A DNA stretch of 64,000 nucleotides from a virus. The notes below the pieces were generated by a model. It saw only the letters and a list, made by a program, of their open reading frames with translations, was not told where the DNA came from and ran no database searches. This document shows positions 1 through 64,000 of this stretch, piece by piece (position 1 is the first letter of the stretch; each line of letters opens with the position of its first letter). The stretch is from positions 22,905 through 86,904 of the IMG/VR virus record IMGVR_UViG_3300045973_000445; one strand, 5' to 3'. The position numbers were made by a program, and so were the translations under genes.

Positions 1-594
1 TCCCTTGTAGATAAGTGCGGAATTAACGTCCTACAGGCTGCGGAAAAGTTAACAGTGCTATCTACTTGTCATTTCAATCAAACCCCCACTGAACCCAGCT
101 TAGTTATCAAAGGAAGGAAGATTCTGGTATGGCACGTGATGAATTATCAAAGCAAGCTACCGTGGCCTGGATGTGAAGCTCCTATGGCAGCTAAGTTGCT
201 GAGGAAGTTTCCAGATTATGATTTAATCCTATCGGGGGATAACCACAAGACTTTCCATGAAGAACTCGATGGCAGACATCTGGTAAATCCAGGATCGCTG
301 ATGCGAATGGATGCCGATCAGATTGATCACAAGCCCTGTGTGTGGTTTTGGTTTGCTGAAGACAACGCTGTGGAACAAGTCTTTATTCCAATTGAACAAG
401 GTGTGATTAGCAGAGAACATTTAGAGCGCAAGGAGGAGCGAGACGCTCGGATTGATGCTTTTGTGAGTCGATTGGATACAGAATGGGTAGCTGATGTTTC
501 CTTCGAACAGAATCTTGAGCAGTTTGAGAAAACCAATCAGATCAGAAAAAGTGTCATGGAAATAGTTTTTAAATCCTTAGAGACTAAAATATGA
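1..594 (+). CDS. SbcD/gp47-like metallophosphoesterase, 5' truncated
   Basis: The frame is open from base 1, so the true start lies outside the window. Visible motifs belong to the C-terminal half of a calcineurin-like phosphoesterase: WHVMNY, then SGDNHKTF (the GDxH metal site), then VNPGSLMR. SbcD or T4 gp47 relatives form a dimeric nuclease with an SbcC/gp46 ATPase and process DNA ends. The last 70 residues are charged and probably helical. An SbcC-like ATPase lies downstream in the same operon, which supports the role. The N-terminal metal ligands are not visible. The family is confident; the exact substrate is inferred. Confidence 0.85.
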   Translation, partial: SLVDKCGINVLQAAEKLTVLSTCHFNQTPTEPSLVIKGRKILVWHVMNYQSKLPWPGCEAPMAAKLLRKFPDYDLILSGDNHKTFHEELDGRHLVNPGSLMRMDADQIDHKPCVWFWFAEDNAVEQVFIPIEQGVISREHLERKEERDARIDAFVSRLDTEWVADVSFEQNLEQFEKTNQIRKSVMEIVFKSLETKI

Positions 595-773
595 CACCTC
601 TTGAATTGCTAGAAAAACAACTTCAGGGATTTTTAAAGAATATACAGAAATCTAAAGAGGCTCTATCAAAGGGTTTAATCTCCCCTGAACTCCATGAAAA
701 ACACAAGGCAAACAATGAGCTTAAAATAAAGGAATTCAAATACGCAATAAGAGTCTTAACAACATATATGTGA
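591..773 (+). CDS. small helical protein of the SbcCD-like operon
   Basis: A 60-residue protein whose ATG overlaps the stop of the phosphoesterase gene (ATGA), a sign of translational coupling. It is lysine- and glutamate-rich and predicted to be all helical (EKQLQGFLKNIQKSKEAL). No known domain is recognised. Its place between nuclease and ATPase genes suggests an accessory role in the same complex, but this is inference only. Confidence 0.6.
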   Translation: MTPLELLEKQLQGFLKNIQKSKEALSKGLISPELHEKHKANNELKIKEFKYAIRVLTTYM

Positions 774-774
774 T

Positions 775-1011
775 ATGAAAACAGAACAGCAATTACTCGA
801 TCTGAAAAAGAATGTGGATGAAGCCAAAACATCCGTGGCCGAACTGACAGGTCAGCAAAAAAGCCTGATGAAACAGCTAAAGGATGACTGGCAGTGCTCT
901 ACCATTGAAGCTGCTCAAATGAAACTTAAAAGTATGGATAATGACATAGCTAATCTTGATGCCAAGATTGCTAAGGGTACAAAAGAGCTGGAAGAGAAGT
1001 ATAATGTCTAA
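775..1011 (+). CDS. small coiled-coil protein, SbcC-associated
   Basis: 78 residues with a heptad-like pattern throughout (LLDLKKNVDEAKTSVAEL, then DIANLDAKIAKGTKELEEKY). It starts one base after the previous stop. Its central segment (LMKQLKDDWQCSTIEAAQMK) resembles the short coiled-coil proteins commonly found beside truncated SbcC/Rad50-like ATPases in phages. It may supply the coil that the downstream ATPase largely lacks. Function is inferred from shape and context. Confidence 0.65.
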   Translation: MKTEQQLLDLKKNVDEAKTSVAELTGQQKSLMKQLKDDWQCSTIEAAQMKLKSMDNDIANLDAKIAKGTKELEEKYNV

Positions 1012-1237
1012 TCAAATGAATATGAAAATTACAACATTACGAGGGGTTACTCTACTTATCGAAGGGGATTATATCGTACGTATAATTAAGACGGGATTTA
1101 CTAAACCTCAACGATACCATGTAATAATTGAAACACCATATGACTATGTTTCTGATGCCAGTATGAAAACGATGGATGAAATATGTAAGACATATAATGT
1201 TACTGCAAAAGAACTAACAGCAAAATTTGATGAATAG
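1004..1237 (+). CDS. hypothetical protein, 77 aa
   Basis: I chose the ATG at 1004, which overlaps the previous gene's stop by a few bases; an upstream in-frame ATG would run deep into the coiled-coil gene. The protein begins MSNQMNMKITTLRG and looks like a small mixed alpha/beta fold with strands (VTLLIEGDYIVRIIK). It ends inside the start of the ATPase gene. No family is recognised. Confidence 0.55.
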   Translation: MSNQMNMKITTLRGVTLLIEGDYIVRIIKTGFTKPQRYHVIIETPYDYVSDASMKTMDEICKTYNVTAKELTAKFDE

Positions 1238-1856
1238 TATATCTCAACTACGATCTCATCTGGAGCAACAGAAAGGCAAGCGAGCCGAGGTTGTTAAAAC
1301 GATAGACGACACCCAGCTGGAGGTTAAGGAGCTGGAGAAGTCCATGAGACGTCACGAGGAGGCTCGTGAGATTGTTCGGGCTGTGGGATTAAAAACACAG
1401 CAACAAATCCAATATCACATATCTGATATCACATCATTGGCTATGGAAGCCGTCTTTAACAATCCCTACGAACTGAAGGTAGAGTTTATCCAACGTAGGA
1501 ATAAAACCGAATGCGACCTGTATTTTTTAAGGGATGGGAATCGGGTGGATCCTTTGGAAGGTGGAGGTGGTGGAGCTGCCGACGTAGCATCCTTCGCATT
1601 GCGAGTGGCCAGCTGGTCGATGCAAATCCCACGCACCCGAAATGTGCTGGTGCTAGATGAGCCTTTCAAACATCTAAAGGGAGAGAATGAAAACAAGAGG
1701 ATGCTGGATATGATCCGGAAAATCTCCCAGGAATTGAAAGTTCAGATCATTATGATCAGTGATGAGCGCATCAGCCGTGAGGCTACTATTGAAGCTACGG
1801 ATAGGCTATTTGAAACAAAGATTAGGCGAGGTATTACTGAAGTAACTGTAACATAA
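1230..1856 (+). CDS. SbcC/Rad50-like ATPase, C-terminal half only
   Basis: 208 residues. An N-terminal coiled coil (about residues 5-50) leads into an ABC-type signature region rich in glycine (EGGGGGAADVASFALR, about 110-125), followed by Walker B VLVLDEPFKHL (about 139-149) and a D-loop-like region. Full SbcC also has an N-terminal Walker A lobe; none is found here. It may be encoded upstream of the window or be absent, as in short phage SbcC-like proteins. With the phosphoesterase at the window edge it probably forms a DNA end-processing complex. The ATG at 1230 overlaps the preceding stop. Confidence 0.8.
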   Translation: MNSISQLRSHLEQQKGKRAEVVKTIDDTQLEVKELEKSMRRHEEAREIVRAVGLKTQQQIQYHISDITSLAMEAVFNNPYELKVEFIQRRNKTECDLYFLRDGNRVDPLEGGGGGAADVASFALRVASWSMQIPRTRNVLVLDEPFKHLKGENENKRMLDMIRKISQELKVQIIMISDERISREATIEATDRLFETKIRRGITEVTVT

Positions 1857-2245
1857 TGACTAAGAAAGAACGAATAGCTGTCTGGAATAAATACAACAAA
1901 CACTGTGCTTATTGTGGCAAAGAGATAGCTTATAATGAAATGCAGGTTGATCACAAGCATCCTCAGCATTTGGCTTTTTGGAATCAGCATCTTGTCATGA
2001 GGGAAAAGTATCATTTAACAAATGATATAAATGATTTTGAAAACCTCATGCCTTCCTGTAGACGCTGTAATCATTATAAACGAGGTGAGCGTCTAGAAAC
2101 ATTCCGAAAGTCAATGCTAACCCTACATAAACGATTGCAAGAGATCTATATAAATAAAGTAGCCATTGATTATGGTATTATTACCATGCATACTTGGGAT
2201 GGTGTTTTTTATTTTGAACATGATGAATCAGGAGACGGCAGTTAA
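1856..2245 (+). CDS. HNH endonuclease
   Basis: 129 residues. It has the zinc-bound HNH layout: CAYC (C17, C20), the catalytic VDH (D32, H33), asparagine in the NLMPSC segment, and CRRC (C68, C71) followed by NHYKRG. Its ATG overlaps the TAA of the ATPase gene (TAATG). HNH proteins of this size in phages are homing endonucleases or packaging-associated nickases; this one is far from the terminase gene in transcriptional terms, so a homing-type role is more likely. The next gene carries a NUMOD1-like domain, so the pair may be a split endonuclease. Confidence 0.85.
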   Translation: MTKKERIAVWNKYNKHCAYCGKEIAYNEMQVDHKHPQHLAFWNQHLVMREKYHLTNDINDFENLMPSCRRCNHYKRGERLETFRKSMLTLHKRLQEIYINKVAIDYGIITMHTWDGVFYFEHDESGDGS

Positions 2246-2597
2246 TAAAATGATGCTGGAGATAGAAATCCAAGAAGCTCTTCTTGTTGAGGATAGATAT
2301 ACCCTAGAAGAACGTCATGAGTATTTAAAATCAACCATCAAGCAGAAACTTCAATTGATGTGGGTGGTTGGTTATGATCATAATTTTATAGTTCCACATA
2401 GTAATGGTTGTAAAAAACCAGTAACACAATTTGGATCTGATATGAAATACATAGCGGAATATCCCAGTGCCAAATTCATAACAGACAATCTAAAAATATC
2501 CAAGCACACTATATTAAATGCATTAAAAGATAATCATTTAACTCGTCAGGGGTATTATTGGTTCTACACAGATGAATTACTCAGCAAATCAATATAG
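2223..2597 (+). CDS. NUMOD1-like DNA-binding protein
   Basis: The C-terminal 50 residues fit the NUMOD1/IENR1 repeat of intron-encoded nucleases: KPVTQFGSDMKYIAEYPSAK, a helix-turn-helix core (ITDNLKISKHTILNALK), and the closing GYYWFY. No nuclease domain is seen. I chose the ATG at 2223, giving 124 residues and a short overlap with the HNH gene; the ATG at 2250 is an alternative. It probably targets DNA on behalf of the HNH enzyme or is the remnant of a larger homing nuclease. The gene ends inside the 3' end of the convergent late operon. Confidence 0.65.
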   Translation: MNQETAVNKMMLEIEIQEALLVEDRYTLEERHEYLKSTIKQKLQLMWVVGYDHNFIVPHSNGCKKPVTQFGSDMKYIAEYPSAKFITDNLKISKHTILNALKDNHLTRQGYYWFYTDELLSKSI

Positions 2598-3082
2598 AAG
2601 CTGGACGGGAATATCCGAGTAACACAATCTATATTTTTCCGAACCACTCCAGATTCTATTTTAAGTATCACCTCTCTGTCTTCTATAAGACATTCCTGAA
2701 TCCTTCCTATTTCCACTTCATTATTAATAACAACACGAACACTTGTACCAATCATGTAATAGTATGAAATATCCCAGTGGCCTTTGATTTTCAACTGATA
2801 CTCATCCCGATAGCAAAACGAGGGCATCCCATCCTTCTTAAAGAACTTCTGAAGGTACTTCTCTCGCTGAACCATATTATTGAATATAGTAGGGATGCAG
2901 TTCTCCAGAGCTATCTGATCTATCTTTTCCTTCTTCTTTGCACAGATATCGGCAAACTTCTTCTTGTCAAAGGGTCTCTGATAAATCAATTCTCTAAATC
3001 GATAGCACAGATATTCCATCTGCAACCGGCTAAAGAAGTCTGACAAAGGAATGATTCGAGTACGAGGTAGTGTTGCTGTCAT
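2564..3082 (-). CDS. hypothetical protein downstream of terminase
   Basis: 172 residues from the ATG at 3082, which lies just past the terminase stop; an upstream in-frame ATG at 3139 would overlap terminase. The first third is helical and basic (FDKKKFADICAKKKEKID); the second half reads as a small beta domain (TSVRVVINNEVEIGRIQECL), possibly SH3- or OB-like. No family is recognised. It is the last gene of the minus-strand late region and its 3' end overlaps the convergent plus-strand gene by about 34 bases. Confidence 0.65.
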   Translation of the reverse strand: MTATLPRTRIIPLSDFFSRLQMEYLCYRFRELIYQRPFDKKKFADICAKKKEKIDQIALENCIPTIFNNMVQREKYLQKFFKKDGMPSFCYRDEYQLKIKGHWDISYYYMIGTSVRVVINNEVEIGRIQECLIEDREVILKIESGVVRKNIDCVTRIFPSSFYIDLLSNSSV

Positions 3083-3083
3083 G

Positions 3084-4769
3084 TTACATGTAATGAACTT
3101 TAAATACAGATTTGGCTTCCCGAAGGTCAGTGATAGCAAAGAAGGAGCTCATAGCACCGTCATCGTGATCTGAGCTCGATTCCAGCTTACCACTATCCTC
3201 ATGGAAGGTGACGCTATTAAACTCCCCACACAGCCATGCGAAGGTGTTTTTACTCTCCTCATTGCCATAGGGTATTTTGATCTCTCCTCTTTCGAACATT
3301 GCACTTAAACTAGGTAGTCCTTCATATAAATCCTTCTTAAGGTTTGACTCTGTTATAAAGGATTCTATATTAGCTACACCTCTCTCTTTGACCAATTCAA
3401 TCATTACGCTTTGAAAACCATTACCCTCAGCCACAATTTTATTGGGTCGGAATCTATTATTCAAAGAAACAATCTCAGATACCTGTTCTCCATGAGGCAT
3501 TCCCTTTTTGCGGAAGACATGAAGCAGATAGTATTTCTTATCCTCTCCTCGTCCCCAAACGCTAAACACAGAATAGTCAGCACTGACAGCTCCTGATATA
3601 GCAAAGTCACAGCCTAGCACAACTCGCTCTAGCTTCACTGGGAATGAATCTATATTGTTTACTAGTGAGATACTATCCATCCCAACCTTAGCCCTATTGA
3701 GGTACTCCCACGGGAACAGGGATGAGTAATCACTTATTGGTTTAACTAGGTGCTCTCTAGTAAACACGATACTACCCAGAGATTCCTTCAGCTCCATCAG
3801 CTTTTTAAAGTCATATCGATCTGGAGCAAGAATACGACCATCAGGAAATATTCCAGGATAAATAAATGTCTTAAAGTTGGGGTCTTCTTTTATCCGAGAG
3901 TACAAATCCTGGGAGTGAAATGGCGTACCTGATACGATTAAGTACCCTCCAGATTCCACGATGTTCATGATTTCTGCATAAAATACCTCCTCAAACTTAT
4001 CTCTCTGATCTTTTGAATACAGACAGGACTTATCCAAGAAGTCGTCCACGACAACATTGCCTACGTGCAATCCCCTGATAAATGAACCCTTTGAACGGAG
4101 AAGAATAGATGCTCCGTTTTTAGTTCGGATTTGCTCTTTTCCTAGATCATTTCTACTATCTGGTAATAAGATATCATGTAAGAAGTCGTTTACACGAATC
4201 TCCTCTACAATTTTTTCCAAATGTAAGATACCTAGTTTGCTCTCATTGGTAATTAGAACTGTTTCTTTACAGTTTCGATTCTCTCTTGTATCTTTAGACA
4301 TCCAACTAGGTCTCCGATAGCTATAGGCTCTCCAGAGGGGAAACGCAAAGCAAAAATTAAAACTCTTCCCACTTCCCCTTTCACATTGAAATGAACTCCA
4401 GTGATATAACTGTAGTAAATTACACCATTCTATGTTGCGCCACCCCATCGTAAAATTAGGAAGCATGGTAGCTATGAAGTAATTCAGAGATTGTATCTTC
4501 ATCGTCTCATCCATCACAGATTCCAGCTGTGGTAGATAGTCTATGCTTTCTGGATCAATAGATATAGCATTGGTATGAACCACCCGATGTGTCTCCTGAA
4601 GCATACTTAGGAAAAGTTTATCTAAGTCATTATCATATCCACTCATCAATTCATTTAATGCTGCTGGAGATAGGTTGTTTATGATCTGATCCACGTAGGT
4701 GTATAAATCCCTACGCTCCCCCTTAGTTAGAATCTTACCGTTGATAGTATCTGTGTACCCTCTTTCCAT
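3084..4769 (-). CDS. terL: terminase large subunit
   Basis: 561 residues, normal for the family. The ATPase half has a Walker A CERGSGKS (about 129-136), a Walker B VVVDDFLD (about 239-246, with DD where DE is usual) and the coupling motif SGTPF (about 280). The nuclease half shows an RNase H-like triad: GCDFAIS (D388), VAEGNG (E448) and SSSDHDDGAMS (about 531-541). It packages DNA into the prohead through the portal. Unusually, it is the second to last late gene, far from the portal at 54335-56038. Confidence 0.95.
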   Translation of the reverse strand: MERGYTDTINGKILTKGERRDLYTYVDQIINNLSPAALNELMSGYDNDLDKLFLSMLQETHRVVHTNAISIDPESIDYLPQLESVMDETMKIQSLNYFIATMLPNFTMGWRNIEWCNLLQLYHWSSFQCERGSGKSFNFCFAFPLWRAYSYRRPSWMSKDTRENRNCKETVLITNESKLGILHLEKIVEEIRVNDFLHDILLPDSRNDLGKEQIRTKNGASILLRSKGSFIRGLHVGNVVVDDFLDKSCLYSKDQRDKFEEVFYAEIMNIVESGGYLIVSGTPFHSQDLYSRIKEDPNFKTFIYPGIFPDGRILAPDRYDFKKLMELKESLGSIVFTREHLVKPISDYSSLFPWEYLNRAKVGMDSISLVNNIDSFPVKLERVVLGCDFAISGAVSADYSVFSVWGRGEDKKYYLLHVFRKKGMPHGEQVSEIVSLNNRFRPNKIVAEGNGFQSVMIELVKERGVANIESFITESNLKKDLYEGLPSLSAMFERGEIKIPYGNEESKNTFAWLCGEFNSVTFHEDSGKLESSSDHDDGAMSSFFAITDLREAKSVFKVHYM

Positions 4770-4774
4770 AATAA

Positions 4775-5347
4775 TTACTCTGTACGCTCGTTGATAAAAG
4801 TAATCCCAGAATAGTGACTCATGTATTCGTCAAGAAGGACAAAGTCAGCGTCTCGCTGATCCATATCAGAATATGATATAACTTTGTTAGAAGTGACATT
4901 CTTGGCGGAGGTTGTTTCGGGCAAAGGGTTGATAATAATGAGATATTCCATTACCCCCTTAGTTACTTTATACTCGTCTTTTTTCTCATAGCACAGGACA
5001 TGTTCCAAGTCCATCCTGTAGCCTTTGAAGTGAATCCAGTTTCGTGTAAAAATAAGGCCTGTTTTAAAGGGGTTTGTGGGCTTTATTCCCTCGGTGGCGA
5101 TGTCAGCTTCGTCTTCGGGCAAAACCACAGCCTTAGCGTTTAAACCAGCCAAAGCCTCTCGGATTTCGCTATCCTTGAGATATTTATATTGCTCTAGTAC
5201 GATTTTGATTTTTGCCAGCCCTGCTTTATCCATAAGAGCTATCAGCTCTGTGATGATTAACCCATCAGCTGTGCTTATGGGATGGATTAATGCTTGTTTT
5301 AATTCTTTCGGGTAACGCTTACTCGATGATTCCAGATATGTATTCAT
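4775..5347 (-). CDS. hypothetical protein upstream of terminase
   Basis: 190 residues beginning MNTYLESSSKRYPKELKQ. The first 80 residues look helical; the rest looks mixed (TGLIFTRNWIHFKGYRMD). It lies six bases before the terminase gene, the usual place of a small terminase subunit, but I see no helix-turn-helix that would confirm this. Its other neighbours are tail appendage genes. Function unassigned. Confidence 0.65.
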   Translation of the reverse strand: MNTYLESSSKRYPKELKQALIHPISTADGLIITELIALMDKAGLAKIKIVLEQYKYLKDSEIREALAGLNAKAVVLPEDEADIATEGIKPTNPFKTGLIFTRNWIHFKGYRMDLEHVLCYEKKDEYKVTKGVMEYLIIINPLPETTSAKNVTSNKVISYSDMDQRDADFVLLDEYMSHYSGITFINERTE

Positions 5348-5367
5348 ATAACAAATTTATTTATTTA

Positions 5368-5985
5368 TCAAATTAAGTCTGTACCAATATCAGCACCGTA
5401 ATAATAATCAGCACCCCAAACTAGTTTAATAGAAATACTGTCTTGTTTTGTCGGCACGACAGGAATGACAAGATCAGAGTTGTTAGGATCCGTGGTATAT
5501 AGATTAGCATCAGATTGTACTAAAGAAGCCAAGTCAGCTATCAGCTGACGAGATATCCAAAGCCCCAACATACCATCAATCTCCACTGATCCTAGTGAAA
5601 CTGCATTGTTTATTCCATTAGCCTCATAGAAATCAGCGTATATGGGTTTGCTGTTTTTAGTAGGTATGTGTTCCATTGCCAATACTCCATTAGCATCGGC
5701 TACTAGATCAACAGCAGCCACTAAAAACTTTGAATAGCTCCCTACAGGAAATTCGAACCACAGCCAAAGGTTCTCTACGGCTACTCCCGTTTCATTTTTA
5801 AGAACCAGTCCCACGTACTCATCTTCTGGGATGTCCTTAGAGAGCAAAAACTGGGATATCTCACCAAACAGATTATCAAAGGCATCGTTTGGTAATGGGC
5901 TTAGTGCTTTATAGCCACCAAGAGATAATCTCGGATCATTTTGAATCTGATCTTGATTTACAGAATTTGTATAGTATAATTTCAT
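5368..5985 (-). CDS. hypothetical virion protein of the fibre region
   Basis: 205 residues, largely beta-strand in appearance (EYVGLVLKNETGVAVENLWLW; KQDSISIKLVWGADYYYG). Lacking charge-rich helices or catalytic motifs, it looks like an appendage or baseplate accessory protein. It follows the repeat-containing fibre gene with a one-base gap, so the two are probably translated together. Confidence 0.6.
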   Translation of the reverse strand: MKLYYTNSVNQDQIQNDPRLSLGGYKALSPLPNDAFDNLFGEISQFLLSKDIPEDEYVGLVLKNETGVAVENLWLWFEFPVGSYSKFLVAAVDLVADANGVLAMEHIPTKNSKPIYADFYEANGINNAVSLGSVEIDGMLGLWISRQLIADLASLVQSDANLYTTDPNNSDLVIPVVPTKQDSISIKLVWGADYYYGADIGTDLI

Positions 5986-5986
5986 A

Positions 5987-7612
5987 TTAAGCTATATATT
6001 GAATTGTTACCCACCCCCTATTATAACTAGTTGCAGCAAATGCAGGATCATTAAAAATACCAGTATCAGATCTTAAAAGAATGAGATTGGTTGCATTCAC
6101 ATACCAACAACCATTAGGAACTACAGCATTACCATGATCAAGAGGGAATCGAACTGAATCATCATCTCTTCTTATCAAAACTAGAACAGTTCTGATCTTA
6201 GTCCAAGTTAAACCATGAGCAATTGCCTTAGTACCAGTACTATCCATATTCCAATCTCCTATCTCAACAACTACAGTTAATAGTAAACCCTGTTCATCTT
6301 TTGAATACACATTAAGATTACCCCTTGAAGCAGCTGCATCAACATCACTTAGATTGGCACTTTTCAAACATCTTAAATTATGCTTAACATCTGCTGCTGT
6401 TGTTAAGTCTACGCCTAAATTTGAAGCTGCTGTGGCTGCATTCACATCACTTAAATTAGCACTCTTCAGACATCTTAAAGCAAGAGCTGCATCTACTTGA
6501 GCTGTTGTATAGATAACTAGTTTTGCTAACCATGAACTAACTGTAATATTATCAGCCCCCACATTAGCCTTTCCAGATACATTTGTCATAGCATCTATCT
6601 GAGCCATAGTATAAACACTTAATAAAGATCTCCATGTAGCAAGATTCCCAGCTGTTAAGTTTCCTCCATCTATTGCAGCTTTTCCAGAAAGATAAGAAGT
6701 AATCTGAGCCTGTGTGTATACACTTAATTTAGCTAACCATGAATTAACTGTAATATTATCAGCACCTATATTAGCCTTACTAGCATCTCCTACATTTATA
6801 TTACTAATATTAAACCTGTAGTAATAACTCAGTCTCTTATCATAAAGTGTTACAGCAGCTCCGTTGCAATATACTCTCGCAATATAAAATTCTTCATCTG
6901 TTGTAAGTCCAATTATAGGAGCTGTATCATTAACCTCTTCTGCTACAAACTCAATATTGCAACTATCGTATGAATACAAACCCGTAGATGTAATTGCAGC
7001 TACTGATGTATTTACAGAGAAAGCACCTAATACAACATATCTTAACTGTGTCTCTACCGTGAGATTCCCTGCGATGATTGCTGTATTATCTGAAACAACG
7101 TTAACCACTTCATACGTCCCACTATTTGTTGCTGGGGTAAGTGTTCCGTCATCCGCCTGTGTGTAGAATTTTATTTTTACAGGAAACCCTGAAGAACTAC
7201 CTCTTAACACTTCTGTAAACAGTGTACTAGCACCGGAAATAGTACCATCTACGGCTATATTGACAAACCCAGGTTCATAATTATCATATCGATGAGAAAT
7301 CTTCACCCAATACCATAAACTATCTGTAGGGACAGGTAAGTTATCAAAAGCTCTCTGATAAATCATAGCCCCATTCTTATCCAAAGCATAACTATCAGCT
7401 CCGATTTTAATAGTATTTGCATTCGTCCCAACCTCAACTTTAAAGGCTGTATCATTAGTTGTAGTTGTACCCTGTTGAAGAATCCCAAAAGATTGAGCAT
7501 TACTCACAAATAAAAACAAAGCAGCATTATCATTGATAAAACTCATTAATCGATCCAATTCCTCTTTTTCTAAGAAACTGTCTCTATAAACGTTTAACTT
7601 ACCTTTTGACAT
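5987..7612 (-). CDS. tail fibre protein with internal repeats
   Basis: 541 residues. The N-terminal part is a beta-rich domain typical of fibre attachment regions. Residues about 280-440 hold repeats typical of phage fibre shafts: GADNITVNSWLAKLSVYT and GADNITVSSWLAKLVIYT, then CLKSANLSDVNAA and CLKSANLSDVDAA. The C-terminus (GDWNMDSTGTKAIAHGL) resembles fibre-tip beta domains. It presumably binds the host surface or supports another adhesin. No chaperone or collagen repeat is visible. Confidence 0.75.
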   Translation of the reverse strand: MSKGKLNVYRDSFLEKEELDRLMSFINDNAALFLFVSNAQSFGILQQGTTTTNDTAFKVEVGTNANTIKIGADSYALDKNGAMIYQRAFDNLPVPTDSLWYWVKISHRYDNYEPGFVNIAVDGTISGASTLFTEVLRGSSSGFPVKIKFYTQADDGTLTPATNSGTYEVVNVVSDNTAIIAGNLTVETQLRYVVLGAFSVNTSVAAITSTGLYSYDSCNIEFVAEEVNDTAPIIGLTTDEEFYIARVYCNGAAVTLYDKRLSYYYRFNISNINVGDASKANIGADNITVNSWLAKLSVYTQAQITSYLSGKAAIDGGNLTAGNLATWRSLLSVYTMAQIDAMTNVSGKANVGADNITVSSWLAKLVIYTTAQVDAALALRCLKSANLSDVNAATAASNLGVDLTTAADVKHNLRCLKSANLSDVDAAASRGNLNVYSKDEQGLLLTVVVEIGDWNMDSTGTKAIAHGLTWTKIRTVLVLIRRDDDSVRFPLDHGNAVVPNGCWYVNATNLILLRSDTGIFNDPAFAATSYNRGWVTIQYIA

Positions 7613-7614
7613 AA

Positions 7615-9252
7615 TTATAAGAATTTTAATAGTGAAAATGAATTATATGGAATCAGCTGTTCATCAATGATCTTCTTTACTTGAGCATCACTGTAATCAG
7701 CACTTCGATTTCGTAGATAACCTAATATAAAGTTTCTTGAAGAAAGTAAACCTCTTGAAAACCAGAGTGATGCTGGGCGTATCTTAATATCCCAAATACT
7801 AACAATATCTCCTGTAGGAACACCCGTTGAATTTTCAACAATGATTAGGGGAATTAAGAATACTGTATTATAACGAGATCGGAGATTTTGTCCAAACCCT
7901 ATATTTAAAGTATCTCCTGTTACTAGAAGACTATCTGAAGCGTTTAATACCCCCCGAACCCAATACTCCGTGTTAAGTTTCTTTAATGCTAGTTTTGTAA
8001 AGAAACGATTATTAACTGTTCCGTCCGTAATTTGTGTAGCACTTACAGCTGTACCGTTCATGTCGTATAAAGCTACACCAAAAGATAAATCAGCAATAAG
8101 TGATGTCTGTTTTAAAACTTTAAAACTGATCTCATAACTCAAAGATGGGTCAATAACTACAGCCTTTGCGAGATCAAACACGGATGAACCGATACCACAA
8201 CTCAAACCATCAGGAACATTCGCTATCTGTATTTTCTGATTGGGAACAGAAAGATAGGATTCTTCTATTAAAGGATATCTACTAATATCTACTACTTCAC
8301 TATCATATTCATAGGCTTTTATCAAATTTTCAATGTTGTCTGCTCCGGTATATAAAGGAGAACTCTGCCCAATACACCATCCCAATTCAAATCTTGAAGT
8401 GGGAGCAACTAAACATTCATCTGTTAAATCTGTATTCAGTAATCGCACTAATTCCCCATCTACATCAGCATTTAACAAATCCACCCCAATACCCCCACCA
8501 TAGTATGTTGTATCAGCTGAAATATCAAAACTACCAAGTCCCCTACGATAAATTTCTTTTGTCCCTCTTAATTTAATCTCATTAATATAATTAGCATATA
8601 CATACAGAAGCTCCTCAATGTCTGGGTTATTTCTCATGTACACCCCTCTTCCCTTTACATATTCCCGCATCAAAGAGGTATTGGCTGCTATGTTTTCAAA
8701 CCCACGAGCATAATAAACAAGTACAGCAAAAAAATGTGTAATAGAAAACCAAAAGGCTATATAGTCACTATCATCTTTTGAACCAGTATTTCTAGTAATA
8801 TAATTCGGAATGATTCCATTCTTATAAAGTTTTTCCAAAACATTTAAAGCCCAGCCAAGAACAGATACGTTATTTGAAGTAAAGAACGGAGAAAACATTG
8901 AGCCTCCAAAAATAGGAAAGTCTAATGGAAGAAGTGTCCCAGCAATATCAACACTAGTAAACCCTATATCCGAACCGACTCCTATTCTCTTGTATCTATA
9001 CTCTATAACAAAATAGTTTATCTTTTCAATGACAATATTCTGAATATTAAGAGTCGTTAATTCAATCCAATCTGTAAAAGTTAGACCTCCATTAATAGAA
9101 TATCTAAAAGTCTTTTGAAAATATGTAGTACCAGTTTCTCCTGTTGTAGCGTCTGAAAAAGAAGTCAAAGCTACAATCCCTACTATAGGAACATCGGTTT
9201 GAATACTTATAATATCCCCGTCTTCTGTTGCTCTGTTTTCAATTACTGCCAT
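7615..9252 (-). CDS. baseplate or tail appendage structural protein
   Basis: 545 residues. N-terminal beta domain (SINGGLTFTDWIEL), a central helical part with aromatic residues (YIAFWFSITHFFAVLVYYA), then a jelly-roll-like stretch (LSYEISFKVLKQTSLIADL) that suggests a carbohydrate-binding module. It sits between short adaptor proteins and the fibre gene, so it may link fibres to the baseplate. No enzyme motif is seen and the name is based on context. Confidence 0.6.
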   Translation of the reverse strand: MAVIENRATEDGDIISIQTDVPIVGIVALTSFSDATTGETGTTYFQKTFRYSINGGLTFTDWIELTTLNIQNIVIEKINYFVIEYRYKRIGVGSDIGFTSVDIAGTLLPLDFPIFGGSMFSPFFTSNNVSVLGWALNVLEKLYKNGIIPNYITRNTGSKDDSDYIAFWFSITHFFAVLVYYARGFENIAANTSLMREYVKGRGVYMRNNPDIEELLYVYANYINEIKLRGTKEIYRRGLGSFDISADTTYYGGGIGVDLLNADVDGELVRLLNTDLTDECLVAPTSRFELGWCIGQSSPLYTGADNIENLIKAYEYDSEVVDISRYPLIEESYLSVPNQKIQIANVPDGLSCGIGSSVFDLAKAVVIDPSLSYEISFKVLKQTSLIADLSFGVALYDMNGTAVSATQITDGTVNNRFFTKLALKKLNTEYWVRGVLNASDSLLVTGDTLNIGFGQNLRSRYNTVFLIPLIIVENSTGVPTGDIVSIWDIKIRPASLWFSRGLLSSRNFILGYLRNRSADYSDAQVKKIIDEQLIPYNSFSLLKFL

Positions 9253-9253
9253 A

Positions 9254-9592
9254 CTACACTGCTTTTGTCATAACAACATACTGCCAATTTGCTCCATCTG
9301 ATTCAACCAAGTATACTAGTGTGGTTCCTGTTGTATCTGTTATAGTACACTTATACCCAGCACCAGCCACAACAGCAGTTATACCTATAATTGTATTTAA
9401 TTCTGCGTTTGTTGGAGCTCCGTCTGTTACAGCACCTGTTAAATACAATTGTACAGGCTGCCACTTCAAAGTTATTATGTTATATAGTTTTAATACATTA
9501 ACTGTTGTATCATACCATAAAACATCTGTACGAATTGGAGCTGTAGTCTGACGAAATGTTCCTTTAACTAGTCCTAGATTCCTTGTTTCCAT
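9254..9592 (-). CDS. short fibre-adaptor domain protein
   Basis: 112 residues from the ATG at 9592 (METRNLGLVKGTFRQTTAPI). It is a paralogue of the N-terminal 110 residues of the next upstream gene: both contain NLGL, FRQ(T/A)TAP, TDVLWYDT and an IIGIT/VIGLT segment. The domain therefore exists both alone and fused to a FISUMP lectin-like domain, which suggests a baseplate-attachment module. It ends one base before the following gene. Confidence 0.7.
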   Translation of the reverse strand: METRNLGLVKGTFRQTTAPIRTDVLWYDTTVNVLKLYNIITLKWQPVQLYLTGAVTDGAPTNAELNTIIGITAVVAGAGYKCTITDTTGTTLVYLVESDGANWQYVVMTKAV

Positions 9593-9597
9593 TATTC

Positions 9598-10524
9598 TTA
9601 ATCTTTTACACAATGAACAGAAAAACCCATCGGTTTATCAAAATTACCTTGAGTAATATAGTCATAATACCCTAATATATAATAGGCACGAGCTTTTCCA
9701 ACACTATATGAATCAGCACTCCACCATACACCATAATCACCTAAACTATTGAAAGCCCCATTATTACTTTGTCTTTGTCCTCCTGGTACTGCTGTAAACC
9801 CAGTTGAATTAGTTGCTCCATTATTAATACTCCAATGAGCTATTCCTACTTCTTTAAGTGATCCCCCACCATGTTCCCACCCACCCACAGAAGCAATTAA
9901 AGCTTCCCAGTCAGCATTTGTAGCTACATGATATCCGGCAGGGGCTATTCCATGTGCATTATGAACAGCATACCAATTATACATCAGTCCATAAACTTCA
10001 GCATAAACAGGGTCATTATTATAATAACAACAAGCTCCAGCAGTATCAGCATCCCAACTAGCATTAGATGTTAAAATTGGAATAGAAGTACCATCAGCAT
10101 ACTTCGTTGCTTTTAGTGGTTCAACTAGCCATGTCTGAGCACCTACTATTACTTTATTATATTCATTCCCATTAGCATCTGTAACACCTACATTCTTTAT
10201 ACTTACTCTGTAAAACCATGAAGTCCCGTCTGAAGTTATTTGATACAATAAACTATCTGTTGTATTTAAAATTGTTACTTGAAAACCAGCTCCAACCTGT
10301 ACAGGTGTTAAACCAATTACTGTTGTAATCTGAGCACTTGTTGGGGTCGTTGCTGTTAGTGTTCCTGATAGCTGTGAACGATATAGTACTGTCCAAGTAA
10401 GAGTCGGAATGTGAAAATACTTAAATACATTATTTATAGTATCATACCATAAAACATCAGTAACAGCAGGTGCTGTAGCCTGTCGAAATATTGTCTTTGT
10501 TAGTCCTAAATTACTTGATAACAT
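9598..10524 (-). CDS. FISUMP-domain tail fibre / receptor-binding protein
   Basis: 308 residues. Residues 1-110 match the adaptor domain of the next gene. The rest is a FISUMP domain (TIGR02145 type): NEYNKVIVGAQTWLVEPLK, KYADGTSIP, YNWYAVHNAHGIAPAGYHV and WWSADSYS. The fold is related to C-type lectin/formylglycine-enzyme-like domains and is common in Bacteroidota surface proteins. It probably binds the host surface. The C-terminal region is rich in Y, S, D and N around WWSAD, the kind of site that diversity-generating retroelements mutate. Confidence 0.8.
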   Translation of the reverse strand: MLSSNLGLTKTIFRQATAPAVTDVLWYDTINNVFKYFHIPTLTWTVLYRSQLSGTLTATTPTSAQITTVIGLTPVQVGAGFQVTILNTTDSLLYQITSDGTSWFYRVSIKNVGVTDANGNEYNKVIVGAQTWLVEPLKATKYADGTSIPILTSNASWDADTAGACCYYNNDPVYAEVYGLMYNWYAVHNAHGIAPAGYHVATNADWEALIASVGGWEHGGGSLKEVGIAHWSINNGATNSTGFTAVPGGQRQSNNGAFNSLGDYGVWWSADSYSVGKARAYYILGYYDYITQGNFDKPMGFSVHCVKD

Positions 10525-10536
10525 TCTTTCTAGTTT

Positions 10537-12201
10537 TTATATATCTCTCATACAGCGAATTGCTAAACCATAGTTCTTAGGGGCATTTTGAATTTCCGCA
10601 GAACCCCCATCATAACCAACCCTCCATTTTGCATTAAAACTATCCACTGATGTGCTTGACCAATGTAATCCTTCTTCTTTTAAAACAGCAAATGACCCAT
10701 CAAAATCAGTTCTTAAACCAGATCCTAACATTTTAAAACCATACAAATCACGACCATACGCTGATAGCCAGTGCACTGTTCCAGCTTCCTTAATAACATT
10801 AATGTCAAAGTACAAACCACCTCCAATAGGAGTCATACCTATAAAATTCCACAAAATAGTCCAATCTGAATCACTTGGCACTCTCCATCCCGTAGGAGCT
10901 AGTCCATGAACATTATTTACTGCGTACCAATTATATAATGCTCCGTAGTCCGGTTTATTTGCTATATCGTTATTATACCATGCCCTAGCCCCAGTAACAT
11001 CACCAATCCACCCTATAGTAGTCCCAAGATCATTACATAGCTTAGCAGCACTTGTAGTGTGACCAGACTGACCAATAATAGCTAGAGTATTCAAATTCCC
11101 ATACACTGTCTGAGCTGTAGCTCCTATAAGAGTTGTATTTCTGTTTGACCAGATAGAATTAGCAACACTAGTTAATCTACATTCTACATATTTATAAGAC
11201 AACCCACCCCCTAAGTCTGTTTTTTCAGTTATTATACCCCCCAACGGCCCAGTATCTCCTATAGAATATGCTCCATCTGCTATAAAATTCCTTACAGGTC
11301 GAACTTGAAGAGATGTGCTTTTTGCCACATCACTAAAAAGACCTGTATCAAAATTAACCTGATAGGCTGTTGTTGATGTACCTTCTGTTGACGACCAAAA
11401 AATACCAGTCATGCCTAGAGCAACTCTATTAGCATAAAGCCCATTTATTTCTTGGAAACTTGGCAAATACCACAAATTTCCATTTGCTTCAGTTATATTT
11501 GGTATTTTTGTACCATCTCTATATTTAGCTGTCTTTAGATTTTCTACAAGCCACTCTTGTGTACCTATTATTACAGAATGGTATTGATTTCCATCTATAT
11601 CAGTAACTGCTATAATATCTTGAGGAATAGCTAAAATAATATTTGAATCTATACTCGTTTGAATACCATCATAAGCTCGTACTCGATAATAATAAGGTAC
11701 ACTTTCTAACAAACCTGTTATGTTACAAAATAAAACATTACCTAATTCCAAATTTTGATACCCAACAATGAGAGTGTTAAAATGAGCATCTAAAGAGATA
11801 TCGATATAATATTTTGTAGCTCTAGGAACAGCATTCCAATTAGCCTTAAAACCATCAATTACAACTATACTAGCTGGTACAGCAACAGGAGCTACTAAAA
11901 CATCATTATAAATTAGATCTCCTACTCCATCTATTGAATACACAGTCGCATCTACATCAATTGCTATTAATTCTCCATAATCATTCAAAACAAAGCTCGT
12001 ATTTGGTAAGTCATTTATTTGATACCCAAGCTCTCCTTCTGCAAAATTTACATCTCCAACATATCCCAACACATCTTTAATGAAAAAGATGAGAGAGGAC
12101 AAAGTTGCAACCGCTTCATCCCTATATGAAGTGTATATATCAAGGAGGGTGTTACTAACACGAACTATAGTTGTTGTTGATATTTTCTTTGTTTCCGACA
12201 T
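10537..12201 (-). CDS. Fn3 plus FISUMP-domain adhesin
   Basis: 554 residues. Order: N-terminal virion-attachment region (1-100); a fibronectin type III-like domain (about 105-190, FKANWNAVPRATKYYIDIS); a FISUMP segment starting IIGTQEWLVENLKTAKYRDG; a second FISUMP segment with YNWYAVNNVHGLAPTGWRVP, HWSSTS and IRCMRDI. Two lectin-like segments suggest a receptor-binding protein. It is the second FISUMP protein in tandem, so the two may offer alternative host specificities. Confidence 0.8.
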   Translation of the reverse strand: MSETKKISTTTIVRVSNTLLDIYTSYRDEAVATLSSLIFFIKDVLGYVGDVNFAEGELGYQINDLPNTSFVLNDYGELIAIDVDATVYSIDGVGDLIYNDVLVAPVAVPASIVVIDGFKANWNAVPRATKYYIDISLDAHFNTLIVGYQNLELGNVLFCNITGLLESVPYYYRVRAYDGIQTSIDSNIILAIPQDIIAVTDIDGNQYHSVIIGTQEWLVENLKTAKYRDGTKIPNITEANGNLWYLPSFQEINGLYANRVALGMTGIFWSSTEGTSTTAYQVNFDTGLFSDVAKSTSLQVRPVRNFIADGAYSIGDTGPLGGIITEKTDLGGGLSYKYVECRLTSVANSIWSNRNTTLIGATAQTVYGNLNTLAIIGQSGHTTSAAKLCNDLGTTIGWIGDVTGARAWYNNDIANKPDYGALYNWYAVNNVHGLAPTGWRVPSDSDWTILWNFIGMTPIGGGLYFDINVIKEAGTVHWLSAYGRDLYGFKMLGSGLRTDFDGSFAVLKEEGLHWSSTSVDSFNAKWRVGYDGGSAEIQNAPKNYGLAIRCMRDI

Positions 12202-12202
12202 A

Positions 12203-13381
12203 CTATACTATAGGATAAAATATAGGAACAAGGACTGCACTTTCAAATATTATAACTCCGTCGAGATCTCTCATAATGAACTTTTTGGTTCTTGGCAATC
12301 TTCCCAGTGGCACAGTGATATCATAGTGTGGATTGAAATAACCATCTGGAACATACCTTACTCCAGTTACACCCTTTACAATTCCTAATAAGTCTGACCA
12401 TGAGATTGTTTTAGACCAATCCCAATATCTATAATCGATGTAATTAGACATTGCTATCTGTATGTTTTTCCGCACCTCTATTGGATCGTAGTTATCCAAT
12501 AACTGAACACGAAAATCTATCCCTGTGTCTGCTACTTCATCTCCACCTATTGCAAACCAGATAGGATTGATTAATGACAAACCTGTACTGTTTCCATTTG
12601 GTGCAAGGTCAGATACTGCTAAGTAAGGCTCAATATAGTCTAACAAACTAGCCAATTCCGAAACAGTCAAATCTGCACCATTCTGAAGTAATACAGCAAG
12701 TATCTGTTTACCATTCTCATCAATACCATAGTTCAATACCCGCAAGACATCCGAATTAGATACTCTTAGAATCTCCGCAAAATAGGTTAGTGTTTTCTGT
12801 GCTGTTATATTTGGATGCTGTATTATTCTTAATCGGAAATCATCGTCTGACTCAGCATCTCGACCTCCCACGGCTGAGTATTCATTAACCACCCCTATAT
12901 GTCCTGTAGGTGCTGGAGTTACTTTTAAAATGGTCTGTGCATTTACATTAGTATTAACTCCAATTTCTATGCTACGTATCTTAGCATAACCATACCCACC
13001 CACCCCAACCGTAAAATCTTCAGTAAGTTCAAAGGTAATACCATTCTCTCCTGTAAACGTGTTTACTGATTGAGCATACACCGTCCCAGCCAATGCTCGA
13101 ATAAGAATGTATGTAGAACTACCACTTGCCCCCAAGCGAACAGGAGCTCCAAACAGTGCTGCTACATTATCCAGGTACGTCCCATAGGCGTACTGAGGGA
13201 ATATATGACTTTCAACTAAAGAAATATCCTTCATCGCTTTCTGGGCAGTCTTTGCAACCCCAAAGAATATAGCATTGATCACTGACTCATCAGATGCAGC
13301 TGTTACCCTTGTCGTTTTATTATAGAACAACTCGGCTATCAGCGACTTGAGTTTTTCTATAGTATATACTTTAGTTATCAT
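12203..13381 (-). CDS. baseplate J-like (gp47/Mu gp47) wedge protein
   Basis: 392 residues, a typical length. Family hallmarks: N-terminal helix, GTYLDNVAALFGAPVRLGAS, the GENGITFEL strand pair, and GGRDAESDDDFRLRII, the conserved motif of baseplate assembly J proteins. It forms baseplate wedges around the hub. Its start overlaps the previous gene's stop (ATGA type), as expected for an assembly operon. Confidence 0.9.
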   Translation of the reverse strand: MITKVYTIEKLKSLIAELFYNKTTRVTAASDESVINAIFFGVAKTAQKAMKDISLVESHIFPQYAYGTYLDNVAALFGAPVRLGASGSSTYILIRALAGTVYAQSVNTFTGENGITFELTEDFTVGVGGYGYAKIRSIEIGVNTNVNAQTILKVTPAPTGHIGVVNEYSAVGGRDAESDDDFRLRIIQHPNITAQKTLTYFAEILRVSNSDVLRVLNYGIDENGKQILAVLLQNGADLTVSELASLLDYIEPYLAVSDLAPNGNSTGLSLINPIWFAIGGDEVADTGIDFRVQLLDNYDPIEVRKNIQIAMSNYIDYRYWDWSKTISWSDLLGIVKGVTGVRYVPDGYFNPHYDITVPLGRLPRTKKFIMRDLDGVIIFESAVLVPIFYPIV

Positions 13382-14295
13382 GGTTGTAATACTAATTTTT
13401 CATCCAGTACATCATCTAATTTAGTTGTGATCTGCATATCTATAATAAGAGCCTCCCCCAGATGAGAAAATCCACTAACTGCAATAGCTTTATATCGATC
13501 ATCTTTTTCAAAGACCAAAGATTGCTGCCTAAGTATCATAGGATACTGAATAGCATTCACATTACTACTTATCAGGTTTTTATCAATCCCATCTTGTGGA
13601 AACTCTGGGACACTCCCCTTTACTAATCCCAGCAATATTAGAGTTTGTTGATTGATATTATCCCGATAACCTAGTACAGCCAGATCATTGTTTTCAAAGT
13701 AGAAGTTACGATCTATGTCAAGACCATACAGCTTCTCCCCACTAATACTATCGATGACAGAGTTTACAAAATAGTTCAAGTTGTTTGTAAATGATATCTT
13801 TAGTTTATTCCCACCTTCAAACGAGTAATCCTCTTCTTTGAGGTTATTGGTAATCGCTATTTGAGACCAGTCATTCGTAGCATCCCCTGATCCTATTTCA
13901 GATGCTAGTTGCTCAAGGCTTTGTTGCTGACGCAATATAAAATCATTACTCACTGCATTACTCCGTAGCACGTTCTTTGTACTTCTGAGCCAGCGACTGG
14001 AATTTACTATTGTAAGTAGCGTCACTTTTGTAGATTCAAAGAAGTCAAGCATCTCCCAAACCTCCACCGTAGTTGCACTCAGCCGATCCCCGTAGACAAA
14101 GAACAAGTCATTTATCTGAGCCATACGACTCATCAGATCATTTACCTTTAGGATTGTATCTGATGTTAGAGGTGTGCCTGTTTGATAATAAGCAGAGATA
14201 CTTTGATAATCAGATAGAACAAATGAGGAGAAGTCCTCAAAGTAACTCTGAATATCAAATCTGGTTATATTTTTAAAGGTATCAAAAATATTCAT
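13378..14295 (-). CDS. baseplate component, unassigned
   Basis: 305 residues, starting MNIFDTFKNITRFDIQSYF and overlapping both neighbours by four bases. The N-terminal half is helical; the C-terminal half is beta-rich (YGLDIDRNFYFENNDLAVLG). Lying between the spike/LysM-position gene and baseplate J, it is probably a wedge or sheath-initiator-like part, but no signature is recognised. Confidence 0.65.
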   Translation of the reverse strand: MNIFDTFKNITRFDIQSYFEDFSSFVLSDYQSISAYYQTGTPLTSDTILKVNDLMSRMAQINDLFFVYGDRLSATTVEVWEMLDFFESTKVTLLTIVNSSRWLRSTKNVLRSNAVSNDFILRQQQSLEQLASEIGSGDATNDWSQIAITNNLKEEDYSFEGGNKLKISFTNNLNYFVNSVIDSISGEKLYGLDIDRNFYFENNDLAVLGYRDNINQQTLILLGLVKGSVPEFPQDGIDKNLISSNVNAIQYPMILRQQSLVFEKDDRYKAIAVSGFSHLGEALIIDMQITTKLDDVLDEKLVLQP

Positions 14296-15074
14296 AGCCT
14301 TCTTAATGTTCGAGATAAATAACTGACCACATCCTTTCCGGCCCTGTTAACAGCATTCTGAACTACATTAGCCTCAAAAAGATTCCTAAGAGAAGACAAA
14401 GGAGTTATATTTTTTACTAATTCCAAAGGAGCTATAATGGTAAGATTCAAATTGTAATTCCAGATCATATTCATATTGGCATCATTCTGCTCTAGCGTCA
14501 ATGCCTTAGTGGGAGCTACAACTAAGTAACTCTCCCCCAATGCAAAGTTGTACAGGTATAATCTATATGGGCCGTTTTGATCGCTCCCATCCGACTTCTG
14601 AATAATTGACTGTAATAGCTTAGTAGCTCCGTATCCTGTCTTCACAAATTGATTAAATTGCAGAGAAGGCATAGTTAATCCCTTGCCACTAAACAAACCA
14701 AAAATACCATTCTTGACAGAGGATACAAAAGCGATCCCACTAAGTATCTCTTTAGGGCCAGCTAATATCTTAAATGCCCTACCGAAATTACCCCTGATAT
14801 TTATATCCTGTGGTGTATATGCTGTAGAGGTTAAAATCAGAGTTGATTTGAAAGCCTTCTTGATGTTAATCCTTTTATTCTCTGATTTGGTTATTGCCGA
14901 AGGTAGTATTGGAAATGCAAAGTAGTCAATAGTATCCCCTGCACCATCCACCAGTTCCAGTGCAATCATATAGTACTCGAAGTCTTTAGGATAGGTCTGA
15001 TGTAGCAAAGATCTCCCTAGATCTTCTGCCAACTGGACTGCCCTACGATTAACCGTTGTTAAATCTAAACTCAA
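14292..15074 (-). CDS. baseplate protein, gp53/tail-hub-adaptor position
   Basis: 260 residues. An in-frame TAG lies two codons upstream, so the only long-frame start is TTG at 15074; the next ATG would remove about 35 residues. Features: DYFAFPILPSAITKSENKR, a DINIRGNFGRAF segment, and YRLYLYNFALGESYLVVAP, resembling proteins that hold the LysM/gp53 slot in contractile tails (FP.LP..I strands). A LysM motif itself is not clear. A copy of the conserved AT-rich motif lies directly upstream, so this gene may start its own transcript. Confidence 0.65.
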   Translation of the reverse strand: MSLDLTTVNRRAVQLAEDLGRSLLHQTYPKDFEYYMIALELVDGAGDTIDYFAFPILPSAITKSENKRINIKKAFKSTLILTSTAYTPQDINIRGNFGRAFKILAGPKEILSGIAFVSSVKNGIFGLFSGKGLTMPSLQFNQFVKTGYGATKLLQSIIQKSDGSDQNGPYRLYLYNFALGESYLVVAPTKALTLEQNDANMNMIWNYNLNLTIIAPLELVKNITPLSSLRNLFEANVVQNAVNRAGKDVVSYLSRTLRRL

Positions 15075-15080
15075 GTGCTA

Positions 15081-15117
15081 TATTTTTTATAAAAATAACT
15101 AATCTTTTTAAAAATCA
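15081..15117 (-). promoter_or_regulatory. conserved AT-rich motif, candidate late promoter
   Basis: Read on the minus strand it is ATTTTTAAAAAGATTAG then TTATTTTTATAAAAAATA. It is almost identical to copies at 24014-24050 and 58225-58253 and similar to those at 42361-42389 and 60983-61011. All lie just before a minus-strand gene start. The class is inferred from position and repetition. Confidence 0.5.
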
Positions 15118-15960
15118 ATCTAGAAAAGACTCCGTGCTTTTGATATCCGTGTAGCTCCCCAAAGCCTTTCCGATTATAGCCGTTTTCAGGGCAAGCTGAA
15201 GGGCACTGGGCGCACCAGCTCCTGGTTCGGGTATAGCTGTCTCATTAAGGATAGTTACCAAAGCCTGAAGCAAGTCGTTTGTCTTATTGAGCTGTGTTTG
15301 CAGTTCATCCCCTTTAACCATCGCCTCTGATCCAGTATTGATCTTAAATGTATCTTCTACCTCCAGAGTAGCTGTTTTGGATTTCAAAGCCAGTGCTTCC
15401 TTAGCCTCTATGCTGACATCTTTACTAGATACAATCTTAAGGGTGTCATCCAGTTCTATATTGATGTTTCCATTACAGCGAAGATTAACAACAGCTGTCC
15501 TGTCTTTATTGGCTACTGATATATTAAGCTGGCTCAGTGATCCTCCGTTTACTGTTAAGTTTAACACCCCTGTCTTGGCATCTCCAGATACTGTAACAGA
15601 ACCATCTCCTAGGATTTCGGTGATCTTAAAAAATCCTTCCCGTAGCAACTGGGACTCATCCTCCTTTGAAAGCACCCCGATTACCATCGGAAGTCCATTG
15701 TTTGGATCCATCAGGAACATCACACAGCTACCCAGCTTTTTATAATCTGCTGGGAACTCAATATCTCGAATAGCTGACTTTGTTATATAGCACTCATGGC
15801 TTACTCCTCCTCCTTTTTCAATCAAGATCGATACCCTTTCCCAGCGATAGCACTGTTCTATAAAAGTAGCCCGATCTACATCTGATGGGAGTATGATATA
15901 ACCATACTGTAGTCCTCCATAGTACTGAGATGATTTTATGGGATGTGGTCTATTGTTCAT
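15115..15960 (-). CDS. baseplate spike protein, gpV/gp5-like
   Basis: 281 residues. N-terminal OB-fold region (about 20-110, with YGYIILPSDVDRATF and SCVMFLMDPNNGLPMVIGVL), then a repetitive beta region (about 120-220: LNLTVNGGSLSQLNISVANK, SKDVSIEAKEALALKSKTATL) that should form a triple-stranded beta-helix, and a short helical C-terminus. This is the architecture of central puncturing spikes that pierce the outer membrane. An antisense TnpB lies immediately upstream, between this gene and the hub gene. Confidence 0.8.
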   Translation of the reverse strand: MNNRPHPIKSSQYYGGLQYGYIILPSDVDRATFIEQCYRWERVSILIEKGGGVSHECYITKSAIRDIEFPADYKKLGSCVMFLMDPNNGLPMVIGVLSKEDESQLLREGFFKITEILGDGSVTVSGDAKTGVLNLTVNGGSLSQLNISVANKDRTAVVNLRCNGNINIELDDTLKIVSSKDVSIEAKEALALKSKTATLEVEDTFKINTGSEAMVKGDELQTQLNKTNDLLQALVTILNETAIPEPGAGAPSALQLALKTAIIGKALGSYTDIKSTESFLD

Positions 15961-15976
15961 GGGATTACGCTAAATG

Positions 15977-15988
15977 TCAAATATTTGA
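15977..15988. promoter_or_regulatory. 12-bp perfect palindrome between divergent genes
   Basis: TCAAATATTTGA is a perfect inverted repeat in the short space between the divergent spike gene and tnpB. A TATATTTG (the Bacteroidota -7 form) follows at 15991-15998, only a few bases before the tnpB ATG. It could be an operator or part of the left end of the element. Confidence 0.35.
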
Positions 15989-16001
15989 TGTATATTTGTG
16001 T

Positions 16002-17102
16002 ATGAAATTGACATTGAAAATAAAACTTTTGCCCACTCCAGAGCAATTTATTTTTCTTAAAGATACATTGATAGAAGCTAATAATGCTTGTAATGCTATT
16101 TCTGAAATTTCTTTTAATGAAAAACAATACAATCAATATAAACTGCATCATAGAACATACTATGATATAAAACGAGAATTTAATCTTTCTGCTCAAGTAG
16201 TAGCTCGTTGCATTAGTAAAGTAGCTAATGCTTATAAATTGAATAAAACTATTAAAAGTGAATTTAACCCACTTGGTGGTATTACATATGATGCTCGAAT
16301 TCTTTCGTATGTTAAAAAAGGTATTTCTTTGTGGTCTGTTGGGGGTAGAATTAAAGTTCCCTTTATTTGCCATAATCAAAACTATATCCCTTATATAAAG
16401 GGAGAGGCTGATTTGGTATTTAAAAAGGATAAGTTTTATCTTTTTCAAACAGTAGATGTTCCCGAAGAGGGTATTAGAGATGTGGAAGAGTTTATTGGTG
16501 TTGATTTTGGACAAACTGACATAGCAGTATTGTCTGATGGGACTAGTTTTAATTCTGAACAACTTAAAAAAGTTCGTAAAAGATATTCTAAAGTAAGAAC
16601 AAGTATTCAATCCAAAGGCACAAAAGGAAGTAAGAAACTTCTGAAACGGCTTAGTGGGAGGGAAACTCGTTTTGTTTCTATTAATAATCACACAATAAGT
16701 AAACAAATAGTAGCAAAGGCCAAAATAGAAAACAAAGGAATTGCTATTGAGGATTTGACAGATATTCGCAAAACAGCAAAGCCAAAAAGTAAAGTACAAA
16801 AGACAGAATTGAATCGTTGGAGTTTCTTTCAACTCCGCACTTTTCTGACCTATAAGGCATTGCTCAATGGAGTTAAATTGATTGTAGCTCCTCCCGCCTA
16901 TACCTCTCAGACTTGTAATGTTTGTAATCATATTGGTATTAGAACTGGGAAATACTTTAGATGTAAAAATTGTGGTAATATAGCAGATGCAGATCATAAT
17001 GCTGCTCTGAATATAGCTACATGGGGGTGTTCTATAAATCACCCTGAAAAATCGACTATGTTTTGCTCTTTGCATTCATTGTTAGGTTTAAAACTTATCT
17101 AA
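16002..17102 (+). CDS. tnpB: TnpB RNA-guided endonuclease, IS200/IS605 family
   Basis: 366 residues from the ATG at 16002. The split RuvC site is complete: GVDFGQTD (D168), GIAIEDLTD (E250) and DADHNAALNIA (D331). The zinc ribbon is intact: CNVC (C305, C308) and CKNC (C321, C324). The N-terminus (MKLTLKIKLLPTPEQ) is typical. TnpB proteins cut DNA at a site read by an omegaRNA made from the element's 3' end. All key residues are present, so an active enzyme is plausible. It is antisense to every neighbour and the only plus-strand gene within the late region. Confidence 0.93.
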   Translation: MKLTLKIKLLPTPEQFIFLKDTLIEANNACNAISEISFNEKQYNQYKLHHRTYYDIKREFNLSAQVVARCISKVANAYKLNKTIKSEFNPLGGITYDARILSYVKKGISLWSVGGRIKVPFICHNQNYIPYIKGEADLVFKKDKFYLFQTVDVPEEGIRDVEEFIGVDFGQTDIAVLSDGTSFNSEQLKKVRKRYSKVRTSIQSKGTKGSKKLLKRLSGRETRFVSINNHTISKQIVAKAKIENKGIAIEDLTDIRKTAKPKSKVQKTELNRWSFFQLRTFLTYKALLNGVKLIVAPPAYTSQTCNVCNHIGIRTGKYFRCKNCGNIADADHNAALNIATWGCSINHPEKSTMFCSLHSLLGLKLI

Positions 17103-17120
17103 TTCTAATTGATTGGTGTT

Positions 17121-19364
17121 TTATGGGATAAATTTTCGATGTAAAAAGAAATCAAAGGCATCTTTATCCGTTCCAAAGGAAACCTTAACTGTATTTTTTG
17201 GAACATTAGCTTTTAGCAACGTCCCCACAGCAGCTCCAGCAGCACTAGCCTCGGCTTCAGAACCGTAAATTACCAGTTTCTGTATTAGCACCTTCCGGAT
17301 AACATCCAACTGCACCATGCTCCAATAGGATATCTTCCGACCTAATTCGGCTACTAGCTTTCCACGGATGTAATCGATGTACATTCCCCTACTCACACTT
17401 ATTGTCGTCGAGCCATCGATGCGCTCACCCATCGTTATAAACGAATTGGTAACGGCATCCACATAAAAGAACTGAGCTCCTATCTTAATCCATGCCTTAG
17501 CCTTTATCCTTCTGTCTCGCCTTAGTGTAATTGTGCCGGTTTCCGTAAATGGGAGATTACAAAAACACTCAATAGCATACATAAAATCCTCAATAACCTT
17601 CTGCTTAAATTCATCTCTATTTTCTGATAGATGATCCCCCGTCATTGCACGGGATGATATATAGTTATCTGTAATTTTCATTTGCTTATTCCCGAAAGCC
17701 TCCGCTATCTCCGGAAAGTAAATAATTGGCAAATAAGCCAAAGCAATACTATCTGTACGTCCCAAGAACATATTCCGAGGATCAAACTCAAACCAAGTAA
17801 AGAAATTAGGATCCCAGTCCAAATCCATCTCCTCTACGTCCCGCAGATTAACATCAATATAATCTCCACTGTCCAGAACGCTCAGTATGGCTGCCTGAGT
17901 AAAGGGAGGAGTTCGTGCTATAAAAGTAAACTTATCTCCGTAAGTATCCCCATAAAATTCAACGAAGGGATTCTGACAAAAGGAATCGATTACACTCATC
18001 AGATTTCCATTAGGATTGCTTATCTGACTGTTGGCGATACGCCTGTCATCAATCTGCTCATCTACTAATAAATCTACGATCTGCCAAATTCCACTAACAG
18101 CATTCCATTCAAGTATATTATGACCATCCCCCGTCATCTTCAACGTCTGGGATCGTCTACCTCCTAAACCAGCCCCTATCTGATTATTCCCTTTGCCCAT
18201 ATCATCATAACTACTAAATAAGACATCATTACAACATCCCAAGTTAGATAGCTGATTCACTACAAAGCTCAGAGAATCTCGCACAGATTTCATTTGATAT
18301 AGCCACAAGTAATTGAAGTCCCCCTTCAGGAAGTTACGCTTAAACCACTTACTATCATCCTGAGTATTAAAAAATAATGTATCTGCATTCTCTGTAAATA
18401 ATAAAGGAAAGAAGTAACTCCCGTCCTCCACCAAAAGTTTATTAAGATCTCGTCCAGTTATAGATACCTCCATGTCTGTATTCTGTGGAATCATCCTACT
18501 GCCTACATGATCTATCAGTCCGATCATATCAAACACTTTCCCTGGAAGATTGCTAGCTGACAGCTCCATGCTATCAGCTTCCCTGTCATCAGGAGATTCC
18601 ATCGTCAGTCGCTCAAAGCGAATGAATACTATGTCGTTCTGTTGCAGTATCTTTTTGAACCACGGGATCGGGAGTCTTTCAGATATCAAAGTATCTGGAT
18701 TAACAAAGTCTGATAAGGAATGTCTCTTATTATTAGTATCGATATCAACACGCTGGAAGACCTCGTCCCCTGCTCCTATTCCTAATCCTTTCTCATCTAC
18801 TGCTATGGCCTGAAGGAATATACTAAAGGAATTGCCTATGCCATTAACAGTAGTCGTACAGCTTTCCACGTACTTCGAAACATCCAATAGAGTCGTTCCA
18901 TTTTCACTATGTGCTCTTGACCAAATCCAGACCGATATGCTGTACTCTCGTATATCAATGGTATTATCTTTATCGGTAACAGTAAAAATTGGTGTGTAGG
19001 ATGGGCTTCGGAGCAAATCTAAATAGTGACCATAAAAGGCAGTGAATGATTTAATATCCTTCACAAATAGATTCCTACCCTGTAGGGCAAGCATATCTAC
19101 GGACAGTTCTCCCTTTGGTAAAAATAAGACTGTTCCAGCTTTAACTAAAGTTAATTCTCTAGTAGCTATCTTAGTAGCCTCAGCATCAAGATCTACCTTA
19201 GAGTACTGTGTAATAATACGATCAAAGTTAAACTCACTGTTATTTTGAATGCCTGTAATTAGTAACGGAATGTTATTTTTATATGCACTAAATACAGAAA
19301 GAGGAGCTGAAACCAACTCTTCTAATGTAGTATCAAAATCAACTTTCTGTTCGTAAAAATCCAT
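17121..19364 (-). CDS. baseplate hub protein (gp27/gpD-like)
   Basis: 747 residues. The N-terminal part (YKNNIPLLITGIQ; IREYSISVWIWSRA) and the middle (VSKYVESCTTTVNG; NSFSIFLQAIA) look like the tail-tube-like barrels of hub proteins. It is followed by mixed domains up to a helical C-terminus. Located after the tape measure and before the spike, the standard hub position. It caps the tube and carries the spike. Longer than T4 gp27, implying extra domains. The hub call rests mainly on order and size. Confidence 0.65.
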   Translation of the reverse strand: MDFYEQKVDFDTTLEELVSAPLSVFSAYKNNIPLLITGIQNNSEFNFDRIITQYSKVDLDAEATKIATRELTLVKAGTVLFLPKGELSVDMLALQGRNLFVKDIKSFTAFYGHYLDLLRSPSYTPIFTVTDKDNTIDIREYSISVWIWSRAHSENGTTLLDVSKYVESCTTTVNGIGNSFSIFLQAIAVDEKGLGIGAGDEVFQRVDIDTNNKRHSLSDFVNPDTLISERLPIPWFKKILQQNDIVFIRFERLTMESPDDREADSMELSASNLPGKVFDMIGLIDHVGSRMIPQNTDMEVSITGRDLNKLLVEDGSYFFPLLFTENADTLFFNTQDDSKWFKRNFLKGDFNYLWLYQMKSVRDSLSFVVNQLSNLGCCNDVLFSSYDDMGKGNNQIGAGLGGRRSQTLKMTGDGHNILEWNAVSGIWQIVDLLVDEQIDDRRIANSQISNPNGNLMSVIDSFCQNPFVEFYGDTYGDKFTFIARTPPFTQAAILSVLDSGDYIDVNLRDVEEMDLDWDPNFFTWFEFDPRNMFLGRTDSIALAYLPIIYFPEIAEAFGNKQMKITDNYISSRAMTGDHLSENRDEFKQKVIEDFMYAIECFCNLPFTETGTITLRRDRRIKAKAWIKIGAQFFYVDAVTNSFITMGERIDGSTTISVSRGMYIDYIRGKLVAELGRKISYWSMVQLDVIRKVLIQKLVIYGSEAEASAAGAAVGTLLKANVPKNTVKVSFGTDKDAFDFFLHRKFIP

Positions 19365-19371
19365 ATATTAA

Positions 19372-21087
19372 TTATTGAGCCAATCCATCTACATAATCAC
19401 GTATCTTTTTATTCAACCTCATTGTATCTGCCATTAAATACGCTCTTCTCTCTTCAGTTTTTTCTTCCTTTAACCATCTAGCATCATTTTTTAATTGCTG
19501 CTTATCCATATAATTATCAAACTTATCCATTAAACCATCTACTTTATGCATTACTACTTTTACTATTGTAGCAGTAGTGGTGGTACTATCTGACATATTT
19601 TCAATTAACATGCCCATTTTCTCTACATTAACAAACCCAGTCCTTTCTGTAAATCCAGATAGACGAGCTGTTCCTTTCTCTGTAATACCAGTCAGCTCTT
19701 TGGCATCTTCTTCATACCCCCCTGTAGGTGTTTTCTTAAACCGATCTATTTCCTTTGAATAGTTTTCAGCCGTTAGATTTTTTCCTGACATACCCATAGC
19801 AATAGTCAATGAAGGAGCTAGCCCAGCATTAAATATACTACGCGCATAATCTTCTTGATTACCCTCTGACATTTTTTTAAGCTGATCAAACATACCTGTT
19901 ACATACTTAGGATTAGCCATCGGATTTTCCATAGCCATCTGCATCTGCATCAAAGAAGATCCCTTTGGCATAGAACGCTCCATTACGGAATACTGCAATG
20001 CTTGTATCGCAGGATTCGTTGATTGTTGTAATCCCTGACGCATTGTATCATATACATTCTGCAATGGTTCTCCTGTAAGACCAAACCCCTTACTTACAGC
20101 AGATACAGAACCAGCAATAGTAGATGAATCCACTTTTCCTGTAACTCGTAATATTGTACCTGCCTCCGTAGTAAATGCCTGTAATATCTCAGGAAGTACT
20201 GCTATGTTTTGTGATGTTGCTCTTAGGTATTTTTCAAAGTAACGCTCGATATTGGTAACCTTACCCTCCCCGTAACGCTCCACCCCCATCACTCCTGAAA
20301 GATTCACCCCTCTAGCTTTCTCCCCCGCAATAATCCCCATCATATCCTCATTTACAACACCAGCCCCAGATCTAGTTAATTGCGCTGATTTTGTAAAGTA
20401 TTGACTAGGTGTCATTCCATATCTCCATAGTCCTATATCTTTTGTAGCAGATACTTCATCTCGCATACCATACATTGATGAGCCTCTGAGAATAGCATAG
20501 TCTCGCACAGCAGGCTCCATCGTGGATGCTCCCTGTATTTCTTTTATCGTTCCAGCTACAGCTAATGCAGCTACAGCTGCCGTAGCAATAGCTGCTATGG
20601 AAGCCCCAGCCACCAAGCCTGTTACCCCCCCACCAACGGCACTAGCCATCCCACCAGTAGACTCAGCCATCATAGCTCCATTAGCGATCCTCATAAAACC
20701 AGAACCCATACGTTCTATTTTCTGCTGAGATACCTTCTGATCATTAGTCCACTGCTTAGTAATTTTGTTAAGCTCCTTGAGCTCCTCTACATCTTCCTTG
20801 CCCTCAGAACGGGTCTCTCGAATAAGTTTAGAACGATCCTTTCCAGATAAAGATGTATCATCATGAAGCCTATTGATTGTTTCCTCTTGTCCCAGCCTGT
20901 TGCGAACCTTCATCAATTCAATCTCTCGCTCCATCCACTGAACACGTTGCTTGGCATTCAGTCCAAGTTCGATTGATTGTTTATTTAATACATTGAATGT
21001 TTCAGTAGCTGCACGAACATACTTTTGGTTCTCCGTCAACGCAGGAGAACTATCCACTGTCATTCGTACCGATGCCTCGTCTGCCAT
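19372..21087 (-). CDS. tail tape measure protein
   Basis: 571 residues, short for a tape measure. A long helical N-terminus (VRAATETFNVLNKQSIELGL) leads to an alanine/glycine-rich hydrophobic segment (about 140-185, GLVAGASIAAIATAAVAALA), then a long helical region with LLQSTNP-type amphipathic pieces and a charged C-terminus. Hydrophobic central segments are typical and may enter the host membrane on ejection. Position between the chaperones and hub is canonical. Length suggests a fairly short tail. Confidence 0.85.
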   Translation of the reverse strand: MADEASVRMTVDSSPALTENQKYVRAATETFNVLNKQSIELGLNAKQRVQWMEREIELMKVRNRLGQEETINRLHDDTSLSGKDRSKLIRETRSEGKEDVEELKELNKITKQWTNDQKVSQQKIERMGSGFMRIANGAMMAESTGGMASAVGGGVTGLVAGASIAAIATAAVAALAVAGTIKEIQGASTMEPAVRDYAILRGSSMYGMRDEVSATKDIGLWRYGMTPSQYFTKSAQLTRSGAGVVNEDMMGIIAGEKARGVNLSGVMGVERYGEGKVTNIERYFEKYLRATSQNIAVLPEILQAFTTEAGTILRVTGKVDSSTIAGSVSAVSKGFGLTGEPLQNVYDTMRQGLQQSTNPAIQALQYSVMERSMPKGSSLMQMQMAMENPMANPKYVTGMFDQLKKMSEGNQEDYARSIFNAGLAPSLTIAMGMSGKNLTAENYSKEIDRFKKTPTGGYEEDAKELTGITEKGTARLSGFTERTGFVNVEKMGMLIENMSDSTTTTATIVKVVMHKVDGLMDKFDNYMDKQQLKNDARWLKEEKTEERRAYLMADTMRLNKKIRDYVDGLAQ

Positions 21088-21090
21088 TAT

Positions 21091-21444
21091 TTATTTCTTA
21101 TCATCAAATTGACTCAAATCCATTTTTTCAAAGTCTTCTATCTCAGTAGCCTCATCTATTATTTCTTTGCGCTCTTCCAACCAGTCACCCTGTTTATATG
21201 CATCCTTCTTAAGCCTCTCTTCAATTGCTTTGTTGTAAAGCTGCTCCTCTTGCCACTCAATGTAAATGTCCAAAAAAGAAACAACCCTATGCTCAGGCGA
21301 GTTGAACGCTATCTTGTGCCGTTCCCTCCACCATCTGTCAATAGGGTAGTTAACATTCCACTTATAAATGAATGAGTCTATGTCATCTTTAAAAGGCTGT
21401 TTATTTTCAATAAAGACAGCCTTTTTGATGTTTGATCTGGGCAT
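21091..21444 (-). CDS. tail assembly chaperone, downstream part
   Basis: 117 residues, charged and helical (RVVSFLDIYIEWQEEQLY; FEKMDLSQFDDKK). It sits before the tape measure and after a smaller chaperone, the place of the gpT part of lambda-type gpG/gpGT. It is in the same frame as the upstream gene, separated by one TAG and one codon, so readthrough would give a fused protein. It also has its own ATG. Confidence 0.7.
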   Translation of the reverse strand: MPRSNIKKAVFIENKQPFKDDIDSFIYKWNVNYPIDRWWRERHKIAFNSPEHRVVSFLDIYIEWQEEQLYNKAIEERLKKDAYKQGDWLEERKEIIDEATEIEDFEKMDLSQFDDKK

Positions 21445-21447
21445 ACC

Positions 21448-21792
21448 CTACTTACCATCTTCACCTCTAAACAATTGTAGCCAGATATTCCACCAAGGTA
21501 GGAATTGCTTAGAATAAGCACTCTTTAGCACTTGGTAGTCTTCAGCAGATAGCTTGCTGATATCATCACATTTTAAGTCCTTCATGAGATCAGGACACTG
21601 AACAGAAAAATGACTTTGAATATCAATCACCATCAAGGACTCCTGAGCAGAAACTGTGCTGGTGCGCATCATCTCGTTGTAGTAACCACTTGAGAGTGCC
21701 ATCTTTCTACGCTCAACGTCAATCATGTCTCCTGGTGTGGGGACTTTGATAGTGTAAGTGTTTCCCTTTACTTCGAATTTTAATTCACTCAT
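21448..21792 (-). CDS. tail assembly chaperone, upstream part
   Basis: 114 residues beginning MSELKFEVKGNTYTIKVPTP, a beta hairpin followed by helices, as in gpG/XkdN-like chaperones. These bind the tape measure during tail assembly. It follows the tube gene and ends GEDGK-TAG-GGT-ATG, where the ATG begins the next gene in the same frame. Most relatives make the longer form by a -1 frameshift. Confidence 0.75.
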   Translation of the reverse strand: MSELKFEVKGNTYTIKVPTPGDMIDVERRKMALSSGYYNEMMRTSTVSAQESLMVIDIQSHFSVQCPDLMKDLKCDDISKLSAEDYQVLKSAYSKQFLPWWNIWLQLFRGEDGK

Positions 21793-21810
21793 AGCAAATT
21801 TATATTAAAT

Positions 21811-22290
21811 TTATGAACCGTTGAATACACACGGAGTCAGGTAGCGTCCGCTGATGTTTGTGCCTGATATCTGACCCTCGGTAACATCAAACGATTGTGA
21901 ATCTGGAAAGAAGTCTTTAATCATGGCTATAGTCTCCCCCTCATTATCCACTTCAGTAACCACATTGTTTACTTCCGTCTTTTTGGTTTTCTTAAAGACC
22001 TGAATCTGACATGGCTGTTCCCCAAGTAATAGTGTGTTGAGGAAGTTGGCTACCGATCCAGCCCTGTTAACCAATGCCTGAAGTTCAGGACGCTTTAGGC
22101 TGATGAAAAAGAAGTCAGCTGTCAGCTGGCAGGTATATCCCGTTGCAGGTACTTCCAGCAAGGTGAGGTTGCTTATGCCCTTGACCTCTCCTCGTTGTAC
22201 GTTTTCGGTACACCGCATGTTACGCATGTAACCACTAGCGATTCCGTTTATCTTAATTACTGCCTTTGGAGCTGTTAATACTAGTCCCAT
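21811..22290 (-). CDS. tail tube protein
   Basis: 159 residues, the usual size. Beta-rich, with IKINGIASGYMRNMRCTE at the N-terminus and TGYTCQLTADFFFISLKRPE in the middle. It directly follows the sheath gene, as tube genes do. It polymerises inside the sheath to form the DNA channel. Confidence 0.85.
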   Translation of the reverse strand: MGLVLTAPKAVIKINGIASGYMRNMRCTENVQRGEVKGISNLTLLEVPATGYTCQLTADFFFISLKRPELQALVNRAGSVANFLNTLLLGEQPCQIQVFKKTKKTEVNNVVTEVDNEGETIAMIKDFFPDSQSFDVTEGQISGTNISGRYLTPCVFNGS

Positions 22291-22311
22291 ATACTTTGAT
22301 TTTTAATATGT

Positions 22312-23988
22312 TTACTCAATCATAAATCCTGTGAAGAAGATCTTATCAATCTCGTTGTTGATAACAATAGCATAAGAAACCCAGTAGGTATCCTGTTTTG
22401 GAGTTACCACTACATCCTGAAATGAAAGAATCAGATTGTCCTGCGATGCCGTAGCTACCTTTGTTTCCAAGAATGCCATAGTCCAGTTCTTTACAAAGTT
22501 AGCCGACAGGGTGTTTCTGTTCACACCAGCTGGCTGACCAAGAAGTTGAAGTTTGGCATTTACAATCAGATCATGGTTGACCTGACCAATGATCCTCTCG
22601 ACCTGAACACTAAAGGAAGTGCCGTCCTGATTGATAAGGTTGTCATTATTTTGAAGTGAGTTACATCCCTTCAGGCAGACAAAATCATTGAAGTCTGAAT
22701 CGAAGTAGGTTGTCATGATTCCTGCATCCAGTGCCTGTTCCTTCTGGAGCTGAGTCAGATTATGAACCAGTCCATCGACACCCACCGATTTATTTGTTAT
22801 CGGAACCTGTGGAGGTAGTCCGCAAAGCCGTCCCAAAAGATAAGCTGCATGTACCTGAGCATCCCATATCCGGAAGCCCGTAGGGTTTGCCTGAGATACT
22901 TTCTTACATCCACCATGAACCACCAAAGCCTGTGCGCTGTTGAAGTACTCGGCTACGATCTTAGATGAGTTGCTGGATTGTGCAAACTCTCCATCATCCT
23001 GCCCAGCACCGTAAACCATAAACTTCAGGTACTTGGCTTCTGTTTGGATGTGTGCCAGAATCTTACCGACCTCAACTGAAGTGTAATCTAATATTCCGTA
23101 GTTGTCAGATATGACAAACACGTAGTCCAGATCTTTTACCTGCTCAAGGACAAGGTCAAGGTTTGCTGTAGAGTAAACCTCTGTACCGCCTGTAGCCAAG
23201 TTATACCCAGGATGTCCACTTACATCAGCTCCGTTTACGGAAGCATCCCCGTGGACGTGGTTTGAATCAAGAGCTGAAAAGAACTGGTTGAAAAGTCTAT
23301 CTGTTTTTGACCAGTCGATCAAAGTCTGTATGCTATTGAATTCCGGTGATTTTGCTAAAAGCAATGGAGGAGCATCATCAGCCAGAACCTCATCATAAAT
23401 AAGCTCTGCTCCAATAGCCTCTCCGTAATATGTAGCATCATCCGGATACGCTCCTTTATAAGTGCCAACCCAGAACTTCATGATCCACTTGGTAGCATCA
23501 ATAACTCCTGTTTCCAGTGTGAAGGCATATCCTTTATCAAGGTGAGATACTGTTTTGACTCCGTTTCCAATCTGCCCTTCATCCTTTACATAGGCACTAA
23601 ATGTACCTCCCTTTGCGCCACCGCCTGTGGCTGTGAAGTTCAATACGGCAGGAACGGTAGTAGCTGCTTTAACGTGGTATATCTTGCTGACCCCAGGTTC
23701 TGCCTTACGTGGTTTGAAAAGTGGCTCTGCCAGCTTCCAGAACTTACCTCCCTTGAGGAATGATCGGTAATCAAGTAAACTTGAAAAAGTATAAACGGCA
23801 TCAGCCCCATTAGCCAATGATCCGTCAATACCAACTCCACCACCCCACAAAGCACCGAGGCCTGTGTCGATAATCAGCACTGTGCCATAATCAGCTGTTA
23901 ATGGTGTATTTTGAATTCCACTTTTGATAGTAGCATAGACTCCTGGTAGGGATTCTCTGCGACCATTGAAAATATAAGAAGTAGCCAT
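22312..23988 (-). CDS. contractile tail sheath protein
   Basis: 558 residues. The N-terminus (RRESLPGVYATIKSG) has the P-G-x-Y/F sheath signature. A variable middle domain is followed by the conserved C-terminal fold (VERIIGQVNHDLIVNAKLQ; TLSANFVKNWTMAFL). It forms the contractile outer tube that drives injection and defines the phage as a myovirus. It has the conserved AT-rich motif directly upstream and so probably starts a tail transcript. Confidence 0.92.
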   Translation of the reverse strand: MATSYIFNGRRESLPGVYATIKSGIQNTPLTADYGTVLIIDTGLGALWGGGVGIDGSLANGADAVYTFSSLLDYRSFLKGGKFWKLAEPLFKPRKAEPGVSKIYHVKAATTVPAVLNFTATGGGAKGGTFSAYVKDEGQIGNGVKTVSHLDKGYAFTLETGVIDATKWIMKFWVGTYKGAYPDDATYYGEAIGAELIYDEVLADDAPPLLLAKSPEFNSIQTLIDWSKTDRLFNQFFSALDSNHVHGDASVNGADVSGHPGYNLATGGTEVYSTANLDLVLEQVKDLDYVFVISDNYGILDYTSVEVGKILAHIQTEAKYLKFMVYGAGQDDGEFAQSSNSSKIVAEYFNSAQALVVHGGCKKVSQANPTGFRIWDAQVHAAYLLGRLCGLPPQVPITNKSVGVDGLVHNLTQLQKEQALDAGIMTTYFDSDFNDFVCLKGCNSLQNNDNLINQDGTSFSVQVERIIGQVNHDLIVNAKLQLLGQPAGVNRNTLSANFVKNWTMAFLETKVATASQDNLILSFQDVVVTPKQDTYWVSYAIVINNEIDKIFFTGFMIE

Positions 23989-24013
23989 TGAAATCGATTA
24001 TTATATGATACCA

Positions 24014-24050
24014 AATTTTTTATAAAAATAAATAATCTTTTTAAAAATTA
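24014..24050 (-). promoter_or_regulatory. conserved AT-rich motif upstream of sheath
   Basis: Minus strand: TTAATTTTTAAAAAGATTA then TTTATTTTTATAAAAAATTT, ending about 25 bases before the sheath ATG and including the stop of the preceding gene. Second of the near-identical copies; proposed late promoter for the tail genes. Confidence 0.5.
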
Positions 24051-24242
24051 ACAAATCCTTTGCTCAGAGAACATACGAGACCATTCTTCAATTGAATGAA
24101 CATCATCTTTAAACTTCTTTAGTACATGCGCACGTGTCGTGCCAACCAGCTGAAACTCATTACAAGCCTGATCAGCATTTAAGGATGTCTCAGGTATCTC
24201 AGGAAGAGTTGCTTTTTCTTTTTTTGTAGATTTGCGTTCCAT
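24048..24242 (-). CDS. small hypothetical protein, neck region
   Basis: 64 residues. A basic N-terminus (MERKSTKKEKATLPEIP) is followed by a helical part (HVLKKFKDDVHSIEEWSRMF). It lies between a neck protein and the sheath. Its small size and position suggest a minor tail or neck factor; no family is recognised. Its stop lies inside the conserved AT-rich motif. Confidence 0.6.
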   Translation of the reverse strand: MERKSTKKEKATLPEIPETSLNADQACNEFQLVGTTRAHVLKKFKDDVHSIEEWSRMFSEQRIC

Positions 24243-24247
24243 GTCTT

Positions 24248-24940
24248 TTATATTAATTCTTCACCTATTGCTTTAACATCATAAACTGTAGCTGGGTAGA
24301 ACTCTACCAGCGAAAGGAATGACTGAGGAGTACCCAGCCGAGGGAACTCCTTAACATAATCCATGTCCATCTGAATGGTCTTGATAAACAGTGGGGTAGA
24401 CATCTCCTCGTTCTTGGCTACCAGCTCTTTTCCCACTATGCTTACATTATTGAAGTACTCAGATAATGTATCAATAGCTCCATTCAATGCAGCATACAAA
24501 ACCTCATATACCAATATCGTCTCCAGCACATTAGGGCTAGTGATTACATACTCAAACACACTTCCTGAGCCTCGGAACAGTTTATCTGTCTGGGATCCGT
24601 CCGTGTTGTTGTAGAATTCGTTAGTATCATATCCCCAGCCGATGGTGTTTATTCCCTTCATCGCTTCACTTGGCTGATGGACGTAGATCGTTGGCAGGGT
24701 AGCCATTCCCAAATCAAAACCCATTCGAGTCTGAATCTGTCTGGCTGAGGCATCCGTGCGGATAAATATATCCTTGCCCTGTTCATAGAAGTCAAAGTCT
24801 CCGAGCGTGTTTCCATACAGCACCCGATATAAGAAAGACTCCTCTTCTATACCTGCTTGCAGTGCTGCATTGTAATCATCCTTTACTAGGGTGATTACAG
24901 CATCTAGAATCTTCTTTATTTTAGTTACCGGTATAAACAT
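24248..24940 (-). CDS. neck / tail terminator-like protein
   Basis: 230 residues. N-terminal helix (ILDAVITLVKDDYNAALQ), central strands (DIFIRTDASARQIQTRMGF), C-terminal strand and FYPATVYDVK. Its place, last before the sheath, and its mixed fold fit tail-terminator or tail-completion proteins that join tail to head. No sequence signature is decisive. Confidence 0.6.
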   Translation of the reverse strand: MFIPVTKIKKILDAVITLVKDDYNAALQAGIEEESFLYRVLYGNTLGDFDFYEQGKDIFIRTDASARQIQTRMGFDLGMATLPTIYVHQPSEAMKGINTIGWGYDTNEFYNNTDGSQTDKLFRGSGSVFEYVITSPNVLETILVYEVLYAALNGAIDTLSEYFNNVSIVGKELVAKNEEMSTPLFIKTIQMDMDYVKEFPRLGTPQSFLSLVEFYPATVYDVKAIGEELI

Positions 24941-24943
24941 GGC

Positions 24944-26674
24944 TTAGAAGTATCTGATGCCCTGTATTGATTTTTTGACTTCTGCATCTTTCTTTATTTC
25001 AGAACCTTCTTTCAGATGTCTTTTCATAATCCCCACATACAAAGCATTATTAGGATACCCTAGTTCTTTCAAAGCAGATGCTATCTTCTTTTCATTCTGG
25101 ATGTCTTTGAAGTCCAACTTATCATAGACTTTTGCAGCTAAATCAAATAACTTTTCTTTTGCAGCTTTTGCTTCTCTTTCTCCCTTAGCTGCATCAGATT
25201 CTCCTTTATCCTTTTTATTTTGGTACTCGGTTATTTTACCTTTTTCATGTTTGTTATCATCCTCTCTCATCTTCTTCTGTCCTTCTGTCTGAATTTGATC
25301 TCCCTTAAGTTTAGGTTTGTTATCTTTTTTATCTCCACCACCCATAAACTCTTTACTTGGAAATTCTCCCTTGCCGTCAGACGGAGACTCTTCCTTTTTG
25401 CGCCTCTGCAACTCCGTGTGGGCTACCTGTCGGACAGTTGGATCAGGAGAGCTCTTTATGGCGTTTGTCAACGCCTGTTCGCTAGATTGCTTAGCATGTT
25501 CTGACAACGCTTCCTCCGACATCTTCCCTTCTCCACCTTCAGCTGGTTTATCAGCAGATGATTTGCCCTCTCCCTGTTTGATTGGCTGCCAGTCCTTCTT
25601 GCTATCCCCTGATTCCGACACCTTTTTCATCTGTACCCCATGCCATGTTCGGGTTTCCCCGATTTGGCCTTTTTTGCCCTTCTCAAATACATCCTTGCTG
25701 AGAATACCGTCTTCAAAGGCTTTGTATATAGTTTCCAATTCAGAATTGATTGACTTTTGTATCGTATTAGAATCATACTTTACATTACCAAAGTCTCCCG
25801 ATGATGTTGTGTAAGAAACCATATCACCTCTAACACCTGTAACTTTAGCTGATTCAAACATACCTGCATGTTTTTCTACTTTAATTTTATCCCCAACTTT
25901 GAATTTGTTTTTTCCTTTTCCACTTTCCAAATCCTGAGTCGATCCCCCGTTCACCATATTCCCGAATCTCTCCCCAGCACGACCATGTTTGAGATTTTCC
26001 TTTGTTGGCTTGTAAATGCCAGAACGGGACTTCTCAAATTCATCCCCCTCTGCCTTTATAATATGTACAGAGGGGGTGCGATCAAATCCCTTCGGAGATG
26101 CTGGTAGTACATGAGCATGTAGTTTCCCCTCTCCCTGTTTTACAAACTGGGATGCTCTCTTATTGGTAGTTACCATAAAGCCTTTGTTAGTCTTTAAAAC
26201 AGAGTAGTTCTCTGGCTTTGTCAGATGCTTTACTGCCGACTGCACCGTCTCCATCGAGGAGTACTGCATATCGCCATGTGCAGAGGATGCTGTTATGGTA
26301 GGATGACTTATTTTCTCATTCTCAGCTGACTGCTCTTTGGTAAGAGTATTGAGTTTATCAGTATGCTCGTTGAAGTGTTTCTGACGCTCATTGCGATGTT
26401 TTTGAGTAGTGAAATGAAGTTTGTGGGCATCAGACTCCCTCGATATCTCATGATGTTTATCGGCAGCATCCTTATGATCTTGTGCATTGAAGTCCTTATG
26501 CCCTTCATGCTCAAAGGTATCATAGATCGGCTTCCCTGACTTTGTATGTCCGATAACCTTCCCACCACGGGATCCTTCTCCTAATGCTTTCTCAAAGGAT
26601 GCATCGAACTCAGTTTCAACTTTTAGTTGCTGGTTGAGATTGTGCAGTTTTATAGATTTTTCGAAGTTTTCCAT
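24944..26674 (-). CDS. large charged head-region protein with shared N-terminal tag
   Basis: 576 residues. The start (MENFEKSIKLHNLNQQLK) matches the start of the next upstream gene (MENWEKELQQHNLQ). Residues about 35-75 (GKVIGHTKSGKPIYDTFEHE) form a motif typical of domains attached to phage head proteins. A later segment (EKGKKGQIGETRTWHGV) resembles PIGTRKTWQG of that same neighbour. The rest is low-complexity, lysine- and glutamate-rich, ending in a small helical domain (about 510-576). It may be an internal head or cargo protein. No catalytic site is recognised. Confidence 0.65.
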   Translation of the reverse strand: MENFEKSIKLHNLNQQLKVETEFDASFEKALGEGSRGGKVIGHTKSGKPIYDTFEHEGHKDFNAQDHKDAADKHHEISRESDAHKLHFTTQKHRNERQKHFNEHTDKLNTLTKEQSAENEKISHPTITASSAHGDMQYSSMETVQSAVKHLTKPENYSVLKTNKGFMVTTNKRASQFVKQGEGKLHAHVLPASPKGFDRTPSVHIIKAEGDEFEKSRSGIYKPTKENLKHGRAGERFGNMVNGGSTQDLESGKGKNKFKVGDKIKVEKHAGMFESAKVTGVRGDMVSYTTSSGDFGNVKYDSNTIQKSINSELETIYKAFEDGILSKDVFEKGKKGQIGETRTWHGVQMKKVSESGDSKKDWQPIKQGEGKSSADKPAEGGEGKMSEEALSEHAKQSSEQALTNAIKSSPDPTVRQVAHTELQRRKKEESPSDGKGEFPSKEFMGGGDKKDNKPKLKGDQIQTEGQKKMREDDNKHEKGKITEYQNKKDKGESDAAKGEREAKAAKEKLFDLAAKVYDKLDFKDIQNEKKIASALKELGYPNNALYVGIMKRHLKEGSEIKKDAEVKKSIQGIRYF

Positions 26675-26685
26675 TATAGTATATT

Positions 26686-27381
26686 TTATTTTCCTATTTT
26701 CAATCCCAGATATTCTTTAACGGTTTTCCAAACACCAGCTGATGCTTGTTGTCTTTGTTCTTTTGTAGCACCGTGAGTAGTACTTGATCCAGAAGATATG
26801 TATTGAGTAGACATAAATCTATCTACTTCAAATAAAGATTTTCCTTCTTTAAGAAGCTCCTGCATTTTAAGTACAGTATGGGTATATTTAATTCCTTGTA
26901 ATTGATCAGAACCCGTTCCAGCTGGGTATAATGCGCCTGATAACATACCAACACCACGACCCCCTAATTTCACATACCCCCGATTTCTATCCACCACAAC
27001 TTCTTTACCATCTATATGCATTCTACTTCCATGCAAAGTACCCTCTCCCTTAAACTCTATTTTAGATTCATTTGATTTTTCCTTCACTCCCATCTGCTTT
27101 CTCATAAGATGAGCTGTTCCACCATTATCAGGAACACTATCCACTAATCTTTGAAGTCTCTCATCCTCTGTTTCCTTCTCTCCTTCTTTCTTGCTTCCCT
27201 TTGGTACTGGCTTCCAGCCCTCAGCAGTCTTAACAAACTCCCGTCCCCCCTGCCACGTCTTCCTTGTGCCAATCGGTGCTGCCTTTTCGAGGAGCTCCTC
27301 GATAGGCATAACGTAGCCAAATTCTGTATTGATGGCCTTTTGAAGATTATGTTGCTGTAGTTCTTTTTCCCAGTTTTCCAT
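26686..27381 (-). CDS. head-region protein with shared N-terminal tag
   Basis: 231 residues. Tag MENWEKELQQHNLQKAIN, then a GTRKTWQGGREFVKTAEGW segment of the kind seen in several head-attached phage proteins, a charged linker, and a C-terminal domain of about 120 residues (GTLHGSRMHIDGKEVVV). Function unknown. A GIY-YIG gene has been inserted just upstream, and its stop overlaps this gene's ATG (TAATG). Confidence 0.65.
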   Translation of the reverse strand: MENWEKELQQHNLQKAINTEFGYVMPIEELLEKAAPIGTRKTWQGGREFVKTAEGWKPVPKGSKKEGEKETEDERLQRLVDSVPDNGGTAHLMRKQMGVKEKSNESKIEFKGEGTLHGSRMHIDGKEVVVDRNRGYVKLGGRGVGMLSGALYPAGTGSDQLQGIKYTHTVLKMQELLKEGKSLFEVDRFMSTQYISSGSSTTHGATKEQRQQASAGVWKTVKEYLGLKIGK

Positions 27382-28265
27382 TATGCTGTTTTTATATTTG
27401 TTATCTCAATATTCTTGTTAGGGTTGTGCTTACAATTATCAAAATGATAATGATACATATTACTCTTTCCCTGAAACCCACAAAAAGGACATGCTAGAAT
27501 AGGTTTATTTCTTAAAGTTTCCCTTATCTTATTTCGATGACTTTCAGATACTACTCGATTTACTTTGCCTTCATTTCCTGGTTTCATTATACAATTATCA
27601 AAATGAAATTGCGTAGTCCCACTCCCACTTTTACTTTGAAAACCACACCACGGACAGGTTTTTAATTCACGAGTATCTGGTTTCTTTTCTTTAATAACTA
27701 CTATTCGATTAGGGTTCTTTTTACAATTATCAAAATGATATGTTCTCATATTAACTTCACTCTTACTTTGAAGCCCACAATAAGGACAGATAAGTATTGG
27801 TTTTTCACTAAATGTCTTTTTTATTTTCTCTTTAGTTGATTCCAATACAACATGCCCTATATTTATCCCTTTGCGATCTTCAATCATTGCAGATACTATT
27901 TTATCATAATCAGGATGATTAGTAAAGGTATCTCCTCCTCCACCCCCATTAGTTATATTATATCCTATTTCCCTATTTGTAGCTTTAAGTTCTGCAATCC
28001 ACCAAATTTCTCTTTCATTAAGATGATACTTATCTTTACAAAATTCAAGAATATCTCTTTTAAAACACTCATACTTATATTTCCTTATAGCATTATGAAG
28101 GGGTGTGTTGTGTCTGACACTACTTTGTCTACGAACACCATCACCAATATACCCATCATTCAATTTTTTAGTTTGATGTTTTCCCACATAGATTTTACCA
28201 TTTATAAGATTTGTAGTCTTATAAACTATAAAAAACATACCATCGTATTTAGTTCGAATCATCAT
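27381..28265 (-). CDS. GIY-YIG homing endonuclease with three zinc fingers
   Basis: 294 residues. GIY-YIG domain at 1-110: FFIVYKTTNLINGKIYVGKH, GYIGDG, NEREIWWI (catalytic Glu) and YNITNGGGGG. Then three C-x2-C...H-x3-C fingers ending HFDNC (about 175-285), each opening with a CP-x-CG pair, separated by short NUMOD-like links (VVSESHRNKIRETLRNKP). The nuclease should cut one site and the fingers read DNA. It overlaps both neighbours by a few bases and is related to the gene at 29793-30926. Confidence 0.88.
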   Translation of the reverse strand: MMIRTKYDGMFFIVYKTTNLINGKIYVGKHQTKKLNDGYIGDGVRRQSSVRHNTPLHNAIRKYKYECFKRDILEFCKDKYHLNEREIWWIAELKATNREIGYNITNGGGGGDTFTNHPDYDKIVSAMIEDRKGINIGHVVLESTKEKIKKTFSEKPILICPYCGLQSKSEVNMRTYHFDNCKKNPNRIVVIKEKKPDTRELKTCPWCGFQSKSGSGTTQFHFDNCIMKPGNEGKVNRVVSESHRNKIRETLRNKPILACPFCGFQGKSNMYHYHFDNCKHNPNKNIEITNIKTA

Positions 28266-29020
28266 GTACTAAAAAATTCTATTTTAGATTTTCTTATTAT
28301 TGATGCTATGTCTGTTTTAGCTAATGCTTTACCTAATAAATTTCGAGGAAGAAATCCAGGGTGTATGAAAGCATTCTTATCGCTGAGGTCTGAAACTCTC
28401 CGGAATGTTAGATATCCGCTCCTGTTCTCATCCTTATTCGGAACTTTAACCAAGCCCTCAAACTTTGCACTCTTGTGCGTATATGCCTGAAAGGAGCGTC
28501 CAGCAGAGTTAAACCCTGCCCTGATGCCCTTGACCTGCTGATCAGCTGGAAGCTGGGCTAGGGTGAGTGGCTTTGTGGCAGTCTTCACTATCTTATATAC
28601 ACTAACAGGCATCGCTCCAGCAAACACAGCACTCTCTCCAAGTGAATTTGGAGTATTGTGATGGAAGGGGATCGTGATAAACCATCCCTTACCATCCTTC
28701 TTCATAGTCTTCTTGGGACTCATTTGAAATCCGATCTTCTCATCAAATGCGTCCTGTCCAAGCTCAAGATTTACAGCCAGCTTACTCTGACGAGCCGTCA
28801 CTCCAATAACAATAGAATTATCATCCGGACGTTCAACGTATATACCTTTCAGGTATTCATTTCTTGTGCTGTGCAGATTCTCGTTGATCTGATTTGTCCA
28901 CTCATTCTCAAAACCCTCCTTGAGCCTATCCAGCAACAGGTCATGAAAGCCATTGATATCATCAGGACTCAAAGCACTAGATTCTATAAAATTTGATGCA
29001 TCTATCGAGATCTGTAACAT
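28262..29020 (-). CDS. neck / tail completion protein, HK97 gp10-like position
   Basis: 252 residues. N-terminal helices (DINGFHDLLLDRLKEGFENE) and a beta middle (DNSIVIGVTARQSKLAVNLE), ending in FIHPGFLPRNLL, a phrase common in gp10-like head-tail joining proteins (HPG near the C-terminus). It would bind beneath the portal. Flanked on both sides by inserted or overlapping genes with four-base overlaps. Confidence 0.7.
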   Translation of the reverse strand: MLQISIDASNFIESSALSPDDINGFHDLLLDRLKEGFENEWTNQINENLHSTRNEYLKGIYVERPDDNSIVIGVTARQSKLAVNLELGQDAFDEKIGFQMSPKKTMKKDGKGWFITIPFHHNTPNSLGESAVFAGAMPVSVYKIVKTATKPLTLAQLPADQQVKGIRAGFNSAGRSFQAYTHKSAKFEGLVKVPNKDENRSGYLTFRRVSDLSDKNAFIHPGFLPRNLLGKALAKTDIASIIRKSKIEFFST

Positions 29021-29796
29021 TACTTGTAGCTATTATCCTGTGTAACAATACCCCCGTCATAATCATTCAATCCCAAAACAACATGAGATTTCTTTAATAC
29101 AGCATTAATCGGCATATTAACTGATTCCATCTGACCGTTATTATTTACAACAGTAGCTGATCGACTGTCATGCGGAATATCTATGACATGATAAGAAGGA
29201 GCACATAAATAAGTAATTGTAACAGTATTATTAAAACCACTAGGAGGTACAAAGTTAAGCAATACTATGTACTTGTTATTTTCATCAATAGAATAATCAC
29301 TCGTACTAAGTTTAACCAAAGGCAGAGTTGATAACTCAAAGTAAAAGATATCTAGTATTTCTGTTGGCAAGTAAGTTGCAAAAACAAATAGCCGACCATC
29401 TACAGATCGTACCCTTAGAGTTTCACTTCGTTTTGATGTTATCTCAGTAAAAGTAATACGATCCATTTCAGCCAGTCTATTTACATTCATTAGTGAAACC
29501 ATTATAGTCCCCTTATTTTCCTCACTCCACTCAGTGCCGTATTTGCCTTTCTTATTGATGTTACTTATAATAGCCCTACTTTTTATAGGATTTAAAAAAT
29601 TCCACCCAAATCCTCTACAATTTTGACAATCTACTCTTGCAGCACCAGACTCTCGTGTTTGGCAAGGGCACTGTCGTGCTTCTTCCAACAAAATGGAGTA
29701 ACCCTGCTGCCAAAGCAAAGCATCAAAAGCCTCGTTGTTAAACGAAGCCTTCGGCTGACCTGCCAGTGGTGGGGGACTCTGAGTTCTTATTGTCAT
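29020..29796 (-). CDS. neck protein with cysteine pairs
   Basis: 258 residues. An N-terminal knuckle, CPC...C-x2-C (CPCQTRESGAARVDCQNCRG), probably binds zinc; it is followed by beta-rich domains. Proteins with such a knuckle and this gene position are found in the neck modules of many tailed phages. A GIY-YIG gene overlaps its start by four bases. Exact role unassigned. Confidence 0.65.
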   Translation of the reverse strand: MTIRTQSPPPLAGQPKASFNNEAFDALLWQQGYSILLEEARQCPCQTRESGAARVDCQNCRGFGWNFLNPIKSRAIISNINKKGKYGTEWSEENKGTIMVSLMNVNRLAEMDRITFTEITSKRSETLRVRSVDGRLFVFATYLPTEILDIFYFELSTLPLVKLSTSDYSIDENNKYIVLLNFVPPSGFNNTVTITYLCAPSYHVIDIPHDSRSATVVNNNGQMESVNMPINAVLKKSHVVLGLNDYDGGIVTQDNSYK

Positions 29797-30926
29797 GCCG
29801 TAGCTAATTGTTTAATGTTCACAGATTCAACCGTTCGGTTGGGATTGTGCTTGCAGTTACCCCCATGATATCGTAACATCAGGCTTTTATTTTGACTTTG
29901 CATACCACAATACTCACAAGTAGTATATGGTTGTTTTTTAAAAGAATCACTTTTTCTTTTACTAGATTCCATTGAATGTACACGACCTCTATTGGATGCT
30001 CCCTTTTTTATATTTGTTTCTTTTTCCTTTTCAATTTGCTCCTGCGTAAGTACTCTATTTGGATTAAATTTACAGTTATCAAAATGAAACTGTGTGATAT
30101 TAGTCGCTCTACTTTGAAAACCACAATGAGGGCATATTCGCAATTCTCTCTGAGGAGGTATTACTCGATTAGGATTCATTTTACAATTATCAAAATGCCA
30201 ATGATACATAAATCCACTTTTTCCTAGCTTACCACAATGAGGGCAGATTAGCATAGGCCGATTATCCATCACAATTTTTATTAAATCTTTATACTCTTGT
30301 TTAGTACATGTTTCCCTATGTTTTTGATTGGATGCTTCCGTATGTGTCTTTCCTAAATTAGCTTCTCTCAAATGCTGTCTATGAATTTCCGACTTAGGTA
30401 CTCCTGCTAAGGCAACACTAATATTATTACATTGTTCTTTTGTTGCTATGTGTTTTTTTCCAGCATTTCCCGATGGTATTCCTCTTCGAGTCGGATGTCC
30501 TTTTTCTTTAATTTCTTTTGCCCGCTCAACCCCATATAATTCTACAAATGTTCCTCTATGAGCATCACCTACAGCTTTCTTTATCTTATTTTGAACATAT
30601 ACTGGTAATAAATTATAAATATCACCTCCTTTACCACCTTCATGTATATTATATCCTATTTTCTTATTACGAGCATCATGTTCTTTAATCCAAAATACTT
30701 CTTGTACAATCATATGTTCAAAAGAAACACAATATTCTATTACTTCTCGTTTAAACATATCAACACCATACTTATCTACAGCATTATTAAAAGCTGTACC
30801 AGATCCGATGTAACCATCATTTAATTTTTTAGTTTTTCGTCTACCTACATAAATCTTACCATTCACAAGATTTGTAGTCTTGTAAATTAAATAAAACCAA
30901 CCATCATATTTTGTTCGGATCATCAT
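29793..30926 (-). CDS. GIY-YIG homing endonuclease with NUMOD3 and three zinc fingers
   Basis: 377 residues, paralogous to the gene at 27381-28265. GIY-YIG: FYLIYKTTNLVNGKIYVGRR, GYIGSG, VQEVFWI (catalytic Glu), YNIHEGGKGGD. NUMOD3-like repeats follow (LREANLGKTHTEASNQKHRE), then three fingers, two with HFDNC and one altered (YHGGNC). The two proteins share near-identical first 30 residues. It overlaps the neck gene by four bases, as expected for a precise homing insertion. Confidence 0.88.
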   Translation of the reverse strand: MMIRTKYDGWFYLIYKTTNLVNGKIYVGRRKTKKLNDGYIGSGTAFNNAVDKYGVDMFKREVIEYCVSFEHMIVQEVFWIKEHDARNKKIGYNIHEGGKGGDIYNLLPVYVQNKIKKAVGDAHRGTFVELYGVERAKEIKEKGHPTRRGIPSGNAGKKHIATKEQCNNISVALAGVPKSEIHRQHLREANLGKTHTEASNQKHRETCTKQEYKDLIKIVMDNRPMLICPHCGKLGKSGFMYHWHFDNCKMNPNRVIPPQRELRICPHCGFQSRATNITQFHFDNCKFNPNRVLTQEQIEKEKETNIKKGASNRGRVHSMESSKRKSDSFKKQPYTTCEYCGMQSQNKSLMLRYHGGNCKHNPNRTVESVNIKQLATA

Positions 30927-30948
30927 AGACTATGATACAAATAATAAT

Positions 30949-31740
30949 TTAGAGAACAGCAAAGTTTACTCCAGTGTATGTTATTTTTAATCTCAACAAA
31001 GTATCTTTTATATCCTGTAGGTACTGTGATATTCTACCTGAAAAAGCACCACCCTTTGCACTAATTACAGTATTAATACTCTGACTAAGTCCGTCTATAC
31101 TTAGGCTACTACCCGAAAGTCCAGGAGGAAGAACAACATCACCATAAATACTTAGTATTTGTACGGCTGCCAATTTACCAACAATATCTACTAATTCCAT
31201 TGGCATTTTTTGTGGAGTCCATCCAGTAAGATATTGTACCGACCAATATTGAGGCACAATATTTAATGAACGTAGCCCTAATTGTGACATTAACCCCATA
31301 AGAATTAGAGATGTTGCACCTGTAGCCGATCCAGATGGTATTAAGCTGATTCTCCTCATTGCCCACTCATCTGAACTTTCATAACATGATAGCCATGATT
31401 GGGGATAGCGAATCTGCTCTACATTATTTATTTTACCTAAAAGGGTTACTGGCTTAACTACTGGAAAAGACGAGGAAAGTAAAGGAAGATTGTTAAGGTA
31501 ATCATCCCGAAAGTACGTCAACGTTTCACTAAACAATTGACGTACTATCTTAATTGCCAGAAACTTCTCTATCTCACTCTGAGCACTTTTAATCTTCTGT
31601 TCCCACACGTATGTAGGTATTTCCGATCCGTCTCGTGCCTTCGGGTTTATTCCATAGAGATAAAGTTCCTTAAGTTCCGTAGGACTTAAAACAGCACCTG
31701 TGTTCTTTTTATATTTTATGCTATAGGTTAATGAGCTCAT
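30949..31740 (-). CDS. head-tail connector / adaptor protein
   Basis: 263 residues. Helical N-terminus with WEQKIKSAQSEIEKFLAIKI, a pattern of adaptor proteins (gp6/gp15-like) that bind the portal. The middle holds YWSVQYLTGWTPQKMPMELV and KLAAVQILSIYGD, again typical of connector helices. It follows the capsid and a coiled-coil protein. The class is a fair match in pattern and order. Confidence 0.72.
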   Translation of the reverse strand: MSSLTYSIKYKKNTGAVLSPTELKELYLYGINPKARDGSEIPTYVWEQKIKSAQSEIEKFLAIKIVRQLFSETLTYFRDDYLNNLPLLSSSFPVVKPVTLLGKINNVEQIRYPQSWLSCYESSDEWAMRRISLIPSGSATGATSLILMGLMSQLGLRSLNIVPQYWSVQYLTGWTPQKMPMELVDIVGKLAAVQILSIYGDVVLPPGLSGSSLSIDGLSQSINTVISAKGGAFSGRISQYLQDIKDTLLRLKITYTGVNFAVL

Positions 31741-32334
31741 TTAAGCATTTGTCTTTTCTACAAGATACTCGACCAGTTTTGCTTTGTTCAGTTTACTATA
31801 TTCCTCAATCGGAAGATTCAGCTCCACTGCAAATGCCTGAAGCTCCTTGACAGTCTTAGCTTCCAGCTTAGCCGTCAAAGCTGCTAAATCCGCCTCGATC
31901 TTCTCTTCTGCGGATAGCTCTTTGACTTCCTCTTTAGGAGCATCCTCGGCTGGCTTTCCAGCCAACTGTGCCTTCAATCCTTTGATCTCAGTCATCAGCT
32001 CATCGCACTTGTCTCTCCACATCTTCTCACCATTCTTGGCTACATCAGCTGAAGCCTTATGATCCCCAACTAAGCGATTAGCTTTCTGAAGGGATATCTT
32101 CAACTCGGCTACGGTTTCATTATCTTTTCCGGATGTCGTAGGCACTGAGCGAACCATCGCTGGCTTTGGAACCTGTCCAGCAGGATATATCAGACCTTTG
32201 TATTTTTCAATCAGGTCTTCCCCATCCTCTTCGCTGACCTCAGCGATGCCCTTACTGTCGTAAGTAACTACAATACTACCCGAATATTTAACTGGATGTC
32301 CAGCATGTGAAGGAACTGTTGTTTCAATTTTCAT
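31741..32334 (-). CDS. coiled-coil head protein with SAP/Rho-N-like C-terminus
   Basis: 197 residues. N-terminal beta part (GSIVVTYDSKGIAEVSEEDG), a coiled coil (ELKISLQKANRLVGDHKAS), a low-complexity linker, and a C-terminal 40-residue helix-extended-helix (TVKELQAFAVELNLPIEEYS) like Rho-N/SAP-type DNA-binding modules. It follows the capsid terminator. Similar proteins occur next to capsid genes in many phages; role uncertain. Confidence 0.65.
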   Translation of the reverse strand: MKIETTVPSHAGHPVKYSGSIVVTYDSKGIAEVSEEDGEDLIEKYKGLIYPAGQVPKPAMVRSVPTTSGKDNETVAELKISLQKANRLVGDHKASADVAKNGEKMWRDKCDELMTEIKGLKAQLAGKPAEDAPKEEVKELSAEEKIEADLAALTAKLEAKTVKELQAFAVELNLPIEEYSKLNKAKLVEYLVEKTNA

Positions 32335-32361
32335 GACTTAACAAATTAATTATTTAATATT

Positions 32362-32392
32362 AAAAAAGGGCGAGCGTTTGTATGGCTCGCCC
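32362..32392 (-). terminator. Rho-independent terminator after major capsid gene
   Basis: Perfect 8-bp stem GGGCGAGC / GCTCGCCC with a nine-base loop, followed on the minus strand by TTTTTT. It lies just past the capsid stop and would lower expression of the neck genes relative to capsid. Confidence 0.9.
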
Positions 32393-32418
32393 TGATGACT
32401 GATTAAGGAAAGAGAAGA

Positions 32419-33939
32419 CTAAGCTGGTATTGCTTTTCCGATATTCACAATCCTGGCAATCTTCTTAGGCGCAAAGAGCACCATCGTAAGGTAAGCCAAA
32501 ATCATAAATCTGAACGATGGGCTGGTTCTGGCCAGATCCATTCTCATGATCGGTGCAAGTTGTTTAAGAGCCCATACATCCAATGAGTTGTCAAGGACGA
32601 TGGTTGAGTGAGTGTTCGGGATGACCCTGTTACGGTCACGTACAGAAAGCTGAGCTGCTCCATCATAACCGGCTGCAAGTTCCGACTTGGTTATTGTTAT
32701 GATCGGGTAGAACTTAGCGGAAGCGTATGCTGTAGCTGCTTTCTCTGTGCGATATATAATAAGGCACTCAGCTGCGTATGCTCCATCCACATGTGTGAAG
32801 GTCAAATCCACCGATTCTGTTGCAACAACAGCCTGAACAGCTGTATCAAGAAGAGTCATTGCAGATTCACCGTAACGGTTCTTTGCAGTTACACCGTACC
32901 AGTATGAGCCCGCCCCATCGGTAAACCGTGTCTGGGTATCAGCAGGTACTGCTGTAGTTGAGTTTGTTATCGGGTTGGTTGATAAAGGAGCAGTAGGTGC
33001 TTTAGCACTTGTTGCAGCCTCGTTGTAGGCTTTCGATACTTTATAATCAAAGAAGATGTCACTTACAACGTTGATCTTGCCAAACTGTGTCATGATGTCG
33101 TTGACCGACTGACCCATTGTAGCTCCCTCAACACCACCCTGTTGACCAACGATGATCCTCTTGGATTCGTGGAACTGGCTGACGTAGTTTGAGAATACGA
33201 TTGGAGGCCCTATGATGGTACTTACCATTCCGAAGTTGTCGTTTACAACGCCATGAGCAGCATCTTCAACCATCTTATCAGAAAGGATGTATCCACGAGC
33301 ATCAACAACGCTCGAATCGGCAAAATACTTGTTCAGGTTGGCTGCACTTGGAAGAGCTGCACCAGTTACGCCTGTATAATGCTGTTTGAAGATTCCATCG
33401 AATTCGTCTTCGATCAAACGGCTGTCCGATACAGGATATGCTTTGTTGAGAGCCCTCAGAAGGAACTGAGTTTTATTTTTTACTTCCTGTGCAAGAGCAT
33501 CTCCTACACCTGATCCAAGTCTTACAAGTGTAAACGGGTGGGTGACCTCACCTGATACTCCGGTATACTTGATCAGCACAGATTCCCTACGGTAGATCGA
33601 ATCAGTAAACTGAGGGGTTTCCCCTTCTTTGTTAAAGATTCCGATATTCAAACCGTAATCAACCAGCTGGTTGAATTCTTCCACGGTGTTGTATGCATTC
33701 TGTTTCGGCAGAATCTTGTGCAACACGATGTGCTTATCCTGAGATGTTAAAATCTTCAGCATTGGTTCCAGTGATTCTGTTTTCAAAGCAGCTCCACTTG
33801 TCAGAGTGCCGATAAGACCCTGTCCTGTGGTATCACCAGCAGACATTGCCTTAGCAAGTTCATAAATCTTATCCGGAGAATCAATACCAGGGAACACCCC
33901 AGTCTCAAGCCCAGCGTAGTTGTATAAATCAGCGTTCAT
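32419..33939 (-). CDS. major capsid protein
   Basis: 506 residues, ends in TAG. Order around it (protease, scaffold, this gene, terminator, connector) is that of a capsid gene. The N-terminus has a likely removable part, with KAMSAGDTTGQG at 30-41, then a body with the helix-rich pattern of HK97-type shells. About residues 310-440 look like an inserted Ig/Fn3-like domain (YWYGVTAKNRYGESAMTLLD) before the final helices. It forms the head shell. No close relative is recognised by name. Confidence 0.88.
   Translation of the reverse strand: MNADLYNYAGLETGVFPGIDSPDKIYELAKAMSAGDTTGQGLIGTLTSGAALKTESLEPMLKILTSQDKHIVLHKILPKQNAYNTVEEFNQLVDYGLNIGIFNKEGETPQFTDSIYRRESVLIKYTGVSGEVTHPFTLVRLGSGVGDALAQEVKNKTQFLLRALNKAYPVSDSRLIEDEFDGIFKQHYTGVTGAALPSAANLNKYFADSSVVDARGYILSDKMVEDAAHGVVNDNFGMVSTIIGPPIVFSNYVSQFHESKRIIVGQQGGVEGATMGQSVNDIMTQFGKINVVSDIFFDYKVSKAYNEAATSAKAPTAPLSTNPITNSTTAVPADTQTRFTDGAGSYWYGVTAKNRYGESAMTLLDTAVQAVVATESVDLTFTHVDGAYAAECLIIYRTEKAATAYASAKFYPIITITKSELAAGYDGAAQLSVRDRNRVIPNTHSTIVLDNSLDVWALKQLAPIMRMDLARTSPSFRFMILAYLTMVLFAPKKIARIVNIGKAIPA
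33745..33852 (-). repeat. 36-residue segment shared with prohead protease, capsid copy
   Basis: Capsid residues 30-65. The matching segment in the protease lies at 34875-34982 and is the same at 30 of 36 residues, with clear DNA similarity. It probably marks a protease or assembly recognition element. Confidence 0.85.
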
Positions 33940-33974
33940 TGTTTCGTATTATATTATTAATGTCAAAATTTTTC

Positions 33975-34688
33975 TTATTTAACCAGGCGGATGCCGAAGT
34001 TCTCAAACAAGTCCATCGCAACGGTCTGGTTTATTGTTCCACCCCCACCATTGTATCGTACGATAGAATCCTCGTAGCTTTTCTTAAGCTCAGGCTCAAC
34101 GGCTTTATTCATGCCGTCTTCAAGACTCTTCAGGATCTGCTCCTTGTGAGCTGATACAGAAAGCATCTTCTTTCCACTCTCATCTTCCTGCTCGCCACCG
34201 AGGGCTTTCTCAAAGAAGTTAGCTCCCATTGCGTTTTTGATTGCTTTATTGCCAAGAGGCATGTCCGCAATCTTCTCAACGAGGGTAGTTACAGAATCGA
34301 TAGATTTCTGAAGATCAGCAATCCTGTCCTCTGTATCGAGCGACTTCTGAATCATCTCGGTAACAGTCTTGAACTTGCTGTTCATCTCATCTGAGAGACC
34401 CTTTAGCATTTCAGAAGAAACTGCTTTTTCAGTATCCTCTTCTTTTTTCTCTTTCTCTTTGGATTCCCCAGCTTCGTGTTCTTCCTTATCTTCCTTGTCA
34501 TCTTCCTTGTCATCTTCTTCCCCTTCTTTGTCTTTTTCCCACGGCTTCTCGCCCTTTAGGAACTCGACAACTTCAGGGAATGCACGAAGTTTAGAGGAGT
34601 CTTCACTCTTCATAAACTCGGCATAATCATCTGTCGACAGTAATGTCTTGAATGATTTTATGGTTTCAATAGCCTGATTGCCTGTCAT
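33975..34688 (-). CDS. scaffold-like acidic coiled-coil protein
   Basis: 237 residues. A very acidic stretch (about 50-85, GEEDDKEDDKEDKEEHEAGE) and coiled coils (DEMNSKFKTVTEMIQKSLD; RIADLQKSIDSVTTLVEKIA). It lies between the protease and the capsid, the scaffold position. It would organise capsid assembly and be removed. The C-terminal 30 residues (GGGGTINQTVAMDLFENFG) may bind capsid. Confidence 0.75.
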   Translation of the reverse strand: MTGNQAIETIKSFKTLLSTDDYAEFMKSEDSSKLRAFPEVVEFLKGEKPWEKDKEGEEDDKEDDKEDKEEHEAGESKEKEKKEEDTEKAVSSEMLKGLSDEMNSKFKTVTEMIQKSLDTEDRIADLQKSIDSVTTLVEKIADMPLGNKAIKNAMGANFFEKALGGEQEDESGKKMLSVSAHKEQILKSLEDGMNKAVEPELKKSYEDSIVRYNGGGGTINQTVAMDLFENFGIRLVK

Positions 34689-34769
34689 GTTTATTAACGT
34701 TAATTATTAATTGTCAGATTTAAATATCAAAATTACACTATGATGTAGTTTAAATAATCACTACTAGGA

Positions 34770-35603
34770 TTAATTTTTTAGTTTATTATGCAACCCCTTC
34801 TGAATCGCCTTCTTTGTATCCTTTGTGAAGTTGTCCCAGTTGTCCGCAGCCCAGTTTACACTGGCTATCGGAATAGTTAAGATTTTTAAATCAGGATCCA
34901 ATGATTCTGTTTTAAGAGCTGCCCCACTTGTTAAATCCCCTACAAGCCCCTGTCCTGTTTCAGCACCAGCACTCATTGCCTTGGTAATTGTGAAGTCCTT
35001 GTTCAAAGTAAATTCACAGTCTCCCAACATCCCTTTAAAAAGATAATCCACGTTTGCAGGGATGTCATAATCAAGACTTTCCTGAACCGTACTCATACCT
35101 CCCTTACATATATCAGCATATGTCTGACCATTTTTTGGCATGAACGTTAATGCCATATGGGTGATCATTGCTTTAGTGATATGATTCTTGTTATGAGGAT
35201 CCAATTGTAAAGGAACACCCTCAATAGACCAAGCTAACTTTCTGTCACTTCCTGATTCCTTCATGATATGCACAGTATCCCAAAGATCACGAGCCAATGG
35301 CGACTTCTCCCACAATCTAGCTTTTACAAAAAGTTTATTGTCCTTAATCTCAGCCATTACAGGTTCTCCTACGAATGCCTTTGGTGATTTCTTTGCCCCG
35401 TGTTCGTAGTTCACAAGTCCTTTGCTTTTGAATACACTCAGCTCAAATCCACTAGGTTCTAGTGATTGCTCATCTGTATCATATGCATTAGTTGAAGCAC
35501 ATCCCTGAAGATACATATTTTTATATCTGTTCTCTCCTGTTTGTTCTCCTGCTTTTTCTAATCCATCTACAGGCACAAAGAAATTAAAATGTTCGTTTTT
35601 CAT
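34770..35603 (-). CDS. prohead maturation protease
   Basis: 277 residues. Serine-protease features of caudovirus prohead proteases: LVNYEHGAK (H68) and LAWSIEGVP (S126), followed by ITHMALTFMPKNGQTY (residues near 147-162). It cleaves scaffold and capsid during maturation. The C-terminal part (208-243) nearly repeats capsid residues 30-65, perhaps a self-cleavage or docking site. Position just before scaffold supports the call. Confidence 0.82.
   Translation of the reverse strand: MKNEHFNFFVPVDGLEKAGEQTGENRYKNMYLQGCASTNAYDTDEQSLEPSGFELSVFKSKGLVNYEHGAKKSPKAFVGEPVMAEIKDNKLFVKARLWEKSPLARDLWDTVHIMKESGSDRKLAWSIEGVPLQLDPHNKNHITKAMITHMALTFMPKNGQTYADICKGGMSTVQESLDYDIPANVDYLFKGMLGDCEFTLNKDFTITKAMSAGAETGQGLVGDLTSGAALKTESLDPDLKILTIPIASVNWAADNWDNFTKDTKKAIQKGLHNKLKN
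34875..34982 (-). repeat. 36-residue segment shared with capsid, protease copy
   Basis: Protease residues 208-243, beginning KAMSAGAETGQGL and ending DLKILT. Partner copy at 33745-33852. Confidence 0.85.
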
Positions 35604-35608
35604 ATCTT

Positions 35609-38600
35609 TTATTTTAATTCAGTTACTTTTGCTTTCATCTTTCCAATCTCTTTCTCTAAACTCTTTACATTCTCTTCTTTTGATTTGATCTTAAGCTGCT
35701 TAAAAGAGTCCAACGTTTGTTGTCTGTATTTTAATTTTGATGCATCATACGTCTCTTTACTATTATTAAAATTAACAGCTGCCCCTCGACTTACGATTTC
35801 GTCCCAGTCAACATTAAGACGCATATAATTCTCACTCTGTTGTAAGATTTCATCATCTGTTAATTTCTTAGCTGTTTCGACTTCTTGTTTATACAACACA
35901 ACCCGTTTTGTGTAAGATTCGATTTCTTTATTGAGTTTTTGTACTTTAGTTAACTTTTGGATCTTTTCTTTAATCTTATCCGCTTCCTCTGTGTTGTTTG
36001 TTTTTGGTAATCTTGTATTTGTTAGATAACGGAAATGCAACTGTTGTATATTATATCCACCAGCATATATAACTTCTGTATGAAAATGATACCTTTGTCC
36101 ATCTCTATTTATGGACGCTTCAACTACAAAAGAACCGTTATTACCAACCCTCGAACTTAAATCGCTTAAAACATCTGTAGGTTTAGTATATACATTAATA
36201 GCTTTAACTAAATTCCAAACTAATGACAATCTAGTCAATTCTTTATCATACTTACCCATTTGAGATCTGTCATGTTCCTTAGCGTAGGCATCTTCATATA
36301 ATTTAGCAATACGTTCTATTTCCGGATCCATCACAGCAAGGATCGACTCAGTTAAAGTATTAGATTTTTGTTGATTAGTATTACCCCTCTCCATACCATA
36401 ATGCTGACCAACTCTACCTAATTTACGATTCTCATCATCATTCACATAAACACCTTTCTCAAACACATCCTCCATCGCCTTCTGAAGTTCAGGAGACCCA
36501 CAAATATCTGACATCGTCTTGAGCACCCCGTGATTATCCAGGATAACATCCATCGGGATCAAAGCATCTCTGTAAATAAGCCCATTCACACGCACCGCAG
36601 GTGCTATCTGCTTTGGTACAAAGTCATCCGCATGTTGTGTGTAAACACAATCAGCTATTTCAGTATCCTTCATCCCCTTCCCTCGCAAAGCATAGTACTG
36701 CTCCTTTGTTATCTCGATGCAAGGCACTAGCTGTTTATTCATCTTAGCCACCTCCAGCCTCACCCCTCCATCAATAACCAATCGGTTCATCCCATCCTTT
36801 ACAGCAACCACGGGAGGCATCGAGTGAATCGAGTAATCCTTTCTTAACTTAATTGTAGGCTTGTGTAGCTTTACCTTCTCCTCCTGACTGATTCCCATAG
36901 TCCACGGAGAATTCAAAGTAATACTATGCTCATCTCCTCTCTCAGAAAGCCCTCGCTCAACCTCTTTATACTGACTCCAATGATCCAAACTCATCTTATC
37001 AACCCTATGTGGGAGCATCTTAGATATAGGCTGTTCCGAGGATACACTCTTTGCCGTGATCCTACTATGTACGTTCAATACTGTTCTGTCATTCGTTTTG
37101 AAGTACTTGTCAAAATGCTCTTTATTCAGATTGTAAAAGGAATAATACTCCGCAAACGCTTCACTGGGTGATTTATGCGAGTAATCCGTTATCAAAGTAA
37201 CTGATGCATTCGATCCCCCTCTTGGTATATTCTTTTGATCGCCTGTAGCGGATAAACCTCTTCTCAGCTCTTCCTGCTGATACGACCATCCACATTCAAC
37301 AGTAAACTTCTTATAATCATACGTGGCTTTTCCACCTATCTTTTTATCTACGGCATGTCCTATTTCATGTAGCATGACCGATTTGAACTCTGTAGGCTTG
37401 CCTAAGACACCCCAGTCGGCTGCTCGCTCCACGCACTTGGCACTCAGATTGATTCGTTTTTCATTCGCACTGTACCAAGCATATCCTCCATGATCGCCCC
37501 CAGAGTAATCCTTATTTGTAATCAGGTTCAGCTCATCGTTTGTTTTGAAATGCCCGTCTGGAAGTTCATTTATGATATTCTCCAAGTTCTGAATCGCTGG
37601 CAGATGATCCATCGTCCAATCTCCCTCTACTGATTTATTGTAATGCTTCATAAACCGTAGGTAAATCAGATCTTTGAACCCACCCCCAAACTCATCATAG
37701 TCCTTTGATAACTTAACACCTCCCGACTTCAGTCGTTCAATCAAATTCAGTTCAAGACCATCATCTCTTTTGTAAGTAAGCTCATCATGTGTAGTTTCAT
37801 TATCATCCACAGCCTTAATTGTCTTCCAAAATAAACGTACTCGATGTGTTCCTGACCAATCTGTTATTATTGTAATCTCCTTTCCTACATACTTTTCCAG
37901 AAAACTATAGTCCTGATTCTTTGCCTTTGCATAAATCTTAGAATAAAACTCATCCGGAGTCATATCGATAGTCACTCCGTACATCTTCATCTGCTCGTCC
38001 AAAGAATCCTGAGTGATTCGATCCGAATACTTCTTAACATACTCATCGAACTTCTTCTGAGCATAGTCCTTGCACGATTCCCGTACTCCCCAGTTGTCTT
38101 GGAACGCCCCCTCAATCATATCTACGGCATCAAACTTAGTCATTCTTTTCTCTGACATCAGCTTATACTCCTCTGGCAAAGAATCTGCCAGTTTCTTAAA
38201 CTCATCATAGATTGCTTTCTTTTCAGGATCCTTAAAATCCAACCCCTCTTTTACCTGATCCCGTGTGCGCTTTACAATATCCAGTAGCTGTAATGCCTTC
38301 TCCTCATTTATAATATCTGGATCAGATTTAAAATCAGCTCGTACCTGTTTGCGTATTTCTTTTTTTGTTTCATCTGAAAGTTTATCAAGAACACGATCAC
38401 CACCAGCATCCTTATTAGCATCATTTAATGCATTAGCAATAGCCTCGGAAAGATTCATGTCATTCTTCATAAATAGTTCAGAGAATTTATTTCTGAAAGC
38501 ATACCTACCTGCACCATACCATCCTTCAGATTTTTTAAATTCATCTGAATTAAAGAAATTCCCCCCTTCAGCTTCTCCAAATAAATTAATCTCATGGTCA

Positions 38601-38803
38601 AGGCACTTCTCACCATTGATAGGAACTTTGCAACCTATAATCTCCCGTGCAGTAGCATCTGCCTCTCTACCAATCTGATCAAAGCGAGCGTTTGTCTTGA
38701 CAGGAATCCAGCCTGAACTATAGGGGGGAAGAGGATCATGGGCTTTTATCATCGGCCCCTGAGCCCATTCATGAATCACGCCCACAGGACAGACTTTTCC
38801 CAT
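35609..38803 (-). CDS. large head-region protein with zincin metalloprotease domain
   Basis: 1064 residues. The first 400 hold long helices without a known motif. A zinc protease site lies near 479-485: SVMLHEIGHAVD (HExxH), with a possible third ligand in SPSEAFAEYY (about 545-554). Residues about 660-700 (RLVIDGGVRLEVAKM, LVPCIEI) resemble a ParB/Srx-like fold. A KLGRVGQ-x-YG motif at 794-803 recurs in the protein at 57280-58191. The C-terminus is coiled coil. It lies between a Nudix/AAA+ gene and the prohead protease. It may be packaged or injected; that is inference. Confidence 0.75.
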   Translation of the reverse strand: MGKVCPVGVIHEWAQGPMIKAHDPLPPYSSGWIPVKTNARFDQIGREADATAREIIGCKVPINGEKCLDHEINLFGEAEGGNFFNSDEFKKSEGWYGAGRYAFRNKFSELFMKNDMNLSEAIANALNDANKDAGGDRVLDKLSDETKKEIRKQVRADFKSDPDIINEEKALQLLDIVKRTRDQVKEGLDFKDPEKKAIYDEFKKLADSLPEEYKLMSEKRMTKFDAVDMIEGAFQDNWGVRESCKDYAQKKFDEYVKKYSDRITQDSLDEQMKMYGVTIDMTPDEFYSKIYAKAKNQDYSFLEKYVGKEITIITDWSGTHRVRLFWKTIKAVDDNETTHDELTYKRDDGLELNLIERLKSGGVKLSKDYDEFGGGFKDLIYLRFMKHYNKSVEGDWTMDHLPAIQNLENIINELPDGHFKTNDELNLITNKDYSGGDHGGYAWYSANEKRINLSAKCVERAADWGVLGKPTEFKSVMLHEIGHAVDKKIGGKATYDYKKFTVECGWSYQQEELRRGLSATGDQKNIPRGGSNASVTLITDYSHKSPSEAFAEYYSFYNLNKEHFDKYFKTNDRTVLNVHSRITAKSVSSEQPISKMLPHRVDKMSLDHWSQYKEVERGLSERGDEHSITLNSPWTMGISQEEKVKLHKPTIKLRKDYSIHSMPPVVAVKDGMNRLVIDGGVRLEVAKMNKQLVPCIEITKEQYYALRGKGMKDTEIADCVYTQHADDFVPKQIAPAVRVNGLIYRDALIPMDVILDNHGVLKTMSDICGSPELQKAMEDVFEKGVYVNDDENRKLGRVGQHYGMERGNTNQQKSNTLTESILAVMDPEIERIAKLYEDAYAKEHDRSQMGKYDKELTRLSLVWNLVKAINVYTKPTDVLSDLSSRVGNNGSFVVEASINRDGQRYHFHTEVIYAGGYNIQQLHFRYLTNTRLPKTNNTEEADKIKEKIQKLTKVQKLNKEIESYTKRVVLYKQEVETAKKLTDDEILQQSENYMRLNVDWDEIVSRGAAVNFNNSKETYDASKLKYRQQTLDSFKQLKIKSKEENVKSLEKEIGKMKAKVTELK

Positions 38804-38961
38804 TAGATTAGAACTTCTTTTCTTTTGTTTATTTCAGTAGCCAACTCATCGGCAAAAGGACTGTCGATATCGATATACACCTCATTCTTCAGTAATGATT
38901 CCAATCGCTCTATTGAGAGTTGCTCTAAATCAATCTCTTTGATTTTACTAATGTTAGCCAT
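38803..38961 (-). CDS. small hypothetical protein, 52 aa
   Basis: ATG at 38961 follows the previous stop by one base, and its TAA overlaps the next ATG (TAATG). The gap between two long genes is thus filled exactly. The protein (MANISKIKEIDLEQLSIERL) is acidic and helical. No family is recognised. Confidence 0.65.
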   Translation of the reverse strand: MANISKIKEIDLEQLSIERLESLLKNEVYIDIDSPFADELATEINKRKEVLI

Positions 38962-38962
38962 A

Positions 38963-41434
38963 TTATTTACTTTTACTTCTCATCATTTCATCAAAAGCAC
39001 CTATTACACTATCAAAGTTAGATACTATCTTTCTCTTGATCCTATCTGTATCCAATCCCTGATTTAAAGCTCTGTTGGCTATAACCACTGCCGTGTAGTA
39101 TGTTCTGGTATTCAGATCGTTTCCTAGCTTATCCTTATTCTCTTTGATCATTTCATAAGCCAAATCACGTGCTTCTTGAGTTACAGGGATAATAGTTGTT
39201 TTATCAGCTGAATAAATATCTATTTTATCTTTAATCATACCTAGCTTTAAGACAGTCTCATCTACTGTCATGGTGAGATTACTACAAAGAGCTCTAGACT
39301 TAACTGCCTGTGCTATATCCTTCGTGGTTAAGTTTGTAATTGCAATAACCCGTCCTTTAAATGAGAATACATCTGGTATTTTTCCAGATTCCTTATCTCC
39401 CTCAATTATATAAGCATTCCTTCCTGTTTTGTTATCTATCTGAGAATCTTCTCCGGAATCCAAACCAGATTTTAAAAATCCCTGCACGTCTTCCGTTATC
39501 AAAAACGAATCACAGTCATCAAAAATGATTAACTTATCCCGATGCCGAAACATCTCTGCGTAAACCTGAACAGGAGATATCCTACCCTTTATAACCACAT
39601 AATCATACTGATCTTTATTAGGTTGAATCTCAGCATCAAATCTCCTGAGATTCATTTCTTTTAGTAATCTATTTAGCTCAAAGGTTTTCCCAACCCCGCC
39701 TGTACCATATGCTATTGCAAACTTAGCTCCAGCATCCCCCTCAATAACCATCTGAAGGCTGTCCTTGTAATCATCCCACAACTCTTGTATATCTTCTGGT
39801 TTACGAGTAAGCATCTTGTTTTGCTCTTTAGCTTCTGGAGTATCGTTGTTGGCCTGTTCCTTCCGAATCTCGGTCTTTATCGTTTCGGACTGATCTGGCA
39901 GATCTTTGAGATTGATATCGGCCTGCTTGATATATCGCTGTGGATAGGTCTCCCCTGTGAGAAGTGTCAGAACTTTAGGATCGTATATCCCCATGTTGAT
40001 TAAGCTGTAGACCTTCTCATTCTTCTTCATCGATCCTCCAGCTATAGCTGCCACTGCATCTTCAAAGGTTTGCCCTTCGACCTTTTCCGTTTCCTTTGTA
40101 TCTGCAAACTTCTCCGACTCGCCTGTTGCTGGGTTCACCCAGCGAATAGCGTAGTGAATCTGGCCAGACTTGGCTTTAATTTGGACTTTCTTTGGGATCA
40201 GGTGTCCTAGTGCTCTTGCCTTCTCAAACTCGGCAAACTCGCTCTTTTCGATGGTTTTCAGCTTGCTGTAGTATTTTGGATTTTCCCACAAGTGATCCCT
40301 TGTTATCTCACTTCTTTCTTCGGCATCAGTAGTATGTTCTCTCTCTTCCGTTACACCAATCTGCCATTCCTTTGTAAGCTCTTCAAGGCTGATTTTATGT
40401 TTCTTAGCGATGTCCTCAAGAGTCTTCCCATCGGCACGACCTCCCTGAAGTTTCTCTTCTTTTTCAAAATCAGGGGGCTGCATCTTCTGTGCTTTCATAA
40501 ACCCACCCTCAACCATCTTCCCGATAATCTTCTCATCCGATAGAGATATCACTTTCTCATTCTTGACCAGTCCTTCGGCCACAGCCTTCTTAATACTTAC
40601 CACCTCTTCAATACCAAGAATCTTATAGACGTTATCCCACATATTTATAAATTGAGTAGGATAACTATAAAGATCTTTAACTGAAATAAAAGCAGTAGCC
40701 CGTGTTTCATCAACATCCACTACAGGAGACTGCTCCCTATCATCAATCATCGACATAAAATAATCTATGTGAATCTTATCTTCCTCAAACTCACCTACCC
40801 ACCTACAATCATCTACTTCAAAGCCTGTTTCCTCCAATAACTCCCTCCTTGCTGCCACTTTTATATCCTCTCCCAAATCCACATGTCCTCCAGGAAGAAC
40901 CCATAAATTTGTACCCTTTTCTGCACCACCAAGAGGCTGACGCTGCACAATCAAAATCTCCCCGTTCTGATTAAACACAATGTTATCAGAATACCTAACT
41001 TTGTCCTTTGTAATGGCCTTGATCAACATATCACACTCATCCAAAGCCAGCTCATTATTCCGATAAGATAAGAGGGTGTTTTCTATAAAGTCATTCCTTT
41101 TCAAATCGGCTAATGCTTTCTCAAAATCAGGATGCTTTACTATATATGATTTTTTGCTGTCTTCCAGCTTGGTGTATTCCTGTTTCTTTCCACTCAAGAA
41201 ATTCAGATATCTCGATGTCAGACCATCCTGCTGGGATTTGATCAGCTCCAGAACCTCTGGTTCCTTTTCTGCTTTTTGCCATACATCCAGTTCCTTCGTA
41301 CTGTTCAAGTACTCTCGTGCCATCAGATCAATCTCTGACTTTAGCAATTCCGACTGCTCTATCACTAACGCAAAATCACGAAGGGCTTCCTCCGTGCTTT
41401 CCAAATGCAAAAAACGTCTGAGTTCTTGAAACAT
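38963..41434 (-). CDS. Nudix hydrolase - DUF5661 - AAA+ ATPase fusion
   Basis: 823 residues. N-terminal helices (1-120). A complete Nudix box at about 183-205 (GHVDLGEDIKVAARRELLEE then TGF). A DUF5661-like segment at about 338-392 (LEDIAKKHKISLEELTKEW; DHLWENPKYY). An AAA+ core with Walker A GTGGVGKT (about 577-584), Walker B KLIIFDDCD (about 634-642) and a sensor-like AITN. All catalytic signatures look intact. Nudix enzymes hydrolyse nucleoside diphosphate derivatives; the AAA+ part may remodel proteins or DNA. Its place in the head block is unusual. Confidence 0.85.
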   Translation of the reverse strand: MFQELRRFLHLESTEEALRDFALVIEQSELLKSEIDLMAREYLNSTKELDVWQKAEKEPEVLELIKSQQDGLTSRYLNFLSGKKQEYTKLEDSKKSYIVKHPDFEKALADLKRNDFIENTLLSYRNNELALDECDMLIKAITKDKVRYSDNIVFNQNGEILIVQRQPLGGAEKGTNLWVLPGGHVDLGEDIKVAARRELLEETGFEVDDCRWVGEFEEDKIHIDYFMSMIDDREQSPVVDVDETRATAFISVKDLYSYPTQFINMWDNVYKILGIEEVVSIKKAVAEGLVKNEKVISLSDEKIIGKMVEGGFMKAQKMQPPDFEKEEKLQGGRADGKTLEDIAKKHKISLEELTKEWQIGVTEEREHTTDAEERSEITRDHLWENPKYYSKLKTIEKSEFAEFEKARALGHLIPKKVQIKAKSGQIHYAIRWVNPATGESEKFADTKETEKVEGQTFEDAVAAIAGGSMKKNEKVYSLINMGIYDPKVLTLLTGETYPQRYIKQADINLKDLPDQSETIKTEIRKEQANNDTPEAKEQNKMLTRKPEDIQELWDDYKDSLQMVIEGDAGAKFAIAYGTGGVGKTFELNRLLKEMNLRRFDAEIQPNKDQYDYVVIKGRISPVQVYAEMFRHRDKLIIFDDCDSFLITEDVQGFLKSGLDSGEDSQIDNKTGRNAYIIEGDKESGKIPDVFSFKGRVIAITNLTTKDIAQAVKSRALCSNLTMTVDETVLKLGMIKDKIDIYSADKTTIIPVTQEARDLAYEMIKENKDKLGNDLNTRTYYTAVVIANRALNQGLDTDRIKRKIVSNFDSVIGAFDEMMRSKSK

Positions 41435-41444
41435 ATCTGTAAAA

Positions 41445-41945
41445 TTAAAATCCTAACTGATCCACAAGAGATTTAGATAATATCACAATCCTATCATCTG
41501 CTATATTAGCTATCACCGTCTGGAGCTTGAGCTCTTCTACGCTCCCACGAACATACACTCCAGCCACCTGATTGAACTCCCTCATCGGTACTGATTTCTG
41601 TAAATCAGAGTGTATCTGATCAAGACTATATTGTTTTGGCAAATCCCCGATAGTAATCTCAAAGCCTTTTATCAGAGCCCTGTCAATGCTTCCTGTAGGC
41701 AAGTATCCAATGGACTTTACTAAAGAGCCCATCCTATCCAGATTGGACTTTTTATTCGCACGGAGCATATCTGTCTCAGCGAATAACCTCTCTTTAATTT
41801 CCTGTCCAGATTTCTCAATCTTCTCTTCAGCTACAGCTGGTTTGCTATCCAGAGACTTCTCAAAGGAATTCACATTCTGCAATTGAAAAGAAATAGAAAG
41901 AATGCGCTCTATGTTCTTTGCACTAATTTCGTTCTCCCAGTTCAT
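41445..41945 (-). CDS. head-region protein with N-terminal tag-like sequence
   Basis: 166 residues. The start (MNWENEISAKNIERILSISF) resembles the MEN-W/F-E-K tags of the proteins at 24944-26674 and 26686-27381. The remainder is helical, with EKIEKSGQEIKERLFAETDM, and ends in a small mixed domain (AGVYVRGSVEELKLQTVIA). No known function. It directly precedes the Nudix/AAA+ gene. Confidence 0.6.
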   Translation of the reverse strand: MNWENEISAKNIERILSISFQLQNVNSFEKSLDSKPAVAEEKIEKSGQEIKERLFAETDMLRANKKSNLDRMGSLVKSIGYLPTGSIDRALIKGFEITIGDLPKQYSLDQIHSDLQKSVPMREFNQVAGVYVRGSVEELKLQTVIANIADDRIVILSKSLVDQLGF

Positions 41946-41972
41946 TGTACTTTTTATTAATATTAATCAAAA

Positions 41973-42344
41973 CTATGTCGTTTTTGAAGTTTTATCAACT
42001 GTTGTTGTTGTACTACTACTCTCTGATGTATCCTTGATCCCAGTCTTTGCTTCAGCAAACTTCTGGATAACCTTTGGGGCTACCGTGGCCGTGACAAGAA
42101 GTAAAAGGATATCCCAATCAATCATTTTAGTCTGAGTAAAAAGAACATTGAAGCTCTGTTCTGTAATGACCTTATCCCTTAGTAGCTTTGTAAACTCAGC
42201 TACATTGGTTTTATAAGATAGATAAGAAAGAATCACAAAACCACACAGCAAAACAAAAAACAGAGCTGAAAGCCCCCTGATAAAACTATCAGAGACAGAT
42301 CCATCTGCCTGCAACTCCTGAAAAAATCCGATTTTTGCCTTCAT
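41973..42344 (-). CDS. two-TM membrane protein, candidate holin
   Basis: 123 residues. Two hydrophobic segments: about 25-45 (LSALFFVLLCGFVILSYLSY) and about 75-90 (WDILLLLVTATVAP), a charged stretch between them and a hydrophilic S/T-rich tail. This layout, including WDILLLL...APK-x2-QKFAE, is common among proteins annotated as holins or membrane-associated phage proteins. It has the conserved AT-rich motif upstream. A role in lysis is likely but not shown; another candidate lies at 60116-60322. Confidence 0.6.
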   Translation of the reverse strand: MKAKIGFFQELQADGSVSDSFIRGLSALFFVLLCGFVILSYLSYKTNVAEFTKLLRDKVITEQSFNVLFTQTKMIDWDILLLLVTATVAPKVIQKFAEAKTGIKDTSESSSTTTTVDKTSKTT

Positions 42345-42360
42345 GCTATTTTAAAAAGAT

Positions 42361-42389
42361 AAAATTACATAATCATTTTAAAAATTAAC
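42361..42389 (-). promoter_or_regulatory. conserved AT-rich motif upstream of membrane protein
   Basis: Minus strand: TTAATTTTTAAAATGATTA then TGTAATTTTATC, ending about 16 bases before the ATG at 42344. Weaker match to the copies at 15081, 24014 and 58225. Confidence 0.4.
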
Positions 42390-42392
42390 ATA

Positions 42393-42692
42393 CTAAGTAC
42401 CCTCAGCCCACACCTTAATCTTAATTGGAGTTCCAGGAGCTACTCTATCACTAGTAAAAATAACATATGCCCAGAAAGTCCAGTCCCCCGCTACATTCAA
42501 ATCCCCCACTTTAAAATCATAATAAATAGCACCTACTGTAGTAGCTATATGAGCATCGTATTCATAAACTGCTGTTGAATTAGGCTTCTGATATTTAATT
42601 TTAGTTGATACCACATCCAACATATCCGTTGCACTCAACCCTGTATTCACCTGTAGCCGTAGCTTACTCTGATTAACGTATATCTTTGCCAT
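42393..42692 (-). CDS. small beta-rich virion protein
   Basis: 99 residues with alternating strands (KLRLQVNTGLSATDMLDVVS; GDWTFWAYVIFTSDRVAPGT), reading like an Ig-type or BppU-N-like module. It overlaps the repeat protein gene by about 20 bases. Probably an appendage accessory; no family is recognised. Confidence 0.6.
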   Translation of the reverse strand: MAKIYVNQSKLRLQVNTGLSATDMLDVVSTKIKYQKPNSTAVYEYDAHIATTVGAIYYDFKVGDLNVAGDWTFWAYVIFTSDRVAPGTPIKIKVWAEGT

Positions 42693-43662
42693 GTAGTACT
42701 TTACTTAAGATTATTAACTTAGTTACAATAATAGAATCCACCACAGCTATCAACTTAACCAAACTATCCCCTGAAACATACTCCAAATAAACAGGAGCTG
42801 GTTTAATATAAATACCATTATTTATTACGATAACAGCAATGACTTCACTCTCTTTAACTATCTGAACCGTAACAAATGAATCAATCCACAATATGCTGAT
42901 AGGAGATGGATCAATGCCAAGAATAACAATAGCATCTAAACTATCCAAAACCCCCAACATCTCAACTATATTAGCTGTAAGAAGATATGTAGCATCCATT
43001 AGATCTTCCCCAGAACCCAATTCATTAATTATAGCATTCAGAATGGAGCTGCTATTTATTATATCTGTAACCGGAGATGATTCATCAACCCCAGCCAAAG
43101 CTATCATCCCCCCACTCACCTGATCTACAGCAATCACTGATTCCGTGATATTTGATATTTGAATAAGAGTAGCATCAGGATTATCAACTAATGTGCTCTG
43201 TTCAACTACTGCTGCAACTAATATTTTTGTAGCCGATATAATATCTGAAGCTGAAGTATACTCAGAAATCCCAACTACACCAATATACGTACTGGATATA
43301 TTATCAACAATAGATACTGATTCGGTTTGAGATACTGCTGTAACTATAACCCCACTTTGTGCATCGACTCCACTGGAAGACTCTACTATGCTAGCATTTT
43401 GTTTTTGAGTAGCATCACTCGATTCAGATGCGGGTGAAGATTCAACTATACCAACAACCCCAATAATAGTAGAACTAACAGACTCTATACCCGAAACAGA
43501 CTCCGATATACTAACAACCCCAATTATAATAGAACTAGCAGAATCTAAAGCTGGAGCAGCCTCAGATATAGATACACTATAAGCAACTGGGCCACCTGAA
43601 AAAGATGGATTGCTAAATATATAGCCTGAGATGTAATATTGTCCGTCCCAGTTAATTATCAT
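42673..43662 (-). CDS. repeat-rich appendage protein
   Basis: 329 residues. From about residue 30 to 250 it is made of tandem units of about 20 residues with the pattern I-x-E-S-x3-D-x3-S-S-x2-I-G-V-V (for example SISESVSGIESVSSTIIGVV). Such units probably form a beta solenoid or fibrous stalk. The last 80 residues (LEYVSGDSLVKLIAVVDSII) break the pattern. Near absence of lysine and arginine in the repeat part is notable. Confidence 0.7.
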   Translation of the reverse strand: MIINWDGQYYISGYIFSNPSFSGGPVAYSVSISEAAPALDSASSIIIGVVSISESVSGIESVSSTIIGVVGIVESSPASESSDATQKQNASIVESSSGVDAQSGVIVTAVSQTESVSIVDNISSTYIGVVGISEYTSASDIISATKILVAAVVEQSTLVDNPDATLIQISNITESVIAVDQVSGGMIALAGVDESSPVTDIINSSSILNAIINELGSGEDLMDATYLLTANIVEMLGVLDSLDAIVILGIDPSPISILWIDSFVTVQIVKESEVIAVIVINNGIYIKPAPVYLEYVSGDSLVKLIAVVDSIIVTKLIILSKVLHGKDIR

Positions 43663-44219
43663 GGCTCAGTCACGATTGTTAATAGTCGTGCATCAGTAGC
43701 TGATGCTGTAAATCGAAGTGTCACTATATCCCCATTCAGATCCGTAGTTGCTAAGTTCAACTTATACATTCCATTAGCAACTTCCGATACTGAATTAGCA
43801 CATGCTCCAAAAGCACCTCCATCAATAGATCTCTCAGCATTTACTGTCCGTCCTGTCTTAGGAGTGACGTGATCCGTGGAGTCTACCAAAAGAAACATGA
43901 AGTTATTTAATGCTGTATTCTTTTTAATCCCTGAAGGTGTGTGAGATACTACTCTACAAAACAGATCAACAGGATCCGCTGATTCTGATGTTATGTGAAT
44001 AGCTAAATCCCCTAGTGTATCCAGATGCGAAGTTGTCAAAGCTAAGTTGTACCAGCCATACCCTCGTTCAGTTACCGTAGGCGAGATAGAAGCAAAAGCA
44101 CCCCCATCCTTAGATGCTAATACGGTTAACGTTCCCCCTACTCTTCCTGTTACATGATCAGAAGAGTTTGTCATCAGTACCATTATATTTGCTGCTACAT
44201 TTTGCTTTAGCTCTCTCAT
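43659..44219 (-). CDS. tandem-duplicated BppU/Ig-like virion protein
   Basis: 186 residues in two homologous halves of about 90. Each half has a SSDHVTG-R-x-G/STDHVTPK-x-G start, a DGGAFASI/DGGAFGAC centre and a GYGWYNLAL/ANGMYKLNL turn. The fold resembles the N-terminal domain of baseplate upper proteins. It has a four-base overlap with the repeat protein. Likely a linker or decoration protein of the appendage. Confidence 0.7.
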   Translation of the reverse strand: MRELKQNVAANIMVLMTNSSDHVTGRVGGTLTVLASKDGGAFASISPTVTERGYGWYNLALTTSHLDTLGDLAIHITSESADPVDLFCRVVSHTPSGIKKNTALNNFMFLLVDSTDHVTPKTGRTVNAERSIDGGAFGACANSVSEVANGMYKLNLATTDLNGDIVTLRFTASATDARLLTIVTEP

Positions 44220-44222
44220 GCT

Positions 44223-44435
44223 CTAATTATTTACAACACGTGATCTAGGATAACCTGCATTAGGTATCTCATTTACAGCTTCATCAAATACAATGTCGTT
44301 CACTGTACCATTTACACCTACAATCTCTTCTATAGCTGGATTATCAAATACTATGTCATTCACAGTACCATTCACTCCTGCCAATTCAAATGTTGCGGAA
44401 TCAGACTCAGCAAAAACAATATCATTGATCGCCAT
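44223..44435 (-). CDS. small protein with duplicated peptide
   Basis: 70 residues. The phrase GVNGTVNDIVFD occurs twice, and a partial version (INDIVFAESD) starts the protein. It begins in overlap with the preceding gene's stop (TAATG) and ends in TAG. Its job is unknown; it is translated with virion genes. Confidence 0.55.
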   Translation of the reverse strand: MAINDIVFAESDSATFELAGVNGTVNDIVFDNPAIEEIVGVNGTVNDIVFDEAVNEIPNAGYPRSRVVNN

Positions 44436-47400
44436 TATAATAAAGTTAACACTGCTTTAATTACTATATTATTAGCTGTACTAGCTGGAGTATATCTCAA
44501 ATAAGTAATATCATTAGCTTTATCAGCATTTGTCCAAGCTACCCAAGTTGAACCATTATCCGTTGACTTTTCAAATGTCCCTGCTGCTGGATTTGTACTT
44601 GTATTATCATCGCACTGTTGAACTCCAGATACTGCATCATATAATCGTACTCTTAATGCAGGAACGGAAGAACCAAATGCTGTAGCAAACTTCCATACAA
44701 ACCGTTTATCCGCTACAATTGACTTACCTACCGAAGGTTGATAGTGACTATCTGCTGTAACACTATCTTCCCATGTCACCCCAAGAGAAGTTATCTCAGG
44801 AGAAACACAAGTCCAGTTAAGAATATCAAATACAATCTTAAACTGTATTGATGATGCTGCAACCACACTCGCAAGTGAGGCTTCATCGTTGATCTTTGTC
44901 CATGCCCCTGAGTTGTCTGATATGCCAGTAGTACGATAGTACAGATCATATCTTTCTTTTCCATAACTACCACTACCACCACGAACCTCAGAAGTATAAA
45001 CTCTGTAAAATGCCGTTGCATTGACGGTAGCTATCTCTTTTGTAATAACATAACCTCCCTGCGCACCTACGTCAATCATTAGTAGTTGTTGTGCAGCTGG
45101 AGCTGCTGCCGTCAATCCTTGTCTTGGAATAACTAATGTTCTATCTCCATAACTACATCTCGCTGTTAACATAGATGCAGCTACAACAGGTAATTCTCCT
45201 GCTGCAATAGGATTAGTTTCAAAGTTTATAATTCCAAAAAACCTCTCTTGTGGCAGACCCGGATTATATACTGTTCGATAATCCCTGAATGATCCGTTAG
45301 TTATAATTATGAAGTAATCATTATCTTCATCATAAGCCAGTCCAGCCCAGTTATTTACTGCCTGCTGGATGGTTGCTCCAAGTGGAGGTATATCAGTTAT
45401 ATAATCATCTTCACCTATCAGTGTTGCTATAACCCTACCTGCTGTATCGGCTACAATGGTTTCATTAGGGCCGATATTCGGGTATTGGATTGTAGTACCT
45501 GTTACCGTTCCAAGTACAACCTGTGTTCCCGGCTCTTTCCCAAATGTACCGCTATTATACCCCACACCACCAACACTCTGAACATAAACTCTTTGTCCTG
45601 TTGTGAATCCATGCGAAACAAAGGTTAACGTGGCTACGTTATTAAGTCGTGATCTATATGTTGTAGATGTTGTTGCATTGAATCTACTAATAACAATCCT
45701 ACTTACTCTTGATGCTGCTGTTCCTCTTGTACAAAATACAGCAGGAACCCCTGTAATACCAGCACCATGATTTGCTCCTGGTACCGCATAGTCCATCTGG
45801 GATAGTAAAGCTGAAGGTAGGTTAGATGCCCACTCAGATGTCATAATAGCAGAACTCAATCTACATGTATCTGGTAATGTAATGATGCCGTTCTGTGCTG
45901 CTGGAAGTACACCTAAGTCAAGTTTATGTAATGCTGGTGCAGCTACTGTGTTTGTTGATTGCATTATAAATAATAGAAAGTTTCCTGCCCCACTATTTAA
46001 TGCACCAGTATTTGTTGATGTAGCAAAAGATACTATCGCTGATAAAACATTGTTTGTTGACCCTACCTTTGCTGGATACATATTTGGTGCAGGACTACAA
46101 CCAACTGCCTGTCCTATCAATAAAGGCACGTTAGTTAAGTTACCAACCCACGTAGCACCATCATGAGAATAAGCAGATGTAAATGATCCTGCTCCTTTTG
46201 TCCCTACAGCTGTAAAGACTGTCCCATTAAAGCAAACCCCATTACCTCCCGATATAGCAGGAAACATTGTAACTCCTGCACCAGTCCAGTTTATACCATC
46301 TGTAGAGTAAGCTATTGTATGTGATGCTCCTATACCAACAGCAACCCATCTATTACTAATTGCTGTTCCTGGTGCATTTATATTACCTATCTGTGATCCC
46401 CAACAAACAGCATTACCCTGAGTGAATGGTGGAGTAGCACAAGCTGTCCATGTTGTACCATTAGATGAATAAGCCATAGTCATGCCACCGATGCCCATTG
46501 CAACATACTGTGTACCATTAAAGGCTATCCCATAACCAGCTGTAGAAAATGGAGCATGTCCAGCACCTCCATCAGCAGCCTGTCCATAAGCTGTCCATGT
46601 TATGCCATCAGGTGATGAAGCTAAAGTATTACCCCCCTGACCTACTGCCCAGAATAAACTACCATCCCAACAAACACCATAAGCACCTGTTGTAAAAATA
46701 CCTCCTGAAGTAACTCCTTGTGCTGGTATAACCCAGTTAATACCATCATTTGAATATATAATACTGTTTGTACCAACCCCTACTGCAACCCAGCGACCCC
46801 CTACACCAGCAATCTCACCATAAGCAACCCCACGACATCTTGTTGTAAAGTTTCCTACTGCTGATGCAATACCAGTCCATGTAATCCCATCATAAGACCA
46901 TGCTAGTGAGTTTGTGCCTTCTCCTCCTGCAAGCCATAATCCACCACCATACGCTACTGCCCATCCTGATGTAGTAAAGATTGTAGTTAGTGCAGACCAT
47001 GTAACTGCTCCTGCTTGAGTGGCTAGTGTTGTACCGTTTTGTGTTGAATATGCTATGAAGTTTGTCCCGTTCCCTACCATGACCGTCCTATCTATCACCC
47101 CTGAACGAATCAAAAAGCACATTCTTGGTGCTATAACATTTATTCCAACAGGAAGAGTAATACCAGACCAATCATTAGTAGTAAGACCATAAACCCATGC
47201 AATACCTCCTTGTAGTGCTGTAGCTGCTGTAAAGCCCACTATCACTTCAGTAGATGCTGCGTTGACCCAAATATCCCTACAGGTATTTATTTCAGATGTC
47301 TTAGATAGTGTCATTATAATATACCCTGCCCATACCTGAGTAGTTTTATTCCACCTGTTTACTCTGACAGTTAATCCTGAAGCCATAGTAGTAACTGTAT

Positions 47401-47602
47401 ATATATACCCTGCATCAGAATAAACAGCATTCGCCAATAACGCTAAGTTACCCTGTTCCAGATATGGGATGCTTCGTGGAAGTGGGGCTCTTATAATCCC
47501 ATTGACATTTTCTATTCCCCCATATATACTGTTTTTTGTAGGATCGTATGAACCTAGTGAATTAGATTCTGTAAAATCAACTACACTCCATTGCTTTGCC
47601 AT
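44435..47602 (-). CDS. large beta-propeller-like adhesin
   Basis: 1055 residues. About 180-520 holds repeats of the form W-x-A-V-G-x-G-x-N-S-x-x-Y-S-x-D-G-x-x-W (such as SIIYSNDGINW, TLASSPDGITW, TIAYSTDGINW), which are Asp-box/BNR-type propeller blades. The C-terminal 250 residues are beta-rich with YLRYTPASTANNIVIK. No sialidase catalytic residues are claimed. Likely a large receptor-binding or capsid-surface fibre. Confidence 0.72.
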   Translation of the reverse strand: MAKQWSVVDFTESNSLGSYDPTKNSIYGGIENVNGIIRAPLPRSIPYLEQGNLALLANAVYSDAGYIYTVTTMASGLTVRVNRWNKTTQVWAGYIIMTLSKTSEINTCRDIWVNAASTEVIVGFTAATALQGGIAWVYGLTTNDWSGITLPVGINVIAPRMCFLIRSGVIDRTVMVGNGTNFIAYSTQNGTTLATQAGAVTWSALTTIFTTSGWAVAYGGGLWLAGGEGTNSLAWSYDGITWTGIASAVGNFTTRCRGVAYGEIAGVGGRWVAVGVGTNSIIYSNDGINWVIPAQGVTSGGIFTTGAYGVCWDGSLFWAVGQGGNTLASSPDGITWTAYGQAADGGAGHAPFSTAGYGIAFNGTQYVAMGIGGMTMAYSSNGTTWTACATPPFTQGNAVCWGSQIGNINAPGTAISNRWVAVGIGASHTIAYSTDGINWTGAGVTMFPAISGGNGVCFNGTVFTAVGTKGAGSFTSAYSHDGATWVGNLTNVPLLIGQAVGCSPAPNMYPAKVGSTNNVLSAIVSFATSTNTGALNSGAGNFLLFIMQSTNTVAAPALHKLDLGVLPAAQNGIITLPDTCRLSSAIMTSEWASNLPSALLSQMDYAVPGANHGAGITGVPAVFCTRGTAASRVSRIVISRFNATTSTTYRSRLNNVATLTFVSHGFTTGQRVYVQSVGGVGYNSGTFGKEPGTQVVLGTVTGTTIQYPNIGPNETIVADTAGRVIATLIGEDDYITDIPPLGATIQQAVNNWAGLAYDEDNDYFIIITNGSFRDYRTVYNPGLPQERFFGIINFETNPIAAGELPVVAASMLTARCSYGDRTLVIPRQGLTAAAPAAQQLLMIDVGAQGGYVITKEIATVNATAFYRVYTSEVRGGSGSYGKERYDLYYRTTGISDNSGAWTKINDEASLASVVAASSIQFKIVFDILNWTCVSPEITSLGVTWEDSVTADSHYQPSVGKSIVADKRFVWKFATAFGSSVPALRVRLYDAVSGVQQCDDNTSTNPAAGTFEKSTDNGSTWVAWTNADKANDITYLRYTPASTANNIVIKAVLTLL

Positions 47603-47623
47603 ATCCTTATTATTTTATAAAAC

Positions 47624-48235
47624 CTAAATTGATGTTGAGTAACTGACCTGTAAAGTATCCCCGACTCCTACAATCTTATCTCCTCCGGAAAACACACCAG
47701 CTGAATATAAAACACCAGATGTGTTATTGTTAGTAGCCACCGCCCCCGTTCCAAACACAAGAAAACAGCCCTTAACCGTTCCTCCTGTTCCAGAGATTAC
47801 AAAACTAGCTACTGCACTTAATGCTTTTGCCCTTGCTCCAGCAGCTGCAAATGATACAGCCACTCTAGCATTTGATGCTGGGGTTGACCATAATGGGTAG
47901 TTCGATCCGTTACCTGCCTCAGCCCAAACATGACCTCCAGAACTATGTGATCCCATAGTATCTGCTGCAACAGGAATACCCGTATATCCTACAGAGCTGA
48001 TAAGACCCAAGAATGGGCCAGACACTGGCCCAGCTCCAAATGCGGAATCCAATAATTGATTAGCCCCTACGTCTGTCACCACATTCTTTGCTTTGGCAGT
48101 CCACTTTAGCTTACCATTCTTATCGTAGCACTTAGCTGTGTAAGTACCCTTAGCACTTAGCCTTTCAGCTAAATCAGAACCACGCAATACTGTAGCTCCC
48201 ATATTATCTTTAACATTTACTTTTTCGCATTCCAT
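47624..48235 (-). CDS. virion protein, decoration/fibre type
   Basis: 203 residues. A short N-terminal domain (GTYTAKCYDKNGKLKWTAKA) is followed by NVVTDVGANQLLDSAFGAG, GPFLGLISSVGYTG and ADTMGSHS, phrases that recur in predicted phage decoration or appendage proteins. The C-terminal half is a beta sandwich. It directly precedes the adhesin gene. Confidence 0.7.
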   Translation of the reverse strand: MECEKVNVKDNMGATVLRGSDLAERLSAKGTYTAKCYDKNGKLKWTAKAKNVVTDVGANQLLDSAFGAGPVSGPFLGLISSVGYTGIPVAADTMGSHSSGGHVWAEAGNGSNYPLWSTPASNARVAVSFAAAGARAKALSAVASFVISGTGGTVKGCFLVFGTGAVATNNNTSGVLYSAGVFSGGDKIVGVGDTLQVSYSTSI

Positions 48236-48251
48236 TGTATCTTATATTAAA

Positions 48252-49196
48252 TTATGCTGTATATGTTTTATCCCCTACTGTTACTGTAACTGTTCCTTTA
48301 ATACCCAGTCGCTTCTCTTCCCGTGCCAGTGCTTCATCATCATAAACAAACTGCTTCTTGACCTTATCCCAGATCTGATAATCATTCTTTTTTCTTAGCA
48401 AACATCTACAAAATGGATGAATTCCTGTAACTGTTCCTTTCCAATCCCCTACCTTCCTCCCGATATTGCTCCCATTCGCAATCAACTCGCTCAAGCGAAA
48501 CAGCCTCGGCTCACTACCCAGTCCCTTTGTTGTGTACAACGCTATGCAGTGTCTACAAGCTCCTGCATATACATCTTTATAAACCCACGGATCCTTTCCT
48601 TTATTAGCCTCAGCAATCGTCACAGCTCGTCCCTGTTGAAAGATGTTATTCATCTCGGTATCCACGATCCTTCCCAGATCTTTGCTCCAGTCACCCGTCC
48701 TGTGACCAATATCACTTACAATATTAGTCAAGGCTTTGCGCTGAGCCACTCCAGCTATAATCTCTTCCTTAATTATATTTTCATACTCAGACCGAGCCAG
48801 CCAGCCGTTGATCGATCCCTCAACATCTGACCTGATCCTATTATCGAGATTCTTCAGATGCTTGTATGTCGCTTGCCGAGCTATGTTATATTGAATCGTC
48901 TCGAAGGGTGTCAGTGGCTGATACTGATTCTTCTGTAAATACTTCTCAAAGTCAGCATACTCTAACTTTTTAGAATTTGCATCTCCTATTAACTGAGTCA
49001 ATCGCCCCAACAAAAACATCCTATAGTAAGCAGGATACAATCCACCCAGTCCTACTACATTCAATCCAGCAGATGTCAGGATTGCTTTATCCACCTCTGA
49101 CAGAACTCCCTCGCCTAGATTCACACCAATATAGACCAATATGTTCTTACTGATCTGCCTGAGTATGTTTTCTATCTGGAAAGGGTTTAATATCAT
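48252..49196 (-). CDS. minor head protein, Mu gpF-like
   Basis: 314 residues. Long helices are followed by the gpF signature: ACRHCIALYTTKG (CxxC), GTVTGIHPFCRC (H, C, C), a probable zinc site. Such proteins sit on the portal side of the head and are needed early in assembly. The final 30 residues (GTVTVTVGDKTYT) are a short strand pair. It overlaps a 48-residue gene by four bases. Confidence 0.85.
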   Translation of the reverse strand: MILNPFQIENILRQISKNILVYIGVNLGEGVLSEVDKAILTSAGLNVVGLGGLYPAYYRMFLLGRLTQLIGDANSKKLEYADFEKYLQKNQYQPLTPFETIQYNIARQATYKHLKNLDNRIRSDVEGSINGWLARSEYENIIKEEIIAGVAQRKALTNIVSDIGHRTGDWSKDLGRIVDTEMNNIFQQGRAVTIAEANKGKDPWVYKDVYAGACRHCIALYTTKGLGSEPRLFRLSELIANGSNIGRKVGDWKGTVTGIHPFCRCLLRKKNDYQIWDKVKKQFVYDDEALAREEKRLGIKGTVTVTVGDKTYTA

Positions 49197-49339
49197 TTCT
49201 GTTTCACTTCTTTTGTTAACTGCTTTGTTATATCAATGATGATTTTCTTGCTAACCAGCTCAAACTGCTTCTTCATCCCATTCTCTATGGGAAGTATGAG
49301 TTTTGGATATCGTGGCGGATCAAGATGTTTATTTTCCAT
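49193..49339 (-). CDS. small hypothetical protein, 48 aa
   Basis: ATG at 49339 overlaps the previous TAA (TAATG) and its TGA overlaps the next ATG (ATGA), so it is tightly coupled on both sides. The sequence (MENKHLDPPRYPKLILPIEN) is basic and helical at the end. The start MEN recalls the tags of other head proteins here. Function unknown. Confidence 0.65.
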   Translation of the reverse strand: MENKHLDPPRYPKLILPIENGMKKQFELVSKKIIIDITKQLTKEVKQK

Positions 49340-49968
49340 TATTTCTTAGTTGTGTCTTTAAAATTCTGATATTCCATATTTCTAAAATACTTGATAGAAT
49401 CTCCTTTAGGAAGATTCCCAATTTCTCCTCTACTAGTTATAACAACTGGCTGCCCTAGATCATCCTTTACTGATTTCACATCTTCTTTAGTTGCTGTTTT
49501 TCTATTAATGTTATAATTTAGAATTGAGAAGATTGTCAGAACTATTAATGAAAGTATAGCAACGATAACAGGGATCTTACTCCATGTGAATGTTCTTTTC
49601 TTTAATTTAATCTCAAGGTTCTCTCTTGCCTCTCTTATTAGTTTTTCTTTTTCTGCTTGAACTCTTCTCTGTACTTCCAACTCAGTATTGATCTCAGTTA
49701 CAGTCCCTAGTTTTTCTTTTATATCATGAATGTCAGTAAGTACGACTGCGTGTTCATTAACAAACTTTCTTACAACAAATAGTAATCCGTCTTCTTCATG
49801 CCCGTTTCCTAAACTTACTTTACTCAACCTATTAAGAAGAACAGTATTTCTTTTTATAGCTCTTGTCTGTGATCTTAAATCAGATGCTTGCCTTGCTAAG
49901 ACTAGTTCTTTCGAACAGGGATGATCTGGTTTTGGTTCCCGAATGACGGGTTTGCTTTTTGTTGTCAT
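49339..49968 (-). CDS. coiled-coil single-TM protein
   Basis: 209 residues. An N-terminal soluble part with coiled coil (DIHDIKEKLGTVTEINTELE; RVQAEKEKLIREARENLEIK) leads to one transmembrane segment (about 130-150, KIPVIVAILSLIVLTIFSIL) and a C-terminal outside part. Shape suggests a membrane-anchored factor, perhaps for lysis. Upstream lies a tandem-repeat region. Confidence 0.6.
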   Translation of the reverse strand: MTTKSKPVIREPKPDHPCSKELVLARQASDLRSQTRAIKRNTVLLNRLSKVSLGNGHEEDGLLFVVRKFVNEHAVVLTDIHDIKEKLGTVTEINTELEVQRRVQAEKEKLIREARENLEIKLKKRTFTWSKIPVIVAILSLIVLTIFSILNYNINRKTATKEDVKSVKDDLGQPVVITSRGEIGNLPKGDSIKYFRNMEYQNFKDTTKK

Positions 49969-50057
49969 TGTGCTATTATTTCAGAGTGCTATTTTCAATT
50001 AATCCTTTTTTGCTTTTAGCGTTACTCGTTTTTTTGCTCTTTACTTGTTGAGTTGTG

Positions 50058-50134
50058 TACGATACCCACTATTTCATTTAGTTATGTAGAATACATACCC
50101 ACTATTTTATTTAGCTATATTAAATACATACCAA
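50058..50134. repeat. 33-bp direct repeat, about 2.3 copies
   Basis: On the plus strand, units begin TACGATACCCACTATTTC, TACATACCCACTATTTTA and a partial TACATACCAACTAAGG. It lies in the non-coding space of about 166 bp between the LRR adhesin gene and the coiled-coil gene. Role unknown; it may regulate the downstream gene or be a recombination site. Confidence 0.7.
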
Positions 50135-53100
50135 CTAAGGCATTAATATTTCTTTAATTGATATTGCAGTTACATTCCCATCAAAAGCAGGTGACGAATA
50201 TGAATATAACCATAATGCTGTAGAATCAGGGGTGTAATTTCTAATAAAAGTCCCTGAATTTAAATTATACCCGGGTAATGATCCTCCTCCATAAGGACTG
50301 GATAAGTAACCTGTCCCTACCTGAGTAATACTCGTTTTGTATGTTTTTGTTGTATTCCAAAAACCACCTCTAGCAAGAAATCCAGACGCATTACTGATTA
50401 TTTTACTATTGTCTCCAGACCAGTTTGCATCTTTAGCCCCATTCCACCAAGCCAATCCTGATGCAGCCCATGTTGCAAGTGACGGCATCATTTCTGCACT
50501 TAGCATTGCAATAGATTTTATTGGAGTGTATGCTGAATATACTGCACCATTTTTAGACCTTGCTTTCCAGTATCTTAAATCGACAGGACTCTTGGTTTCG
50601 CTTTTTGTTGTTACTCCTGCATTTAAAGTATCAATTAAAGTAAAATTAACTCCATCATCGCTACCATAAACTTCTGTTTGGCACACACCGCCTGAACCAT
50701 CCGTCCAATCTCCCTTTACTCCTCCGGATATTAAACTAAGTGTTAGATTGATAGGTTGTGTATTTACAGCAGTATCAATTTCCCATAAAGGATAAGCACC
50801 ATTATTATTTGGCGACCTATATGATTGTAAATAAGCCTTATCATCTACCCCTTGACCAGTTGGAGTTTGACTTCCTCCTGTTGATAAATCAATTATTCTG
50901 TACCCTGAATGTAATCTAGCAATATCCTTATTAGTTCGAATATCAGCCAATAATTGATTTACTTCTGCACTTGTAAAATAATGCCCACTATTAAAATATG
51001 ACATTCTTGTTAATAAGTTAAGTCTCGTTGGCTTTGTTACATTATCAAGAGCATTACTAATGACAAAATCTTCTAGATTAGTAAGATTAGTTATGTTAAT
51101 TGTTAACTCACTTTTTGAATTATCTTTGAAATTCCATAGATTAGTTAAACCTGAAATATCTCCTGTAAATTTAGATAGATTAGAACTATGTTCTACATAT
51201 TCAAGAAGTGTACAGGTTGATAAATCTCCTGTTAAATTACTCCATAATGGTAATCCATAACATAATTGTTTAAATGCTGCCTTATTAGTTAAACTACCCT
51301 GTAATCTAAGTTTATTTGTTACAAATTGACAATCTATACTTTCAATATTTGTCATATTTGTTATATCAATTAACATATCAGGGTCAGCTCCACTACCCCA
51401 ATTGAAAATTGCAATATTAACCAGATTTATTGCCCCTGATAAATCTCCTGTTAAACTTGCCTCGATAACAAATTTTGTTAGTGAGGTAAACAGATTAACC
51501 CCGCCTATTACTCCGGCAGCGTCATATAAATACAATTCTTTTAATCCTGTATTTAATCCAATAATAGTTCCACCTATCGGAATTAAATTACCAGACCACC
51601 AAAGTTTTTCAATGTTAATCGCCTTATGAAATTCATTTATTAATGCTCCTTTAGGAGTTATAGAACACGAACTTGCTTCTGTTGAAGAAGTTCCTCCAAG
51701 TGTATATTTAAAAATATTTACCCGTTCAGGATTTGTAATACAAATAAGATAGTTTTCAGTTCCAGAATAATTCTTTGAAAGTGTTGTTTCGGTTGTGCCG
51801 ATTGATATTGATTTAATTAATGTCCCATCCCCCCAGTATACCTTAGACTTTTCGTTTCCATCTGTAACTTTAAGATTAAAACTGATATTAGCAAGAACAT
51901 TGGCGTCACAATAAAGTATAATCGAATCATTTAACTGTTTATCATCTCCTGTATACTTGATAATTTTATCTATATCGCTTCCAATCTTGTTGCTAGCAAA
52001 ACTGAATATATCATCTAAATACTTTCTACTTGTCAAAGACCCATCGGTAATTTTAAAGAAATTTAATCCCTTATGAGAAGACTTACATCTTTGTGAAAAT
52101 AATAAGTAGTTTAATTCTGAAATATACCAGTTATAACTATTTGCTACATTATAAAATGTATAACTCCTAACTGCGTTTTCAAATATTGTTGTACTCGCCT
52201 TGTCCCATTGTGCAGTTGAGATATTCAACATACTATCTGCTAAATTATGTCTTGTCAAACTACCTACATGATCACTTTCATGTAAATATCCCGTAAGGTG
52301 ACTTATAACTGCTGTACTATCCAAAGGACTCCCATCAACTCCATAAGGAACTGATATGTCAGGGTAGGATGTTTTATCCTCACTCCTGTAATATACAGAA
52401 TGTCCTTTATCAAGACAGTATGTTGATATATTTGAATAATACCAGTTATTAAAATTAATTGAATTTCTTGTTAAATGATGCCCCGACCCACTTACATCTA
52501 TTCCATCTAAAAGAGTAGGATAATATAATTGCAAATCCGTCACATAATCATTATCCTTACACTGAGCAAGCGTTTTAATGCCAGTAAATTTCTTTAGATC
52601 ACAAAATCCCCAATTAATCCCTAATACCCTATAATCAAGATAATTATCATCAATATTAAAGATATAGGTACTAATATCTACATTTGATGCAGTTCCTATT
52701 TCTGCTCCATCACTTACTTTATAAATATGGCTTGTTAATCTATTTGTAATCATATATATAGTACAAATCACATCAACCCAACCTGCTGGGATTAATATAT
52801 TTTCTAATGACGCTATGACCTTAGTTTCTCCATGAACCGTACCGTCTGATTGGTGTAAATATAGTTCATCTCCTATTGTGTAAAATAAAATTCCTCTCTG
52901 TGCTCCACCGTCATTTCCAAAACACATAACCCTCTGCACTCCACTTGAAAGTTCTATTTGTTTTAACTTAAAATAGATTGTGTAACTATTACCATCAAAA
53001 ACTTTTTCAAGTGAAGATGTTTTATCCCCCATAATTGAACTTGAACCATAACCTCGATATGTAGGAGTTGTTATAGTCACATCATTTCCACCAACGCCAT

Positions 53101-53242
53101 CAGGCATAGTCAATCCATTACGACCTTTTACCCAGAAGTTAACTGATTCCCCTGCTAATGGTTTTAGTGGGTTCCAAGGAGCAACTCCACTAAGTCCTAA
53201 TCCTAGTCCTATAATAGGTTTTGATGTCCCTAGTCTCTTCAT
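50135..53242 (-). CDS. large adhesin: LamG-like, LRR and carbohydrate-binding regions
   Basis: 1035 residues. The N-terminal 30-230 looks like a LamG/concanavalin-like domain (DGNSYTIYFKLKQIELSSGV). The middle (about 540-800) holds leucine-rich repeats of the type L-x-x-L-x-x-F-x-I, including NITNLTNLEDFVISNALDNV. The C-terminus has a discoidin/Fn3-like region (DGVNFTLIDTLNAG) and a tip. A multi-domain receptor-binding fibre is the likely role. It ends in TAG. Confidence 0.75.
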   Translation of the reverse strand: MKRLGTSKPIIGLGLGLSGVAPWNPLKPLAGESVNFWVKGRNGLTMPDGVGGNDVTITTPTYRGYGSSSIMGDKTSSLEKVFDGNSYTIYFKLKQIELSSGVQRVMCFGNDGGAQRGILFYTIGDELYLHQSDGTVHGETKVIASLENILIPAGWVDVICTIYMITNRLTSHIYKVSDGAEIGTASNVDISTYIFNIDDNYLDYRVLGINWGFCDLKKFTGIKTLAQCKDNDYVTDLQLYYPTLLDGIDVSGSGHHLTRNSINFNNWYYSNISTYCLDKGHSVYYRSEDKTSYPDISVPYGVDGSPLDSTAVISHLTGYLHESDHVGSLTRHNLADSMLNISTAQWDKASTTIFENAVRSYTFYNVANSYNWYISELNYLLFSQRCKSSHKGLNFFKITDGSLTSRKYLDDIFSFASNKIGSDIDKIIKYTGDDKQLNDSIILYCDANVLANISFNLKVTDGNEKSKVYWGDGTLIKSISIGTTETTLSKNYSGTENYLICITNPERVNIFKYTLGGTSSTEASSCSITPKGALINEFHKAINIEKLWWSGNLIPIGGTIIGLNTGLKELYLYDAAGVIGGVNLFTSLTKFVIEASLTGDLSGAINLVNIAIFNWGSGADPDMLIDITNMTNIESIDCQFVTNKLRLQGSLTNKAAFKQLCYGLPLWSNLTGDLSTCTLLEYVEHSSNLSKFTGDISGLTNLWNFKDNSKSELTINITNLTNLEDFVISNALDNVTKPTRLNLLTRMSYFNSGHYFTSAEVNQLLADIRTNKDIARLHSGYRIIDLSTGGSQTPTGQGVDDKAYLQSYRSPNNNGAYPLWEIDTAVNTQPINLTLSLISGGVKGDWTDGSGGVCQTEVYGSDDGVNFTLIDTLNAGVTTKSETKSPVDLRYWKARSKNGAVYSAYTPIKSIAMLSAEMMPSLATWAASGLAWWNGAKDANWSGDNSKIISNASGFLARGGFWNTTKTYKTSITQVGTGYLSSPYGGGSLPGYNLNSGTFIRNYTPDSTALWLYSYSSPAFDGNVTAISIKEILMP

Positions 53243-53243
53243 T

Positions 53244-53585
53244 CTACCAGAAAATAGAGAATGTTGCTGTTGTACCTGTTTTGTAAACCTTCTTAATTAG
53301 AAAGGGTAGTGCCTGACCAATATAAACAGCCAGCTGTGCTGCTGTAAATATGAAGTACTGTGTTCCCGTCTGATTTATCAGTTGGACCTTGATCTCACCA
53401 GCATCCACTTCAGGAATGATCTGAAAATAAGGGGGAATCCGACTCAACTTCTCATCGTTGTTCCCTACACCAAACTGTGAAGGTTCAAGGTCTACTGATC
53501 TTGTAGACATATCAATAATAGGACTTGGCTGATCTGGACTCCAGGAATCTACACCAAATAACTTATCAACTGTCAATACTCCCAT
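53244..53585 (-). CDS. small virion protein, fibre-associated
   Basis: 113 residues. Contains strands (VDAGEIKVQLINQTGTQYFI) and ends TTATFSIFW. It is followed by the large adhesin with a short gap and may be its attachment partner. No family is recognised. Confidence 0.55.
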   Translation of the reverse strand: MGVLTVDKLFGVDSWSPDQPSPIIDMSTRSVDLEPSQFGVGNNDEKLSRIPPYFQIIPEVDAGEIKVQLINQTGTQYFIFTAAQLAVYIGQALPFLIKKVYKTGTTATFSIFW

Positions 53586-53606
53586 TGTATTCTATATTAA
53601 ATAACT

Positions 53607-54338
53607 TCAAAATTTACCTGTTAAACCTCTACGCACACCTTCCCAAACACCAACCCCAATTAATGAATGAACCCACCACTTATCAATCCATCTCTGATTA
53701 TCCTGGATGATGACCACATCCATTGTATTTATCTTTATATACTTGTTTTCTGTAGAGAATATACCCTTTGGCACTAACTTCAAATTCAGAAATCCAGTTC
53801 CAACATAACCTATTGAAATACTACCTGAAAAAGGAGTATCCAACTTAAACCATGCTTTCTTTGTAGAATCCAGCCCAGCATCAAGATTCAGATATTTATC
53901 ATGCTGTTCTAGTAATTGGAACGGATACCGAACATAGTTCCTTTTGACTCCTGATGAATCCTTTATTGTTATATACTCTGTTTTTGGAGGTAGTCCTAGT
54001 AATGAGTCCTGTCTATGTATAGTTCCTGACAGTTCTGTATTCGTAACCAGATCTTTCATGTGTATCTTCTTCAGAAGCTCTTCTCTTACCAGTCCTGCTT
54101 TGATAGCATCTTCCTGTCCTATTATAATAGCATTCTTTTCCCAGACCTGATTCTGCACCCCCTTTATCTTTACGGTAAGATGTCCTATGGAATCTTTAAG
54201 GGCTATTATGTTGCTCACCTGCTGCTCTAACACTCTCTTGGTGCTGCACTTGCCAGCTACAAACGCAAGGGCTACAAGCCCAGCAAACAGGCAAACGAGC
54301 ACTACTATTTTCTTATACTTTAACCAGATCTCTTTCAT
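53607..54338 (-). CDS. membrane-anchored coiled-coil protein
   Basis: 243 residues. Short cytoplasmic start (MKEIWLKYKK), one transmembrane segment (about 11-28, IVVLVCLFAGLVALAFVAGK), then a coil (QVSNIIALKDSIGHLTVKIK) and a mixed domain. Rz-like spanins share the TM plus coil layout, but this protein is longer and lies beside the portal. It overlaps the portal stop by four bases. Confidence 0.6.
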   Translation of the reverse strand: MKEIWLKYKKIVVLVCLFAGLVALAFVAGKCSTKRVLEQQVSNIIALKDSIGHLTVKIKGVQNQVWEKNAIIIGQEDAIKAGLVREELLKKIHMKDLVTNTELSGTIHRQDSLLGLPPKTEYITIKDSSGVKRNYVRYPFQLLEQHDKYLNLDAGLDSTKKAWFKLDTPFSGSISIGYVGTGFLNLKLVPKGIFSTENKYIKINTMDVVIIQDNQRWIDKWWVHSLIGVGVWEGVRRGLTGKF

Positions 54339-56038
54339 TTTGCGGATAATTCAGTATTTATGTATTTTATCAATTCATTTGTAATCGGGTCTTCTGACTT
54401 CCCCTTCTGCATCCCTTCTTCAAAAGAATCAAATGGATTTTTTGCCCCACTGGAATCTCCTCCATTTTGCTGGTCAACCATTCCGTTCATTCCTGCGCCC
54501 CCGAAAGCCTGCTGAGCTTTTTGTTGTGCGTACACGCTATTTAAAATTGTATCCTTTTCAGGATCGAATACTCTCCCAGAATACTCTTTAAATTTATCCT
54601 CAAGTGAAACCATGCCGTTAGCCAACTTCTTTACATCATTGTCTAGTTTTTGCGTCTGGTCTTCCACATCAACTCCTGTAAAAACAAACTGATAATTTGA
54701 ATCAAACTCAGAAACTATAAACTTGTCTATATTCTTTTGAATCACTTTAAGCAGGGGCTTCAGCCCTTTATCCTTGCTGTGATCCTGACGTTGCTTTTGT
54801 CCCCCCTCACCAAACAGAGTGGTCTGCTGACTAAACCGAAATCCTAGCTCTGAGGGATCCATGTGAAACACGCTACAGGCCACCAACGTCAGAAACTCCA
54901 TCCATTTGCTGAACTCCATCTCTTTGTTGGTATTTTGCATATCCACCCAGTTCAGCTTATCCGCCTCAAAGATCGGAACCTTATGAGCATTCTGCCAACC
55001 TGTAACCATCGATCTCCAAGCCGACCGGAAGTCATTAAGCATTCTGGGGTCTACCCCACCCTGCATCGTAAAGAACCCACGTGGGTTTGATCCATTCGTA
55101 AAGAACCGACCATTATACTCCATTGACTCCAGAAGCCATGTGACGACACGCATCAGAACCTCCAGTTCGCTCTGACCGTATCCATTGGCCATAATAGAAC
55201 TCTGCTTGTTGCGTACCGCAAAGCACATCTCCCACGGATACCAAATCACATCCTGTTTTGTTTTTGGATTCTGAAGAACCCTCTCACGCCACACCTGAAC
55301 ATAATGAGGAAGATACTCATGCCCTTTGTAATTCAAAGACTCATACTTCCCATTTTCTGTGTTGTAATTAGGATCGATGGTCTCCAGCAACCTGATCGTT
55401 GCACTGTCCACACAATCATACGATAGCAAATCCCCTCCCCGTGTGCGCTGAGTCTCAAAGCACCCCTGATCAAGCTCAAGCATGTCCTTTGGGAATATCT
55501 TTAAAAAGTCATGGAAGTCATTGTGAACAGTAAACTTGGCATCAATACCCCCGTTCTCCAAGAAGTCAATTATCTTCTCAATAGCCCGTTTATCCTTATC
55601 TGTGTTCTTATACTCCTCTTCGAATCGTCCCATCCTACGTTTGATCGTCCACCCAGGCTTTCCTTCATCATCCGAATAATCAGCAAAATCTAGTATCTGA
55701 TTGATACGTGTGCTGATTACAGAAAAGATCATCGGGGTAGCTCCCATCGAACGCAAGAAGTCAAACGGCACAGTCTTAACGGCTGTCTTGTAGCCCATAC
55801 CTGTATAAAACTCATTATCGGGAGCAAACAGGAATGCCTTCTGCTGATCTTTAAAATCCTTACCAGTCATCGACTGCTGATACTGCAATGCCTTCATAAT
55901 ATCATCTGGCTTATTGCTCTCCAGCAACCGCTGATGCAACAGCGACTTATGAATAGATAACTTCTGCATCTGTTCATCAATCGCTGGCAGCGTCTGAGGA
56001 AGCCTTATTGCTGTATTTCTGCTTTTTCGATTTGACAT
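54335..56038 (-). CDS. portal protein
   Basis: 567 residues. Typical portal features: FYTGMGYKTAVKTVP, VISTRINQILDFADY near the wing, a conserved WYPWEMCFAVRN block and a GYGQSELEVLMRVVTW helix before the crown. The C-terminus is low-complexity, with a tail rich in charges. It forms the dodecameric ring through which DNA enters and leaves. The overlap with the glycosyltransferase gene is about 34 bases. Confidence 0.9.
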   Translation of the reverse strand: MSNRKSRNTAIRLPQTLPAIDEQMQKLSIHKSLLHQRLLESNKPDDIMKALQYQQSMTGKDFKDQQKAFLFAPDNEFYTGMGYKTAVKTVPFDFLRSMGATPMIFSVISTRINQILDFADYSDDEGKPGWTIKRRMGRFEEEYKNTDKDKRAIEKIIDFLENGGIDAKFTVHNDFHDFLKIFPKDMLELDQGCFETQRTRGGDLLSYDCVDSATIRLLETIDPNYNTENGKYESLNYKGHEYLPHYVQVWRERVLQNPKTKQDVIWYPWEMCFAVRNKQSSIMANGYGQSELEVLMRVVTWLLESMEYNGRFFTNGSNPRGFFTMQGGVDPRMLNDFRSAWRSMVTGWQNAHKVPIFEADKLNWVDMQNTNKEMEFSKWMEFLTLVACSVFHMDPSELGFRFSQQTTLFGEGGQKQRQDHSKDKGLKPLLKVIQKNIDKFIVSEFDSNYQFVFTGVDVEDQTQKLDNDVKKLANGMVSLEDKFKEYSGRVFDPEKDTILNSVYAQQKAQQAFGGAGMNGMVDQQNGGDSSGAKNPFDSFEEGMQKGKSEDPITNELIKYINTELSAK

Positions 56039-56907
56039 TCTTGAAATAGATATTCATTAACAAAGGCTGTCACCTTATTATATAGCTCTGGGCATTCTCT
56101 AGATAGTCGTGCCTTAACGAGCTGACCCACCCGATCCTGTTTCTTTATCCCACCCCACAAATGGCTATAGCCATTATCTGTATTCTTTACCAGATCCGTA
56201 GCATCATCTGATATAACCTGCACCTGATCCCTCATCTGATGTGCTTTTATTAATGATGCTGCAAAGTACTGTTCATGGAACAGGTTCTGATGCATCAGCA
56301 CATTCTTAAAGTTCTCAAAGAAGATACTCTGGTTTTCCGGAGCAAAGATATACTCTGAACTGCATTTGATCCACTCTTTGAAAAAAGATAAATTGTGTCC
56401 CCCACAGATTCCGCAGTTGTATGCAAAATCAGTAACTTCATTATCTACAATAATCTGTGGTCTTACCTTTGCATGATCCCAGCTGGGTCTCAGAACATCA
56501 TACCATTTATAGTTTGGTACGTTCATGATCTCCTTGCTTTGAAAGCAAAGCTCTGCATCCAATATTCGCTGGGGTAGTGGTTTCCAAAGGAACACATCAT
56601 TGTCGATATGAACAAACGGCTCAGTCTGCTTGGTATACGCTACCAGTTTGCCGTATGCCCAGAACCACTTTGAGATTCCCTTTATTGAATCCAGCTCCGA
56701 TGTATATTGTGTTGCTGGAATACCGACTGCTTTTAATACTTTAACCCCCCAAGAACTAGTCACAATCTGAACATCCTCGAAATGACGCATGGCTAGATAA
56801 GTAGCCAGTGTCATCGAGTAGAGAAAGTCAGAGTAATTCTTGAAGCCCGCTTTATTGCTAAAGGACTCATCGGGGTTAAAGTACGAAAAGACAGCCCGTT
56901 TGATCAT
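56005..56907 (-). CDS. glycosyltransferase-like protein (DUF6734 type)
   Basis: 300 residues. GT-A style: an N-terminal strand (KRAVFSYFNPDESFSNKAGF), a D-x-D site PFVHIDNDVFLWKPLP (about 96-111), and acceptor-side motifs (YNCGICGGHNLSFF; HLWGGIKKQD). This looks like the DUF6734 family of Bacteroidota. It may glycosylate a virion component. It lies between a small unknown gene and the portal, overlapping the portal start. Confidence 0.78.
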   Translation of the reverse strand: MIKRAVFSYFNPDESFSNKAGFKNYSDFLYSMTLATYLAMRHFEDVQIVTSSWGVKVLKAVGIPATQYTSELDSIKGISKWFWAYGKLVAYTKQTEPFVHIDNDVFLWKPLPQRILDAELCFQSKEIMNVPNYKWYDVLRPSWDHAKVRPQIIVDNEVTDFAYNCGICGGHNLSFFKEWIKCSSEYIFAPENQSIFFENFKNVLMHQNLFHEQYFAASLIKAHQMRDQVQVISDDATDLVKNTDNGYSHLWGGIKKQDRVGQLVKARLSRECPELYNKVTAFVNEYLFQECQIEKAEIQQ

Positions 56908-56920
56908 TGATCAGGGAATA

Positions 56921-57235
56921 TTACAGAAGTTCTAAGCCAATAGCACCACCATAATACGTTCCCTGATACAAGACATCATCCTCACGGCCAGTTTCAACTG
57001 CCGTCAGGGTCAGATCATTATCAGATGCAAACTGAATCATCTCACCAAGATCGTATTCAGAAATAGCAAAATCGAACCCTGCTCTGATTGTAGCATCGGT
57101 GAGTCCTATCTGCATCTTGCCCGATGAGTCACGCTCCTGAATCTGATACACGGTAAACTGCTGATTACCATCGATCAGGTCTGTGAGAAGCTCCACCTGC
57201 AATCCACTATCGTCTTGAAATATTAAAGTCTTCAT
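56921..57235 (-). CDS. hypothetical protein, 104 aa
   Basis: Acidic and beta-rich (DSGLQVELLTDLIDGNQQFT; YQGTYYGGAIGLELL). It reads like a small virion accessory. The last motif YYGGAIG resembles YYGGGIGVDLL of the protein at 7615-9252, perhaps a shared binding loop. Function unassigned. Confidence 0.6.
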   Translation of the reverse strand: MKTLIFQDDSGLQVELLTDLIDGNQQFTVYQIQERDSSGKMQIGLTDATIRAGFDFAISEYDLGEMIQFASDNDLTLTAVETGREDDVLYQGTYYGGAIGLELL

Positions 57236-57279
57236 TTATTAAAAAGTTTATATTATTGTCAAATATGGTTATTTCTTAT

Positions 57280-58191
57280 TTATTCTACTGGAGTTACCTT
57301 CTTCACAAGTTTTGTAACGTATCGAGGATATTCATATCCTTGAGGATCAATTAGAAACCTTGTGCCGTTTACTTCAGCAATGTAGGGATTTCCTTTTGCC
57401 TCTTTGGGACAATCCTTACTCAAAAAATTAGTACCTTGTTCATGTACAGGTAATCTGTCAATCAATGCCTTTATTTCTGGTGTGATTGCTGTCTGTTCAA
57501 CATCATCTACATTAGGCTCTTTCCGAGAGTAGTTAACCAAATCATGTAGTTTATCCACTTCAGCTGTAGATAGCTTTTTCCCTCCTTTATTTTGCTCTTT
57601 TTCAATCTCTTCTTTAGACATATCCTGATCAGGCATGTAATCCCTTCCCTGTTTTTTCAAATCATCCTTCTTTTTCTGAAAAAGATCATCTGCTAGTTTT
57701 TTCATACTTGGTGAAAGTTCCTTCTTCTCACCACCTTCTTTTTTGTATTTAGCTGGCCATTCTTTTGCCTGTTCCTTTAGTGTACGATGCTTAATAGCAT
57801 CTGTTTCATTTGAATTAGCCTCACCATACTTCTGACCAACCCTACCCAGCTTCTTATTCACACCAGTGAGTTTATACACACCACCTCTTGCCTTCAGAAT
57901 CTCCCCGAATTCCCCACGCTCAGGCTCGTCCCAAGCGATCTGTTCCCGTCTCGTATAAACCACCGCCTTTGAGAAATCGTTCCTTAGAACGCACCACTGT
58001 TGCATTCCTCCAACCTCGGCTATCATCTCATTAGAGTCAGCTTTCTCAATCTCAGATAACTCTGAAGTGAGAGCCTTCTCCATGTATCCCTTTATGATGT
58101 TGGTATTTTGTACCAGCTGAGACTGAGTGATAACCTCCAAGTGCTGGAGTCTCACCATGCTGAGGAAGTCGTCTTTGGTTATTGTTTGCAT
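57280..58191 (-). CDS. head-region protein with KLGRVGQ motif
   Basis: 304 residues from the ATG at 58191; a longer frame would run into the upstream motif region. The N-terminal 140 residues contain MQTITKDDFLSMVRLQHLEV and a KKLGRVGQKYG motif (about 113-123), also present in the 1064-residue zincin. The middle is low-complexity and lysine-rich; the end (about 250-304) is a small beta domain. No catalytic motif. Its role may be linked to the zincin. Confidence 0.65.
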   Translation of the reverse strand: MQTITKDDFLSMVRLQHLEVITQSQLVQNTNIIKGYMEKALTSELSEIEKADSNEMIAEVGGMQQWCVLRNDFSKAVVYTRREQIAWDEPERGEFGEILKARGGVYKLTGVNKKLGRVGQKYGEANSNETDAIKHRTLKEQAKEWPAKYKKEGGEKKELSPSMKKLADDLFQKKKDDLKKQGRDYMPDQDMSKEEIEKEQNKGGKKLSTAEVDKLHDLVNYSRKEPNVDDVEQTAITPEIKALIDRLPVHEQGTNFLSKDCPKEAKGNPYIAEVNGTRFLIDPQGYEYPRYVTKLVKKVTPVE

Positions 58192-58224
58192 ATTATAATA
58201 ATAGAATTGAATCAAATATAAAGT

Positions 58225-58253
58225 CAAAAATAAATAATCTTTTTAAAAATTAA
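58225..58253 (-). promoter_or_regulatory. conserved AT-rich motif, candidate late promoter
   Basis: Minus strand: TTAATTTTTAAAAAGATTA then TTTATTTTTG, followed by a TATATTTG box (58213-58220) before the ATG at 58191. The box matches the Bacteroidota -7 consensus, but no -33 TTG is seen at the right spacing. Confidence 0.5.
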
Positions 58254-58263
58254 GAAGACTACA

Positions 58264-58857
58264 TCACAAGTCATAATTTTGAAACTCCTTCAGATAGGTT
58301 GCTATTGATGTGCCAAAGATATCATGGCTGTTATACTGTTTCTGCTTCTTGGCATGGTAGATATCCAAACGGTGACCATCAATTAATATATAAGTACCCC
58401 ATGATAGCAGATATTTTGAAACAGCCGTCATGCCTCCTAAATGAACTGCTGCCAGCAGACCTGACTCTGTTACAGGAATACCATCGATAACAGTACCTAT
58501 ATAACATTCATAGGGTTTCAACATCGTTTTATTTAAGTCCACCAGACTTCGTAATGCCTGTAGCTGAGCACTGGGTGGAAAGATCATCGGATTCACTTTG
58601 AACTTTCTTAAAGAGATATCACGATATCCAAGTAAGTGTAGTGTTGCTTCCTTCCACTGATGTTCCCCAAAACAGCCTATCTTATTAATGATCTTGTAAT
58701 TGTTGCGGGATTCCCGCCACCCCAAGTCATCTGCATAATGAATAAATCCCCTTCTAAGTGGCTGTGTTCTTAATATATCAAAATGAATAGGCACTACAGG
58801 TGCTGTGCAAACTATATGATTCATTACTATCAATACCAATATAATAATTCGTTTCAT
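58264..58857 (-). CDS. lysozyme/transglycosylase-like endolysin
   Basis: 197 residues from the ATG at 58857. An N-terminal signal or anchor segment (MKRIIILVLIVMNHIVC) suggests export. The core has the lysozyme-like catalytic region: LGWRESRNNYKIINKIGCFG (E49 as probable catalytic acid) and HQWKEATLHLLGY, then VTESGLLAAVHLGGM. It would break peptidoglycan for lysis. It is separated from the preceding gene by a terminator-like hairpin. Confidence 0.75.
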   Translation of the reverse strand: MKRIIILVLIVMNHIVCTAPVVPIHFDILRTQPLRRGFIHYADDLGWRESRNNYKIINKIGCFGEHQWKEATLHLLGYRDISLRKFKVNPMIFPPSAQLQALRSLVDLNKTMLKPYECYIGTVIDGIPVTESGLLAAVHLGGMTAVSKYLLSWGTYILIDGHRLDIYHAKKQKQYNSHDIFGTSIATYLKEFQNYDL

Positions 58858-58888
58858 TTCTTTTGATTTCGTTAAAACTAATGTACGA

Positions 58889-58926
58889 CAAAAACCCACA
58901 AGTATTTAATAACCTGTGGGTTTTAC
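58889..58926 (-). terminator. terminator-like hairpin between lysis-region genes
   Basis: AAAACCCACA (58891-58900) and TGTGGGTTTT (58915-58924) form a ten-pair stem with a loop of about 14 bases. On the minus strand it ends in TTTTTG, consistent with an intrinsic terminator after the gene at 58946-59386. Confidence 0.75.
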
Positions 58927-58945
58927 GTAATATGAATTTATTGAT

Positions 58946-59386
58946 TTAACTTATGTCAGATGCTCTCTCACCGATATCAAGTCTGGTATTGACCCCTCTT
59001 AAATCGGTTTGGTTTGCTCCTCTATTGGCAAGTAAACTGTAATTGGAATTCACATCTGATACTTCTTCAACAGTACCGGAATTAACCCGACATAAACCCA
59101 TGCTTTGATTTTGGTAATAATTATGAGTCATTCTTGCACTCAGTCCCAGATACGGTACACTGACCCCTCTGACAATCTGTGTGCTCACAACCGGCTCATT
59201 TACGACCTGGAAAATTGGTGTTTCAATGATAACATTATTTACTATCTGCACAGGGGGAGGATTAGTAATCTCCGACTGATAAAGGGGTGCGCCCTTTACA
59301 GGATTACCTTGCATCGATCCCATCGCAAACAATAAAGCAGCAATCAGAAACAATCCGCTCAAAAAATAACCTCTTGGATTCTTCAT
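58946..59386 (-). CDS. secreted or membrane-anchored small protein
   Basis: 146 residues. A single N-terminal hydrophobic segment (YFLSGLFLIAALLFAMGSMQ) may be a signal peptide or anchor. The rest is polar, with QIVNNVIIETPIFQVVNEPV. A candidate promoter lies directly upstream and a terminator downstream, so it may be a single-gene unit. Function unknown. Confidence 0.6.
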   Translation of the reverse strand: MKNPRGYFLSGLFLIAALLFAMGSMQGNPVKGAPLYQSEITNPPPVQIVNNVIIETPIFQVVNEPVVSTQIVRGVSVPYLGLSARMTHNYYQNQSMGLCRVNSGTVEEVSDVNSNYSLLANRGANQTDLRGVNTRLDIGERASDIS

Positions 59387-59440
59387 TTCGATTTCATTTT
59401 TAATTGTTTGGTACTAGTGTTTATAATCATTATACAATAA

Positions 59441-59470
59441 ACAAATATAATCTATCTATTTTAAAATTAA
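59441..59470 (-). promoter_or_regulatory. AT-rich promoter-like element
   Basis: Minus strand: TTAATTTTAAAATAGATAGA then TTATATTTGT, with a TATATTTG box (the Bacteroidota -7 form), upstream of the gene at 58946-59386. A diverged version of the common motif. Confidence 0.4.
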
Positions 59471-59542
59471 AAGTAGTGGTTTGAGAGTAGTGACGCTAAC
59501 CAACGTCAGGACGGATGGTCTCCCTTGACTACTCTCCTACTT
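59471..59542 (-). ncRNA. structured RNA or complex terminator
   Basis: Outer stem AAGTAG/CTACTT (59471-59476 with 59537-59542), then a 9-bp perfect stem GAGAGTAGT/ACTACTCTC (59483-59491 with 59528-59536) closing a multiloop. Inside it is a GACG/CGTC hairpin (59492-59495 with 59504-59507) and a GGA/TCC one. On the minus strand the fold ends in TTTTAATTTT. It could be a terminator with an unusually branched stem or a small RNA. Confidence 0.55.
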
Positions 59543-59728
59543 ACCAGAGCTCTCCATCTATTCCTTATAAAGACATCCATCTTCCTTACAATTAGAACGA
59601 GAGTTGGATTTTAATATTTTTAGAGCAGATTTCAACATCCCGTGCTTACCAGCACATTTGTAGATTTCCAGAGATGTAAGGATCCTCTCCGATGTCTATG
59701 ATCTACTCTAATATCTTTCAAAGAACTT
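59543..59728. other. gene-poor stretch with one protein-like open frame
   Basis: Together with the structure and promoter next to it, this makes a 342-bp gap between genes. No standard gene is evident. On the minus strand a frame is open from 59695 to 59558; it reads protein-like (SLEIYKCAGKHGMLKSALKI) but has an ATG only at 59638. It may be a decayed small gene. A short GTGC/GCAC hairpin lies at about 59642-59655. Confidence 0.4.
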
Positions 59729-59995
59729 CTATTCCTCTTTTATATCTATTGTGCTAAAGTCAACCTCCTCGATAATCTCCTCTTCATCCACCTCCGCTGT
59801 GTGATCCACCTCCAGCTTCTCCTTCCCCACAACCAGCACCTCTCTGTATGTCAGCGGATGATCTCCTGTCTTTTCCAAGCGATAAGTATTGTGCTTGCCA
59901 TACTTTTCCTGTTTTACTTTATTCAGTATTATCCTAGCATTCTGCACCCTTGCCAAATCACTCTCCCCAGAAACCCAATTTGTAATACTACTCAT
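59729..59995 (-). CDS. hypothetical protein, 88 aa
   Basis: A basic N-terminal half (NARIILNKVKQEKYGKHNTY) and a very acidic C-terminus (EVDEEEIIEEVDFSTIDIKE). The ATG comes one base after the stop of a tiny membrane peptide gene. No family is recognised. Confidence 0.6.
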   Translation of the reverse strand: MSSITNWVSGESDLARVQNARIILNKVKQEKYGKHNTYRLEKTGDHPLTYREVLVVGKEKLEVDHTAEVDEEEIIEEVDFSTIDIKEE

Positions 59996-59996
59996 A

Positions 59997-60098
59997 TCAA
60001 TTGAAGATAAGTCCTAATACTATAGCAGCCACGATCACAAAGAACAGTATGAACGGGAGATATCCCGTGAGCTCTGCTGTATGTGATTGTGCTTTCAT
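59997..60098 (-). CDS. 33-aa single-TM peptide
   Basis: MKAQSHTAELTGYLPFILFF followed by a hydrophobic end (VIVAAIVLGLIF) makes a single-pass membrane peptide. Its TGA is followed by one base and the next gene's ATG, which supports translation. It lies next to a possible holin, so a lysis or membrane role is possible. Confidence 0.6.
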   Translation of the reverse strand: MKAQSHTAELTGYLPFILFFVIVAAIVLGLIFN

Positions 60099-60115
60099 GC
60101 TACATTATACAAATA

Positions 60116-60322
60116 TTATTTCGGACTCTGTTTGATCTCGTTAATTGTCAGTAGAACTGCCCAGACAACCAAAAGGATGCCTACGAGCTTACTGTGAAAT
60201 AAGTAAGTAAATACTCCTATTGCACCTATTGTAATCTGAGATGCATACGCAAACTTCAGAAACTTACCTACTGCCTTTAGAGCTATTAGTAAGTATGACC
60301 AGATCAATTTTAATGTTTTCAT
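60116..60322 (-). CDS. small membrane protein, holin-like
   Basis: 68 residues with two likely membrane segments (LIWSYLLIALKAVGKFLKF; LVGILLVVWAVLLTI) and a basic tail (NEIKQSPK). Size and proximity to the DUF5675 gene suggest a holin; the protein at 41973-42344 is the other candidate. The sequence alone does not decide it. Confidence 0.6.
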   Translation of the reverse strand: MKTLKLIWSYLLIALKAVGKFLKFAYASQITIGAIGVFTYLFHSKLVGILLVVWAVLLTINEIKQSPK

Positions 60323-60340
60323 AATAATACTTTTTACTTT

Positions 60341-60451
60341 TTATATTGGTAAAATCTTGCTTTCATTCTCCTGTTTAGTGACGTTGCAATACGGATCAGT
60401 TAAATAGTTTACTGTTGTGCCTGCGTTATTATTAAATGAAAGAGTCTTCAT
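60341..60451 (-). CDS. 36-aa hypothetical protein
   Basis: MKTLSFNNNAGTTVNYLTDP and a short remainder. The ATG comes one base after the TAG of the DUF5675 gene and the frame fills the gap before the holin-like gene. The spacing supports expression; the product is not recognised. Confidence 0.5.
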   Translation of the reverse strand: MKTLSFNNNAGTTVNYLTDPYCNVTKQENESKILPI

Positions 60452-60452
60452 T

Positions 60453-60977
60453 CTATTGTAATTGTGGTAAATTCGCAAATTCAGCTGTTATTGTATATCC
60501 TTCAGCTATTTTCTTTTCTATTTCTACTCTTAGAGCATCCTTCATACCATTATAAAGAGTAGGCTCGGATGTAACTCGTAAATCAGAGTATGTTGGAGGT
60601 ACTATATTCTTACCAATCAAAACACAGGCATCAGTATCAGCAAAGGTCACTCCATTATGAAACAAAACATCAGTCCAGGTTAACCCATTCCATTTGATTG
60701 TTCTCTTATCATCCTCGGTATATAAAATCAGAGTTTTACCATAATGAGCGTTTTCAAACAACCCCACATTACACTTCAATCCAGCTGGCAAACAAGTCTC
60801 CCCATACACCTTCACATTATCTGGCCGAAGAGTATCTCCTAAAGTATAGCAGAACTCCTCTTTGACCTGTACAAGTGGTAGCTGAACATAATCTTTAATA
60901 TACTGAAAAAACAACCTACCTATTGTTGTTCTGGTGGTATGCAAGTACCACTCTGTGAGTATAACTAGTTCTTTCAT
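60453..60977 (-). CDS. DUF5675 family protein
   Basis: 174 residues from the ATG at 60977. The family pattern is clear: TIGRLFFQYIK, EFCYTLGDTLRPDNVKVYGE, TCLPAGLKCNVGLFENAHYG, VLFHNGVTFADTDACVLIGK. DUF5675 proteins often lie in lysis regions of Bacteroidota phages and may act on the cell wall, but no activity is known to me. The conserved AT-rich motif lies directly upstream. Confidence 0.85.
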   Translation of the reverse strand: MKELVILTEWYLHTTRTTIGRLFFQYIKDYVQLPLVQVKEEFCYTLGDTLRPDNVKVYGETCLPAGLKCNVGLFENAHYGKTLILYTEDDKRTIKWNGLTWTDVLFHNGVTFADTDACVLIGKNIVPPTYSDLRVTSEPTLYNGMKDALRVEIEKKIAEGYTITAEFANLPQLQ

Positions 60978-60982
60978 AGATG

Positions 60983-61011
60983 TAAAAATAAACAATAGTT
61001 TTTAAAATTAA
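60983..61011 (-). promoter_or_regulatory. conserved AT-rich motif before DUF5675 gene
   Basis: Minus strand: TTAATTTTAAAAACTATTG then TTTATTTTTACA. It overlaps the end of the glycosyltransferase gene and lies just before the ATG at 60977. A moderate match to the stronger copies. Confidence 0.45.
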
Positions 61012-61730
61012 GGGCGTCTCCTGTACTGCTGATTCCGCATGACCGAGCCCTCCTCATCATGATGTCCTGTTATTGTTGTCGTGATACATCCTTCTTTTCC
61101 TGTAGCCTTCATCTCATTTCTCAGCTGCTCCCAAAGATAAGCATCGCAGGGAGATTGAATTCCTTCCACATGTAACCTATCCATCACACGTATCTTTGTA
61201 TCTGTGTATTTTACACAAGTAACTGAAGCCACAATCCCCCCGTCAATCGGATAAAATGGAAGCATCTCATTTGTAATCGGTAATCCTGGAAGAATGTGTG
61301 CTCCAAGATACGTGGCCGAGGTACAGCAGAATATAGGCTTCCTCTCCTCAACCATCCTGTTGATAACCTCCAGATGGTTCATTTCCCAAACATCATCGTG
61401 TGCCTGATGACAGATATACTCGTAGCCATCGGCTAAAGCCATCTCAATGCCTTTATTTACCGCAGTAACGCCTCCTGCACACCAGATGTTCATATTCCCA
61501 ACTCCGTATCGGTCTCGCTCCACGGATCGCACCAAGTTAACGCAAACCACGCCCACGTGCCTCTTGGCTATTGCTTTCAACTCAGCATCGTCCCTGTAGG
61601 CATCCCCAATCAGATATATCTTATAGTCCCTGAAGGTCTGCCTGTCAATACAATCCAAAGTGCGCTCCAAGTACATGGGAGACTTCCCATCCAGCCTTTG
61701 GTACGTAGCGATAATAATAGCTAATCTCAT
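61008..61730 (-). CDS. glycosyltransferase family 2-like
   Basis: 240 residues. GT-A fold start MRLAIIIATYQRLDGKSPMY, the DxD-like CHQAHDDVWEMNHLEVI (about 107-123), and an acceptor region with CDAYLWEQL. A typical inverting GT2 shape, small and without membrane anchors. It is the last gene of the sugar cassette and lies two bases after the second GT. Confidence 0.85.
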   Translation of the reverse strand: MRLAIIIATYQRLDGKSPMYLERTLDCIDRQTFRDYKIYLIGDAYRDDAELKAIAKRHVGVVCVNLVRSVERDRYGVGNMNIWCAGGVTAVNKGIEMALADGYEYICHQAHDDVWEMNHLEVINRMVEERKPIFCCTSATYLGAHILPGLPITNEMLPFYPIDGGIVASVTCVKYTDTKIRVMDRLHVEGIQSPCDAYLWEQLRNEMKATGKEGCITTTITGHHDEEGSVMRNQQYRRRP

Positions 61731-61732
61731 AA

Positions 61733-62461
61733 TCAGTCTAGATGATATCCGTTAGTAGCTCTTACTGTTCCCATTCCTGCATGATTTTCATTATGCTGAA
61801 CAAACTGCATTTTATGCTGCCACAAGTCATCCGTCAGCCACTGAGCCCTTTGCAATATCGACTCACTCTTCCCAGCAATATATATCTGCCTCATGGCCTC
61901 AATCAGAGGAGCTCCTCCTTTAATTGGATCAGCATACTGCTTTGCCACATCCTTATTTATAAGAGCAAAGGCAGGATGCAAATAATCCACCCATATCTTA
62001 TTTTTACTCTCCCTAACGCCAGTTGTCTGCTGTCTTGTATTTCCTGTTCTGAATCTTGATTTTATAGAACCAATAGTAACTGGAATCCTAGCTATGATCG
62101 TCTCCATATAAAACTCCTTTTGTATATCCCCAATACCATAACTATCCTTTCGCAACTCGCTCTCCATCATCTCCAGCCACCCCCTACCATGTATAATCAT
62201 ATCAGAGTCCACTAGGAGAATCTGATCTGTTTTTATATGGTTTATCCCATACACCATTCCTGGGCCGTGATGAATATTATAATCAAAATGAATCAACTCA
62301 ACATTATACTTCTTTGGGAAATTCTTTATCTTCTTATAGTACCCCTCCGAGGATCCGTCAATAACCAGATAAGGTACATCCGGATAAAACTTCCGAAAGG
62401 ATGATAGTAATCGATCCAGATATTCTGGAGTATTGTAATTAACCGTTAGTACTGTTGTCAT
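61733..62461 (-). CDS. glycosyltransferase family 2-like
   Basis: 242 residues from the ATG at 62461 (MTTVLTVNYNTPEYLDRLLS). The metal site is LLVDSDMIIHGRGW. The C-terminal half has DYLHPAFALINKDVAKQYAD. It overlaps the aminotransferase gene by about 23 bases. Presumably it transfers the sugar made by the preceding enzymes, but the donor is inferred. Confidence 0.85.
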   Translation of the reverse strand: MTTVLTVNYNTPEYLDRLLSSFRKFYPDVPYLVIDGSSEGYYKKIKNFPKKYNVELIHFDYNIHHGPGMVYGINHIKTDQILLVDSDMIIHGRGWLEMMESELRKDSYGIGDIQKEFYMETIIARIPVTIGSIKSRFRTGNTRQQTTGVRESKNKIWVDYLHPAFALINKDVAKQYADPIKGGAPLIEAMRQIYIAGKSESILQRAQWLTDDLWQHKMQFVQHNENHAGMGTVRATNGYHLD

Positions 62462-63083
62462 TTGTGTATATTGGATAAATAGAAATATCTGGATATAATG
62501 ATTCCACATCAGGGCAGTCCCTCTTATTACCAGCCAGATCATAAAACTGACCTATCAGCTGTAGTCCTAGTGTTGAAAAGATCGGATGCAAGTAAAAATT
62601 CCACCCAAGCATCTCAAAGCTGTCCGCAAAGTAATCACACTCATCTCTTCCGGAGAACCGAGCCTTCTTAAACCATTTGTACGCATCCTCATTATCTGTA
62701 AGGATACATCCTCCCTTGCCGAGCTTCATCGGTTTATACTTTCCTGTAAAGGAACAGCACATAAATGTATCTGGCTTATACATGTCTGCTGTAAACCGCA
62801 ATGCACTATCCCATGTCTTTGATCCAATGAGCTGATAAGCTCCTTTGATCTTATCCCCTCCTTCCATTGGAAGAAACTTAACCAACCCCCCTGCATGAAT
62901 GATTTCACAAGGGACACTCATGTATGTTCTACTTGGTATCGCTATAACCTTCCCTTTGATACCTTCATACATCAAGGATAAAAACATAGCATTACTACAG
63001 CTATCCAGTGCCACCACGTATGGTGCGCCAGTATAATCAGCTATTGCTTTTTCAAACTCTTCTGTTACTTTATACGGATTCAT
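62439..63083 (-). CDS. compact DegT/DnrJ/EryC1/StrS aminotransferase
   Basis: 214 residues, much shorter than the usual 360-400. PLP-fold features are present: VVALDSCSNAMFLSLMY (cofactor loop), IPSRTYMSVPCEIIHAGG, and a lysine-bearing SFTGKYKPMKLGKGG then CILTDN. It would add an amino group to a keto sugar nucleotide such as the FdtA product. The short length suggests a reduced phage form lacking the C-terminal small domain; activity is not certain. Confidence 0.8.
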   Translation of the reverse strand: MNPYKVTEEFEKAIADYTGAPYVVALDSCSNAMFLSLMYEGIKGKVIAIPSRTYMSVPCEIIHAGGLVKFLPMEGGDKIKGAYQLIGSKTWDSALRFTADMYKPDTFMCCSFTGKYKPMKLGKGGCILTDNEDAYKWFKKARFSGRDECDYFADSFEMLGWNFYLHPIFSTLGLQLIGQFYDLAGNKRDCPDVESLYPDISIYPIYTNDNSTNG

Positions 63084-63489
63084 TTTTATATTTTATAAAT
63101 TCATCATAGTTTCTTATGTAATCACTCTCATCATACAATTCGGATGCCAGCACCAAACACACAGCATCCTCTGAAAACTGATCCAGCTCTCGCCATATCC
63201 CAGGAACGACCAGCAACCCTTTATGAGGTAATCTCAACTTTACATTCCACCTCCTGATACCATCATTTAAGATTACCCGAAACGAACCGTTCACAGGAAT
63301 GATCAGCTGATATAATGATTTGTGAGCATGATTCCCTCTGACGGATCCGTCAGGCACATCGTAGATATAATAAGCTCGCTTAATATCAAACTTTTCATTC
63401 TGGACGATTGTCAGCTTGCCCTCATCCCTCAGTACTGTTTTCAGTGAGATCAGATGGCAATTATATATGGTTGATTCTACCCCGTTCAT
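63070..63489 (-). CDS. sugar 3,4-ketoisomerase, FdtA/QdtA (WxcM-like cupin)
   Basis: 139 residues, the usual size. Clear cupin signature: RAYYIYDVPDGSVRGNHAHK, LYQLIIPVNGSFRVILNDG, LLVVPGIWRELDQFSEDAV, ASELYDESDYIRNYDEF. Known members isomerise dTDP-4-keto-6-deoxyglucose to the 3-keto sugar. ATG overlaps the upstream stop (ATGA). Together with the aminotransferase and GNAT this suggests a dTDP-3-acetamido-3,6-dideoxyhexose route; the starting sugar must come from host RmlA/RmlB or genes outside the window. Confidence 0.9.
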   Translation of the reverse strand: MNGVESTIYNCHLISLKTVLRDEGKLTIVQNEKFDIKRAYYIYDVPDGSVRGNHAHKSLYQLIIPVNGSFRVILNDGIRRWNVKLRLPHKGLLVVPGIWRELDQFSEDAVCLVLASELYDESDYIRNYDEFIKYKNESV

Positions 63490-64000
63490 TTACGATGCTT
63501 ATCTAATAGCAAATCTATCTTAGCAGAGTACTCTGGGTAGTCCTCCTTAAACAATGACAAGAAGTATAGGCTCTGAGGCTCTCCCTTAAGCAAAACATGA
63601 TCCACAAAGAACCCCTCTTCACTCATGCCGAGATATCGTTGCAAATCATAAACCTTCTCATTCTTGCTATTGATTGTACCTGATATCTTTCTGAAGTTCA
63701 TCTTATTAAATACGTAGCCATATGTTAACTTCAATGCCTCCAGACCATACGGAGTTGATTTATGAACAAATGAATCATGCAAAAGAAGTCTCCCTACATT
63801 TGAAACACCATTAACCCAGTTGCAATCGTAAATGGAAACCATGCCCACCTTATGAACTCCAACAGAATCATATATAATGTAATTCACTTCATCTCCTGTT
63901 CGGCTTTCCTGCCACTTCAACTGCATCTCTAATGAATATCCCTCTGGACAGTTCAGATACTCAGCTGATTTACTTGAGCGCAATTGATGTATAAATGAAG
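63486..64000 (-). CDS. GNAT-family N-acetyltransferase, 5' truncated
   Basis: The frame is open to the window end, so the start lies outside; a TTG at 63983 is unlikely to be the true start. GNAT features: YIIYDSVGVHKVGMVSIYDC, GRLLLHDSFVHKSTPYGLEA (acetyl-CoA loop area), and FNKMNFRKISGTINSKNEK. It resembles WecD/RimJ-type enzymes that acetylate amino sugars. Its four-base overlap with the ketoisomerase gene supports a role in the sugar cassette. Confidence 0.82.
   Translation of the reverse strand, partial: SFIHQLRSSKSAEYLNCPEGYSLEMQLKWQESRTGDEVNYIIYDSVGVHKVGMVSIYDCNWVNGVSNVGRLLLHDSFVHKSTPYGLEALKLTYGYVFNKMNFRKISGTINSKNEKVYDLQRYLGMSEEGFFVDHVLLKGEPQSLYFLSLFKEDYPEYSAKIDLLLDKHRK

Follow-up and report, generated by a model that had tools for sequence, protein, structure and literature searches.

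A Nudix-DUF5661-AAA+ gene in a phage head block encodes a probable packaged precursor with candidate lysine-directed cleavage signals between its domains

In phage HK97 the cleaved bond follows a lysine. The domain removed is 103 residues long (PMC10275583). The specificity of T4 gp21 is L/I-X-E, and T4 internal proteins carry capsid-targeting propeptides of 10-19 residues (PMC9026906); the prohead protease signal of SPN3US is A-X-E (PMC10052503). That a head-packaged phage Nudix enzyme counters ADP-ribose-type signals is also a published idea (PMC9503650), and large multi-enzyme polyvalent proteins have been described among portal and terminase head genes (Iyer et al. 2017, PMC5512222). Neither the packaging of Nudix domains in heads nor the injection of multi-domain proteins is a new idea. 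The predicted lysine-directed signal described below, its delimiting of enzymes in one chain and the Nudix-DUF5661-AAA+ set appear to be new: no earlier description of the signal or the set was found in the open-licence papers searched. In that literature DUF5661 is named nowhere, nrdC.10 is named in one paper, as a weak AAA match, and no link between polyvalent proteins and a prohead protease was found, bar a reference title. Text searches for 'AAA+' in PMC9503650 and for 'AAA' and 'ferritin' in PMC5512222 each returned 0 matches.

The gene lies in a 64,000-nucleotide stretch (the window) of an 86.9-kb IMG/VR record, IMGVR_UViG_3300045973_000445, from a phage with a contractile tail, to judge by its sheath and baseplate genes. 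Its single intact reading frame has an ATG start, 823 codons and no internal stops. The original prediction of one 823-residue protein joining Nudix, DUF5661 and AAA+ domains was borne out. A frame error fusing separate genes was excluded because relatives retain the identical joined frame; a relative at locus L010 has the same joined architecture, with 54% identity over the alignment. Domain-by-domain profile searches found Pfam NUDIX, Pfam DUF5661 and phrog_1250 (residues 520-710, E 3e-21), together with invariant AAA+ residues (Table 1). No Pfam AAA model fired on the protein. The AlphaFold model had long helices over residues 14-142 (14-55, 59-100, 104-125 and 131-142), a Nudix fold at about 146-275 and, starting near 545, an AAA+ fold, with low-confidence stretches at 313-336, 385-400, 444-453 and 509-541. 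The helical N-terminal domain (about 140 residues) and a beta-hairpin linker at 413-433 were both absent from the earlier description, which also gave no strand; the gene is on the minus strand. Residues 1-139 would form a targeting or scaffold-like propeptide.

Table 1. Features of the fused gene and the surrounding head block, in window coordinates. A slash marks a predicted bond.
Feature	Position	Strand	Evidence
Portal protein	54335..56038	minus	phrog_12, E 3e-32
MuF/SPP1 gp7-like minor head protein	48252..49196	minus	weak family match
Upstream 166-aa protein, core/scaffold-like, 6 motif sites	41445..41945	minus	motif density
Whole gene, 823-aa precursor (predicted), 94 kDa	38963..41434	minus	ORF and translation
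Residues 1-139, long-helix N-terminal domain, candidate sites after K32, K66, K106, K139	41018..41434	minus	AF2
Residues 140-283, predicted mature Nudix fragment, 16.5 kDa	40586..41017	minus	Pfam NUDIX and flanking sites
Pfam NUDIX, residues 152-255	40670-40981	minus	E 1.7e-17
Residues 315-397, predicted DUF5661 fragment, 9.8 kDa	40244..40492	minus	Pfam DUF5661 341-397, E 2.2e-13
Candidate sites K397 (IEK/S) and K405 (FEK/A), then hairpin linker IPKKVQIKAKSGQIHYAIRWVNP	40115..40252	minus	motif and predicted beta-hairpin
Residues 406-823, predicted mature AAA+ fragment, 47.1 kDa	38966..40219	minus	phrog_1250 and invariant residues
1064-aa neighbour, HEIGHAVDKK (zincin-like) and ParB-like stretch	35609..38803	minus	motifs in translation
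Head maturation (prohead) protease	34770..35603	minus	phrog_1028, E 4e-35
Probable scaffold, [LIVFM]xK[AS] 7 sites vs 1.2 expected	33975..34688	minus	motif count
Major capsid protein, SU10-like, predicted propeptide end LAK30/A31	32419..33939	minus	profile and motif

The gene was predicted to lie among head genes rather than replication genes, and the co-directional order agrees: portal, MuF-like, other genes, the 823-aa gene, HExxH/ParB-like, protease, scaffold and SU10-type capsid. A replication role drawn from the neighbourhood was rejected for the head-block forms. The 159-bp gap to the next gene held no convincing promoter or terminator. The 1064-aa neighbour has a ParB-like stretch, VIDGGVRLEVAKM, and an NRKLGRVGQ tag, and gave no Pfam or PHROG match. 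On the other side, the motif-dense 166-aa protein adjoins the fused gene in L010 too. Alignment of the prohead proteases showed invariant H68 and S126, the candidate catalytic residues, and an invariant K17 site near the N-terminus. The C-terminus of the protease is a near copy of the N-terminal segment of the capsid protein (KAMSAGxxTGQGLxGxLTSGAALKTESLxPxLKIL). L010 shows this likeness too, and profiles extend it to L091, L094 and L095.

Searching IMG/VR with the single 823-aa protein gave no relative, and alignments of its parts were needed. A capsid-protein scan yielded 80 loci; relatives with an SU10-like capsid numbered about 75 loci, and 75 capsid proteins were analysed. A GTDB scan with the capsid alignment gave only three MAG contigs (Sulfuricurvum, Myxococcales, Gemmatimonadetes). 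Fused genes were found in the same order in L010 (925 aa, with a rubrerythrin/EncB-type ferritin and DUF6496 in place of DUF5661), and a fused gene of 957 aa that includes DUF5661 fills this slot in L094. In L013 a shorter fusion, Nudix-tag-AAA+, lies between the MuF and protease genes. Nudix and AAA+ are separate genes within the block in L011 and in the isolate Chryseobacterium phage MA9V-3. After deduplication, 40 loci contained all three of the MuF, protease and capsid genes; of these, 4 had a fusion, 13 Nudix only, 11 AAA+ only and 12 neither. The 11 were scored in a scripted interval and include L011, whose Nudix gene lies further upstream, and so amount to 10 plus one unfused pair. The N-terminal helical and Nudix module also heads an L095 protein with ART-PolyVal and GNAT, and Nudix heads an L099 protein with DUF5661 and ART-PolyVal. 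As annotated, Nudix and AAA+ are interchangeable, recurrent accessories of the head block, found in fused, separate and single forms in the same slot; the fusion is therefore one combination, and DUF5661 is one among several interchangeable modules.

A general functional pairing of Nudix with NrdC.10 was not supported: few of 80 AAA+ loci had a nearby Nudix signature, and these were mostly head-block forms. One isolate is an exception, Vibrio phage D479 (L007:5156-6672), in which a stand-alone Nudix gene lies beside the NrdC.10 homologue outside any head block. Ferritin-like domains were seen in candidate head-block polyproteins at L010:8285-11062 and L091:5342-7411, and that of L010 matched the EncB encapsulin cargo model at E 7e-17, below the model cut-off. 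Encapsulins share the HK97 capsid fold, a parallel to the EncB-type ferritin in the head block.

The motif [hydrophobic]-x-K-[A/S/G] was first noticed by reading scaffolds and was then tested by counts. In an unbiased pair count over scaffold and protease proteins, KA was the most enriched dipeptide, followed by I.K, L.K and KG, which gave the logo [ILFMV]-x-K-[A>G,S]. Observed over expected counts of [LIVFM].K[ASG] were 6.0x in scaffolds (z 35) and 5.4x in proteases (z 74; the protease is often fused to scaffold), 2.8x in Nudix proteins (z 15), 2.6x in fused proteins, 2.2x in portal and 2.1x in AAA+ proteins. The motif was depleted in MuF (0.5x) and in slight excess in genes downstream of the capsid gene (1.3x); the 1064-aa neighbour showed no enrichment. 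Control motifs (R, E, or K then D/E/N/Q) stayed at about 1 or lower in almost every class, an exception being the R motif in capsid proteins (1.8x). When the loci of the first sighting were removed and the remainder clustered at 40% identity, the enrichment held: scaffold 5.9x, protease 5.3x, Nudix 2.55x (z 12), AAA+ 2.2x (z 5), portal 2.0x, fused 3.3x (one protein only), MuF 0.5x and downstream of capsid 1.3x. Composition as the cause of the motif was rejected by whole-protein and within-compartment shuffles and by the control motifs. Every capsid protein (75/75) carried a site between residues 8 and 50, in almost every case LxKA; in an alignment of seven, K30-A31 was invariant and the residues upstream were variable. 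As a positive control, the T4 gp22 scaffold contained 8 [LI].E[ASG] against 1.3 expected (p 0.002) and 0 [LI].K[ASG], which matches the published L/I-X-E signal.

Candidate sites lay almost wholly outside Pfam domains. In 14 Nudix-bearing proteins with 158 sites, 1 fell inside any Pfam domain (33.8 expected) and 0 inside Nudix (22.7 expected). Depletion within Nudix is partly compositional, because [LIVFM].K[not ASG] was also low there (7 vs 29.8 expected). In the other domains, however, the control motif showed no depletion (27 vs about 17 expected), whereas the test motif did (1 vs about 11 expected). Within-compartment shuffles of Nudix and fused proteins gave 3.2-3.6x outside domains and about 1.0x inside; in stand-alone AAA+ proteins the motif was at 1.75x even inside the domain. 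The nearest site upstream of Nudix was 7-15 aa away in 13/14 proteins (53 aa in L013) and the nearest downstream 17-40 aa. The 823-aa protein follows this pattern, with K32, K66, K106 and K139 before Nudix, K283 and K314 between Nudix and DUF5661, and K397 and K405 before AAA+. Two further matches, K616 and K655, lie inside the AAA+ fold and are probably left uncut; the motif is short, so not every match can be a cut.

Stand-alone head-block AAA+ proteins had a site within the first 28 residues in 13/14 cases, compared to 9% of controls (binomial p 5e-13, a value that ignores kinship; the held-out proteins form 5 clusters at 40% identity). In most of them the propeptide site is followed by a short tag whose last residues are GKFDWR. 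The remaining tag types of these loci had a site 15 residues or fewer before them in 77-100% of cases, compared to 14-16% of random positions. The linker IPKKVQIKAKSGQIHYAIRWVNP of the 823-aa protein occupies the position of this N-terminal tag (equivalent stretch 406-433); a pattern for this linker type had 0 instances and was left out of the tag test.

The bracketing of domains by protease-type sites bears on whether the chain is cut at all. The 823-aa protein could be a classical polyvalent protein, packaged and injected uncut and working as one multi-domain effector, much as the virion RNA polymerase of N4 goes into the particle intact (PMC5512222); the head-block slot and the link to ART-PolyVal proteins would suit this. 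We consider it unlikely, as the sites avoid the folded parts and in other loci this slot holds the same domains as individual proteins. The evidence points instead to a head-packaged, proteolytically processed precursor, which we regard as the probable nature of the 823-aa protein. The original prediction of a virion-linked or injected enzyme is strengthened by the conserved slot, the protease-type sites and the propeptides of relatives, which resemble the T4 CTS; one fused enzyme fits less well than a precursor that is processed to individual enzymes. A look for virion proteomics or cleavage results found none for any family member, and the MA9V-3 genome paper does not report mass spectrometry.

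The sequences themselves show the domains and their gene context, their recurrence, the enrichment of the motif and where it is placed, and the intact catalytic residues. That the protein is packaged, cleaved at particular bonds and injected, what its substrates are and how it affects the host, we infer as follows. The polyprotein would be made late, alongside the capsid proteins, and its helical N-terminal domain would draw it into the prohead core. The neighbouring phrog_1028 protease would cut after the lysine of [LIVFM]-x-K-[A/G/S], destroying the N-terminal domain and releasing a Nudix enzyme of about 144 aa, a DUF5661 unit of about 83 aa and an AAA+ ATPase of about 418 aa with the beta-hairpin tag as its new N-terminus. 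The freed units would remain inside the head, pass with the DNA into the next host cell and do their work ahead of phage gene expression. Injection and activity in that cell are suggested by analogy with T4 Alt and internal proteins and by published arguments for packaged Nudix and polyvalent proteins (PMC9503650, PMC5512222). For the clade with SU10-like capsids as a whole, we propose tentatively, at somewhat less than an even chance, that injected effectors are encoded as true polyproteins from which a Lys-directed prohead protease excises interchangeable cargo (Nudix, AAA+, DUF5661, EncB-type ferritin, ART and GNAT), many units gaining an N-terminal retention or ejection tag.

The Nudix domain carries the box GX5EX7REUXEEXGU at residues 183-205, which places it in the Nudix superfamily, and is the sole Nudix match in the 86.9-kb record. 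Foldseek matched it to DR1025, MutT, RppH and NudC. Family models for RppH and MutT scored above NudE, all far under their cut-offs (NCBIfam NudE only E 4e-4). Of the alarmones, NAD-type molecules and signalling nucleotides first suggested as substrates, none was favoured over another. The substrate of the freed enzyme would be a nucleoside-diphosphate-linked compound, most plausibly a defence product of the host; that it counters a host defence signal is a possible role, on balance doubtful.

The AAA+ module is complete by profile and invariant residues, in keeping with the predicted intact Walker A (577-584) and Walker B (636-642). Residues K583 (Walker A), D639/D640 (Walker B), N701 (sensor 1), R714 (Arg finger) and R777 (sensor 2) were invariant in 18 relatives. 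Matches by tblastn were to T4-type NrdC.10 and to Bacteroides and Chryseobacterium phage proteins, and judged from sequence the module is a member of the NrdC.10/phrog_1250 family. An RFC5 profile match was weak (E 3e-5); the best structural rows were dynein, CbbQ/NorQ and Rubisco activase, with CbbQ/NorQ remodellers and dynein at Z about 11-12. This resemblance, with the late head block, would fit a chaperone or remodeller of head assembly carrying Nudix as a passenger, with no injection. Such a role seems quite improbable: the AAA+ is dispensable, being absent from 25/40 loci with a complete block, and the protease-bounded N-terminal propeptides suggest prohead entry. T4 NrdC.10 is homologous and has the same motifs, but the versions in T4-like phages are short and stand-alone and, as in KVP40, lie in early regions and not among head genes. 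On one reading, the SU10-like-capsid clade therefore delivers by virion what others express early, and the freed unit would be an early remodelling ATPase. The same non-head location could be taken to favour a late enzyme of nucleotide-pool or host control that remains in the cell where it is made and is merely encoded among head genes. This is very improbable indeed, as it leaves the motif enrichment, the linker placement and the repeated portal-MuF-protease association unexplained.

As a processed precursor, the protein resembles several known systems in part. Nearly all stand-alone AAA+ relatives begin, like T4 IPI-III and Alt, with a short propeptide that has a protease-type motif at its end; the fused protein has its first candidate site at K32, and its equivalent stretch lies internally, at 397-433. 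The motif-dense scaffold and hydrophobic-x-P1 pattern recall the gp21 system, but P1 is Lys here and Glu in T4, and here one chain holds several enzymes with predicted sites between them. SPN3US gp245 offers a parallel in its three-residue motif, its multiple cuts in long propeptides and the packaged ejection proteins of that phage (PMC10052503); its signal is Glu-directed, in contrast to the predicted Lys-directed signal here. Like polyvalent proteins, the 823-aa protein has at least two distinct domains in one polypeptide, a phage head context and a zincin-like neighbour, and a related N-terminal and Nudix module heads ART-PolyVal proteins. It contains no catalogued polyvalent domain itself, its relatives' modules being fused to ART-PolyVal in L095 and L099. 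Processing of polyvalent proteins was ascribed to zincin-like peptidases (PMC5512222), whereas here the sequence points to the prohead protease. In myoviruses, packaged Nudix domains for which injection was proposed are joined to MuF, portal or capsid protease genes or lie close to them (PMC9503650); the present domain differs in scoring nearer to RppH/MutT models than to NudE and in being bracketed by candidate cleavage signals.

The findings suggest that the Glu-directed prohead signal of T4/phiKZ has a counterpart directed by Lys. The motif would serve as a sequence signature for capsid-entering proteins of the SU10-like-capsid clade, and many hypothetical head-block genes therefore become predicted cargo. 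Multi-enzyme phage proteins need not act as one, because a single packed chain could give several proteins on release. Ordinary trypsin proteomics would mask Lys cuts because trypsin too cleaves after lysine, which may explain why such a signal could be overlooked.

Outside the head block, a 576-aa protein (24944-26674) carries three different tags, GGKVIGHTKSGKPIY, SGIYKPTKENLKHGRAG and GQIGETRTWHGVQMKKV, each directly after an FEK-A/S/G site, and is a candidate for another polyprotein. Two homing endonuclease genes (phrog_314) lie near the capsid gene, at 27381-28265 and 29793-30926; in L010, similar ORFs occur between the zincin-like and protease genes and also after the capsid gene. A TnpB-like ORF was seen between portal and MuF in human gut phage MT835500 (L002:5308-6519), and at L009:6911-8947 a MuF-like gene is apparently split by an intein-like insertion.

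Follow-up and report, generated by a model that had tools for sequence, protein, structure and literature searches.

A candidate phage cassette for an N-acylated amino-dideoxysugar includes a compact DegT aminotransferase of a mostly viral family

INTRODUCTION

What does a phage make with a row of sugar-enzyme genes lying next to its structural genes, and onto what would it place the product? The question is raised by the end of a fragmentary virus record of 86,904 bp, of which bases 22905-86904 (64,000 nucleotides, here called the window) were analyzed; position 64000 of the window is the contig end. A previous, sequence-only reading had proposed an amino-deoxysugar cassette with a dTDP-linked acetamido product. 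Phage-borne synthesis and transfer of sugars is already a known kind of function, as described in PMC7029224 and PMC7824862. Phage sugar clusters are usually explained merely as "LPS genes"; the new parts here are a compact aminotransferase family and an acyl set. We consider it reasonably probable that the cassette serves the synthesis and transfer of an N-acylated 3-amino-3,6-dideoxyhexose, a claim that concerns its biosynthetic role and not the acceptor.

RESULTS

On the minus strand, five genes follow one another from the contig end in the direction of the portal gene. These encode a GNAT-fold N-acyltransferase (63486..63998; PF13302, 26.4 bits, just above the cut-off of 25.4), an FdtA/QdtA-type NDP-4-keto-6-deoxyhexose 3,4-ketoisomerase of the cupin type (63070..63489; PF05523, E=1e-44), a compact DegT sugar aminotransferase of 214 aa consisting of the large domain only (62439..63083; PF01041, E=1.4e-15), and two GT2 (GT-A) glycosyltransferases (61733..62461 and 61008..61730; PF00535, E=4e-12 and E=5e-6, both over the cut-off). 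The first four genes overlap, by 4 bp (GNAT/FdtA), 14 bp (FdtA/DegT) and 23 bp (DegT/GT2), and the sequence-only reading was thus right about the places of the genes in a tight operon as well as about their families, all with Pfam matches. The longest open reading frame of the first GT2 spans 61733-62542, with the in-frame ATG at 62461 being the better start. The metal-binding Asp motifs, as read from the sequence, are DSD in the first and HDD in the second GT2; the latter had 23 blastp matches in the fetched loci, and its relatives lie near a compact DegT in more than 20 other viral loci.

The cassette lies, as had been stated, beside phage structural genes, upstream of and on the same strand as the portal gene (54335..56038, minus strand; phrog_12, E=2.8e-32), where the structural module starts. 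Since portal, major head protein and tail sheath genes are present on the record, the virus is a myovirus; its host is likely a member of the Bacteroidota, because the portal protein is closest (32-40% identity) to those of phages infecting Bacteroides and Chryseobacterium. The start of the portal gene is overlapped by the gene of a DUF6734 protein (56005..56907, minus strand; PF20508, E=1.5e-43), which contains a glycosyltransferase-like HIDNDVF stretch and is possibly a third transferase, its membership in the cassette being uncertain. Between the cassette and the portal gene, a 211-aa open reading frame (58264-58899) has no Pfam match and looks lytic-transglycosylase-like by eye. Elsewhere in the window, an 823-aa phage protein (38963-41434) matches NUDIX-hydrolase families and, weakly, a portal family.

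The ketoisomerase conforms well to its family. The PF05523 cupin profile covers residues 10-135, a whole-length match, and the solved FdtA, QdtA and WlaRA ketoisomerases are matched at E=1e-30 to 1e-22 (PDB 2pa7 at E=1e-30). Both active-site His residues are present, RGNHAHK of the window protein aligning with RGFHAHK of 2pa7; in 2pae, an Asn stands at the first active-site His of the pair. The position of Arg17 in 2pa7, which does not strictly define the family, is occupied by Glu23 in the window protein and by Ser in its counterpart in L057, a 35-kb phage contig described below. This residue, Arg in FdtA and Tyr in QdtA, influences the stereochemical outcome, and with Glu and Ser at the position the sugar configuration is not readable. 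FdtA is rare in viral contigs: a single-sequence viral scan gave no match, and an alignment-based viral search gave 12 contigs.

The aminotransferase scores 57.9 bits against PF01041 (curated cut-off, 19.8), although profile positions 92-163 (the middle segment) and 240-360 (the C-terminal part) are without a match, and the protein does not have the two-domain architecture of about 370 residues. The AlphaFold model, built from 87 sequences (pLDDT 93.7, pTM 0.90), is a confident one and matches the large domain of sugar aminotransferases: the best Foldseek matches in the PDB are perosamine synthase, PseC and ArnB, with TM scores of 0.63-0.68 over the query. None of the solved DegT matches is as short as the window protein. 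It shares with full-length DegT enzymes (perosamine synthase, PseC, ArnB, QdtB) the large-domain fold and the PLP Lys, Asp and Ser, but compact members have about 210 rather than about 370 residues and have lost the middle segment and the C-terminal domain. D92, S111, K117, Y54 and R142 are invariant across the 87 aligned compact proteins. K117 aligns with the catalytic (Schiff-base) Lys of perosamine synthase. D92 was assigned by eye as the PLP-binding Asp, from its DxA motif and from where it lies in the model; both PLP-site residues are thus kept. N162, kept in 86 of 87 sequences, is by analogy presumably the partner-subunit Asn of a shared active site. The compact DegT is probably a PLP-dependent dimer of the large domain only.

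The absence of the C-terminal domain and middle segment could also mean that the protein is a noncatalytic or regulatory PLP-fold protein, for instance the partner in a hetero-oligomer, and a solved hetero-oligomeric DegT-type aminotransferase does exist (8y96). We regard this as improbable, given the invariance of the PLP-site Asp and Lys, the strong purifying selection (median dN/dS of 0.094, maximum 0.33, in 74 close pairs) and the lack of a full-length partner next door in most loci. Nor is the gene a decayed or frameshifted DegT: it has 87 equally short relatives, and a dN/dS of about 0.09 also rules this out.

These relatives form a discrete, mostly viral family. Searching with the single sequence gave 13 viral relatives, whereas an alignment search matched at least 590 viral stretches; the best 80 of these loci were fetched, and all carry a compact-type DegT. 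In the 87-row alignment the lengths range from 198 to 243 aa (median, 210), and every member matches PF01041 at E<=0.001. A tree of 46 rows sets the compact proteins apart from the rest by a branch supported at 100/100, and the window and L057 proteins (68% identity) are sisters (97/88). A profile comparison with the full-length DegT of Flavobacterium phage immuto gave no significant score. Members from cultured phages include one from immuto (KNV73_gp172; 60% identity) and one from cyanophage S-SCSM2R (34%). A single-sequence scan of bacterial genomes revealed no compact DegT; an alignment search of bacterial species genomes yielded about ten, all in contigs of metagenome-assembled genomes. 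Two of these contigs, L024 and L030, look chromosomal, and we therefore rejected the notion of a phage-only family. What had been taken for an unusual half-size variant is thus of normal length for a large, mostly viral family and is not peculiar to this phage.

The usual unit formed by this family is an aminotransferase with an acyltransferase: in 73 of 90 loci the compact DegT has a left-handed beta-helix acyltransferase (NeuD/PglD) no more than five genes away, mostly directly downstream, and a WbqC cluster is present in 11. All 46 neighbor acyltransferases scanned matched the NeuD/PglB/VioB model at E<=0.001. A cluster of RmlB-like dehydratases (PF16363, from a scan of one member) is found in 13 loci. 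In the window and in L057, GNAT and FdtA occupy the place of the NeuD-type enzyme. Nine loci (L015, L016, L017, L059, L061, L068, L093, L102 and L122) show the fixed order of a beta-keto acid cleavage enzyme (PF05853, from a scan of one member), a NeuD-type acyltransferase and the compact DegT; the PF05853-type neighbors are perhaps another acyl-donor route. A second shortened DegT class of 306-316 aa, in which the middle part is again reduced, was seen in viral contigs L139 (2196-3146) and L145 (7022-7942), in both of which it directly adjoins FdtA.

L057 carries the same GNAT-FdtA-DegT trio. Its genes run in the order FabG-like, KAS III, methyltransferase, MaoC, FkbH, acyl carrier protein (ACP), GNAT, FdtA, PseB/FnlA-like dehydratase, compact DegT, methyltransferases and glycosyltransferases, and terminase, with FdtA (48% identical to that of the window) one gene away from the compact DegT. 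Outside the trio, the fetched part of L057 and the window's contig share only a weak DNA-methylase match; a search of the L057 record for the window's portal and head proteins found none, although an empty result in such a search is weak evidence. Since L057 is otherwise dissimilar to the window's contig, the three genes are probably passed together from phage to phage. L057 also bears on the nucleotide. The proposed dTDP appears to lack support, as the sole relative of the trio with a dehydratase carries a PseB/FnlA-like enzyme and not RmlB.

The same dehydratase is compatible with FdtA standing off the DegT pathway, so that DegT would give a 4-amino sugar and FdtA would serve another one. 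The closest structures (perosamine synthase, PseC, ArnB) are indeed 4-aminotransferases, and most compact DegT loci are without FdtA. Nevertheless, we think this rather unlikely: FdtA overlaps DegT in the window, is one gene off in L057 and adjoins the mid-size DegT in L139 and L145, and Pro118 (beside the catalytic Lys) and His166 occur, among the 87 compact proteins, exclusively in the two linked to FdtA. These two residues would fit a changed substrate, but they may only reflect kinship.

The nature of the acyl donor is suggested by the GNAT. The 5' end of the window gene is cut by the contig end, leaving about 29 N-terminal residues fewer than in its best and only close relative, the L057 GNAT (67% identity; PF13302, 40.9 bits), directly upstream of which lies the ACP gene. 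The canonical acetyl-CoA loop R/Q-x-x-G-x-G/A is absent from both proteins, HKSTPYG standing in the window GNAT and HASTPFG in that of L057. Since both are without this CoA-binding glycine loop, we infer that acyl-ACP would fit as the donor. Of the earlier proposal, the amino-deoxysugar pathway is supported, while the acetamido product is less certain, given a GNAT that has no usual acetyl-CoA loop and whose only close relative directly follows an ACP gene.

The source of the sugar precursor would have to be sought elsewhere. The sequence-only reading had suggested looking beyond position 64000 for rmlA and rmlB, but the window ends where the record ends, and neither RmlA-type (PF00483) nor RmlB-type (PF16363) nor PseB-type (PF02719) genes were found on the fragmentary 86.9-kb record, the control genomes being all positive. 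As the contig encodes neither a 4,6-dehydratase nor a nucleotidyltransferase, the precursor would have to be supplied by the host or by genes in the missing sequence. A wrap-around of the contig as the source of genes upstream of GNAT was rejected, as what stands at the left end is a tandem repeat of 27 bp, read in a plus-strand frame. This repeat (record bases 1-232, designated L003 1-232 and lying outside the window; 8.6 copies) forms a broken contig end and encodes 9-aa repeats, TGNQAGSQA-like, perhaps of a fiber-like protein.

DISCUSSION

The model of the cassette is based on the enzyme families found in it, on their catalytic residues and gene order and, for DegT, on selection and the predicted fold. 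In the proposed pathway, the host would provide an NDP-4-keto-6-deoxyhexose, the FdtA cupin would isomerize this 4-keto sugar to the 3-keto sugar, and the compact DegT would transaminate C3 to give a 3-amino sugar, 3- rather than 4-amination being presumed. GNAT would then acylate the new amine to a 3-acylamino sugar, and the two GT2 enzymes would transfer the finished sugar; the order of these reactions is likewise putative. We favor this role because of the overlapping operon, the His pair of FdtA, the conserved residues of DegT and the selection on it, the structural model, and the recurrence of the trio in L057, as well as because FdtA adjoins the mid-size DegT in two further contigs and acyltransferases so frequently accompany the compact one. 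Against it stand the missing C-terminal domain and middle segment, which leave the DegT activity putative, the Glu of the window FdtA at the Arg17 position, and the lack of dehydratase and nucleotidyltransferase genes on the contig.

The FdtA/FdtB/FdtC and QdtA/QdtB/QdtC pathways, leading to dTDP-Fucp3NAc and dTDP-Quip3NAc, likewise combine a 3,4-ketoisomerase, an aminotransferase and an N-acyltransferase. The phage cassette differs from them in its half-size aminotransferase, in having no RmlA/RmlB on the record, in the above-mentioned Glu, and in using a GNAT as acyltransferase, whereas FdtC and QdtC are left-handed beta-helix acyltransferases. The immuto sugar cluster (NC_055915) also has a 214-aa compact DegT among glycosyltransferases, but there its partners are an epimerase and an acyltransferase of the PglD type and, unlike in the window, neither FdtA nor GNAT adjoins it.

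The acyl group is perhaps a non-acetyl, ACP-derived one. Tentatively, one may imagine that phage genes largely make the acylated sugar, from an ACP-borne polyketide-like chain (KAS III, FabG-like, MaoC, FkbH) as in L057. It is equally speculative that the GNAT without a CoA loop would acylate a sugar aminated by a one-domain PLP aminotransferase, and that the window's own acyl genes would sit just past the contig end. A precedent by analogy for ACP-made acyl groups on amino-dideoxysugars would be the O-polysaccharide locus of F. psychrophilum, whose Qui2NAc4N bears a 3,5-dihydroxyhexanoyl group (PMC6519341). Like L057, that locus includes ACP, ketoacyl-ACP synthase and reductase genes, there serving the N-acyl group of the amino-dideoxysugar; it differs in being bacterial, with a PglD-type acyltransferase, a UDP-Qui2NAc4N pathway and no FdtA described (PMC6519341).

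As to the acceptor, we lean slightly towards a virion protein rather than a host surface glycan, because the cassette adjoins the portal gene and lies near terminase in L057. That the same chemistry places the sugar on host lipopolysaccharide or capsule, blocking superinfecting phages, has somewhat less than an even chance in our estimation. Modification of the O antigen against competing phages was proposed for cyanophage and pelagiphage clusters in PMC7824862 and PMC7029224; these "LPS" clusters similarly combine phage nucleotide-sugar enzymes, cupin sugar isomerases and glycosyltransferases, and in the passages on them neither a compact DegT nor an acyl-ACP set is described. The probably chromosomal L030, in which the compact DegT lies a few genes from KAS III, GT2 and GNAT with an ABC transporter also near, resembles surface-glycan loci, and the F. 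psychrophilum O-polysaccharide bears an acylated amino sugar (PMC6519341). On the other hand, the adjoining structural genes suggest late expression, when superinfection exclusion would be less useful. DNA is a less likely acceptor than either virion or host glycan. DNA-modifying phage glycosyltransferases are known, according to literature cited in PMC12619734, but no thymidylate-synthase-type base-modifying gene (PF00303) was found on the 86.9-kb record, itself a fragment, and transfer of the sugar to phage DNA seems to us very improbable.

Full-text searches of open-access literature returned nothing on the compact DegT family, on its link with acyltransferases or on the ACP-linked set of L057; this is weak evidence, as subscription journals lie mostly outside that literature. 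Being discrete, very common, mostly viral and usually near acyltransferases, the family offers a definite marker and an enzyme open to assay, which for a PLP sugar aminotransferase would be unusually small. Its member in the cultured Flavobacterium phage immuto makes the use of phage-made amino sugars testable at the bench, and the gene set of L057 suggests that phages may even produce the acyl group.
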